A DNA stretch of 37,079 bases from Nitrospirota bacterium (GCA_012026685.1 VEOY01000096.1:1-37079), one strand, 5' to 3'. Shown: positions 1-37,079, counted from the stretch's first letter. Numbers and translations: made by a program. The notes: generated by a model not told the origin, from the letters alone.

Positions 1-1
1 A

Positions 2-142
2 TGCATGCTGGACCGAACGGACCTGTACCGGGAACTTTCCGCCATCGAGATCGATTTGAGACAGCTGCTCGGCTTCGGCCGCCGTATCAATATGACGATC
101 GCGGAGATGCTGACGGAGATGGAAGATCTGTTGGTTAGGTAG
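2..142 (+). CDS. C-terminal end of an unidentified protein (5' truncated by window)
   Basis: An open frame runs from the window edge to a TAG stop and gives about 46 residues ending in MTEMEDLLVR. The residues are amphipathic and charged (Glu/Leu/Arg-rich), as in a helical C-terminus, and I do not recognise a family. An intrinsic-terminator-like hairpin lies about 100 bases downstream, which fits the end of a transcription unit. The identity cannot be settled without the upstream sequence. Confidence 0.5.
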   Translation, partial: CMLDRTDLYRELSAIEIDLRQLLGFGRRINMTIAEMLTEMEDLLVR

Positions 143-237
143 AAGCGTGAATGCGGTAACGCGTGGATGCGAAGAGGCGAAGGATAATTCTTCTGTTGTT
201 ATATACTAAGGCGATCGAAATTACGTATAATTTGTCG

Positions 238-266
238 TTCCCGCCTGCCTGCCGGGAATCTTTTTT
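238..266 (+). terminator. Intrinsic terminator after the partial gene
   Basis: The stem TTCCCG (238-243) pairs with CGGGAA (253-258) around a 9-base loop, followed by TC and a run of six T (261-266). A second small hairpin, CCCGA/TCGGG at 289-300 followed by TTTT, lies just beyond. The sequence also resembles the REP-like hairpin seen at 33024-33058, so it could be a repeat doing terminator duty. The rest of 143-388 shows no credible gene. Confidence 0.5.
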
Positions 267-388
267 CACTGTAAGGAGTGCAGACAGGCCCGAAATCGGG
301 TTTTCACTGAGGTCGATGACTGCAATGACAGAATATGTGATAAATCCGAAGACAGTACGATTGTCAATATAGAGGTACAGGGGGAAGC

Positions 389-1096
389 ATGAGCATCAGA
401 GAGAACGTTCATAAGGTCATCGACCTCATCAAACCGGAGCACATCCTCGTAAGCGTTTTTGACAAGGCAGGACTTGAAGAGCTCATCAGGGGCATCCTGG
501 AAGCAAACACCTCGGCAAAATTCTATTCAACCGGCGGCACCGGCAAAAAAATCATCGAGATCCTCGGCCCGGATGCATCAAAGAACTATATATCCGTAGA
601 GGAGTTTACCGGTGCTCCCGAAATGGAGGGCGGACTGGTGAAGACCCTCCATCCCAAGATACATGCAGGGCTTCTTGCAGAGCGGGGCAATCCTGCGCAT
701 GAAGAATATCTGTATGCAACGCTTGCGCAGGGAAGCAGGTACGCAGGCGTTTACTTTGACATCTTTGTCGGCAACCTTTATCCGTTTACCTCGGTCATTG
801 CAAAAGAGGGCACAACAGCGGAAACAGCACGCGTGAACATCGACATCGGCGGACCTGCCATGACCATGGCATCTGCCAAGAACTGGCACAGCATCGCTGC
901 GCTCACTTCTCCCGGGCAGTATGCAGGCTTTGTCGGCGCACTCAGGAAGAACGACGGGAAGATCAGCCTTGAGCAGAGGTTCCGCCTCGCGACCCAGGCG
1001 ATGAGGACGATCGGAGAATACAGGACTGCGATCGGAAATTATTTTGCAGACCTGGATTTTACCAGGGATGTGAAACCGTTCCTGAATATCGGGTAA
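389..1096 (+). CDS. Standalone IMP cyclohydrolase domain (PurH N-terminal domain only)
   Basis: This 235-residue protein matches the N-terminal MGS-like domain of bifunctional PurH, which closes FAICAR to IMP in the last step of purine synthesis. Visible motifs are SVFDKAGLEEL, FYSTGGTGKKI, VEEFTGAPEMEGG with VKTLHPKIHAGLL, VGNLYPF and NIDIGGPAMTMASAKNW. The roughly 300-residue AICAR transformylase domain is absent and no frame downstream encodes it, so the formyl-transfer step must be encoded elsewhere (a separate PurH domain or PurP-type enzyme). The ATG follows a GGGGGAAGC ribosome site. larC follows 59 bases later on the same strand. The domain assignment is secure; the physiological role as a purine enzyme is inferred. 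Confidence 0.85.
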   Translation: MSIRENVHKVIDLIKPEHILVSVFDKAGLEELIRGILEANTSAKFYSTGGTGKKIIEILGPDASKNYISVEEFTGAPEMEGGLVKTLHPKIHAGLLAERGNPAHEEYLYATLAQGSRYAGVYFDIFVGNLYPFTSVIAKEGTTAETARVNIDIGGPAMTMASAKNWHSIAALTSPGQYAGFVGALRKNDGKISLEQRFRLATQAMRTIGEYRTAIGNYFADLDFTRDVKPFLNIG

Positions 1097-1155
1097 GTTT
1101 TTTCCCGAGCTCCTGATGCTGCACGAGCGAGGGAAGGGTAAGGGGTGGACATGAG

Positions 1156-2373
1156 GTGTCCCGGGTGAAGATCGCATATATCGACTGCTTTTCCGGCATC
1201 AGCGGGGACATGTTTCTCGGCGCGCTCGTCGATGCCGGTGTGCCGCTGGCGCATATCGAAAAGGAGCTGAAGAAACTGAAGCTTAAAGGGTACGTCCTGA
1301 GCGAAAAAAAGGTCGTAAGGGCGGGGCTCGCGGCTACCAAGGTTGACGTGATGCTCAGGGGCAAAGGGCAAGGGGCAAAGGGCAGAACATGGAAAGATAT
1401 ACGGGCGCTTATCAAGGACTCTGCGCTCCCTGAAGAGATAAAAGTCCGGGGCTTTTCGATCTTCAGATCACTCTTCGAGGCAGAGGCGAAAGTTCACGGA
1501 GAGACCATCGATAGAGCGCATCTTCATGAACTGGGGGGTGTCGACTGCCTTGTCGATATCTTTGGCGTCCTTATCGGGATGTCATTCCTCGGCATAGAGA
1601 CCGTGTACGCGTCCCCTGTCAACGTCGGCAGTGGCACCACGCGGACTTCTCATGGCATATTACCGGTCCCTGCTCCTGCTACTGCCGAGATACTGAAAGG
1701 TGTCCCCTGCCATGCGACAGGACCCTCCTTCGAGCTTGCGACACCGACAGGAGCGGTCCTTGTCAGGGCGCTGGCCTCTGTATTCGGCGCCATGCCGCAT
1801 TTCATGCCCGAAATCATCGGCCTGGGTGCAGGAGATGCAGACCCTGACTGCTGGCCGAATGTGCTGCGGCTTATGGCAGGTGAGGAATACCGGAACAGAG
1901 GTGATGAGATGGTGACCGTCATTGAAACGAACATCGATGACATGAATCCGCAGGTCTATGAATATGTAATGGAGAGGCTGTTCGATCGCGGGGCTCTCGA
2001 CGTTTTTCTGACACCGGTGATCATGAAAAAATCACGTCCGGGCATATTGCTCAGCGTCCTCTGCAACGCGGAAAAGAAAAATGAACTTATGGATATCATC
2101 TTCAAAGAGACGACGACCATCGGCATACGCTTTCACGACGCAGGACGGGTGACGCTGGGACGGGAGATCAAAGAGGTCCGGACGCGATACGGAAGAGCGA
2201 AGGTCAAGGTCTCATCATGGGGAGATGGCGACTGCCGGTGCATGCCTGAATATGACGACTGCAGGAGACTGGCGGCAGACGCAAAGGTACCCCTGACGGA
2301 TGTCATGAAAGAAGCGGCGGGCGCAGTGTTTCGGTCGAAGGGTGCGCTGAAGAAAAAAAGTGGTGGACGGTAG
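1156..2373 (+). CDS. larC: LarC, nickel-pincer cofactor cyclometallase
   Basis: This 405-residue protein carries LarC family signatures: an N-terminal DCFSGISGDMFLGAL, HLHELGGVDCLVDI around residue 125-140, FELATPTGAVLVRAL near 195-205, and a C-terminal domain beginning TNIDDMNPQVYEYVMERLF. LarC inserts Ni into the pyridinium-bis-thiocarboxylate mononucleotide using CTP, making the cofactor of lactate racemase and relatives. The gene is intact in one frame, unlike lactobacilli where larC is split by a frameshift. Neither larA, larB nor larE is in the window. The start is GTG at 1156 (GTG at 1165 is an alternative). Its last four codons and stop lie inside the 3' end of the antisense tRNA-Ala, a 13-base convergent overlap. 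Confidence 0.9.
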   Translation: MSRVKIAYIDCFSGISGDMFLGALVDAGVPLAHIEKELKKLKLKGYVLSEKKVVRAGLAATKVDVMLRGKGQGAKGRTWKDIRALIKDSALPEEIKVRGFSIFRSLFEAEAKVHGETIDRAHLHELGGVDCLVDIFGVLIGMSFLGIETVYASPVNVGSGTTRTSHGILPVPAPATAEILKGVPCHATGPSFELATPTGAVLVRALASVFGAMPHFMPEIIGLGAGDADPDCWPNVLRLMAGEEYRNRGDEMVTVIETNIDDMNPQVYEYVMERLFDRGALDVFLTPVIMKKSRPGILLSVLCNAEKKNELMDIIFKETTTIGIRFHDAGRVTLGREIKEVRTRYGRAKVKVSSWGDGDCRCMPEYDDCRRLAADAKVPLTDVMKEAAGAVFRSKGALKKKSGGR

Positions 2374-2436
2374 GGGATTCGAACCCCCGACTTCCACGTT
2401 GCGAACGTGGCGCTCTCCCAGCTGAGCTAACCGCCC
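2361..2436 (-). tRNA. tRNA-Ala (anticodon CGC)
   Basis: On the minus strand the acceptor GGGCGGT pairs with ACCGTCC, the T arm contains GGTTCGAATCC and the 3' end has an encoded CCA. The anticodon loop TTCGCAA gives CGC, reading GCG (Ala). The acceptor has the G3-U70 wobble that identifies alanine tRNAs. Its 3' end overlaps the larC stop codon on the other strand. Confidence 0.95.
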
Positions 2437-2513
2437 GTGTGAATGAAGCAAACAGTGTCGACCCGCAACTGGTACATAGTAAAACAGAAAACCGGGTAGA
2501 CGTCAACGGATTC

Positions 2514-2543
2514 TTGACAGCTATTTTAACAACTTCTTATAAT
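2514..2543 (+). promoter_or_regulatory. Consensus sigma-70 promoter of the tRNA operon
   Basis: TTGACA (2514-2519) and TATAAT (2538-2543) are separated by 18 bases. Both hexamers match consensus exactly. Transcription would start near 2550, shortly before tRNA-Arg at 2567, as expected for a strong stable-RNA promoter. Confidence 0.85.
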
Positions 2544-2566
2544 CATAGCTCGCTGTTTTTTTAAGT

Positions 2567-2643
<77 letters not shown>

Positions 2644-2757
2644 ATCCAGGCTCTCTCAGCGGGATTTCAGCGATCGGCAGCCGGTTACCAGACCGGAATG
2701 GCGATTTTTCCTGTTTTTCATTTATACTATTCACTGTCACGTTTTGATGTGTCATAT

Positions 2758-2835
2758 GGTGGGTGTAGCTCAGCCGGTTAGAGCACCAGGTTGTGGCCCT
2801 GGTGGCCGGGGGTTCGAATCCCCTCACTCACCCCA
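2758..2835 (+). tRNA. tRNA-His (anticodon GTG)
   Basis: The acceptor GTGGGTG pairs with CACTCAC. There is an extra 5' G(-1) at 2758 opposite C73, the hallmark of histidine tRNA. The anticodon loop TTGTGGC gives GTG and CCA is encoded. Confidence 0.95.
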
Positions 2836-2910
2836 TATTCTTTTCAGTGTCAGTGGGAAACCGGACCAGGGGCGTGATCAATCCCGCCACTGCTGAAATT
2901 GTTATTACCT

Positions 2911-2987
2911 GCGCCTGTAGCTCAGATGGATAGAGCATCAGCCTCCGGAGCTGAGGGTCGGAGGTTCGAATCCTCTCAGGCGCGCCA
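2911..2987 (+). tRNA. tRNA-Arg (anticodon CCG)
   Basis: The acceptor GCGCCTG pairs with CAGGCGC, the same acceptor stem as the TCT tRNA-Arg upstream. The anticodon stem TCAGC/GCTGA encloses CTCCGGA, giving CCG, which reads CGG. The T arm contains GGTTCGAATCC and CCA is encoded. Confidence 0.95.
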
Positions 2988-3045
2988 GCCCACGTCACGG
3001 ATGAAGCGGTGGTGATCAGAAAGTGTACTGCAGTGCCGTGTTGGG

Positions 3046-3074
3046 TTGACTCCTTTTTTTGTTTTTATTAATAT
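3046..3074 (+). promoter_or_regulatory. Probable internal sigma-70 promoter for tRNA-Lys
   Basis: TTGACT (3046-3051) and TAATAT (3069-3074) are 17 bases apart in an AT-rich stretch between tRNA-Arg(CCG) and tRNA-Lys. The larger 136-base gap between these two tRNAs fits a separate promoter. Confidence 0.6.
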
Positions 3075-3123
3075 ATTTCTTCACGGATTGCTGAAGACCA
3101 ATCAATGATCACTGTTACTCCAT

Positions 3124-3199
<76 letters not shown>

Positions 3200-3208
3200 T
3201 TCATAAAC

Positions 3209-3245
3209 AAGGGGTTATCCTTTACGGGGTAGCCCCTTCTTTTTC
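3209..3245 (+). terminator. Intrinsic terminator of the tRNA operon
   Basis: AAGGGGTTA (3209-3217) pairs with TAGCCCCTT (3230-3238) with one G-U pair across a 12-base loop, followed by a T-rich tail (CTTTTT). Confidence 0.85.
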
Positions 3246-3286
3246 CGGGTTGTAGGGTTTTATACATTGCCGACTGAGGAGGGGTT

Positions 3287-3670
3287 ATGAAAAAAGCGGC
3301 AGTTGTCCTGATCTATCTTCTTTTTTCCGTATCACTGGCCCATGCAGATGATATCAAGGTCAAACCGTTGAGCTTTTTTGCAAATCCGGAACCGTGGTGT
3401 CAAGCCGGGACCAGCATTTCAGGAAGAACCTTTTATGAAACCAAAGGCATAGGCTCATATAATGTGACCGTGAGAGTATACCGAGGGGATGTTCTGGCCG
3501 GGACGTACAGCCTTGGTAATTATTATGGAGAGAGCCCCGTGTGGGCGGGGTATTATATTGACGCGACGATACCATGCAGTATCAGTGGAGTTTATACCCT
3601 GAAAATCTCATTTAGAACGACCCGGGATGGAGTGACTAAAGAGCTGTATACAAAGATCCGCGTAAACTGA
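3287..3670 (+). CDS. Small secreted protein of unknown function
   Basis: The 127-residue product begins with a clear signal peptide: MKK, a hydrophobic stretch to residue 18 and AHA-DD cleavage around residue 21. The mature part is rich in beta-type residues and aromatic amino acids, with two cysteines (about residues 38 and 96) that could form a disulfide. The ATG follows GAGGAGGGGTT, a strong ribosome site. The fold looks like a small immunoglobulin-like or C2-like beta domain (alternating V/Y/T strands such as YNVTVRVYRGDVLAGTY), but I do not recognise the family. It is monocistronic, between the tRNA terminator and a noncoding stretch. Confidence 0.7.
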   Translation: MKKAAVVLIYLLFSVSLAHADDIKVKPLSFFANPEPWCQAGTSISGRTFYETKGIGSYNVTVRVYRGDVLAGTYSLGNYYGESPVWAGYYIDATIPCSISGVYTLKISFRTTRDGVTKELYTKIRVN

Positions 3671-4199
3671 GAGAACACATCTTCCGTGCGATCAGTTAAT
3701 TAACACAAATGTGCTTCGTTTTGTTATGCCGAAATTGTTTCCTTGTTCGCGACTTCCAAGCGGATGAGTTTCCAGTACCTGTTTCTGAGCTGTCTTCTCA
3801 TCTTGTACTCCTGTCTCTTCCTCCTGAACCATCCCAGCATTAGGCACCTCCCGGACCGGTCGTTGGTACAGTCATCAGTCAGTTTCCCCGCACTTTTTCC
3901 TGCATCACATGCAAGGCTTGATACGTATAACAACAGGAAGTTCATATGTTATCGCATATTCTTATGCTTTAAATAAAGACTTTTTTTGATAAGACTGCCT
4001 GAAACGGCAAGGGACGCAAAGGATTTGAACATGTTTCGGGACAGATGTTATATCGGAAGAAATGGATATTTAGCAGGATATATATGGTCCATGGACGAGG
4101 GCAGGTAGGGAAGGGAGAAACAGAGAAAACTCATTTAGATAGCTATATCGCCCGATTTCATTTTACAATAATTTAGCTATACCAGCATGGAGGTGCGGA
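3671..4199. other. Mostly noncoding gap; no convincing gene
   Basis: The stretch is AT-rich, and frames on both strands (3743-3976 plus, 3724-3945 minus) lack ribosome sites. The minus frame ends in a basic segment (WFRRKRQEYKMRRQLRNRYW) that looks more protein-like than its plus-strand partner, so a small minus-strand peptide cannot be excluded. No promoter or terminator stands out. Confidence 0.4.
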
Positions 4200-4280
4200 A
4201 TGGATGACAAGGCAATCGATAAAGCAGCGCCTCCTTCCTGACCGCCTTCAGGCGGCACCGGGGGGTGCTCTCAGGATAGT
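4188..4280 (+). other. Possible upstream start with strong ribosome site and an in-frame UGA
   Basis: GGAGGT (4188-4193) precedes ATG at 4200, which is in frame with the methyltransferase starting at 4281. The frame hits TGA at 4239-4241 after 13 codons. A compact hairpin CCGCC-TTCA-GGCGG (4242-4255) follows immediately, and UCCUGA (4236-4241) can pair with UCAGGA (4271-4276). This may be a leader peptide, a degenerate N-terminus or a second recoded UGA. Sequence alone cannot decide. Confidence 0.35.
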
Positions 4281-5084
4281 TTGGCAAAGCCTGCAGATGT
4301 GTCCGCTTTGTCAGACAAGAATGATCGATTCCATGCAGATACCTCTCTGCAGGATTCAGAAGGAATCAGACGTGTCATAAGGGAAAAGTATGCCGAAGTC
4401 GCCATTTCTGCTAAGGACAAATTCAGTTATCCAACTGGCAAGATCGGCGCAGAGACCCTTGGCTACGATTTTTACTTAATCCAGCAAGCCCCTTCCAATC
4501 TCCTTGAGTCTTTTTGCGGCGTCGGCAATCCGTTCTCCTTGGGCGAGATACGACCCGGGGCCAGGGTTCTGGATTTTGGGTGCGGAGCAGGCTTTGACCT
4601 CTATGTATCAGGCCATTTGGTAGGCGATTCGGGGTTGGTCTGCGGGGTGGATCTGACAAGAGAGATGATCGATCGCACCATGGAGAATCTTAACGGCGCA
4701 GGCGTAACGAATTATGAACTCAAGCAGATCGACGCGGAAGAGATACCGTATCCGGAAAATTTCTTCGATGTGGTGATCTCAAATGGCGTGATCAATCTTT
4801 CGCCTTTCAAACTGGCCTGTTTCAGAGAAATATATCGGATTCTCAAGCCTGGAGGACGCGTACAGTTTGCTGACGTGGTATTGGAACAGGACCTGCCTGC
4901 CGAGATGAAGGACAGCCTTGAAGCATGGTCACATTGAATAGGGGGGGCGATCCCGGTCGGGGATCAGTTGGCACTGATGGAAGAGGCTGGCTTCAAAGAG
5001 GTTGCGAATGTAGGGGCAACCGGGTTTCGGACATCTCAATATACCGCGGGTTCCTTATTCCGGGGGTATAAGCCAATTTCTTGA
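4281..5084 (+). CDS. ArsM-like SAM methyltransferase, probable selenoprotein (Sec at UGA 4935-4937)
   Basis: Read through the UGA at 4935, the frame gives 267 residues of the arsenite-methyltransferase type. The regions are IREKYAEVA (about 30-40), the conserved ESFCGVGNPF before the SAM-binding VLDFGCGAGFD (about 95-105), GVDLTREMI, ISNGVINLSP, and ILKPGGRVQFADVV. After LEAWSH comes UGA, then IGGAIPVGDQLALMEEAGF and a C-terminus FRTSQYTAGSLFRGYKP that matches family tails. ArsM proteins have a substrate-binding cysteine at precisely the UGA position (WxxCIGGA), so selenocysteine at residue 219 is the natural reading. A SECIS-like hairpin lies 12-28 bases downstream. Alternatives are a nonsense mutation of a Cys codon or a sequencing error. 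The start is uncertain: TTG at 4281 with a weak AGGA, or ATG at 4200 past another UGA. Substrate (arsenite or another metalloid/thiol acceptor) is inferred. Confidence 0.75.
4949..4965 (+). promoter_or_regulatory. SECIS-like hairpin downstream of the UGA
   Basis: GATCCC (4949-4954) pairs with GGGATC (4960-4965) around the loop GGTCG. The apical loop starts 18 bases after the UGA and begins with G residues. That spacing and loop character are what bacterial SelB-binding SECIS elements show. The 6-bp stem sits inside the coding sequence, as bacterial SECIS elements do. Confidence 0.55.
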
Positions 5085-5310
5085 GGTAATGACCACTGCG
5101 TATGCCTTGCAGAGGATGCCATTGAGGAGAGACAGCTCAATTTCTCTCTGAAAGCAACGCCCTGGAGAAGCGCTTAAAAAAGTGAGGAGTATTACATGCA
5201 GCGTTACATGAACTGCCCGGCTAAATTGCTGGTTATTGGGCAACATAGGAATCCGACTTTGACGTTGACACGCTGACAGGATAGGAGTAATTTGGGGCTA
5301 AGAGAACACG

Positions 5311-5441
5311 CTAAAAGTGGTGGTCTTGTTCTTCTTAGACTCAGCAAAAGGTTTAGTAAGCCGGGGCGCTACGGCCTCAAGTCAGCATGAAGCAAAGTAA
5401 ACAAAACCGCTGAGGAGTGGAGAACAAACACCACTTTTTTA
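5311..5441 (+). ncRNA. Structured small RNA candidate with nested helices and terminal T-run
   Basis: AAAAGTGGTG (5313-5322) pairs with CACCACTTTT (5429-5438), and TTGTTCT (5326-5332) with AGAACAA (5421-5427), giving a 17-bp closing stem with a small bulge. Inside, CTCAGC (5340-5345) pairs with GCTGAG (5409-5414) and GGTTT (5350-5354) with AAACC (5404-5408). An apical region includes GCCG/CGGC. The closing stem runs into TTTTTT, so it doubles as a terminator. No known family (6S, SRP, tmRNA, common riboswitch) matches by eye. The plus strand is chosen from the T-run. Confidence 0.5.
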
Positions 5442-5720
5442 TTTCAAGCTTTATTCTGCCACTGATCGCTCTTATATCCCGGTGCCCTCATTTTCCGCAC
5501 CTGGACCTCCCTGGCTTGAAATACATGTTTAGAGGCGTAATGGGGATCAATATGGGAGATGTACTGCACGAAAGTCCGCGAAAACCCAGGTGAAATGGTA
5601 AATTCACGAAATAAGCATAACGCAAAGCTTTATCCTGTATGCTAATACGGAGATTTTAAAGATATTTTTAACTTGGTATATTTGTTGCGTTTAAATCAGT
5701 ATGAATACCTTTAAAAAAAA

Positions 5721-5900
5721 ATGTCCTCACGGAATCAATCGAAATTTGCAAGCAGTCAAATCTGTATGATCCTCTTAACACGAGAGGAAAAACGTGAAAC
5801 CGTTATGCACGTTTACCGTCTTATCGACGAATACCAGGCCACCGATGTCAATGCATTAGAATATGCCTGGGAATCTCAGCCCGTTGCTATGCAGACCTGA
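5721..5900 (+). CDS. Possible small protein, 59 residues, unknown
   Basis: ATG at 5721 opens a frame to TGA at 5898-5900. The product has a charged central segment (LTREEKRETVMHVYRLIDEYQ) predicted helical, and acidic residues toward the end. The composition looks protein-like, but no Shine-Dalgarno precedes the ATG (A-rich TTTAAAAAAAA instead) or the internal ATG at 5766. No family recognised. It could also be a remnant. Confidence 0.3.
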   Translation: MSSRNQSKFASSQICMILLTREEKRETVMHVYRLIDEYQATDVNALEYAWESQPVAMQT

Positions 5901-6072
5901 CGTATCGCTCCCGGTATCGTGTTCGTTGCAGATTCCTGAGGCGTGTTACTTAGTAGTGTGCTCTCAAACCTCGCTGTAAGTTCTTGTATGGAGACAGGCA
6001 AAAACAGGCGGGAAGGGAGGGAAAACCCCTAACGTAATCTTGCGGGTTTTCTGCATTGAAACGGTAAGACAT

Positions 6073-6095
6073 CGGGGGTGCAGAGGGCACCCCCG
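6073..6095 (-). terminator. Strong GC hairpin after the SYLF gene
   Basis: CGGGGGTGC (6073-6081) pairs perfectly with GCACCCCCG (6087-6095) around a 5-base loop, 13 bases beyond the stop of the minus-strand gene. No T-run follows on the minus strand, so terminator function is probable rather than certain. Confidence 0.5.
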
Positions 6096-6107
6096 CACAA
6101 TGCGGCT

Positions 6108-6671
6108 TCAATCAGGATGGATGGGCGTGAACTTGGCGCCTCTGACAGAGATCCCTGCCATTAACCCCTTCTGATCAAAGACAAATCCCGCTATCGGATG
6201 CTGGCTTCTGAGGGTTGCCACGGTAAGATCCGCACCCACCTGAATGAGCGTTACTTCGGCATCAACCCCTGCTTCCCATCCCTCACTCTTCTGGAACTTG
6301 TTCAGCGCATCCTCTGTCATGAAGAGTATGACCAGGTCGTATTGTTCCGCACCTATCTGCCAGCCGAGCGACCCCGCGGTGATGCTGTAGTATCGCACGG
6401 TCTTGCCACCGACCTGCAGCGCCCCTTGACCATATTGGCCGCCGACAACCAAAGCAGCCTTGGTAACGTTCGGTATTACCAGAACGCCCTTGGCAGCCTT
6501 CAGATACTCAGTGCCTCCCTTGATGTCCTTGCCGAAACGGGCCATTGCAGCTGTGACACTGGCATCGATCTCCCCCTTTGTCGCTGCGTCAGCCAGGGGG
6601 GCGATAAAGGCACATGCAACCATGATGCAGAGGATGGTAACGATGGTCCTTGCTGCTGAATGTGTGTTCAT
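6108..6671 (-). CDS. SYLF/Ysc84-domain secreted lipid-binding protein
   Basis: A 187-residue product starts at ATG 6671, chosen because AAGGAG precedes it. A longer frame to 6719 would begin before the ribosome site. An N-terminal hydrophobic signal segment (IVTILCIMVACAFIAPLADA) ends near residue 30. The mature part carries the SYLF (Ysc84) pattern: KGVLVIPNVTKAALVVGGQYGQG, then VRYYSITAGSLGWQIGAEQYDLVILFMTEDALNKF, and a C-terminal EVTLIQVGADL with GFVFDQKGLMAGIS. Bacterial SYLF proteins are exported and bind lipids or membranes; their exact role is unclear. It is the last gene of a minus-strand group of three small envelope genes. Confidence 0.85.
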   Translation of the reverse strand: MNTHSAARTIVTILCIMVACAFIAPLADAATKGEIDASVTAAMARFGKDIKGGTEYLKAAKGVLVIPNVTKAALVVGGQYGQGALQVGGKTVRYYSITAGSLGWQIGAEQYDLVILFMTEDALNKFQKSEGWEAGVDAEVTLIQVGADLTVATLRSQHPIAGFVFDQKGLMAGISVRGAKFTPIHPD

Positions 6672-6730
6672 GATGTCTCTTTCTCCTTTCTTGGTGGAAG
6701 ACTGCCCCTGTGCAGTCATCGGTTATTTGA

Positions 6731-6925
6731 TCAACGATCCCTCTTGTGGCGGTAATAGTAATTGCCGTGGGGGTAATCATAGTCATAATAATAGTACCGG
6801 TAAGAGGGATATCCATAGTAATACGGGCGACTGTAGTAATAACCGGCAGGCCGGACCTCAGCTATGCAGCCGTACAGCATGAGCAGCATGCCGACGATGA
6901 AAATTATGCCAAGACTCTTTTTCAT
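6731..6925 (-). CDS. Tyrosine-rich small lipoprotein
   Basis: This 64-residue protein has a lipoprotein signal, MKKSLGIIFIVGMLLMLYGC, with the lipobox cysteine at residue 20. The mature chain is extremely Tyr-rich (YYYSRPYYYGYPSYRYYYYDYDY) and ends in basic residues. Similar low-complexity Tyr/Pro/Gly lipoproteins are common in envelope-stress loci, without known function. It lies between the heptad-repeat protein and the SYLF protein on the same strand, probably cotranscribed. Confidence 0.7.
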   Translation of the reverse strand: MKKSLGIIFIVGMLLMLYGCIAEVRPAGYYYSRPYYYGYPSYRYYYYDYDYPHGNYYYRHKRDR

Positions 6926-6940
6926 ATCATCCTCCGTCTG

Positions 6941-7609
6941 TCAGTTGTCTTCTTTCATCTTCATCCCTTTTTCCATCATCAGCCTGCCTTCTTTTTTCAT
7001 GATGTCCCCTTTTTCCATCATGATGCTCCCGTCTCTTATCATCATCTCTTTATCCAGCATGATCGTGTCTCTTTCCGACACGGTTTCACCTTCCTTCAAC
7101 GCCTGAGCTTTACCCTGCAGCAGTTCACCCCGCTTGATCAGCACCTTGCCCCTGTCGATCATGAGTGAGCCTTCTTTCATCATCATTTCTTTGTCCATCA
7201 TGCTGCCTTCAACCATCATCTTTGCGCCCTCGGGTGACTGGGCATCATCCTTCGTGTCCTTTCCTCTTTCTGTCAGGAGCTGCCCCCTGTTCATCATCAG
7301 TCTGCCCTTTTCTATCAGTACATCCGCTTCCTTCATCCGCATATCTTTGCTCATCATGCGGCCTTCCTTCATCGCCTTTCCTTTTTCCAGCAGCATCTCC
7401 CCTTCTTTGGCCTGCACCTTTCCTTCCTCGATCTTCATCCCGCCCTCTCTCATCATCATCTGGCCTTTCTCGATCAGCATCTCGCTTTCCTGTGCCATCT
7501 TGTCTTTATCCGATGTTACTTCAGCACCATCGATGAATCTCACCCCGGAGATTGCTATCAAGGCCGTAGCAATAACCATTGTTGTCAATATCATGACTCT
7601 TTTTTTCAT
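6941..7609 (-). CDS. Secreted methionine-rich heptad-repeat protein
   Basis: The 222-residue product has an N-terminal hydrophobic segment (MILTTMVIATALIAISG), then a long chain of seven-residue units with consensus x-[ML]-[MI]-x-[EKR]-[KRE]-G. Examples are MLIEKGQ, MMMREGG, MKIEEGK, VQAKEGE and MLLEKGK. Another block reads MMIRDGS, IMMEKGD, IMKKEGR, LMMEKGM. Roughly one residue in six is Met. The repeats are charged and lack Pro, suggesting a periplasmic helical or coiled rod. Methionine clusters can bind Cu(I) or scavenge oxidants, but that role is speculative. The ATG follows GAAGGAGGATCAGCC. It is first in the minus-strand group, divergent from perR. Confidence 0.75.
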   Translation of the reverse strand: MKKRVMILTTMVIATALIAISGVRFIDGAEVTSDKDKMAQESEMLIEKGQMMMREGGMKIEEGKVQAKEGEMLLEKGKAMKEGRMMSKDMRMKEADVLIEKGRLMMNRGQLLTERGKDTKDDAQSPEGAKMMVEGSMMDKEMMMKEGSLMIDRGKVLIKRGELLQGKAQALKEGETVSERDTIMLDKEMMIRDGSIMMEKGDIMKKEGRLMMEKGMKMKEDN

Positions 7610-7766
7610 GGCTGATCCTCCTTCAATATTTTGGAAATCTGCGTGATTTTTCGTCGCTGCCGGTGGTTAGTTTCAATCTACCTCATATACGTGCTAAGTC
7701 AAGGTAACAGCCTGGACGGCTGCTATATGTATATATATAAAAAAGCCGCAAATCGTGATTTTTCAG

Positions 7767-7796
7767 TTGACAAGAATAATTATTAAATGATAAAAA
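7767..7796 (+). promoter_or_regulatory. perR promoter with overlapping PerR/Fur-box-like palindrome
   Basis: TTGACA (7767-7772) is followed by an A/T -10 region (ATAAAA at 7790-7795, 17-base spacer). Within the spacer lies the perfect palindrome AATAATTATT (7775-7784), matching the core of PerR/Fur boxes (TTATAATNATTATAA type). Binding there would block RNA polymerase, so autoregulation is likely. Confidence 0.6.
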
Positions 7797-7827
7797 ATAC
7801 TACAAGAGAATACTTCAAATTAAAGAT

Positions 7828-8232
7828 ATGCAGAAATTCAAGGACATAGGATTGAAGTTGACGCCCCAGAGATTGGCAATCCTGGATTTTCTGGACGGCA
7901 ATACAGACCATCCGTCAGCAGAGGAGATCTATAGGGCGGTATCAGTTCAGTTTCCCACGATGTCCTTTGCGACGGTCTACAATACGCTCGATTCGCTCAG
8001 GGAAAAGGGGCATATCATCGAACTGACCATCGATCCGGCCAAAAAACGCTTCGATCCGTGCACGGACATGCATCATCATCTTATCTGCACACTTTGCAAG
8101 AGGATCCAGGATGTTCACATCCCGTTCAGTCTCGACCTGCCTGAACAGGTGAAAGGCGATTTTACACTGACCGGCAATCACATAGAATTCTATGGCATCT
8201 GTCCTGCCTGCAGGAGCGGGCACCAATCATAA
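7828..8232 (+). CDS. PerR-type Fur-family repressor
   Basis: This 134-residue protein has a winged-helix N-terminus (LKLTPQRLAILDFLDG, HPSAEEIYRAV, FATVYNTLDSLREKGHI). The C-terminal dimerisation domain has DPCTDMHHHLICTLCKRIQDV and GICPAC, the two CxxC pairs that bind structural Zn. The pattern fits PerR more than Fur, and the following genes (rubredoxin fusion, rubrerythrin, iron-sulfur flavoprotein) are typical peroxide-defence targets. PerR uses metal-catalysed histidine oxidation to sense H2O2. No good ribosome site precedes ATG 7828 (AAATTAAAGAT). The upstream palindrome suggests autorepression. PerR versus another Fur paralogue is inferred from context. Confidence 0.8.
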   Translation: MQKFKDIGLKLTPQRLAILDFLDGNTDHPSAEEIYRAVSVQFPTMSFATVYNTLDSLREKGHIIELTIDPAKKRFDPCTDMHHHLICTLCKRIQDVHIPFSLDLPEQVKGDFTLTGNHIEFYGICPACRSGHQS

Positions 8233-8245
8233 GGAGGAACTGTTT

Positions 8246-8680
8246 ATGTGCATGGACCATAAAATGACGTGCAAGTGCGGGACCCGGACCGCAAGCTTTA
8301 ATTTTCGTGACGAGATCATGCCTGTTGAGGTGGTGGACAAACTTTACTGTCCGCAGTGTTCATCGGATGTTCATTTCAATCATGAGAGCATGCTCAGGGA
8401 CAACGGATGGATCATCGTGTACGATATGGATGTCGCCCGGTTCATGGCCCACAAGCTTCAGGGCGTTATGCCGACACCGGAATATCTTTTTGACCAGGGT
8501 TACTGCACCTGGCGCGGCGTCTACCCGACAGACCATATCGATTCCGTGAAAGAGCGGGAGGAACTGGTCAGGCTTGCGAAGATAAACCCCAGAAAATATC
8601 TCGACGAAATCAAGAAGTGGGGAATGGAAAGGATGGAGCGTTTGGCGCTTGAAGGATGGAGGAAGGCCCATGAGGGATAG
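8246..8680 (+). CDS. Cysteine-rich zinc-ribbon-like protein, unknown
   Basis: A 144-residue protein starts at ATG 8246 with AAGGAGG at 8231-8237. Upstream in-frame codons lie inside perR and lack a ribosome site. The N-terminus has MTCKCGTR and, about 35 residues on, YCPQCSSDV, forming a four-cysteine zinc- or iron-binding knuckle. The middle contains GWIIVYDMDVARFMAHKLQG and the C-terminus is helical and charged. I do not recognise a named family. The position directly after perR (13-base gap) and before rubredoxin and rubrerythrin suggests a role in peroxide or iron stress. Confidence 0.7.
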   Translation: MCMDHKMTCKCGTRTASFNFRDEIMPVEVVDKLYCPQCSSDVHFNHESMLRDNGWIIVYDMDVARFMAHKLQGVMPTPEYLFDQGYCTWRGVYPTDHIDSVKEREELVRLAKINPRKYLDEIKKWGMERMERLALEGWRKAHEG

Positions 8681-8852
8681 TGATCAGGCGCAGAAACAGA
8701 AAAGTCCCTGCAGCACAGGGAATATCCCGGTCCCGGAGTTCATTACATGCAGAAAGTGCGGGGCTGAAGCAGAGCTGTGGACCGACGAAGAAGAGACACT
8801 CTGTCCCGGTTGCAACCATAAGGTCTTCAAGCGGGAGTCAACCGTCCACTGA
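8670..8852 (+). CDS. Small zinc-ribbon protein, unknown
   Basis: The 60-residue product starts at ATG 8670, overlapping the previous stop by 11 bases, with GGAGGAAGG upstream. The N-terminal half is polar. The C-terminal half holds CRKCGAEAELWTDEEETLCPGC, a CxxC-x13-CxxC zinc ribbon or rubredoxin-like knuckle. The arrangement implies translational coupling with the upstream gene. Function unknown; perhaps a metal-binding partner of the rubredoxin-fusion protein that follows. Confidence 0.65.
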   Translation: MRDSDQAQKQKSPCSTGNIPVPEFITCRKCGAEAELWTDEEETLCPGCNHKVFKRESTVH

Positions 8853-8894
8853 CCGTTTCCCGAGAAGCGGTATCTTTCAATCCCGGAGGTGAAA

Positions 8895-9374
8895 ATGGAG
8901 ATTTCTGTCGAAAAAATACCCGGCGGGTTCCGGGTCGACGGTCTGGAACTGAAAAATGGCAAGTGCGGCTGCACCTCTGTTCTCCCCTGCTGCTACAGCT
9001 GGACGAAAGTAAAGAGAAGTGGCAACGTATTTACCTTTTCAGGAAAGGCATCCGGACCCGATTCTGCCGATGTATTCAACTGGGGCTATGTGGTGAAGAA
9101 GGGCGATATGGTGATCGAGGTTTCCATGGAAGATGCCTCTGACAAGACCATATTTTCGGGGTATTACCCGCCGCGCATTGAGGATTGGCTGGAGCGGGGC
9201 TGGGAGGTCGCGGCCAGGACCGGGGAGCGAAGGGATTTCGGTCTCTGGAGATGCGCGACCTGCAAGTGGCTCTATAAGGAAGCGGATCAGGGCGCGCGGT
9301 TCGAAGACCTCCCGGACGACTGGAAGTGCCCGGTCTGCAGGGCGGGGAAGAATGCATTTGAGAAAATCGGATAG
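8895..9374 (+). CDS. Two-domain protein with C-terminal rubredoxin
   Basis: This is a 159-residue protein. The first 110 residues form a beta-rich domain of unknown type with a CGCTSVLPCCYSW cysteine cluster near residues 25-37. The last 45 are a rubredoxin: WRCATCKWLYKEADQG, then FEDLPDDWKCPVCRAGK, the two CxxC loops that hold one Fe. The start ATG 8895 is preferred over GTG 8889 because CGGAGGTGAAA sits before it. Rubredoxins donate electrons to rubrerythrin, encoded downstream, so this may be the dedicated electron donor. The N-terminal cysteines might bind a second metal. Confidence 0.8.
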   Translation: MEISVEKIPGGFRVDGLELKNGKCGCTSVLPCCYSWTKVKRSGNVFTFSGKASGPDSADVFNWGYVVKKGDMVIEVSMEDASDKTIFSGYYPPRIEDWLERGWEVAARTGERRDFGLWRCATCKWLYKEADQGARFEDLPDDWKCPVCRAGKNAFEKIG

Positions 9375-9383
9375 GAAGGTATA

Positions 9384-9461
9384 ATGGGAAAAATGCTGAT
9401 CGCATACTGCAGCAGAACAGGAACAAGCTGCCAGGATGCAGTGACAATACGGGATATCTGA
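9384..9461 (+). pseudogene. Truncated flavodoxin-like N-terminus
   Basis: ATG 9384 has GGAAGG upstream and encodes MGKMLIAYCSRTGTSCQDA before a TGA at 9459. The segment KMLIAYCSRTGT is the FMN-phosphate-binding start of flavodoxins (usually YSxTGNT). The remaining roughly 120 residues are missing, so this looks like a deletion remnant between the rubredoxin fusion and rubrerythrin. Confidence 0.5.
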
Positions 9462-9506
9462 CAGAAAGTTCCGGGGAATAATCTTTAATTACGAAAGGAG
9501 ACGGTG

Positions 9507-10004
9507 ATGGCATCAAAATCGGTAAAGAATCTGAAAGAGGCTTTTGCAGGAGAATCACAGGCAAACCGCAAGTATCTTGCCTTTGCAAAAAAGGCAGAGA
9601 CTGAAGGTTTTAAACAGGTGGCGAAGCTCTTCCGGGCCGCGGCAGAGGCTGAGACCGTTCATGCGCATAACCATCTGCGCGAACTGGGCGGCATCAGGTC
9701 GACAAAGGACAACCTGGGCGAAGCGATCGAGGGGGAGTCCTTCGAGTTCCAGAAGATGTATCCGAAGATGATCGAGGAGGCAAAGGCAGAGGCGAACGGG
9801 CTTGCGGAAAGATCGTTTGTCTATGCGAACGAGGTCGAGAAGGTCCATGCGGCCCTGTATAAGAAGGCACTCGACAATCTCGGCAAGAACGAGGAGACCG
9901 ACTACTATGTCTGTCAGGTCTGCGGCATGACGGGCGAGGGAGCTGCTCCTGATGAATGCCCGGTCTGCAAGGCGAAGAAGCAGGCGTTCAGGAAGATGGA
10001 CTGA
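9507..10004 (+). CDS. Rubrerythrin
   Basis: A 165-residue protein of the rubrerythrin type. The N-terminal four-helix ferritin-like domain carries the diiron ligands: EAFAGESQANRKY with Glu near residue 18, EAETVHAHNH near 48-55, EGESFEFQKMY near 75, and YANEVEKVHAALY near 112. The C-terminal rubredoxin-like domain has YVCQVCGMTGEG and DECPVCKAKKQAF. It reduces H2O2 to water in anaerobes with rubredoxin as donor. ATG 9507 follows AAAGGAG at 7 bases; GTG 9504 is less likely. It sits within the PerR-associated gene group, so PerR derepression is expected. Confidence 0.95.
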   Translation: MASKSVKNLKEAFAGESQANRKYLAFAKKAETEGFKQVAKLFRAAAEAETVHAHNHLRELGGIRSTKDNLGEAIEGESFEFQKMYPKMIEEAKAEANGLAERSFVYANEVEKVHAALYKKALDNLGKNEETDYYVCQVCGMTGEGAAPDECPVCKAKKQAFRKMD

Positions 10005-10007
10005 GAC

Positions 10008-10580
10008 GTGAAGATAGTTGCGTTTTTAGGCAGTCCGCGCGTTGACGGCAATACCGAACTGCTGCTCAACGAGGCGGTTCGGGCGGTCCTCGACCTGGGC
10101 CATGAGGTAAAGGTGCACAAGCTCAATCTCATGCGCATCAAGCCCTGCCAGGACTGCGGCGGCTGCGACAAGAACGGCATCTGCATCATCGATGATGACA
10201 TGACCGAGGTGTACCAGGATATCAGGGAGGCGGACAGGATCATCCTGGCCTCCCCGATATTTTTCTTCGGCATGAGCGCACAGGCAAAGGCAATGGTGGA
10301 CAGATGTCAGTCCTTCTGGTGCGAGAAGTACTTGCTGAAGAAGACGATCCCTGAAGGTCCGCACGGACGGAAGGGGCTCCTTATGCTGGTCGGCGGGATG
10401 AAAAAAGAGGTGGGCATACAATGCGGTGAAGCTACGGCAAAGGCGTTCTTCAGGACGGTCAGCGTCCCTTCCCACGAATTGCTCGGGTTCCTGCAGGTGG
10501 ATGCCAAGGGTGCGATCCTTGAGCACCCGACAGCACTGAAAGATGCATACGAAGCCGGCAGGACGCTTGTCCGGACCTGA
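10008..10580 (+). CDS. Iron-sulfur flavoprotein / NADPH-dependent FMN reductase family
   Basis: The 190-residue protein begins GTG and has a flavodoxin-like fold: MKIVAFLGSPRVDGNTELLL (FMN phosphate loop), then ASPIFFFGMSAQAKAMVDR. The cysteine motif PCQDCGGCDKNGIC, residues 46-60, matches the compact [4Fe-4S] motif of Isf-type iron-sulfur flavoproteins. Such proteins pass electrons from ferredoxin or reduce O2/H2O2 in anaerobes. It begins 3 bases after the rubrerythrin stop, so coupled translation is likely. Confidence 0.8.
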   Translation: MKIVAFLGSPRVDGNTELLLNEAVRAVLDLGHEVKVHKLNLMRIKPCQDCGGCDKNGICIIDDDMTEVYQDIREADRIILASPIFFFGMSAQAKAMVDRCQSFWCEKYLLKKTIPEGPHGRKGLLMLVGGMKKEVGIQCGEATAKAFFRTVSVPSHELLGFLQVDAKGAILEHPTALKDAYEAGRTLVRT

Positions 10581-10944
10581 TCGGTTTTTCGCCTTCATCT
10601 CTGCGGGAGTGGCGGGGGTCCTCCTTGCAGCCTGTTCGGTAGCCCCGTCTCAGGAGAACGCGGGCATGGTCATCAGGGATCATTTTGAAGCCCGCCGTTA
10701 CAGGGTCGTGGACCTGCAGCTGGGAGAGATATCCCCTGTCCCCCTGAACCGGATGACCTATATGGGAACAGCCGGGCATATCGTCGAGGTCAGACGGATT
10801 ACCCTGGAAGCGCTTAAGGATATCGGGGAATACAGGAAAGGGCAAACCCTCACATTTGCCCACGCCGCGATAATCATACGGGAAAAAGTTGATAGTAAAG
10901 GTGAATGGACCGTGGTGGATATCTCCGGAATTCCGGTCCCTTAG
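10543..10944 (+). CDS. Small lipoprotein, unknown
   Basis: The frame from ATG 10543 (133 residues) overlaps the preceding gene by 38 bases. TTG at 10567 is an alternative start giving a more usual signal length. The hydrophobic segment FFAFISAGVAGVLLAAC ends in a lipobox with Cys near residue 31. The mature part of about 100 residues is a compact alpha/beta sequence with no family I recognise. It closes the PerR-associated gene group. Confidence 0.6.
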   Translation: MHTKPAGRLSGPDRFFAFISAGVAGVLLAACSVAPSQENAGMVIRDHFEARRYRVVDLQLGEISPVPLNRMTYMGTAGHIVEVRRITLEALKDIGEYRKGQTLTFAHAAIIIREKVDSKGEWTVVDISGIPVP

Positions 10945-11105
10945 CAGGTTGTGGTTGTGGAGGCGCTTTTTCCCTGGTTGCTGTTGTCATACCGACAAGG
11001 CGCGTATCGCAGAGCCTTTGAACCCACGGCTTTCTGTCTGCACGGGGATGACTGAAAACCGGTCAAAAGCAGTGTCTCAGCGGCCTGGCAACGCGCCGGG
11101 CACAA

Positions 11106-11135
11106 CGTGAACCTGATTCACTGATCAGGTTCACG
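11106..11135. other. Perfect 12-bp inverted repeat upstream of the kinase gene
   Basis: CGTGAACCTGAT (11106-11117) and ATCAGGTTCACG (11124-11135) are perfect complements with a 6-base loop. There is no T-run on either side. It is 27 bases upstream of a -10 box, so it may be an operator or a terminator of the lipoprotein gene. Confidence 0.5.
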
Positions 11136-11161
11136 CTGACCTTTCACCGTTCGATTGGTGA

Positions 11162-11167
11162 TATAAT
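11162..11167 (+). promoter_or_regulatory. TATAAT -10 box immediately upstream of the kinase start
   Basis: TATAAT ends only 5 bases before the ATG at 11173. No good -35 is present at 17 bases. Transcription would begin at or just after the ATG, so the mRNA would be leaderless or translation begins downstream. Confidence 0.45.
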
Positions 11168-11172
11168 ACCCC

Positions 11173-13671
11173 ATGAACACAGTCTTCCTGAAAGAGGCCG
11201 TCGGTATCCTGAGGACCTTTGACTCTCTTGATACCCCTGTTCTTCTGATCGATGAGGCATTCACGGTCATTTCCTGCAACGAAAGCGCCCGCATCTTTTT
11301 TCAGTACGAACCGGACGAGATGGCCGGCAGGACGCTGGATCTTCTTGTGATCCCGGACCGGCGCCATGCGTTCAGGATCGCCGCGCTCAGGAGGGGCGCC
11401 CCCCGGGACCTCGGCAGCGCCTATCCGGACAGTCATTTCATGACCTCTGCCATCAGAAAGAACGGCGATTTTGTCGAAGCGAAGGTCTCGGTCATACCCT
11501 GCCAGGAAAACACCGGTGCGCATAAGCTCGTTGTTCTGAACGACATTTCCGAGCACCGCAAACTGCAGCGAAAGGCCTTTCAGAGGACAAAGGAACTTTC
11601 GATCCTGAAAGCGTTTGCTGAGATCCTTGCCCAGAATGAGGCCATTGAAGCGATCATGCAGAATACTGTTGATATGCTCCTCGGCATCATGGAGGTAGAG
11701 GGAGGCTGGATCTATCTGCTCGAACCTGATTCCAATGTCCTCCATCTGCGGGCGGAAAAGAGCCTCCTGCAGGGAGCGTTGGCTGTCCGTGAACTTGGGG
11801 AGGGCGAGTGCATCTTCGGAAAGGTATTTGCCTCGGGGATGCCGCTGCTTGTGGAGAGGGCGTCCCAGGACCCGCGTGTGACCAGCCTTCACACCGGCGT
11901 GGACGGCGTCGAAAGTGTGGTCGCCATTCCGATACGGTCAAAGGGCATATTCCTCGGCGTGCTTGGCCTTGCAACGAGAAGGGAAGCATATTTCACATCC
12001 ATGGACACGCAGCTCCTCGTGCCGATCGGCAACATGCTCGGCGTTGCCATGGAGAACATCCGTCTCATCGAACAGCTCCAAAAGAAGATGAATCAGATAG
12101 AGCTTATCAACGAGCTGAGCGGCATCGTCAACTCAAGCCTCAGCATCGGTACGATCTTCCGCATCATGGTATCCGAGATCAGGAAGCTGATCGACTACGA
12201 CAGGGCAAGTCTTCTTTTGTACAACGAGAAGGAGGACAACCTGTTGATCTTCGCCCTTGACACGGACATGCAGACGATCATGAAAAAGGGCGTCAGGGCG
12301 CCGATCGAGGGGACCAGCGCCGGCTGGGTCGTCAGGCATAACAAACCGTGGATCAGCCATGACCTGAGCGCAACGGAATTCACTCACGATAAAAAACTTC
12401 TCCGGGAAGGCATCCGGTCGACCATCAGCATACCGCTCTATCACGACAAGATACTCGGTGTTTTTAACTTTGACAGCAGCAAGGCCGGGAACTATTCGGA
12501 GAAAGACCTCGAGATCCTCCTGCCTGTCGCAAAGCACATTTCCATCGCTCTCGAGAATGCGCTGCTCTTTGAAGAGATCTCCCGCGAAAAGAAGGAGTGG
12601 GAAAAGACCTTTGACGCCATTACGGACATGGTCTGGATCGAAGACAGCAGACAGCGCGTAGTCCGCGCCAACTATGCCCTGCTTGTCAAAACAGGGCTTA
12701 CGGTGGTCGAGGCGGCGGGGAAGAGCTGCACAGAGCTTTTCGATCTGATCGGCGTCGCTGATGAAGAATGCATCTGTGCCGAGTCCCTGGCGGAGCTGCG
12801 CCCCTGCTTCAGGGAACTCAAGGGCCCGGGAGGCAGCATATTCCATTTCTGGACCTATCCCCTTATCGATGATGAAGGAAAACTGTACGCGCTGGTGCAC
12901 TATCTGAAGGACGTCACTGCCCAGAAGCGCCTTGAGCAGCAGCTGGTGCGTTCGGACAAACTCGCTTCGCTCGGGACGCTTGTCGCGGGCATTGCGCACG
13001 AGATCAATAACCCTCTCGGCATCATTGCGGGGTATGCAGAAGCGCTCATGGACCGGTCGCGGGATGAGTCTCTCCTGCTGTCGCCGGAGTTCGAAGATTT
13101 TCCTGAATATCTCCAGACAATCCATAACGAGATATTCAGATGCAAGGGCATCCTGAGGAGCCTTCTTGATTTTGCGCGGCCGACCGGCGGGACCTTCCGG
13201 GAGATTGACATGAACGAGCTCGTGAAAGAGGTCATCCTGCTGGTCAACCACCGGGCCAAGAGGCTGAACCACGATATCGGGCTGCAGCTGGACAGGAACA
13301 TCCCGAAGATCCACGCAGCCCCCGGCAATCTCCGGCAGGTATTCATGAACCTCATCATCAATTCCCTGTATTTTACGCCCGAGGGAGGCCGCATCACGAT
13401 CACGACAGGGATGGACGGAGACACTGACCGTTTCGGGCAGGAGAAGTACATCAAGGTGACGGTGTCCGACACCGGTGCCGGCATAGATCCGGAGATCATA
13501 GGGAAGATCTTCGATCCCTTCTTTACGTCGAAACCTGTCGGAGAGGGGACAGGGCTCGGCCTTGCCATTTCCCACAAGATCATCGAAGAGCACAATGGGA
13601 GCATAGATGTGATGAGCAATGTGGGTGAGGGGACCAGCGTTATCATACGGCTGCCTTTGGGGGCGGAGTGA
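11173..13671 (+). CDS. Soluble sensor histidine kinase (PAS-GAF-GAF-PAS-HisKA-HATPase)
   Basis: This 832-residue protein has no membrane segments, so it senses a cytoplasmic signal. The domains in order are PAS (about 10-130), GAF (about 145-290), GAF (about 305-465), PAS (about 475-590), HisKA with H-box GIAHEINNPLG (His 609), and a HATPase with N box FMNLIINSLYFTPEGG, G1 DTGAGIDPE, and G2 GEGTGLGLAIS. It is the partner of the NtrC-type regulator that overlaps its stop by 4 bases. No Shine-Dalgarno precedes the ATG; the TATAAT just upstream suggests a leaderless transcript. The ligand of the GAF/PAS domains is unknown. Confidence 0.9.
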   Translation: MNTVFLKEAVGILRTFDSLDTPVLLIDEAFTVISCNESARIFFQYEPDEMAGRTLDLLVIPDRRHAFRIAALRRGAPRDLGSAYPDSHFMTSAIRKNGDFVEAKVSVIPCQENTGAHKLVVLNDISEHRKLQRKAFQRTKELSILKAFAEILAQNEAIEAIMQNTVDMLLGIMEVEGGWIYLLEPDSNVLHLRAEKSLLQGALAVRELGEGECIFGKVFASGMPLLVERASQDPRVTSLHTGVDGVESVVAIPIRSKGIFLGVLGLATRREAYFTSMDTQLLVPIGNMLGVAMENIRLIEQLQKKMNQIELINELSGIVNSSLSIGTIFRIMVSEIRKLIDYDRASLLLYNEKEDNLLIFALDTDMQTIMKKGVRAPIEGTSAGWVVRHNKPWISHDLSATEFTHDKKLLREGIRSTISIPLYHDKILGVFNFDSSKAGNYSEKDLEILLPVAKHISIALENALLFEEISREKKEWEKTFDAITDMVWIEDSRQRVVRANYALLVKTGLTVVEAAGKSCTELFDLIGVADEECICAESLAELRPCFRELKGPGGSIFHFWTYPLIDDEGKLYALVHYLKDVTAQKRLEQQLVRSDKLASLGTLVAGIAHEINNPLGIIAGYAEALMDRSRDESLLLSPEFEDFPEYLQTIHNEIFRCKGILRSLLDFARPTGGTFREIDMNELVKEVILLVNHRAKRLNHDIGLQLDRNIPKIHAAPGNLRQVFMNLIINSLYFTPEGGRITITTGMDGDTDRFGQEKYIKVTVSDTGAGIDPEIIGKIFDPFFTSKPVGEGTGLGLAISHKIIEEHNGSIDVMSNVGEGTSVIIRLPLGAE

Positions 13672-15014
13672 TCAAGGTCCTCGTTGTGGACGACGAAGAA
13701 CCGCTGAGAAGGCTCCTGTACAAGGAACTCACCCGAAAAGGTTTTTCCGTGGATGTCGCTGCCGACGGGAAGACCGCTCTGGAACGGGCAAAACAGATCG
13801 TCTATGACGTTGTGCTCCTTGATATCATGCTGCCGGTCATGGACGGCATCTCGGTGATGAAAAAACTGAAGACAGACCCTGCCGCGCCTGCCATTATCGT
13901 TCTTACGGGGAAGGCGACGGTGGAGACCGCTGTTGAGGCTATGAAGTATGGCGCCTATGACTATCTCACCAAGCCCTATAAGCTTGACGAACTGGTCATC
14001 ATTATCAACAGGGCCTATGAATACGGCAAACTGAGCATCAAGAGCCAGCTTCTTGAACAGGAACTGGTGCGGAAGGAATCGCCGTTCAGATTCGTCTCCA
14101 GTTCACGGCAGATGAAGGACATCCATGACCTCATCAAAAAGATCGCGCCGACCGATTCCCCGGTATTCATTCAGGGTGAGAGCGGAACCGGCAAGGAACT
14201 TGTCGCAAATACGATCTGGCATTACAGCGGTCGAAATACGCTTCCCTTCATAGCGCTCAACTGTGCTACATTCTCGGAGAATCTCATCGAATCAGAGGTC
14301 TTCGGCCACGAAAAGGGAGCCTTTACAAATGCCTATGAGACGAAGCATGGCATCGTCGAGGTGGCTGACCGCGGTACGCTCTTTCTCGATGAGATCGCCG
14401 AGATGCCGGTGGGGCTGCAGGCAAAGCTTCTGCGCTTCCTTGACACCGGGGAGTTCAGGCGCGTCGGCGGTAATAAGATCCTCAATGTGGATGTAAGGGT
14501 CATCGCGGCGACGAACAAGGACCTGAGGGATCTTATTGCCCAGGGAAGGTTCAGGGAAGATCTCTATTATCGTCTCAATGTCATCAATATCATCATCCCG
14601 CCGCTGCGGGAGAGGACGGAAGATATTGCGGACCTTGCGGCGTATTTTCTCGAAAAATACGGTCGGAAGCTTTCGAAGCCCATAACGGGATTCGCCCCCG
14701 AGGCCCTTGCTCTGCTCAGCGGCTATACCTGGCCCGGGAATGTGCGTGAACTCGAAAACGTGATCGAGCGTGCGGTCATCCTCTGCGATTCCGAACGGGT
14801 AGAGGCAGATGACCTGTCTGTCCCGGCCGGCCGGTCAGTGGCTGATAAGGGAGCAGGCGGTTCGCTTGAGGATATGGAGAGGGACTATATCCTGAGAGTG
14901 CTGCGGGAGTTCAATGGCAATCAGTCGAAGGCGAGCCAGGTGTTAGGCATCGACCGAAAGACTCTCTATCTCAAGCTCAGGAAATACGGCCTGAGCGATT
15001 ATGTAAAGAAGTAA
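13668..15014 (+). CDS. NtrC-family sigma-54-dependent response regulator
   Basis: The 448-residue protein has a receiver domain (DD at 8-9, phosphoacceptor Asp52 in LLDIMLP, TGKA and Lys in TKPYK). An AAA+ domain follows with Walker A GESGTGKE near residue 170 and Walker B GTLFLDEI. A C-terminal Fis-type helix-turn-helix follows: NGNQSKASQVLGIDRKTLYLKLRKYG. The sigma-54 contact loop reads GAFTNA instead of the usual GAFTGA. The start GTG overlaps the kinase TGA, so the two are translated as a pair. It is a candidate activator of the -24/-12 promoters in this window. A decayed copy of a related C-terminus lies at 16661-16745. Confidence 0.93.
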   Translation: MIKVLVVDDEEPLRRLLYKELTRKGFSVDVAADGKTALERAKQIVYDVVLLDIMLPVMDGISVMKKLKTDPAAPAIIVLTGKATVETAVEAMKYGAYDYLTKPYKLDELVIIINRAYEYGKLSIKSQLLEQELVRKESPFRFVSSSRQMKDIHDLIKKIAPTDSPVFIQGESGTGKELVANTIWHYSGRNTLPFIALNCATFSENLIESEVFGHEKGAFTNAYETKHGIVEVADRGTLFLDEIAEMPVGLQAKLLRFLDTGEFRRVGGNKILNVDVRVIAATNKDLRDLIAQGRFREDLYYRLNVINIIIPPLRERTEDIADLAAYFLEKYGRKLSKPITGFAPEALALLSGYTWPGNVRELENVIERAVILCDSERVEADDLSVPAGRSVADKGAGGSLEDMERDYILRVLREFNGNQSKASQVLGIDRKTLYLKLRKYGLSDYVKK

Positions 15015-15088
15015 GAAGCGTCTTCCCCGAAGCCCTGGATGGGAAACGATTTGAAAACATTCTTTCTTGTGCCTCAACTCCGTATACA

Positions 15089-15117
15089 TTGTCCGTTTTT
15101 CCCGGCAGAAGAATAAT
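15089..15117 (+). promoter_or_regulatory. Possible infC promoter
   Basis: TTGTCC (15089-15094) with AATAAT (15112-15117) at a 17-base spacing would give a leader of about 100 bases. A shifted TAATAT at 15114 is also possible. Moderate match only. Confidence 0.35.
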
Positions 15118-15222
15118 ATTATCACCCGGCATGTTACACTATATATCCTTTCTCTTAGTCCGGACGTTCAGCGGCAGAGAGCCGGGGAAAAAAAGACATT
15201 CACAGGAGGAACAGAACACCTT

Positions 15223-15768
15223 ATGACCAATCAGGGAAGAGCATCGGCCGGGCGGGTAGTAGACAAGACGCGGGTAAATGAACAGATCCGGTATATCAAG
15301 GGAAAAGAGATACGGGTTGTCGCTGAAGAAGGCCAGATCGGAATTATGGATGTTGCGGCGGCGCTGAAACTGGCCGAAGAAAGGGACCTGGATCTTGTGG
15401 AAATCAGCCCTCAGGCCGATCCGCCGGTCTGTAAGATCATGGACTACCGGAAGTTCAAGTTCGAAGAGAGCAAGAAATTGCGGAAGGCAAAAAAACGTCA
15501 GACGACCCTGACGCTAAAGGAGATCAGGATGCGCCCGTCGATCGACACGCATGATTATGAGTTCAAAAAGCGTAATGCGAGGAAGTTTATCGAACATGGG
15601 GACAAGGTCAAGGTGACCATTCGTTTCAGGGGGCGGGAATTTGAACGCAAGGAAATGGGGGCGAGTGTCCTGAACAAGTTGGCGATGGAACTGGTGGATA
15701 TCGCGAAGGTGGAATCCGAGCCAAAGATGGAGGGGCGCCAGATGGTCATGATCCTGACTGCCTCATAG
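15223..15768 (+). CDS. infC: Translation initiation factor IF-3
   Basis: The 181-residue product has both IF-3 domains. The N-terminal part contains VNEQIRYIKGKEIRVVAEEGQIGIM and ERDLDLVEISPQADPPVCKIMDYRKFKFE. A lysine-rich linker follows, and the C-terminal part contains KEIRMRPSIDTHDYEFKKRNARKFIEHGDKVKVTIRFRGRE. IF-3 binds the 30S subunit and checks start-codon pairing. The start ATG 15223 gives the family length; AGGAGGA lies 12 bases upstream. Longer in-frame starts would add about 50 unusual residues. The usual partners rpmI and rplT do not follow; a csp gene does. Confidence 0.93.
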   Translation: MTNQGRASAGRVVDKTRVNEQIRYIKGKEIRVVAEEGQIGIMDVAAALKLAEERDLDLVEISPQADPPVCKIMDYRKFKFEESKKLRKAKKRQTTLTLKEIRMRPSIDTHDYEFKKRNARKFIEHGDKVKVTIRFRGREFERKEMGASVLNKLAMELVDIAKVESEPKMEGRQMVMILTAS

Positions 15769-15835
15769 GTGCCCCGGGCGAATGCAGCTGCCCCGCTCTC
15801 AGCAGTCCGAAGTTTCAGGCCCCCGCTCATTTCCC

Positions 15836-15865
15836 TTGCTTATCCGGACAGGAACGTGTTATAGT
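15836..15865 (+). promoter_or_regulatory. csp promoter
   Basis: TTGCTT (15836-15841) and TATAGT (15860-15865) are 18 bases apart. Transcription would start near 15872, giving a leader of about 115 bases before the csp ATG, typical of cold-shock genes. Confidence 0.55.
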
Positions 15866-15902
15866 AAGGATAGAATTTTGGAAGTTTTTGCCGTTTATGA
15901 GG

Positions 15903-15933
15903 CCACAAAGACTTTTGACTTTGTGGTTTTTTT
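15903..15933 (+). terminator. Intrinsic terminator inside the csp leader (attenuator-like)
   Basis: CCACAAAG (15903-15910) pairs with CTTTGTGG (15919-15926), followed by a run of seven T. It terminates infC transcripts but, if the promoter at 15836 is real, also lies between that promoter and csp, so it could attenuate csp. Confidence 0.8.
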
Positions 15934-15985
15934 GTCTGCTGCGACCTTCTGAGATTTGAATTCTAAGTAAAGGAGGTAACAGCAT

Positions 15986-16186
15986 ATGCAGAATGGAACA
16001 GTAAAGTGGTTCAATGACTCAAAGGGTTTTGGCTTTATCACCAGCGAAGACGGAAGTGAAGTATTTGTCCACCACACTTCAATCCAGGGTAATGGATTTA
16101 AATCCCTTGCCGAGGGTGACTCAGTCAGCTTTGACACTGAAAAGGGCCCGAAAGGCCTGAAGGCAAGCAACGTAACAAAGCTGTAA
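15986..16186 (+). CDS. Cold-shock domain protein (CspA family)
   Basis: A 66-residue single cold-shock domain with RNP1 KGFGFI and RNP2 VFVHHT, opening [23 protein letters not shown]. Such proteins bind single-stranded RNA/DNA and melt mRNA structure at low temperature or in stationary phase. AAGGAGGT sits 9 bases before the ATG. A long leader with a terminator hairpin precedes it and a strong terminator follows, so it is a monocistronic unit. Confidence 0.95.
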
Positions 16187-16198
16187 TGGGCTGTCAGA

Positions 16199-16232
16199 AT
16201 CCCCCTTGCTTCTAAAGCAGGGGGGATTTTTA
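16199..16232 (+). terminator. Intrinsic terminator of csp
   Basis: ATCCCCCTTGCTT (16199-16211) pairs with AAGCAGGGGGGAT (16215-16227) with one G-U pair and a 3-base loop, followed by TTTTAT. Confidence 0.9.
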
Positions 16233-16249
16233 TTTTGTGTGGAGGCGAC

Positions 16250-16657
16250 ATGGAAAACAGACATCATCACAGACATAATTATGCTTTGAAGATGGAGTTG
16301 AAAAAGCAGGTCAATATTGCCGCCGGTCTGGTTTCAGAAAGATTTCCATCGGTTTCCGGCATTGTAATCCATATGACATATTATCGCGAAGCAGCAACCC
16401 CTGTTCTCATGGTGCGCACGATAAACATCTATCCTACATCCTACGCCTATTTTAAGATGGACTGCATGATAAAAAGTTGTGACGGGGGTGGTTTTGACCT
16501 GACGTCGGTAGTTGCGAACATGGTGAAAACTCATGCGAAGGTAAAAAAGGGCTCTCTCGTCTGTAACGGGAATGTCGATGCCCTTCCCTCCGGACATGCG
16601 AGTGTCGACTATGAGACCGTAATACAGTATAAGAGAGCGTCGAAAGAAACCCCGTAA
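16250..16657 (+). CDS. Hypothetical protein with His-rich N-terminus
   Basis: The 135-residue product starts at ATG 16250 with GGAGG five bases upstream; a TTG at 16235 is less likely. It opens MENRHHHRHNYALKMELKKQV, whose histidines could bind metal. A beta-rich middle follows (VIHMTYYREAATPVLMVRTINIYP), with single cysteines further on. No membrane segment or signal is seen. The overall pattern (short alpha/beta, about 130 residues) resembles small DUF proteins, but I cannot name one. It lies just after the csp terminator. Confidence 0.6.
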   Translation: MENRHHHRHNYALKMELKKQVNIAAGLVSERFPSVSGIVIHMTYYREAATPVLMVRTINIYPTSYAYFKMDCMIKSCDGGGFDLTSVVANMVKTHAKVKKGSLVCNGNVDALPSGHASVDYETVIQYKRASKETP

Positions 16658-16660
16658 TTC

Positions 16661-16745
16661 GGGCGTGCAGCATACTCAGCATCGACCGCAAGACCTCTGC
16701 CGCAATCCCAGAAAAATTATCCTGACCGCTTATGTGAAGAAGTAG
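16661..16745 (+). pseudogene. Remnant of an NtrC-type regulator C-terminus (Fis HTH)
   Basis: The 71 bases at 16675-16745 align almost end to end with the last 72 bases of the regulator gene at 13668-15014. Both share CATCGACCG, then AAGAC, and end GATTATGTAAAGAAGTAA versus GCTTATGTGAAGAAGTAG. In one frame it reads SIDRKTSAAIPEKLS; after a one-base shift it reads LTAYVKK and a stop, matching LGIDRKTLYLKLRKYGLSDYVKK with a frameshift. No upstream AAA+ sequence remains. Confidence 0.7.
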
Positions 16746-16747
16746 CG

Positions 16748-16789
16748 ACCGGTCAGGGGATATGGAGGGGGAATCATCCCCTGACCGGT
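16748..16789 (-). terminator. Long perfect hairpin after the minus-strand osmC gene
   Basis: ACCGGTCAGGGGAT (16748-16761) pairs perfectly with ATCCCCTGACCGGT (16776-16789), 14 bp with a 14-base loop. It starts 6 bases beyond the osmC stop. There is no strong T-run, so it may act as an mRNA-stabilising hairpin as well as a terminator. Confidence 0.6.
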
Positions 16790-16794
16790 GCATA

Positions 16795-17331
16795 TCAGGC
16801 AGCGCAGGCTACTGCCTTGCTGCCGTTGATCGAGACCGCACCGGTGACTTCCACTGCCCGTGTGAGGGTGTCATAGACCGGGCAATGCGACTCAACCATC
16901 GCAACCAGTTTTTTTAATGTTTCGGCATCCGCAGGGCTTTCTATGGTAGTTTCATAGCATATTTTTCTGAAGCCTGGCGGGACAGTTTCGTCCATGGCGA
17001 AAAGACCTTTCAGGTCAAGATAGCCTTTCACATCGACCTTCACCTTACTGAGCTTGATCCCCATGACCGAGGCGTATGCCGCATACATGATCTCCTGGCA
17101 GGTGCCAAGCGCGCCGAGCACCAGTTCGACAGGATTCATGGCCGCATTGCCTCCCCCAAGATCTGCCGGCTCATCTACACTCATGGGTGAAAAATCCCTT
17201 ACTTTCAAGGTGCACCGGACGTCTTCCACCAGCTCGGTCTCGGCCCTGAAGACCACATTCGAGCATTTAGGGTTCTTGGTGATCGCCTCGATCGTCTTTT
17301 GAAGCGCCTCTTTTACTGTTTCCTGTGACAT
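16795..17331 (-). CDS. OsmC/Ohr-family protein (paralogue 1)
   Basis: A 178-residue OsmC-fold protein. It contains NPVELVLGALGTCQEIMYAAYASVMGIKLSKVKVDVKGYLDLKGLF and SHCPVYDTLTRAVEV; the two conserved cysteines (GTCQ and HCPV) are the redox pair used by OsmC/Ohr peroxidases. Family members reduce organic hydroperoxides, though many OsmC-like proteins have unproven roles. The ATG has GGGGAGGT upstream. A perfect -24/-12 promoter lies 50 bases before the start, next to the sigma-54 activator gene, so expression is probably sigma-54 dependent. A second OsmC paralogue is encoded at 20326. Confidence 0.88.
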   Translation of the reverse strand: MSQETVKEALQKTIEAITKNPKCSNVVFRAETELVEDVRCTLKVRDFSPMSVDEPADLGGGNAAMNPVELVLGALGTCQEIMYAAYASVMGIKLSKVKVDVKGYLDLKGLFAMDETVPPGFRKICYETTIESPADAETLKKLVAMVESHCPVYDTLTRAVEVTGAVSINGSKAVACAA

Positions 17332-17380
17332 GGCTACCTCCCCTGATATTTTTTACAACGGAAACCGCTGCTGCCATATC

Positions 17381-17396
17381 AGCAATGACTGTGCCA
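17381..17396 (-). promoter_or_regulatory. Sigma-54 (-24/-12) promoter of osmC
   Basis: On the minus strand the sequence TGGCACAGTCATTGCT matches the sigma-54 consensus TGGCACNNNNNTTGCW at every fixed position, with GG and GC correctly spaced. Transcription would start near 17370, about 39 bases before the osmC ATG. Confidence 0.85.
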
Positions 17397-17540
17397 TGCT
17401 ACGCAAAGATTCTGCTGCCGCATCTGAGCTGTCATTTCGCATGTAGAAAAGTTCCTGTAAATGAAAGATTATGTGCGGACGCAAAGGCTGTAGCCCGGGT
17501 TCATGCATTTGGTCCGCCTGCTGTTCAGGCTCAAGGGAGG

Positions 17541-17588
17541 ATTGCAGATTGCAATCCCTGCGGGATCCGATTCCTTGCAATTTGCAAT
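17541..17588. promoter_or_regulatory. Tandem dyad activator sites upstream of the osmC sigma-54 promoter
   Basis: ATTGCAGATTGCAAT (17541-17555) and CTTGCAATTTGCAAT (17574-17588) share the pattern NTTGCANNTTGCAAT. Their centres are 33 bases apart, about three helical turns, and lie about 165-200 bases upstream of the -12 element, the usual place for bacterial enhancer-binding-protein sites. The activator gene's stop codon touches the second site. Confidence 0.65.
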
Positions 17589-19105
17589 CAGGAATGAGGG
17601 GTGTTCATTTTCCTGAGCTTTCGCCAGAGCGTCGACTGGTTGATACCGAGGATTTCCGCTGCTTTCTTCATTTCGCCTTTTGTTATGCTCAGTACGTTTG
17701 CGATGTGGTCCTGTTCAATGCGCTGCAGCGACCAGTCGACAGTGTCCTGAACCGATGAAATGAGCTGAAGGGGCAGGTCTCCTGCCGAAATTTCGGGCGA
17801 GTCCGCCATGATGACTGCGCGTTCCATAGCATTCTCCAGCTCCCTGATATTCCCGGGCCAGGGATAACGCATGAGCATCATGAGGGAATGATCGGAGATA
17901 CCGCGGAGAGATTTGTCGAACTTCCTGCTGTATTTCTCCGTGAAATACCTTGCCAGCAGGGGGATGTCTTCTTTCCTGTCCCGGAGCGCGGGCAGATCGA
18001 TCTTCATGACATTGAGACGATAGTAGAGGTCCTCCCGGAAGCTTCCCTGCCGTATCTTTTCTTCAATATCCTGGTTGGTCGCGGCGATGACCCGTACTTC
18101 GACGCTCACCGGGTCCGTAGAGCCCACGCGGTAGAATGTCTGGTCCTGCAGGAACCGCAGGAGCTTAAGCTGAAGGTTGGTGCTCATGGAGTTCACTTCA
18201 TCGAGAAAGAGCGTTCCTCCGTCGGCAGCTTCCAGGAAGCCTGCCTTTTCAGCTACAGCACCGGTAAATGAGCCCTTTGCATGGCCAAACAGCTCTGATT
18301 CAAGAAGCGTTTCGGGCAGTGCTGCGCAGTTGATGGGGATGAAGGGCTTTTCAGCCCTCTTGCTGTTGTAGTGGATCGCACGGGCTATCAGTTCCTTGCC
18401 GGTGCCGCTTTCCCCGCAGATCAGGACGCTGGTGGGCACGTTCAATATCTTTTTCACCAGGCTCAGCACTTCGTGCATGCGTTCGCTGTTCGTAATGATC
18501 TCCCTGAAATCGGCAAGACCGCTCCGGTCAGCGACATCACGCCTGATGGTGTCGAAGATAAGGGCGTTTTCGATCGCGAGTCCTATAGGCAGGGTGGCGG
18601 CACGGAGTATGTCAAGGAGTTCCGTATCAGGAGAGTAAGCAGCATGGGTGATGACGCACAGGACGCCGACAACTTTGCCCCGGGCCTTGATCGGGAGTCC
18701 TGCATAGAATTCCATTCCCTCTTTCTTAAGCACCCCTCTCGTGAACCTCGGGTCAAGAGAGGCCTTCTCGTAAATGACAACTTCCCTGTCGCACTGCGCG
18801 ATCGAGCCGCACATGCATTCGCCGACCTTTACCTTGTTCTCGCAGAGATCTTTCACTACCTCATCCGTGAGGTTCCGGAAGGTGACAGGGATCATCTCGA
18901 GCGTCTCGTCATTGATCACGTATATGACACCTGCGTCAACGCCCATGAACCCTATGATCTTTTCAAGGACGTCGTCAAGGATGGCTTTCAGATCAAGGGA
19001 CTTGCCGACCGTGAGCGCTATTTCATAAAGGATGGACAGTTTGTTGTTCCGTTTTTTCAGAACCTGTGTCAGGTCGGCATGTTCAGGCATGATGCCGAAT
19101 ACCAT
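17588..19105 (-). CDS. GAF-domain sigma-54 activator (NifA/NorR-like enhancer-binding protein)
   Basis: The 505-residue protein has an N-terminal GAF domain (about 20-190), an AAA+ domain and a Fis HTH, and no receiver, so it is directly ligand-regulated. The GAF part carries GECMCGSIAQCD, a CxC-x5-C set that could sense redox or bind a metal. The AAA+ part has Walker A GESGTGKE, the sigma-54 loop GSFTGA and Walker B GTLFLDEV. The HTH reads GEMKKAAEILGINQSTLWRKLRK. The start at ATG 19105 overlaps the upstream CobW-type gene; ATG 19090 is an alternative. It probably activates the -24/-12 promoter of osmC at 17381 via the tandem dyads, and possibly the promoter at 20967. Confidence 0.92.
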   Translation of the reverse strand: MVFGIMPEHADLTQVLKKRNNKLSILYEIALTVGKSLDLKAILDDVLEKIIGFMGVDAGVIYVINDETLEMIPVTFRNLTDEVVKDLCENKVKVGECMCGSIAQCDREVVIYEKASLDPRFTRGVLKKEGMEFYAGLPIKARGKVVGVLCVITHAAYSPDTELLDILRAATLPIGLAIENALIFDTIRRDVADRSGLADFREIITNSERMHEVLSLVKKILNVPTSVLICGESGTGKELIARAIHYNSKRAEKPFIPINCAALPETLLESELFGHAKGSFTGAVAEKAGFLEAADGGTLFLDEVNSMSTNLQLKLLRFLQDQTFYRVGSTDPVSVEVRVIAATNQDIEEKIRQGSFREDLYYRLNVMKIDLPALRDRKEDIPLLARYFTEKYSRKFDKSLRGISDHSLMMLMRYPWPGNIRELENAMERAVIMADSPEISAGDLPLQLISSVQDTVDWSLQRIEQDHIANVLSITKGEMKKAAEILGINQSTLWRKLRKMNTPHS

Positions 19106-19961
19106 TGCTGATCAGATTCCTGTTCAGGCCCTTCCCGATGATGACGATCCGGCTTTCGGTGACCGCTCTTTCAAACGGTATGCTCTGCACGTTCGTAAAG
19201 GAGAGGTCGAACTTGAAAGGGCCCTGCGTTGTGTTCACCAGCGCCTTTGCCCGGATAATGTCGCCGTACCTGCCGGTCGTCATCTCATGAAAAAAATTAC
19301 TGATCGACTCAAGGTCAAGGTCATTGCCGGGCCTCAGCGACACGGTTTCGAAATGGAAATGGTGTGCTTGTCTGCCGGTTGACCGCTCAGCTCCGACAAC
19401 TTCCGGGACCGGCACGCCGGTGCCGCAGTTGACCGTCTGATAGACGATCGCATTCGGGTTCATCTGCTCAACGGTCCGGACCGTCCTTTCGACAACCTCC
19501 CGTTCAATCAGGTCTGTTTTGTTCACGAGTATGACGTCAGAGTTTGAGATCTGGTCCTCAAAGAACCTGCCGAACATCTCCGCTTCGTACAGCTCAAGAA
19601 ATTCGGTGGCGTCAACAATGCCGATGACCGTTGCCGTACTGATCTTCAGGACATCAAGTGCTTCGAGCACGCCCGAAGGAGCGGCCACCCCGCTTGGTTC
19701 GATCAGGAGGTGTTCAGGCGCATGAGTGTCCATTATTTTCTGGATAGTGGTGATGAGATCGAACTTGAGCGTGCAGCATACACATCCGCTCGGCAGTTCG
19801 ATCGACTCGATCCCTCCTGCCTCGAAGATCTCGCCGTCTATCCCCGCTTTCCCGAAGTCATTCACGAGGACAACAGCCCTGCCCGTGACACGGGTAATGA
19901 ACTGTTTGATGAACGTGGTCTTGCCCGCACCGAGCATGCCGCAGATAATGGTCGTCTTCAT
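19083..19961 (-). CDS. CobW/COG0523-type metal-chaperone GTPase
   Basis: A 292-residue P-loop GTPase. Walker A is GMLGAGKTT at the N-terminus and the metal motif GCVCC (CxCC) is near residue 60. LIEPSGVA follows, then VNKTDL as the guanine-specificity loop. The C-terminal CobW domain includes a His-rich HHFHFETVSL. COG0523 proteins deliver Zn, Co or other metals to client enzymes; CobW helps cobalt chelation in corrin synthesis. With a corrinoid methyltransferase cluster nearby, cobalt or zinc delivery is plausible, as the MtaA-like proteins need Zn and the corrinoid protein needs cobamide. The start is chosen at MKTTIICG (19961); longer starts lack ribosome sites. It overlaps the activator gene. 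Confidence 0.85.
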   Translation of the reverse strand: MKTTIICGMLGAGKTTFIKQFITRVTGRAVVLVNDFGKAGIDGEIFEAGGIESIELPSGCVCCTLKFDLITTIQKIMDTHAPEHLLIEPSGVAAPSGVLEALDVLKISTATVIGIVDATEFLELYEAEMFGRFFEDQISNSDVILVNKTDLIEREVVERTVRTVEQMNPNAIVYQTVNCGTGVPVPEVVGAERSTGRQAHHFHFETVSLRPGNDLDLESISNFFHEMTTGRYGDIIRAKALVNTTQGPFKFDLSFTNVQSIPFERAVTESRIVIIGKGLNRNLISNGIRHHA

Positions 19962-20325
19962 AATCTTACTATAACCCATACGTGTCCAAAACAGATGAAA
20001 AGAAATGACCGAAAACCTCATGAGTCCGGTTGATCGGCAGTACCTTGAAAGGGCAAACCTCCCCGGATATCGGCCTGACCGGCATACATTTCAGTTTAGC
20101 CGGCTGCAGGATGACCATTTTTGAGGGAGTCGCAACCGCATTCATTCGGCATCCGTTCGTTTCAATTATTCCTGGACACCAGTGACTATAACCAGGAATC
20201 GTGGCCATTGCTCAAACGCTCGCGGCAAATCTTCATCAGACATGAAAAAATACTTTTTTGCAGTTCGCCGCTGTTTATGGAATAATGGGTTCTATCCTGT
20301 CGGAGATATAAGGAGGAAGCATCGC
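19962..20325. other. Divergent intergenic region, no convincing gene
   Basis: It separates the minus-strand GTPase from the plus-strand OsmC gene. It holds an inverted repeat ATTCCTGG (20168-20175)/CCAGGAAT (20192-20199) and short frames on both strands (39 codons from ATG 20005 plus; about 79 codons from 20208 minus) without good ribosome sites. I see no clear promoter. Confidence 0.4.
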
Positions 20326-20835
20326 ATGGCAGAACGAAGTCTCAAGGATATCGTTGCAACGAGGATCGAATTCTTCAAGCGGAAACCGGAAGCAGCCATA
20401 TACAAACCGAAGGTCTCGTCAAAGCATATCAGGAATCTCTATACCGAGACCATGGTGCGCGAGCATCTGGTGAAGTCCGACTATGGGGAGGCGGCCGGCG
20501 GTGAGAACCAGGCGCCCAATCCGATCGAATTGCTGCTGTCGGCGTTCGCTGCCTGCATCGAGGCCGCATTCTACGAGTTTGCCCTGCACGAAGATCTGAA
20601 GATAACCTCTGTCTCCGCCGATGTTGAAGGCACGCTTGATCTGAGGGGGCTTTTCATGGTCGGCGATGTCAGCGCAGGCTTCAAGGATGTTACGTTCGTC
20701 CTCCGTATTGATAGCCCTGACGATGAGGCGAAGGTGAGGGCTCTTGCTGAAAAGGTGATTGCCCACTGCCCTGTGGTCGACAGCCTGAAGAAGCCGACGC
20801 CTGTGTCGGGCGAGATTATCATCACCGGAAAGTGA
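20326..20835 (+). CDS. OsmC/Ohr-family protein (paralogue 2)
   Basis: The 169-residue product starts at ATG 20326 with AAGGAGG upstream. Upstream in-frame codons lack a ribosome site. It has the OsmC fold with NPIELLLSAFAACIEAAFYEFAL and IAHCPVVDSLKKPTPVSGEI, so both redox cysteines are kept (AACIE and HCPV). It differs clearly from paralogue 1 (16795-17331): the pair are not recent duplicates but have the same architecture. It stands just before the sigma-54 promoter of the methyltransferase operon. Role in peroxide or sulfur-compound detoxification is inferred. Confidence 0.85.
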   Translation: MAERSLKDIVATRIEFFKRKPEAAIYKPKVSSKHIRNLYTETMVREHLVKSDYGEAAGGENQAPNPIELLLSAFAACIEAAFYEFALHEDLKITSVSADVEGTLDLRGLFMVGDVSAGFKDVTFVLRIDSPDDEAKVRALAEKVIAHCPVVDSLKKPTPVSGEIIITGK

Positions 20836-20867
20836 ATACCTAAAGTCGGCCACGGTTCATTGAGTTG

Positions 20868-20934
20868 GGGAAATATTTCCCTATGATATGGGGCATTATT
20901 CTACACATATCCTCTGCCGTCGGGAGATAATCTC
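20868..20934. promoter_or_regulatory. Dyad sites upstream of the operon's sigma-54 promoter
   Basis: GGGAAATATTTCCC (20868-20881) is a perfect 14-base palindrome and GAGATAATCTC (20924-20934) an 11-base one. Their centres are about 54 bases apart and lie roughly 50-110 bases upstream of the -12 element, consistent with activator binding sites. They differ in sequence from the TTGCA dyads near osmC, hinting at a different activator. Confidence 0.5.
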
Positions 20935-20966
20935 TTAATATCAGGCGGTTGCCAGTCATGTTGTCC

Positions 20967-20982
20967 TGGCACTGGAATTGCT
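20967..20982 (+). promoter_or_regulatory. Sigma-54 promoter at the head of the C1/CoM gene train
   Basis: TGGCACTGGAATTGCT matches the -24/-12 consensus at all fixed positions. The predicted transcription start is about 20993, only a few bases before GTG 20997. Confidence 0.85.
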
Positions 20983-20996
20983 CATTATTATTCACC

Positions 20997-21350
20997 GTGA
21001 GCGACATCCTGTTATGCACCCATAACCCGCTGCTGATCAAGGGGCTCTATGGCATCCTGCGCGATGAGGGATGCACGGTCGATATTTCCGACCATCCTGC
21101 CCATGCGGTCCAGCAGATCATGAAGAACTCCTATGGGGCTGTTATCATCGATTCTCAAACCTGCGGCATGACCGCTGAGGATGCGGTAAAGGTCATCAAG
21201 ACCGTTGCACCCGACATCAGGGTGATCCTGCTGGGATACCCTGAATATGAAACAGATGCAATGAGCATTAAAGTCCCTGTGGACCTTGAAACCGTAAGGT
21301 CTCTCATTCACGGCATGCGTCAGCTCAGCACCATTTCACATAATTCCTAA
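20997..21350 (+). CDS. Pseudo-receiver (CheY-like) protein
   Basis: 117 residues with a receiver fold: DILLCTHNPLLIKGLYGILRDEGCTVDI, then VIIDSQ (a possible phospho-Asp) and RVILLG. The acidic pair normally at the end of strand 1 is replaced by THN, and the KP dipeptide near the end reads VPVD, so phosphorylation chemistry is probably lost or altered. The start is set at GTG 20997 because the fold begins there and the sigma-54 promoter overlaps anything earlier. ATG 20949 gives a 133-residue version with an odd N-terminus and would need another promoter. It is the first gene of the operon, 19 bases before the first methyltransferase, so it may tune the pathway. Confidence 0.65.
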   Translation: MSDILLCTHNPLLIKGLYGILRDEGCTVDISDHPAHAVQQIMKNSYGAVIIDSQTCGMTAEDAVKVIKTVAPDIRVILLGYPEYETDAMSIKVPVDLETVRSLIHGMRQLSTISHNS

Positions 21351-21369
21351 TCAAGGAGGGAGCATTTCT

Positions 21370-22416
21370 ATGGCTATGACACCAAGAGAGACTGTCTTAA
21401 AGGCTTTTGCTATGGAGAAGACCGAGAGGGTGCCGGTCACCCTGTTCGGCGGCGGCATGTGGTCCATCAAGGACTACGGGACAACGTTCGAAGAACTCGC
21501 CAACAATGTGGACAAGAATGTCGAGATGTGCATTGCCGAGGCGGAAAAGATCAGATCGGACATCGTGTACGTCGGTTCAGGGTTCAATAATTTTCACGCC
21601 ATCGCGCTTGGCAGGAAAATGGGAGTTGGCGTCAAGTTTCGCGAGATCGGCGCACCGGACATGACCGCCCACGTGGTCAGTTCTGAAGAAGACATCGCCA
21701 AGCTTGACATGGAAGACATTTTCAAGGACCCCGTAGTGCTCAATGTCATGGAGGCCACGCGGAAGGTGAAGCAGAAGATCGGCGACAAATATCTCGTCAC
21801 CATGACCTGCTGGGGGCCGTTCACCCTTGCTGCCCGCTTTGTCGGCGAGGAGGCCTTTATGAAAGCTACGTTCAAGAAACCCGCTTTTGTCGAAAAGATG
21901 GTCGATTTTTGCGCAGACCTGCTCATAAAACTTTATGAACCGCTGGTCAAGGACGGTGTCGAGGCCCTCAGTATCGCAGACCCGACGGCATCGGGAGACC
22001 TGATCAATCCGAAGCAGATGTCCAGGTTTGCCGTTCCCCCCCTGAAGAAGATGAGCGACTGGGCGAAATCCAAGGGCGCATACACCATACTGCATATCTG
22101 CGGAAATACGAGCGACAGGCTCGAACTGTTCCCTGAGACCGGCTGTTCGACGATCTTTTTCGATCAGAAGGTCGATATCGCGAAGGCGCGGGAAGCCCTG
22201 TCAGGGAAAATGTCTTTCGGCGGCAATGTGGCTCCGGTGCATGTTCTTCTCAACAAGACCGCGGCTGAGGTCGAAGCTGCATGCAGAGAGGTCATTGAGA
22301 TCGCGGGCAAGGACAATAAAGGATTTATCCTGGTGCCCGGCTGCGACATACCGCCGACCATCAGCTTCGAGAACCTGAAGATGTTCCATGATGTCGCGCT
22401 GAACTGGAAATTTTAG
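21370..22416 (+). CDS. UroD-fold methylcobamide:thiol methyltransferase (MtaA/MtbA-like), copy 1
   Basis: The 348-residue protein is of the uroporphyrinogen-decarboxylase superfamily, the MtaA/MtbA/CmuA branch. It opens MTPRETVLKAFAMEKTERVP and has the Zn-thiolate motif HxCx(n)C: His242 and Cys244 in LHICGN, and Cys325 in VPGCDIP. In this family the zinc activates HS-CoM (or another thiol) for methylation by a methyl-corrinoid protein. The ribosome site is AAGGAGGG. Copy 2 is at 24150, and the two are diverged paralogues, so they may serve different thiols or directions. CoM as the acceptor is inferred from the CoM biosynthesis genes in the same train. Confidence 0.85.
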   Translation: MAMTPRETVLKAFAMEKTERVPVTLFGGGMWSIKDYGTTFEELANNVDKNVEMCIAEAEKIRSDIVYVGSGFNNFHAIALGRKMGVGVKFREIGAPDMTAHVVSSEEDIAKLDMEDIFKDPVVLNVMEATRKVKQKIGDKYLVTMTCWGPFTLAARFVGEEAFMKATFKKPAFVEKMVDFCADLLIKLYEPLVKDGVEALSIADPTASGDLINPKQMSRFAVPPLKKMSDWAKSKGAYTILHICGNTSDRLELFPETGCSTIFFDQKVDIAKAREALSGKMSFGGNVAPVHVLLNKTAAEVEAACREVIEIAGKDNKGFILVPGCDIPPTISFENLKMFHDVALNWKF

Positions 22417-22488
22417 TCTTGATTTGATACCCCTGAGGGAGGTGAGGAAAAAACAAGGGGATCGGGAATAAGTAAAGGGAGGTACAAG

Positions 22489-23001
22489 ATGGGGTTCGTT
22501 GATTATGTGAAAAAAATGCTCGGCCTTGAGCCGGGTGATCAAACCAAGGAGGCAAGTACCATGGCAGAAAAGATGACGACAGAGCAAGTGAATGATTATA
22601 TGAAGCAGAAGTGCGGTTTTGTTCCGAGGATGTTCCAGATCATCAATACGGTGACGCCGGACCCGGGAAGGACCTTCGCTGACTTCTACGAAAGCATTTT
22701 TGCAGATGGGGCACTTTCGCGGAAGCATAAGGAGCTCATGTTTATGGCAGGCGGCGTTGCTTACTGCTCACCCCGTTGCATTATCCATGTCATTCCTGCC
22801 GCAAACGCGGGCGCGACATGGAACGAGGTCTTCGAGGCCGCAGCTGTCGGCATGATCCTGGCCGGTTTTGTTCCGGGCGGCCCCGGCATCCCGTATGCGT
22901 TCGAGTATTGCCTGAAGTGCCTTGACATCTTTGACAAGTACAAAAAAGGCGAGAAATGGGAGTATCTGCCTGCTCCGAAGTTTGATCACGGAGTGTTCTA
23001 A
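22489..23001 (+). CDS. AhpD/carboxymuconolactone-decarboxylase-like protein
   Basis: This 170-residue helical protein has CSPRCIIHV near residues 92-100, a CxxxCxxH variant of the CxxCxxxH redox-active motif of the AhpD/CMD superfamily. The second half is helical with Gly-rich FVPGGPG and the C-terminus has CLKCLDIFDKY. It may be a thiol oxidoreductase or a thiol-handling accessory of methyl transfer. An alternative start is ATG 22561 (MAEKMTTEQVN) with CAAGGAGG upstream; ATG 22489 also has AAGGGAGG. It sits 72 bases after the first MtaA-like gene. Confidence 0.75.
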   Translation: MGFVDYVKKMLGLEPGDQTKEASTMAEKMTTEQVNDYMKQKCGFVPRMFQIINTVTPDPGRTFADFYESIFADGALSRKHKELMFMAGGVAYCSPRCIIHVIPAANAGATWNEVFEAAAVGMILAGFVPGGPGIPYAFEYCLKCLDIFDKYKKGEKWEYLPAPKFDHGVF

Positions 23002-23016
23002 GAAAATCAAGGTATA

Positions 23017-23065
23017 GGTAAAGGCGGAGGATGGACAGAGTTCAGATACATTCTCTGCCTTTACC
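23017..23065 (+). repeat. Hairpin in the 164-base gap before mtrH
   Basis: GGTAAAGGCGGAG (23017-23029) pairs with CTCTGCCTTTACC (23053-23065), 13 bp with one G-U pair. It lies just after the AhpD-like stop codon and could protect the mRNA 3' end or be a processing site. Confidence 0.55.
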
Positions 23066-23077
23066 CTGTGCCTGAAC

Positions 23078-23114
23078 AAAAAAAAGGCAGCGTCCTGAGA
23101 CAGGAACCGCTGCC
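23078..23114 (-). terminator. Terminator-like hairpin oriented to the minus strand inside the operon
   Basis: GGCAGCG-TCCTG (23086-23097) pairs with CAGGA and CGCTGCC (23101-23114, 2-base bulge). It is preceded by eight A on the plus strand, that is, followed by eight T on the minus strand. On the minus strand this is a textbook intrinsic terminator, yet no minus-strand gene is nearby. Confidence 0.55.
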
Positions 23115-23165
23115 CGTAAGTATAGAGATCATAGTTTAGCATAATTTTGAGATAAAGGAGACGGA

Positions 23166-24125
23166 ATGTTCAAATTCGAAAGAGAACAGAAGGTGTTTAA
23201 TTTCAGCGGCATCCCTGTCGGCGGCCAGCCGGGTGAGAACCCGCCGCTGATGATCGCGTCGCTTTTTCATAACAAGGACAGCGTTACCAAGACCGACCGC
23301 AAGGGTAATTTTGACCGCGAGCGGACCAAGGAGATGCTCAAACAGATGGAGCAGATCTCGGAGGCTACCGGGGTTCCCGGCATGGTCGCCATGGTCGCCA
23401 ATACGCCTGATGAGGCAAAGCTCTATATTGACTTCTATCTCGAGAACACCTCCATGCCGTTCGGCATCGATATGTGGGTGGCTGAGCAGCGGGCAAAGGC
23501 GACGGAGTATGTGTCCAAGACAGGGGTCCAGGACAAGTTCCTGTACAACAGCATCACCCCCTGGGACAAGGACATCAAGGGACAGGTGCAGAGGCTTAAG
23601 GACCTCGGCATCAAACATGTGGTGATCCAGGCGTTCGATGACCAGGACCAGTCCCCTGCGGGCAGGGTGAGATCCCTGGAATCCATAATGGCGCAGGGAG
23701 CGGATTCATTCGATACCATCATCGTCGATACGTCGGTCATGAACATGCCTTCGACCTCCTTCTCCCTTGTTGCCAACCGGCTCATCAAGGAAAAGCACGG
23801 CCTCCCGTGCGGCGGCGCATACTCGAACGGCACGCATATGTGGGGAGAGATCAAGCAGAAGTGGGGGCTTGACGGGTTCAAGGCAATGGACGCAGTCGTC
23901 CAGGGCATGGGCTCCGCGCTCTGGTCCGACTTCAACTTCTGTGGTCCGGCTATCACTGCGCCGCGCGTATTTCCAGCGGTAGCCAGCGCGCATATCCTGC
24001 TCTCGACGCTTGTCTACGATGAGACAGGGATCATTTACGACAATCCCAACCTGCCGATCCGCAAGCAGTTTGCGGATTTCATCGCGAAGCTCCAGGAGGG
24101 CGGTTCGAGGAAAAAAGGAAAATAA
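23166..24125 (+). CDS. MtrH-like tetrahydropterin:corrinoid methyltransferase
   Basis: The 319-residue protein matches the methyl-tetrahydromethanopterin:CoM methyltransferase subunit H family, a TIM barrel related to bacterial MeTr proteins. It opens MFKFEREQKVFNFSGIPVGGQPGENPPLMIASLF, with DKFLYNSITPWDKDIKGQVQRLKDLGIKHVVIQAFD and VDTSVMNMPSTSF further on. MtrH moves a methyl group between the pterin N5 and a corrinoid cobalt. The other seven Mtr subunits are absent; the corrinoid partner is the free-standing protein at 25178. The pterin could be tetrahydrofolate or tetrahydromethanopterin. AAAGGAGACGG precedes the ATG. Confidence 0.88.
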   Translation: MFKFEREQKVFNFSGIPVGGQPGENPPLMIASLFHNKDSVTKTDRKGNFDRERTKEMLKQMEQISEATGVPGMVAMVANTPDEAKLYIDFYLENTSMPFGIDMWVAEQRAKATEYVSKTGVQDKFLYNSITPWDKDIKGQVQRLKDLGIKHVVIQAFDDQDQSPAGRVRSLESIMAQGADSFDTIIVDTSVMNMPSTSFSLVANRLIKEKHGLPCGGAYSNGTHMWGEIKQKWGLDGFKAMDAVVQGMGSALWSDFNFCGPAITAPRVFPAVASAHILLSTLVYDETGIIYDNPNLPIRKQFADFIAKLQEGGSRKKGK

Positions 24126-24149
24126 TTTCGAAAGGAGATTTGCCATATT

Positions 24150-25178
24150 ATGAATTCACGCGAAAGAGTACTGAAATTATTCAAGAAGGAGGCGATAGAC
24201 AGGGTCCCCTGCTTCAGCGGCATGGGCAACATCACCGAGACCGGCATCAATGAGCTCGGGTACAAGTTTGCCGGAATACATCTTGATGCAAAGCAGATGG
24301 CGGCCACTGCCGCGACCACCTACAAGCTGTTCGGGTTCGAATGCGGGGTCGTCCCGGTCGACCTCTGCGTTGAGGCGGAAGCGATGGGGTGCGTGATCAA
24401 TGTCTATCCCCATGCGGAGGGCATCCTCTATCCCACGATCAAGGAGAAGCTCATCCATAATGAAGCGGAGATGGATACCATTAAAATACCGGACGGTTTT
24501 TCCGAAAAAGGGAGACTGCCCCTGATGAGGGAGGCGATAAAGCTCCTCAAGGCGGATATCGGCAATGATGTTGCAGTCGGTTCCTACGTGCTCGGACCGT
24601 TCACTCTTGCCGGCCAGATCATGGAGTTGAACGATCTTCTCAAGCTCTCCTTCAAGAAGGCTGACAAGGTCGCCAAACTTCTCGATCTCTGCGCGGACGC
24701 GATCATCCTTACCGCAAAGGAATTCGAAAAGGCGGGTGTTGATTATATTACGGTCAGGGAGATGGGTGCGACCAGCGACGTGCTGAGCCCGCGGGTATTC
24801 AAGAACCTCATCATGCCGCCGCTGCAGAAGGTGATCAAAGCGATCTCCTGTCATACCGTTCTCCATATCTGCGGCAAGACGAACGACATCGTCACGTTCA
24901 TGATGGAGGCCGGTCCCACGGCGATAAGCGTTGAGCAGAAGAACGATGTTGCCGAATCGCGGAAAAAGCTCGGCAGCGACGCTCTCATCTTCGGGAACGT
25001 GGATGCCTATAACGTCCTTGTTTCAGGGTCTGAGGACCTTGTCAGGTCTACGGTGAGAAAGTGCATCGACGACGGCGTCAGCGCGGTTTGGCCCGGATGC
25101 GACATCTGGCCGACCATACCCCCGGAGAACATGAAAGCTATGATGGATGAAATAAACAAATATGGAGGTAAAAAGTAA
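24150..25178 (+). CDS. UroD-fold methylcobamide:CoM methyltransferase (MtaA/MtbA-like), copy 2
   Basis: A 342-residue protein strongly resembling archaeal MtaA/MtbA. The start is MNSRERVLKLFKKEAIDRVP with a family-typical FSGMGNITETG. Zn ligands are His239 and Cys241 in LHICGK, and Cys317 in WPGCDIWPT. VEQKNDVAESRKKLGSDALIFGN is also in the family pattern. It transfers methyl from the corrinoid protein to HS-CoM, or back. Its stop overlaps the corrinoid-protein ATG (TAATG), so the two are made together. Copy 2 looks closer to the methanogen CoM enzymes than copy 1; this is a judgement by eye. Confidence 0.88.
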   Translation: MNSRERVLKLFKKEAIDRVPCFSGMGNITETGINELGYKFAGIHLDAKQMAATAATTYKLFGFECGVVPVDLCVEAEAMGCVINVYPHAEGILYPTIKEKLIHNEAEMDTIKIPDGFSEKGRLPLMREAIKLLKADIGNDVAVGSYVLGPFTLAGQIMELNDLLKLSFKKADKVAKLLDLCADAIILTAKEFEKAGVDYITVREMGATSDVLSPRVFKNLIMPPLQKVIKAISCHTVLHICGKTNDIVTFMMEAGPTAISVEQKNDVAESRKKLGSDALIFGNVDAYNVLVSGSEDLVRSTVRKCIDDGVSAVWPGCDIWPTIPPENMKAMMDEINKYGGKK

Positions 25179-25864
25179 TGGCAGACGAAGCAAGAAAAAA
25201 AGAGATCCTCGAGAAGCTGCGGAACGGTGTTATCCAGTATGACGAAGATGCGTGCAGAGAAGGTGCGAACGAGGCAGTAGCCGAAGGCCTCGACGCGAAC
25301 GAGGCCATCTTCGACGGGCTCGTCTCAGGCATGGAAGAGGTGGGAAGGCTGTTCGAAGCACAGGAATATTTTGTCCCCGAGATCCTCATGTGCGCTGACG
25401 CGCTCTACGCAGGTCTTGACATCCTGAAGCCCCACTGCAAGCAGATGGACCTCGGCGTCAAGGGGTCGGTCGTCATCGGCACGGTCGAAGGCGACGTGCA
25501 CGATATCGGCAAGAACCTGGTCAAGATGATGTTCGATGTTGCGGGCTTCCATGTCTACGACCTCGGCAGGGACGTTCCCCTTGACAAGTTCGTTGACGAG
25601 CAGCTGAAGACCGATTCGGAACTGGTCTGTCTGTCCGCCATGATGACCACTTCGATGGTCGGCATGCCGAAGGTCATTGAGAAGATCAAGGCGAAGAACC
25701 CCAACTGCATGATCATGATCGGCGGCGCCCCGACATCCAAAGACCTGGCTGACAAATGGGGTGCGGACGGCTATGCGGAAGACGCAAGCAACGCTCTCAA
25801 GGAAGCGATCAAGATGGTCGCGTTCCTGAAAAAACTGAGGGACGAAAAGGCCGCCAAGAAGTAA
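25178..25864 (+). CDS. Corrinoid protein (MtaC/MtbC-like)
   Basis: The 228-residue product has a helical cap domain (about 1-90, LRNGVIQYDEDACREGANEAVAEG) and a B12-binding Rossmann domain. The cobalt-ligating His108 sits in GDVHDIGKN (DxHxxG), and IGGAPTSKDLADKWGADGYAEDA is the usual end of the fold. It carries methyl-cob(III)amide and shuttles methyl groups between the MtrH-like and MtaA-like enzymes. Cobalt is oxidised occasionally and needs the RACo protein encoded downstream. The start overlaps the previous stop by one base. Confidence 0.93.
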   Translation: MADEARKKEILEKLRNGVIQYDEDACREGANEAVAEGLDANEAIFDGLVSGMEEVGRLFEAQEYFVPEILMCADALYAGLDILKPHCKQMDLGVKGSVVIGTVEGDVHDIGKNLVKMMFDVAGFHVYDLGRDVPLDKFVDEQLKTDSELVCLSAMMTTSMVGMPKVIEKIKAKNPNCMIMIGGAPTSKDLADKWGADGYAEDASNALKEAIKMVAFLKKLRDEKAAKK

Positions 25865-25867
25865 GCT

Positions 25868-26518
25868 GTGGATGCTGACCCGCTCAAGCAGTACCTGAAA
25901 AGGGAAGGCGCGACGCTTGTCGGCATCGGCGATGTAACCGAGGCTCTCACGAGCGAGATCATGCACCTGAATCGCGGCGTAGCGATCGCGGTGAACAGGA
26001 GCCTTAACCGGAAGACCGTTGAGATACTCTCGATGCTTCAGGGGCTTGCCGTCGGATGGCTCAGCGCCCGGGGATACCGAACTCTTTCGATACCCCCGGA
26101 TTCTGACCGGCGGAAGGACAAGCTGATCACCAAGCTCTACAAGCTGTTCTGCCATAAGACGGCAGCCACCTGCTCCGGGCTCGGATGGGTCGGCAAGAAC
26201 GGGCTGGTGATCAACCGGCAGTACGGTTCAAAGCTCTCCTGGGCAACGGTCCTTACCAATGCCCCGCTGGTTGCCGATCCGCCGATCAGGGAATCCGAGT
26301 GCGGGGACTGCGACCTCTGCGTCAGGCATTGCCCTTCCGGTGCGGTCAAGGGACATCTCTGGTCGGTTCGTGAACCCCGCAAAAAGATCGTTGCGTATGA
26401 GAAGTGCACTGCGCTCAAGGACAAGCGGCAGAGCCTTGAGAACAAACCGAACTGCGGGTTTTGCGTAACGGTCTGCCCCTATTCGAGAAGGGCGAGCAGG
26501 GAGGCAGGAAGGAAATAG
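25868..26518 (+). CDS. Double-[4Fe-4S] protein related to QueG-type Fe-S domains
   Basis: The 216-residue protein (GTG start, 3 bases after the corrinoid gene) has SGLGWVGKNGLVINRQYGSKLSWATVLTNAPL, the signature that precedes the Fe-S domain in QueG and related proteins. CGDCDLCVRHCPSGAV and CGFCVTVCPY follow for two [4Fe-4S] clusters. It lacks the full catalytic length of QueG (about 350-380 residues). In corrinoid clusters it likely passes electrons to Co(II) for reactivation, alongside the RACo protein. This role is inferred from position. Confidence 0.8.
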   Translation: MDADPLKQYLKREGATLVGIGDVTEALTSEIMHLNRGVAIAVNRSLNRKTVEILSMLQGLAVGWLSARGYRTLSIPPDSDRRKDKLITKLYKLFCHKTAATCSGLGWVGKNGLVINRQYGSKLSWATVLTNAPLVADPPIRESECGDCDLCVRHCPSGAVKGHLWSVREPRKKIVAYEKCTALKDKRQSLENKPNCGFCVTVCPYSRRASREAGRK

Positions 26519-26574
26519 GATTTTTTTGATGTTGGACGAACTACTACTATTGAATTTCCAAGGAGGAAATATAC

Positions 26575-28567
26575 ATGAGCCGTAAATTCAAGGTGATTTT
26601 CCAGCCGGCAGGCCGGCGTGGAGAAATAGAAGAGGGCACAACGATCCTCAAGGCAGCGCAGCTCCTGGGCGTTGATCTTGAGGCGCTCTGCGGCGACAAG
26701 AAGGTCTGCGGCAAGTGCAAGGTGAGGATCGAGGAGGGATATTTCGGAAAAGGACAACCTCGAGTCCAGCATGTCCCATATCATACCGGCGGAGGCAGGC
26801 GCGGACGAGCTGAAGCATATCAAGCCGGAAGACGGGCCGGGTATCCGGCTTGCCTGCTCCTGTGAGGTCCACGGCGATCTCAAGGTCTTTGTGCCGGAGC
26901 GGTCGCGCGCCGGAAAACAGGTGGTGAGAAAGGCCGCAAAAGAGCTGTCGATCGCCCTTGATCCCGCGGTAAAGAAATATGCGCTGTCGCTTACCCCCCC
27001 GACACTGCATGACATGACGACGGGCGATTACGAGCGCATCGTGACGGAGATGGAAAAGGATTACGGTCTGAAAGACCTGAAGTTCGATTACCGGGTGCTG
27101 CTCGGGCTGCAGGACGCCCTGCGCGAGGGAGAATGGACCATTACCCTCACGGTCTGGCAGGACAGGGAGATCGTGAAAGTGGAGCCGGGCCACGTGGATG
27201 TATGCTACGGTCTTGCCGTTGATATCGGCACCACCACCTGCGTCGGCTATCTGTGCGACCTGTCGACGGGCAAGGTCATAAACACCGAGTCCATGATGAA
27301 CCCTCAGGTGCCGTATGGCGAGGACGTCATGTCCCGTATCACCTATGCGATGTCCAACCCCGAGGGTCTCAAGACCATGCAGGATGCGATCATCACCGGA
27401 CTGAACGAGATCATCGATAAGGTCGTGGCCGAGGTGAAGAAGGACGGGCCGAACCCGGGATTCGCGATCGACGACCTCACGATCGTTTTCAATACCGCGA
27501 TGCACCATATCTTCCTCGGACTGAACCCGGTCTATATCGGCAGATCGCCGTTCATTCCCGCAGTGCAGCGCTCGCTGGACATCAAGGCGCGCGATCTGGG
27601 GCTCAGGATCAATCCGGGATCGTACATCCATGTACTGCCGATCGAGGCGGGCTTTGTCGGCGCCGACAACGTGGGCGTGCTGATCGCCCAGGAACAGTAC
27701 TTTCAGGACGATATGGTTCTCATCATCGATATCGGCACGAACGGGGAGCTTCTCCTCGGCAACAAGGACAGGGTATGCTCGACGTCCTGTGCCACAGGCC
27801 CGGCGTTCGAGGGAGCCCAGATCAAGTTCGGCATGAGGGCCGCGCCCGGCGCGATCGAAAAGGTCAAGATAGACCCCGCGACCAAGGAGCCGCTGTACAA
27901 GGTGATCGGCAAGGCTGACTGGCATACGCACATCGAAGGCAAGATCAACGCCAAGGGCATCTGCGGGTCCGCCATCATCGATGTCGTGGCCGAGATGTTC
28001 AAGGCCGGCGTCATAGACAAGACCGGCAAGTTTGTCATGGACAGCGGTTCTAACCGCGTGCGGAAGGATGCAGCGGGCAAGCCCGAGTATGTCCTTGCGT
28101 GGGCCGAAGAGACCTCGATCAACCAGGACATTACCGTTACCCAGGGAGATGTCCGGGCACTCCAGCTTGCAAAAGGGGCGCTCTACACCGGCACGAAGCT
28201 CATGATGCAGAAGATGGGCGTGACCAAGCTTGACCGCGTTGAGCTTGCAGGTGCGTTCGGCAGCCATATCGACCGCGAGGCGTCGCTCACCCTCGGCATG
28301 TTCCCGGATGTTCCCATCGGCAAGGTCGTTGTTGTCGGCAATGCTGCCGGCGACGGGGCGCGGATGACCCTTCTCAATAAGGCAAAGCGGATCGAGGCCG
28401 ACGAACGCGCGCGGTGGGTCAATTTCGTCGAGATAGCTACCGAGCCGGCGTTCGAAAAGGAATTCATGATGGCGATGCACATACCGCACATGAAGGACAA
28501 GTACACGAACCTGAAGGCGTTTCTTGAAGAGCAGAAGGAACCGATTGCTTCGTCCATAAAGGCATAA
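26575..28567 (+). CDS. RACo-type corrinoid activator, split by a one-base frameshift near 26746
   Basis: The first part (26575 to about 26745) is a 2Fe-2S ferredoxin domain: ALCGDKKVCGKCKVRIEEGYF, the CX5CX2C set. The sequence then needs to skip one base (extra G in TTCGGAA) to continue EKDNLESSMSHIIPAEA, RLACSCEVHG (the remaining Cys ligand), and the ASKHA ATPase domain, with AVDIGTTTCVGYL and IIDIGTNGELLLGN. The combined product is about 660 residues, the family's usual size. RACo-like enzymes use ATP and an Fe-S cluster to reduce inactive Co(II) corrinoid to Co(I). A sequencing error, a real mutation or recoding could explain the shift. AAGGAGG precedes ATG 26575. The second part alone could start at ATG 26771. 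Confidence 0.88.
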
Positions 28568-28572
28568 GCAGG

Positions 28573-28683
28573 AAGAGAGGCGGTTTCTTCTGCCTCTCTT
28601 CTACGGGCCACAGGACTGCAAGGCGAAATTTCCCCTCCATTGGAAATTCCCCTCCCCCTTGCATATCGTGGCCCGTAGAAGAG
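28573..28683. repeat. Nested inverted repeat (MITE/REP-like) between RACo and the next gene
   Basis: An outer pair CTCTTCTACGGGCCAC (28596-28611) / GTGGCCCGTAGAAGAG (28668-28683) is perfect over 16 bases. Inside are TGCAAGG/CCTTGCA and a near-direct repeat AAATTTCCCCTCC / AAATTCCCCTCC. A separate 9-bp hairpin AAGAGAGGC (28573-28581)/GCCTCTCTT (28592-28600) shares the left edge. No T-run follows, so it is not a classical terminator. It looks like a small palindromic element, here inside the operon. Confidence 0.6.
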
Positions 28684-28694
28684 AAAATATAAAC

Positions 28695-29027
28695 ATGACA
28701 CGGGCTACTGTTCAATCAGGCATATGCGGTTTTTCCGTTGTGGTATCGGTCGAGAGGGACAAGGACAGGAATCTCCGCATCACGCTTGATACCGAATGCG
28801 AGATGGTGAAGAAGATGGCCGAGGACATTTCCTTCCTTGAGTTCAGGGCGCCGTTCGCCACCATACTGCACAACCCCGTCTACAGGTCTGCATCAAAGAA
28901 CCTGAGACATGCGGCCTGCCCGGTGCCATCAGGGATACTGAAGGCCATCGAGGTTGAACTGGGCGTCTGCCTGCCGAGACCGGTCAGCATCACTCTCGAA
29001 AAAGAGGAAGAAAAAAAGCCGTCGTGA
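28695..29027 (+). CDS. Small DUF6951-like protein of methyltransferase loci
   Basis: The 110-residue product begins MTRATVQSGICGFSVVVSVE and contains DTECEMVKKMAEDI and AACPVPSGILKAIEVELGVCLPRPVSITLE. The pattern SGICGF ... CPVPxGIxKAIEVxxGxxLP fits DUF6951-type proteins that I associate with corrinoid methyltransferase loci; I hold the name with moderate confidence. Conserved cysteines might bind a metal. There is no Shine-Dalgarno, and the ATG lies just after the palindromic element. Its function is unknown. Confidence 0.65.
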   Translation: MTRATVQSGICGFSVVVSVERDKDRNLRITLDTECEMVKKMAEDISFLEFRAPFATILHNPVYRSASKNLRHAACPVPSGILKAIEVELGVCLPRPVSITLEKEEEKKPS

Positions 29028-29031
29028 GACC

Positions 29032-29841
29032 ATGGATCTGATCTCTTCGAAGCCATGGGTCCTCTTCTGGGCTTTTGTCATGTGCTGCCACCTGTATCTG
29101 GATATTTCTCTTTACCGGCGCTGGAAAGGGTGGAAACGCGGCCTTGACGCCGCCTTTAGCCTGCGCGAGCTGAACGGCCCGGCAGTGAAGATCTGGCTCG
29201 GCGAGGTGTTTCTGCAAAGGCAGCTCCTTTCACTTTCCGTGGCGCGCTGGATCATTCATCAGTGCCTGTTCTGGGGGTTCATCTCCCTGACCTTCCTCTC
29301 CGTGTCAAAGTTCATTTTGCTCCTGCTGAGTCTGATATCCCTTGACGCAGGTCTCCATGCCTTCTTCTCGAAGGGCGCCGGCTATCCATACGTAAAGCTC
29401 TGGGGGGATTTTTTCGGCCTTATCCTGTTTGCGGGATGTGCCGGGGTCCTTGCGAGGCGTTTCATTGCCCGTCCTCTTCAGATCGTCCATGACCAGACAG
29501 ATACCTTCCTTTCCGTATATCTGCTGTTCATGACCGTGTCAGGGTTCATGCTCGAAGGCCTGCGTATGTCGGCATTCCCGGCCGCTCATGACAGCTATGC
29601 CTTTATCGGGGGCCTTTTCATGCCTTCCTCCGGCGGAATCGTCTCTGCGCCCGGCACATGGTATCTCTGGACATGGATCGTGCATGCTTTCAGCGGGGCG
29701 GCGATACTTATCTATCTGCCCCAGAGCAAGCTGATGCACAGCCTTCTTGCTCCGATCATCATAGCCCTGAACGCGGCGGAAGAGCACGGAAGAAAGGACT
29801 TATATTGGCCGAAGACAAAGCAGTACCGACCGACAAAATAG
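29032..29841 (+). CDS. HdrE/NarI-like membrane cytochrome b, copy 1
   Basis: A 269-residue integral membrane protein, start ATG 29032. Hydrophobic helices include residues 8-26, 78-105, 125-150 and 205-230. Histidines at helix ends (IIHQCLFWGF, RPLQIVHDQTD, WIVHAFSG) are candidates for heme b binding. Its position before the HdrD-like gene gives the HdrE-HdrD pairing: HdrE takes or donates electrons at the quinone/methanophenazine pool. The reading frame overlaps the HdrD-like gene by 37 bases, implying coupling. By homology alone it could also be a DsrM-type protein; context favours an Hdr-type role. Confidence 0.75.
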   Translation: MDLISSKPWVLFWAFVMCCHLYLDISLYRRWKGWKRGLDAAFSLRELNGPAVKIWLGEVFLQRQLLSLSVARWIIHQCLFWGFISLTFLSVSKFILLLLSLISLDAGLHAFFSKGAGYPYVKLWGDFFGLILFAGCAGVLARRFIARPLQIVHDQTDTFLSVYLLFMTVSGFMLEGLRMSAFPAAHDSYAFIGGLFMPSSGGIVSAPGTWYLWTWIVHAFSGAAILIYLPQSKLMHSLLAPIIIALNAAEEHGRKDLYWPKTKQYRPTK

Positions 29842-31064
29842 CAGCCGGGCTCACCCGGCGGCAGCTCATAGAGATCGATGCCTGCGCCCGCTGCGGAGAG
29901 TGCCTGGCCTGGTGCCCTGTCTATGCGCAGGACCCGCGGGAGAGCATCTGTTCCCGGGGCAAGCTCAGGTCCCTCAAAGGTCTCGTGAGATCCGGCCTCG
30001 ATGAAGCAGAGCAAAAAGAGTTTCTTGAAGGCTTGTATGAGTGTTCTGCCTGCGGGCAGTGCCATGTTGTCTGCCCGGTGCGCATCAATACCCACGAACT
30101 CTGGGAGCAGGCGAGGGAGTCCCTGGTCAAGGCCGGGATCCCGCAGCCTGAGCAGCAGATCAAACATCTTGCCGCGATCAGGGAGTTCAATAACGCGTAT
30201 GCAAAACCTCAGCAGGAGCGCGGCGCATGGGCGGAAAAGGCCTGGAAGGCCGGCCTGCTCAGGGAGCCGGTGAGGCTCTGGAAGGAACACAGGGCTTCTG
30301 TTCTTTATTTCGCCGGATGTACGGCAAGCTTCGACCCTGTCATGCAGGCGGTGGCTGTCCAGTCTGCGCGGCTTCTCCAGGAAGCGGGAATAGATTTTGC
30401 GATACTCGGACCGGATGAGCCCTGCTGTGCCAGCAAGCTGAGGCGCATGGGTGCCCCGGGGTTCGCTGATGAGGCGCGTAAGCGTGTTGATCTGTTCCGT
30501 GAACAGGGGATCGAAACGATCGTCGTCTCCTGTGCAGGTTGCTTCAAGGGACTTCATGCCGACTACCGGGGCATACTGTCGCCCTCCACAGAGGTCTTCC
30601 CTCTGACTGCGTATCTCGACAGGCTTATCGGCGAAGGGAGGCTGAGGCCCCGGGAGAAGGTTCCCCTGCGGGTGACCTATCATGACCCCTGCCACCTGGG
30701 ACGGCACAACCAGATCTACAGCGAACCGCGGAGTCTGCTCAATGCGATTCCCGGGATTGAGCTCGTGGAGATGCGGAGGCACGGACCTTTTTCTGCATGC
30801 TGCGGCATGGGGGGAGGCCTGAAGCTTGCCAAGCCGGAGATACAAAAAAAGATGTCAGCCGCGAGGGTCAAAGAGGCTGAGGACACAGGAGCAGAGGTGA
30901 TAATCACGCCCTGCCAGACGTGCCAAATAGGGCTGACCGTAGGCGTTGAGGCGATTTCCTCCCGCCTGAGGGTGTATCATATGAATGAGGTGCTCATTCG
31001 TTCGGTCTGCCCCGAGGTATGCAGAGAGCATATCGAGAAGGCCTTCGCTGCCGCGGAAGAATGA
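29805..31064 (+). CDS. HdrD-like Fe-S protein, copy 1
   Basis: The 419-residue protein starts at TTG 29805, chosen for the AAAGGA at 29792-29797; in-frame codons upstream are inside the membrane gene. The N-terminal part has two [4Fe-4S] motifs: CARCGECLAWCP and CSACGQCHVVCP. The C-terminal part has two CCG domains: GCTASFD ... CCAS ... CAGC, then DPCHLGRH ... ACCGMGGG ... CQTC. These bind the noncubane clusters that split disulfides in HdrB/HdrD. The first CCG site reads CCA rather than CCG. Substrate disulfide is not known; a CoM-containing one is inferred from the CoM genes downstream. Confidence 0.82.
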   Translation: MAEDKAVPTDKIAAGLTRRQLIEIDACARCGECLAWCPVYAQDPRESICSRGKLRSLKGLVRSGLDEAEQKEFLEGLYECSACGQCHVVCPVRINTHELWEQARESLVKAGIPQPEQQIKHLAAIREFNNAYAKPQQERGAWAEKAWKAGLLREPVRLWKEHRASVLYFAGCTASFDPVMQAVAVQSARLLQEAGIDFAILGPDEPCCASKLRRMGAPGFADEARKRVDLFREQGIETIVVSCAGCFKGLHADYRGILSPSTEVFPLTAYLDRLIGEGRLRPREKVPLRVTYHDPCHLGRHNQIYSEPRSLLNAIPGIELVEMRRHGPFSACCGMGGGLKLAKPEIQKKMSAARVKEAEDTGAEVIITPCQTCQIGLTVGVEAISSRLRVYHMNEVLIRSVCPEVCREHIEKAFAAAEE

Positions 31065-31100
31065 CCGGTCATCCGTAAAGGGACCGGTATAGGAAAATCT

Positions 31101-31778
31101 ATGGGACTTGTTCTTTCTTTGGGCTTTTACGCCGCGTTCCTTTTCTTCGTTGCGGGGTATCTTGCCAGGATGCTGGGCTGGGCACGATACGCGTCTCCGC
31201 AGGCGGTGCCGGAAGGGAAGCTCTCCCTGTACGTGTGCCTGAGCGCATTGGCGGACATCCTGCTGCTCAGGAGACTGCTCAGGGTGAACGACGTTCTCTG
31301 GGTGGGAGAGTGGGTCTTTCATGCGTCGCTGCTCGTCCTGTTCCTCAGTCATCTGAAGTACATCCTCGACCCGGTACCGGCGGTCATTGCTTCGATGGAG
31401 ATCCCCGCACGCGTTGCGGCCTGGCTCCTGCCGGCTTCCCTGCTGTATATCGGCATCATGAAGGTCATCATCGAAAAGAAAGCGTATGTGTCGAGCTACA
31501 ATTTCATGCTCCTCGGACTCATCATGGCCTCGGGCGCGAGCGGTCTTGTCATGAAATATTCCCTGCGGGCAGATCTCGCGGACGTCAAGCATTTCACCAT
31601 GGGGCTCATGATCTTTCATCCCGGCACTCCCCCCGGGAGTCCGGTCTTCCTGGTCCATTTTGTTGTCTTTCTCGTTCTCCTTGCGTGTCTGCCGACGCAT
31701 GTCTTCGCTGCGCCGCTTACCATGCTCGAAGCCCGTCAGCGGGAAGAAGAACTTCCGCATCTGATGCATGAAAAATAG
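31101..31778 (+). CDS. HdrE/NarI-like membrane cytochrome b, copy 2
   Basis: A 225-residue protein with about five membrane helices (around 5-22, 40-58, 65-88, 100-125 and 180-205). His residues in WVFHASLLVLFLSHLKY and FLVHFVVF are likely heme b ligands, arranged like NarI and HdrE. This copy is closer in size to classical HdrE/NarI than copy 1. It overlaps the next HdrD-like gene by 11 bases. The pair follows copy 1 at a 36-base gap. Confidence 0.82.
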   Translation: MGLVLSLGFYAAFLFFVAGYLARMLGWARYASPQAVPEGKLSLYVCLSALADILLLRRLLRVNDVLWVGEWVFHASLLVLFLSHLKYILDPVPAVIASMEIPARVAAWLLPASLLYIGIMKVIIEKKAYVSSYNFMLLGLIMASGASGLVMKYSLRADLADVKHFTMGLMIFHPGTPPGSPVFLVHFVVFLVLLACLPTHVFAAPLTMLEARQREEELPHLMHEK

Positions 31779-32979
31779 CGACTCCTTCATAAAGGGACTC
31801 ACCCCATCCCAGCGGATAGAGATAGACGCGTGCACCCAGTGCGGCGAATGCCTGGGCTGCTGTCCTGTCCAGCAGGTAACGCAGAACCCTGCTATCTCGC
31901 CGCCGGAGAAGATCAGGATGTTCAGGGAGTTCATCAAGGCGACCGACAGCCTGAAGGCGAAACTCCTCGGCGCAGACGAGATCGACAGGAAACTCCTCGA
32001 GGACTTTACCCGGGCAATCTTTGAATGCACCACCTGCGGTGCATGCGGCCGGAGTTGCGCTGTGGGGATCCATACCCAGAGGCTCTGGCCGATGCTCCGG
32101 AAAGAGATGGTGCGTCGGGGGCTCGGCCCCATAGGCCCGCAGAAAGAGATGCCTGCAGTGATACGAAAGACCGGCAATCCCTATAATAAACCCGCAGATG
32201 AGCGCTACAGCCCCTGGTTTCCTGAAGGCATAGCGGTTGCTGAAAAAGCGTCAATAGCGTACTATGCCGGCTGCACCGGCGCCTACGAGGCCCAGCCGAT
32301 GGTGAAGGGAGATGTGCTGGTCCTGCATGCCATTGGTGATCCCTTCACCATGCTGCCCCCTGAGGAAGAGGTCTGCTGCGGCTTCCCCCTGTTCATCACC
32401 GGACAGCATGATATGCTGGAAGATCTCGTCAAACGACTGGTTGAGTCCTATCGGGCGAGAGACGTCAGGACCCTCGTCTGCTCCTGCCCCTGCTGCGTGA
32501 ATATCATGGCCAGGGACTGGCCGGTCTATTACGGAAAGGAACTCCCCTTCAGGATACGGCATATTACCCAGGTCGTCTCCGATGCTTTTGCAGCAGGCAG
32601 ACTGAAGATCGAACAGGAACTGAAGGAGAGGCTCATCTATCATGATCCCTGCTATCTCAGCAGGGGCGTGGGCATCACGGAGGAGCCGAGGAGCGTGCTG
32701 AGGAGCATACCCGGCATCGAACTGCTCGAGTTCGACAGCAACAGGCTTGAGTCGCGGTGTTGCGGCGCGGGAGGAGCAGCGCGGAAGGTATTCCATGAAA
32801 ATGCCACTGCCATGGGCCGCATGACCATAGACGAGGCTGTCCGGAAAAAGGCGGACAAGCTGGTCCTGAGCTGCCCTGCCTGCTACGGAAAAGTGAATGA
32901 GGCGATGCAGGATCATGATAGAAAGGTCCCGATTGTTGATATCATGGAATTGGTAGCGAGCCTGCTCGGGAAAGGGTAG
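31768..32979 (+). CDS. HdrD-like Fe-S protein, copy 2
   Basis: The 403-residue product has two [4Fe-4S] motifs: CTQCGECLGCCP and CTTCGACGRSC (one Cys spacing slightly altered). Two full CCG domains follow: GCTGAYE ... EEEVCCGFPL ... CSCPCC and DPCYLSRG ... RCCGAGG ... CPACYGK. These are the noncubane sites used for disulfide reduction. It is diverged from copy 1, so the two pairs probably handle different disulfides or redox directions. ATG 31768 lies inside the HdrE stop region. Confidence 0.85.
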   Translation: MKNSDSFIKGLTPSQRIEIDACTQCGECLGCCPVQQVTQNPAISPPEKIRMFREFIKATDSLKAKLLGADEIDRKLLEDFTRAIFECTTCGACGRSCAVGIHTQRLWPMLRKEMVRRGLGPIGPQKEMPAVIRKTGNPYNKPADERYSPWFPEGIAVAEKASIAYYAGCTGAYEAQPMVKGDVLVLHAIGDPFTMLPPEEEVCCGFPLFITGQHDMLEDLVKRLVESYRARDVRTLVCSCPCCVNIMARDWPVYYGKELPFRIRHITQVVSDAFAAGRLKIEQELKERLIYHDPCYLSRGVGITEEPRSVLRSIPGIELLEFDSNRLESRCCGAGGAARKVFHENATAMGRMTIDEAVRKKADKLVLSCPACYGKVNEAMQDHDRKVPIVDIMELVASLLGKG

Positions 32980-33023
32980 CCTGAAATTCTGTCTGCCCAT
33001 TGAATTTGGTATCCTTGTCGTTT

Positions 33024-33058
33024 GTCTGTTATTCCGGCTTGTCCGGAATCTGTCAGAC
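33024..33058. repeat. REP-like hairpin in the gap before the cysteate synthase gene
   Basis: ATTCCGG (33031-33037) pairs with CCGGAAT (33043-33049), flanked by GTCTG (33024-33028) and CAGAC (33054-33058). The core resembles the hairpin at 238-258, and a transposase of the RAYT type begins at the window end, so these may be REP elements. The whole 32980-33174 gap has no gene. Confidence 0.5.
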
Positions 33059-33174
33059 AGGTTTAAGGAAGATTCCGGGACACGCTTCACAATCGGTAAC
33101 GGCAGCCTTTTGTGAGCAACGTAATTTATGGGCGGACACGAATTATTCGATGCATGAATAGAGAGGGATGAGCC

Positions 33175-34431
33175 ATGAGCCATTTTTCGATCATCTGCAG
33201 GAAATGCGGCAAAGAACTGCCGAACACGTATTGCGCCTTCTGCGAGCACTGCGCGAACTCCCTTCTCATAACGAGTTACCGGGACCCGTTCCGGGATGAC
33301 TGCGGCAAGGGCATATGGAAATTCAACTGGCTTCCGGTGCATACGCCGGCCTTTGATCAGCCCGGCACGGTCGTTTACCGGTCCCAGTGGCTTGCACGTC
33401 ATCTTGATATGACCGATCTGTATATCGCGTTCAACGGCTACTGGCCGGAGAGGGGAGCATTTCTTGAGGCCTGTACGTTCAAGGAATTCGAGGCTGCGAT
33501 CGTGCTCCAGAACGCTGTAGAGAACGGTGTCGAAGGTCTGATCGTGGCATCGGCAGGGAATACAGCCCGCGCCTTTGCCCACCTCTCGATCGTTGCCGGG
33601 TTCCCGGTCATTATCGTGGTGCCGCGGATGTGCCTGATGGAGATGTGGTACCTGGAGAGCTCTTCCATGGTCCCCACGCTTGCGGTGGGAGACGGGGATT
33701 ACTCCGATTCCATCGACGTTGCCCGGAGGATCGCTGCCGTGTCCGGTTTTCCCTTTGAGGGCGGCGTAAAGAACATTGCCAAGCGTGACGGCCTCGGTTC
33801 GACGATCCTTGAAGCGGTGTCCGTCATGGGAAGACTGCCTGATCACTACGTTCAGGCCGTAGGCAGCGGTACGGGAGGCATCGGAGTGTGGGAGATGTCG
33901 GAAAGGTTTTTGCGCGACGGACGGTTCGGAACCGCGCTGCCGAAACTTCACCTCGCGCAGAACCTGCCGTTTGCGCCCATGGTCAAGGCGTGGGAAAAAA
34001 GGAGCAGGGAGCTTTTCGAGGAGGACCTGCGGCCAGAACTCATCGGTCAGATATCGACCCGTGTGCTCTCGACCAGATATCCTGCTTATTCCGTGCAGGG
34101 AGGCGTGTTTGATGCCATGCAGGCAGCCGGAGGAAGCATGTACGGCGTGACGAACAGAGAGGTATTTGAATCGATGGAGCTTTTCAGCAATCTGGAGGGC
34201 GTTGATATTGTGCCCGCAGCCGGCGTTGCGGTCGCTGCACTGAAACAGGCCCTTGAAAAAAAGACCATTCAGAAAGGTGATAGTGTTCTGCTCAATATCA
34301 CCGGCGGCGGCGAGGTGATGCTGGGCAGGGAAAAGAAGACATACAATGTGGAGCCGGCCTTTGTGTCAAAGAAGATCACGGACAAGGAGATCGAGGACCT
34401 GATATGTACAGCCCTGAAGAAGAGCTCATAA
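33175..34431 (+). CDS. Cysteate synthase (PLP, threonine-synthase-like)
   Basis: A 418-residue fold-type-II PLP enzyme. Lys103 in the TFKEFEA segment after GYWPERGA is the Schiff-base lysine. VASAGNTARAFAH binds phosphate, VGSGTGGIGVWE follows, then PKLHLAQNLPFAPM, MYGVTNREVFES and LLNITGGG, all matching archaeal cysteate synthase rather than ordinary threonine synthase. The reaction is O-phosphoserine + sulfite to L-cysteate, the first committed step of the Methanosarcina CoM pathway. A zinc-ribbon-like N-terminus reads CRKCGKELPNTYCAFCEHC. It overlaps the ComDE-like gene by 28 bases. Cysteate for sulfonolipid synthesis is an alternative, but the downstream decarboxylase argues for CoM. Confidence 0.85.
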   Translation: MSHFSIICRKCGKELPNTYCAFCEHCANSLLITSYRDPFRDDCGKGIWKFNWLPVHTPAFDQPGTVVYRSQWLARHLDMTDLYIAFNGYWPERGAFLEACTFKEFEAAIVLQNAVENGVEGLIVASAGNTARAFAHLSIVAGFPVIIVVPRMCLMEMWYLESSSMVPTLAVGDGDYSDSIDVARRIAAVSGFPFEGGVKNIAKRDGLGSTILEAVSVMGRLPDHYVQAVGSGTGGIGVWEMSERFLRDGRFGTALPKLHLAQNLPFAPMVKAWEKRSRELFEEDLRPELIGQISTRVLSTRYPAYSVQGGVFDAMQAAGGSMYGVTNREVFESMELFSNLEGVDIVPAAGVAVAALKQALEKKTIQKGDSVLLNITGGGEVMLGREKKTYNVEPAFVSKKITDKEIEDLICTALKKSS

Positions 34432-35531
34432 CCATACTGAAGAAGTCGTCGGTGGACTTTGCGGCTTCTCTGCCGTGCGAGAAGATCAAGACGCTGCTTG
34501 AAATGGTCGAAGAGCAGTTCTTTCATGTCCCGCTCACGCGGGAGGAAGAGGGTGTCGGCATCTGTGCGGGCGCTGCACTGGCAGGCAGGCGTCCTGCGAT
34601 GTTCGTCCAGAGCTCCGGTATCGGGAACATGCTGAACGCCCTTCTTTCACTGACGCAGTTCTATGAACTTCCGCTCGCGATCTTCGTAAGCCAGAGGGGG
34701 ATCTATAAGGAGAAGATCGCCGCCCAGTTCCCGATGGGACAACGCTTGCCCGCTATTCTGAGCGGGGCCGGGGTTCCCTGCTCAAGCATCAGCTCGCGGG
34801 ACGATCTTATTGTTGTTGCGCAGAACCTGCCCCGGGTGTATGAAGGGAACCAGGTGCATGCGTTTCTGCTGAACCCGGCGATCTGGGAAGGATCAACAGC
34901 GCTGCGCGAGCGGGCGCTTGACCAGAGGCCGGTTGCCTGTGTGATCCCTGACCAGAGAAGGGAGGCGTCTCCTCCGGCCCTTACCCGGTATGAGATCATC
35001 GAAGCGGTCGCGCCGTGTCTTGCCGGCAAGCTTGTGGTGAGCAATCTGGGCTGGCCGTCAAAGGAACTCTATGCGATCAGGCATCAAAGTTCTAATTTCT
35101 ACATGCTCGGCAGCATGGGCATGGTATCTCCGATAGGGCTGGGCATCAGCCTTTCCTGTAAGAAGGACGTGGTCGTTATCGACGGCGACGGAAGCCTGCT
35201 CATGAACCCCGGCATTCTTGCCACAGCCGCACACTTTGCGCCTGGGAACCTTACGATTCTCGCCATAGACAACAGCTCGTACGGCTCGACAGGGAGCCAG
35301 GAGACCCTGACCGGCTCCTGCGTTGACCTGGAGCTTGTTGCGCGGGGGTTCGGCATAGGCAATACCGCAAAGGTATCCACGCAGGAAGAACTTGCCGCGG
35401 CCATGGGGTCAGTCAGTAAGGGGCTGAAGTTCATCCATGCGCTTGCCGTTCCCGGCAACAGGGACGTCCCGAACATCCCTGTTGACCATATCACGGTCAG
35501 AAACCAGGTCATCGATTTTCTGAAGGAATAG
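34404..35531 (+). CDS. Fused sulfopyruvate decarboxylase ComDE
   Basis: The 375-residue protein fuses the ComD-like Pyr domain (about 1-170, with the catalytic Glu in LTREEEGVGICAGAALAG) and the ComE-like TPP/Mg domain (about 190-375). The latter has IDGDGSLLMNPG near 260 and DNSSYGSTGSQ near 290, the GDG-x(n)-N motif. It decarboxylates sulfopyruvate to sulfoacetaldehyde in CoM synthesis. Phosphonopyruvate decarboxylases are relatives and cannot be excluded from sequence alone. The overlap with cysteate synthase makes the CoM reading strongest. The transaminase (cysteate to sulfopyruvate) and the final thiol-forming step are not in the window. Confidence 0.85.
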   Translation: MYSPEEELITILKKSSVDFAASLPCEKIKTLLEMVEEQFFHVPLTREEEGVGICAGAALAGRRPAMFVQSSGIGNMLNALLSLTQFYELPLAIFVSQRGIYKEKIAAQFPMGQRLPAILSGAGVPCSSISSRDDLIVVAQNLPRVYEGNQVHAFLLNPAIWEGSTALRERALDQRPVACVIPDQRREASPPALTRYEIIEAVAPCLAGKLVVSNLGWPSKELYAIRHQSSNFYMLGSMGMVSPIGLGISLSCKKDVVVIDGDGSLLMNPGILATAAHFAPGNLTILAIDNSSYGSTGSQETLTGSCVDLELVARGFGIGNTAKVSTQEELAAAMGSVSKGLKFIHALAVPGNRDVPNIPVDHITVRNQVIDFLKE

Positions 35532-35544
35532 AGAGGCAAAGAGC

Positions 35545-36540
35545 ATGACCTATGACGACAACGGCAACATGAAAACTGTCACCAACACCTGCGGGACAAC
35601 TACCTATACCTGGGATGCACGGGATCGGCTGACAGCGATCAACGGCTTTACCCCTACCTGTTTCTCTCTTACTGCCTCGTTCAAGTACGATGCATTAGGC
35701 AGGAGATATGAAAAGACCATCAATGGGGTGACAACGCAGTATGTTTATGATGGAATGGATATCATTCAAGAGAAGCAGAACGGTACAGTGACGGCAAACT
35801 ACATCAGATCGCTGAACATCGATGAGCCCCTTGTCCGGATCAAGGCAGACGAGACAATCAGGCATTATAAGACGGATGGATTGGGTAGCGTCATTCAGCT
35901 TGTGGACGACACAGGGGTTGTGCAGACAACATATACCTATGACCCATTCGGAAATGTGACCGTAAGCGGCGAAGTTTCGGATAACCCATTCCAGTACACC
36001 GGCAGAGAGAACGATGGCACGGGGTTGTATTATTATCGTTTCAGGTATTACTCGCCTGAATTGCAGCGGTTTATAAGCGAGGATCCAATTGGATTGGCAG
36101 GTGGTGATGTAAATTACGTTGCTTATGTCGGAAATAATCCGGTGAACCTGGTGGACCCGTTAGGATTGGAGTGGGTCAATCCAGTTTCTTATTGGCGAAA
36201 CCTCTATCGTTATGCGAGAGAGAACCGAACATGGGGGCACCAGCAGTATCCAGGTGAGGAAAATTCGTCCATGAGGCACTGCGTAGTGAGTTGCATGGTA
36301 GCCTCTAATTTTGGCACTGCTGGGGCGCGTGCAGCAGGCGTCGGTAACGAAGTCCAGGGTTTAGTTCTGCATGATATCCCTGATATTAGGGGCAGAATTT
36401 CCGGCGAAAGGCCATGGGCATTTCAGTGGCAGGACTTGAAGGATAACGAGCGAGGGTTCCAAGCTGCTAAAAAGAATTGTAGCAATATGTCCGAGAGCGA
36501 TACACGGCAGTCTTGTATCCAAAGATGTCAGGGGCAATAG
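35545..36540 (+). CDS. Rhs/YD-repeat tip with C-terminal toxin-like domain (5' truncated)
   Basis: The 331-residue frame opens directly in YD repeats (MTYDDNGNMKTVTN, YTWDARDRLTAI). It reaches the Rhs core end, YYYRFRYYSPELQRFISEDPIGLAGGDVNYVAYVGNNPVNLVDPLGLEW. The last 125 residues are unrelated to the core and contain RHCVVSCMVASN and LKDNERGFQAAKK, the usual place for a polymorphic toxin domain. I cannot name it. A full Rhs protein would be over 1000 residues, so this is a C-terminal fragment. It starts 13 bases after ComDE with GAGAGG upstream, so it is expressed from the operon if at all. Base composition is less GC-rich than the operon, suggesting transfer. Confidence 0.8.
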   Translation: MTYDDNGNMKTVTNTCGTTTYTWDARDRLTAINGFTPTCFSLTASFKYDALGRRYEKTINGVTTQYVYDGMDIIQEKQNGTVTANYIRSLNIDEPLVRIKADETIRHYKTDGLGSVIQLVDDTGVVQTTYTYDPFGNVTVSGEVSDNPFQYTGRENDGTGLYYYRFRYYSPELQRFISEDPIGLAGGDVNYVAYVGNNPVNLVDPLGLEWVNPVSYWRNLYRYARENRTWGHQQYPGEENSSMRHCVVSCMVASNFGTAGARAAGVGNEVQGLVLHDIPDIRGRISGERPWAFQWQDLKDNERGFQAAKKNCSNMSESDTRQSCIQRCQGQ

Positions 36541-36542
36541 AA

Positions 36543-36920
36543 GTGAAAAGAATCAAGGCCCCCTTACTCATCGCGCTCTGTATTGCTTTAATGAGTTCAT
36601 TGCTTGCCTGTAATGCGCCGACTGCTCAGAGAATTGCATCAGATTTCAAGGAAGTCTTTTCAAAAGAAGCAGATCATGGTCTAACCCCTGTGATTACATC
36701 TTCTGGACCGGGGGAAGGCGATTCAGACAATGTTTACGAACATATTAAGTTTGATGTCACTGTGTCTTCGGACGTTGCCATGTCAACGGGCTGGTTCGCT
36801 GGTCGTTCACTGAAGCGAGGTCAAAAACTAACTGGTGGCGAAGTAGTTATGCTCTACCAGAAAGACAAGTCTTCTCAGTGGAAACTGAGCAGCTACGAAT
36901 TGAAGCGTCTGCCGCAATAG
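36543..36920 (+). CDS. Small lipoprotein, possible immunity partner
   Basis: The start is GTG 36543, two bases after the Rhs stop, with CAGGGG upstream. The product (125 residues) has a signal peptide APLLIALCIALMSSLLAC with a lipobox Cys at residue 23. The mature part (about 100 residues) is polar with SGPGEGDSDNVYEHIKFDVTVSS and no known motif. Genes directly after Rhs toxin tips usually encode immunity proteins, so that role is inferred. A periplasmic lipoprotein would suit a toxin acting in the periplasm or envelope. Confidence 0.6.
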   Translation: MKRIKAPLLIALCIALMSSLLACNAPTAQRIASDFKEVFSKEADHGLTPVITSSGPGEGDSDNVYEHIKFDVTVSSDVAMSTGWFAGRSLKRGQKLTGGEVVMLYQKDKSSQWKLSSYELKRLPQ

Positions 36921-37017
36921 CTTTCACTTCCCCGCCGCCTTCAGGAACGTATCAATCGTCTTAAGGAGGGTCTTTTGCCGTCACGTTGGGGACGTTGTTT
37001 CTAAAGGAGTAATTAAC

Positions 37018-37046
37018 TTGACAAGTGAGTGACAGTTCGATAAAAT
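37018..37046 (+). promoter_or_regulatory. Sigma-70 promoter of the transposase gene
   Basis: TTGACA (37018-37023) and TAAAAT (37041-37046) are 17 bases apart, six bases before the ATG at 37052. A dyad-like ACGTTGGGGACGT lies upstream around 36982. Confidence 0.7.
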
Positions 37047-37051
37047 TTGCC

Positions 37052-37079
37052 ATGGCACGACAAGCCCGCCTGGATATTC
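37052..37079 (+). CDS. N-terminus of a REP-associated tyrosine transposase (partial)
   Basis: Only nine residues are in the window: MARQARLDI. This is the usual start of RAYT/IS200-like Y1 transposases (MARxxRLDxPGAxHHV). The gene is cut by the window end. A consensus promoter just upstream and REP-like hairpins elsewhere in the window fit. Confidence 0.5.

Follow-up and report, generated by a model that had tools for sequence, protein, structure and literature searches.

Coenzyme M (CoM) acts as a methyl carrier in methanogens and their relatives, and it serves alkene metabolism in bacteria. In Methanosarcina acetivorans, type 2 synthesis of CoM relies on cysteate synthase, ComDE and MMP16 (COG1900), the CoM-forming enzyme of methanogens; without MMP16, sulfide and sulfoacetaldehyde can still react slowly (PMC12068725). 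Xanthobacter uses a distinct route that begins at phosphoenolpyruvate (PMC12068725). Bacterial MtaA homologues usually deliver the methyl group to tetrahydrofolate (THF) (PMC5770442), and UroD homology alone is thus no proof of CoM. The Mto system pairs an MtrH-like protein (MtoA) with an MtaA/CmuA-related protein (MtoB) and has a corrinoid protein and an activase of its own (PMC8630106). For the archaeon Hydrothermarchaeum profundi (JdFR-18), which has mtrH without mcr, the authors proposed that methyl-SCoM meets an alternate fate (PMC6775978).

The window analyzed here, a stretch of 37,079 nucleotides, comes from a Nitrospirota draft genome of 3.04 Mb (97% complete). A preliminary description, made from the sequence alone, had reported fourteen plus-strand genes, and their place (21370-35531), order and strand proved right, with the families confirmed by Pfam and NCBIfam (Table 1). 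The fourteen are not the first genes of the operon, since a receiver-like gene precedes them and, in most relatives, stands first in the operon. The bacterial nature of the host was likewise supported. Its nearest relatives by cysteate synthase are Nitrospirota metagenome-assembled genomes. The probable start of HdrE1 is 29032 and that of HdrD1 lies near 29800; a longer reading frame, which opens with the ATG at 29658, overlaps HdrE1. The RACo frame is broken by a one-base insertion near 26746, which is probably an assembly error and does not occur in three close relatives (L002, L097, L098). The CobW gene adjoins UroD1 in relatives and in Hydrothermarchaeum.

Table 1. Features of the locus. 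Positions refer to the window, except in the last row.
Feature	Position	Strand	Basis or remark
Sigma-54 enhancer-binding activator (GAF, AAA+, Fis HTH)	17588..19105	-	Pfam Sigma54_activat, 241 bits
CobW/G3E GTPase, recurrent neighbour	19083..20021	-	Pfam cobW, 133 bits
Sigma-54 (-24/-12) promoter, TGGCACTGGAATTGCT	20967..20982	+	11/11 consensus positions
Receiver-like first gene	20997..21350 (start inferred)	+	Response_reg 26.5 bits, below cut-off; position conserved
UroD1, MtaA/CmuA-superfamily corrinoid methyltransferase	21370..22416	+	HIC...PGC zinc motif
AhpD/CMD-like protein	22489..23001	+	Conserved C97, H100
MtrH-family methyl-corrinoid:pterin methyltransferase	23166..24125	+	PRK00979; nearest solved structures MtrH, MtgA
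UroD2, MtaA-like candidate methylcobamide:CoM methyltransferase	24150..25178	+	PRK06252; MtaA 4ay7; tree
MtbC-like corrinoid protein	25178..25864	+	Family models
QueG-like double-4Fe-4S protein	25868..26518	+	Family models
RACo corrinoid activase, split in two frames	26575..28567	+	Family models; comparison with relatives
DUF6951 protein	28695..29027	+	Invariant C, C, H, C; predicted fold weakly IscU/SufU/SufE-like
HdrE1, NarI-like membrane cytochrome b	29032..29841	+	Lineage-specific
HdrD1	29799..31064 (start approximate)	+	Two 4Fe-4S motifs, two complete CCG domains
HdrE2, DsrM-like membrane cytochrome b	31101..31778	+	Four conserved His
HdrD2, core CCG iron-sulfur subunit	31768..32979	+	Member of conserved pair
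Cysteate synthase (O-phosphoserine + sulfite to cysteate)	33175..34431	+	TIGR03844; tree
Fused ComDE sulfopyruvate decarboxylase	34404..35531	+	TIGR03845, TIGR03846
Sulfonate-binding-fold protein gene	G000:C160:18448-19371		Other contig than the operon

In many sulfur-respiring Nitrospirota, this conserved operon appears to make CoM and to use it for methyl transfer, although these bacteria are unable to produce methane. Our best reading is that they move methyl groups on CoM independently of Mcr, and that a non-orthologous enzyme carries out the last step of CoM synthesis. With a probability of about 0.62, the operon makes CoM, or at least its precursor sulfoacetaldehyde and most likely CoM, and lets this thiol carry methyl groups in connection with the C1 metabolism of THF, in Wood-Ljungdahl bacteria that respire sulfur compounds and lack Mcr. 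What we observed are the gene families, their order, co-occurrence, promoter and phylogeny; the reactions, the way they run, the thiol that takes part and the nature of the last step are inferred. A genome-wide search for mcrA, as the preliminary description had proposed, gave no match in the host's own genome. The literature searched, which was mainly open-access, contained no account of CoM in Nitrospirota.

Cysteate synthase as query led to 52 loci, most of them in Nitrospirota, plus six in archaea. The order receiver-UroD1-CMD-MtrH-UroD2-MtbC-QueG-like-RACo-DUF6951-HdrE-HdrD-cysteate synthase-ComDE recurs among them. Among 20 Nitrospirota loci taken with up to 20 kb of sequence, 16 are complete and ordered from UroD1 to ComDE, one has the Hdr genes rearranged and three hold the distal part only; for one of the latter (L135), the methyl module and an Hdr pair of its own lie on another contig. 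Altogether the same gene order, which had been suggested for a search in relatives, was found in about 40 Nitrospirota genomes, and chance is therefore excluded. Cysteate synthase exceeded its cut-off in 42 of 296 Nitrospirota genomes and DUF6951, used as a marker of the methyl module, in 44. The two occur together in 41 genomes, even where they are split over contigs (phi 0.95; the accompanying Fisher tests treat genomes as independent and ignore shared ancestry). Exceptions include a contig edge (G058), a truncated cysteate synthase (G080), a genome that is 74% complete (G076) and another (G290, 88% complete) in which the full methyl module is present and cysteate synthase was not found. The carriers form a patchy pattern across many families, and one of these families (f23) belongs to a class other than the host's. 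Counted among carriers only, DsrA is present in 40 of 42 and an acetyl-CoA synthase domain in 38 of 42, so that sulfite and sulfide are probably at hand. Ssu/Tau-type transporter genes lie in or near some of the loci.

The CoM-type synthesis genes are supported by curated models. Cysteate synthase scored 448.6 bits against TIGR03844, 124 bits over the cut-off of 324.9; the alpha half of ComDE passed TIGR03845 (182.7, cut-off 147.95) and the beta half came 4 bits short of TIGR03846 (217.9, cut-off 221.5). ComDE stayed far under the cut-off of the phosphonopyruvate decarboxylase model, and in the tree cysteate synthase is separated from the threonine synthases and adjoins enzymes of archaea. Identities as threonine synthase or phosphonopyruvate decarboxylase are ruled out by these curated scores and the tree, neither terminal gene grouping with phosphonate or threonine-synthase enzymes. 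The cysteate synthases of Nitrospirota cluster together (92/93) as neighbours of the archaeal sequences, a pattern that fits an old inter-domain transfer in either direction. Together with a presumed housekeeping aminotransferase, cysteate synthase and ComDE would produce sulfoacetaldehyde. Both enzymes are shared with type 2 CoM synthesis, whereas the Xanthobacter pathway, although also bacterial, starts from phosphoenolpyruvate and not from the cysteate route; the claim that the two bacterial routes differ was thus borne out (PMC12068725).

Unlike type 2 synthesis, the pathway lacks MMP16/COG1900, and a protein of the sulfonate-binding (SsuA/TauA) fold tracks it instead. With positive controls, COG1900/MMP16/ComF CoM synthases were found in none of the 42 cysteate synthase carriers, the host genome included, and COG1900 gave no match in Hydrothermarchaeum. 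The locus is therefore not self-contained, as it had been called: the CoM-forming step has no known enzyme at the locus or genome-wide, and the operon holds no known MT1 for methanol or methylamines. The gene for the sulfonate-binding-fold protein lies beside ComDE in two Mcr-less archaea and several Nitrospirota; often on another contig, as in the host, it is present in 40 of 42 carriers as opposed to 3 of 254 non-carriers. One genome (G203) has cysteate synthase and DUF6951 without a clear copy, and another (G223) has the sulfonate-binding-fold protein alone. Five archaea gave a clear result, and in these the protein and COG1900 are complementary, with the protein present in the two that lack COG1900 and weak generic matches or none in the three that have it.

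The sulfonate-binding-fold protein is cytoplasmic and has no signal peptide, which makes a role as transporter subunit unlikely. Residues H7, C74, H79, H120, W143, D145, C255 and H298 (L028 numbering) are invariant, and two exported relatives do not have them. The low quality of its AlphaFold model (pLDDT 67) restricted us to the fold class. Solved proteins sharing this fold include TauA, SsuA and the cytoplasmic enzyme Thi5, and also entries 7an6, 7an7 and 7an9, which we take to be MqnA, another cytoplasmic enzyme. A Thi5-type thiamin enzyme is not favoured, since the protein tracks cysteate synthase. We regard it as the best candidate for the absent CoM synthase: CoM would arise from sulfoacetaldehyde in a step outside COG1900, catalyzed by this protein and perhaps aided by sulfide. 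The lack of a known CoM synthase in all 42 carriers would also fit a conversion of sulfoacetaldehyde to taurine, isethionate or another sulfonate, with the methyl module working on THF alone, as bacterial MtaA normally does (PMC5770442), and the transporter genes at some loci point in the same direction. However, this explanation leaves the near-perfect linkage with an MtaA-sister methyltransferase unaccounted for, a taurine- or isethionate-forming enzyme was not seen in the operon, and we consider it improbable.

The presence of a methyl-transfer module was supported. UroD2 passed the PRK06252 subfamily model (263 bits, cut-off 244) and fell below the MtaA and MtbA equivalog cut-offs; its nearest solved structure is MtaA 4ay7. 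The clade that joins UroD2 to a second copy in the host (C213) and to a protein from Hydrothermarchaeum is sister to methanogen MtaA/MtbA (94/91) and does not fall inside them. UroD1 belongs to a separate clade that also occurs in Hydrothermarchaeum. A placement with non-CoM thiol methyltransferases, raised earlier as an objection, did not apply to UroD2; UroD1, in its separate clade, may act on CoM or on another thiol or substrate. Alignment with 4ay7 shows that both UroD proteins keep the HxC...C zinc motif of MtaA. The tree rules out the heme enzyme HemE for either, and the HemE-like gene of the host is a separate one on contig C5. MtrH passed PRK00979 (310 bits, cut-off 287) and remained below the mtrH and MtgA equivalog cut-offs. 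In several relatives the operon itself contains FolD, and in others MetF lies next to it or next to the sulfonate-binding-fold protein gene, so the pterin is probably THF. The predicted model of DUF6951 is confident (pLDDT 90), and its closest solved folds are all IscU/SufU/SufE-like, weakly so (best E 0.1, TM ~0.48); the invariant residues C11, C35, H72 and C75 are compatible with a sulfur or metal carrier.

With the methanogen MtaABC/MtbA systems the locus shares a UroD-type zinc methyltransferase of a sister clade, an MtbC-like corrinoid protein and CoM-type synthesis genes. It differs from them in its bacterial host, the lack of Mcr, the position of MtrH beside the corrinoid protein, the bacterial-type RACo and the absence from the operon of an MT1 of the MtaB/MttB/MtmB/MtbB type. 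In our preferred reading, UroD1 would take in the methyl group from a donor, probably of the thioether type. MtrH may shuttle it between the MtbC-like protein and THF, UroD2 may do the same between the MtbC-like protein and CoM, and RACo, perhaps with the QueG-like protein, would keep the cobalt active.

MtoABCD of Methermicoccus and Mtv of Moorella also combine a UroD-related MT1, a corrinoid protein and a RACo-type activase in a single operon, to which Mto adds an MtrH-like protein. This parallel (PMC8630106) would fit an ordinary corrinoid O- or S-demethylation of the Mto, Mtv or Mtg kind, in which both UroD proteins are MT1s, MtrH serves THF and the CoM and Hdr genes belong to general redox or oxidative-stress functions; overexpressed comDE is reported to shield a methanogen from oxidative stress (PMC12713407). 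Yet UroD2 groups with the archaeal CoM methyltransferases and not outside them, and all genes share a single operon and a single sigma-54 site, which makes this alternative unlikely too. Unlike Mto and Mtv, the locus has a second, MtaA-type UroD, CoM synthesis genes and an HdrDE-like pair, and its UroD1 retains the zinc motif.

Two HdrDE pairs had been described, and both are present, but only HdrE2/HdrD2 is a conserved pair, HdrE1/HdrD1 being found in few relatives. HdrD1 and HdrD2 each contain two complete CCG domains and two 4Fe-4S motifs, and four histidines of HdrE2 are conserved at a level of at least 95%. The HdrDE architecture, a two-CCG, two-4Fe-4S HdrD with a b-type membrane subunit, was thus confirmed. 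None of the Hdr-like proteins reached a curated Hdr model and HdrE2 is most similar to DsrM, so a reduction of CoM-S-S-CoB by these pairs is putative. In the CoM methyl-transfer reading, HdrE2/HdrD2 would connect the quinone pool with a thiol/disulfide couple that presumably involves CoM. That CoM is instead a redox thiol, with HdrE2/HdrD2 acting like DsrMK on its disulfide, trisulfide or persulfide and methylation as a side task or thiol parking, would agree with DsrM as nearest match of HdrE2, the weak DsrK match of HdrD2 and the DsrA of 40 of 42 carriers, but is very unlikely given that the operon genes are mostly methyl-transfer genes and that the true DsrMK presumably already serves sulfate respiration.

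Hydrothermarchaeum profundi has the operon gene set at three places: UroD1 (46%), CMD (62%), DUF6951 (40%) and CobW at one (L147), UroD2 (56%), MtbC (66%), RACo (60%) and MtrH (37%) at the second (L144), and Hdr, cysteate synthase, ComDE and the sulfonate-binding-fold protein at the third (L042). Cysteate synthase, ComDE and the sulfonate-binding-fold protein occur in both Hydrothermarchaeota, JdFR-17 and JdFR-18, and COG1900 in neither; unlike the operon, these systems are archaeal, H4MPT-based and split over several loci. A tentative wider proposal would make CoM a methyl carrier of general use in archaea that lack Mcr and in a large group of bacteria that respire sulfur compounds and are not methanogens. 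A cytoplasmic enzyme that stems from sulfonate-binding transport proteins would carry out the last step of its synthesis as a non-orthologous replacement of MMP16/ComF, possibly with the IscU/SufU-like DUF6951 as sulfur carrier. The locus itself is a probable variant of the CoM methyl-transfer systems already known, unexpected in bacteria, and it points to one candidate new enzyme. If this is true, CoM would have a third role, in which its synthesis is joined to corrinoid methyl transfer without Mcr, the alternate fate proposed for methyl-CoM in Mcr-less archaea would gain a concrete setting, the absent CoM synthase a testable candidate, and CoM genes in metagenomes should not be read as methanogenesis outright.

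Control of the operon by sigma-54, as first proposed, is supported by a conserved site and a nearby activator gene. None of 300 shuffles scored as well as the promoter, and a counterpart with 10 or 11 of 11 positions was found in the same region in 18 of 23 relatives. Sigma-70 promoter matches were no commoner than chance, and the Rfam matches were tRNAs only, with no riboswitch among them. The activator encoded upstream likely regulates the operon, and activators of the same type recur near it in several relatives.

A cytoplasmic protein with the SsuA/TauA sulfonate-binding fold, encoded elsewhere in the host genome (G000), is a candidate coenzyme M synthase. Genome-wide comparison showed that this protein tracks the presence of cysteate synthase. 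The host genome also carries a second set of RACo, corrinoid and UroD-family genes, which possibly supplies methyl groups to the operon's coenzyme M pool; no MtrH gene was seen near this set (L140). A second MtaA-like UroD protein shares 47% identity with UroD2, and its contig stretch also encodes a CooS-like carbon monoxide dehydrogenase.

The RACo gene of the operon contains an extra single base at window positions 26740-26750 that is not present in three relatives, and this insertion is probably an assembly error. In five related loci (L098, L099, L100, L102, and L006), RACo and HdrE2 are separated by an inserted methyl-accepting chemotaxis protein, which perhaps senses substrate. The unannotated 83-84 aa protein found in an archaeal and a Nitrospirota locus has conserved cysteines and no match in Pfam or NCBIfam. 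Upstream of the operon, the sigma-54 activator and CobW genes lie between two OsmC-like genes.

Features of the host genome, related loci and operon flanks
Feature	Position	Strand	Remark
SsuA/TauA-fold protein	G000:C160:18448-19371 (L166:9431-10426)	-	no signal peptide
Uncharacterised conserved protein, about 200 aa	L166:8734-9351	-	recurrent neighbour of candidate synthase
RACo, corrinoid, UroD-family set	L140 (G000:C12) 6691-10547	-	
MtaA-like UroD, then CobW-type GTPase	L139 (G000:C213) 8200-10059		
83-84 aa protein	L042:9013-9267 (archaeon); L103:10077-10328 (Nitrospirota)		between HdrD and adjoining genes
LarC-type nickel insertion protein	window 1156-2373		adjoins tRNA cluster
Five clustered tRNA genes	window 2364-3196		
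OsmC-like protein 1	window 16795-17331	-	upstream of operon
OsmC-like protein 2	window 20182-20835	+	upstream of operon
RHS-repeat fragment	window 35545-36540		immediately 3' of ComDE
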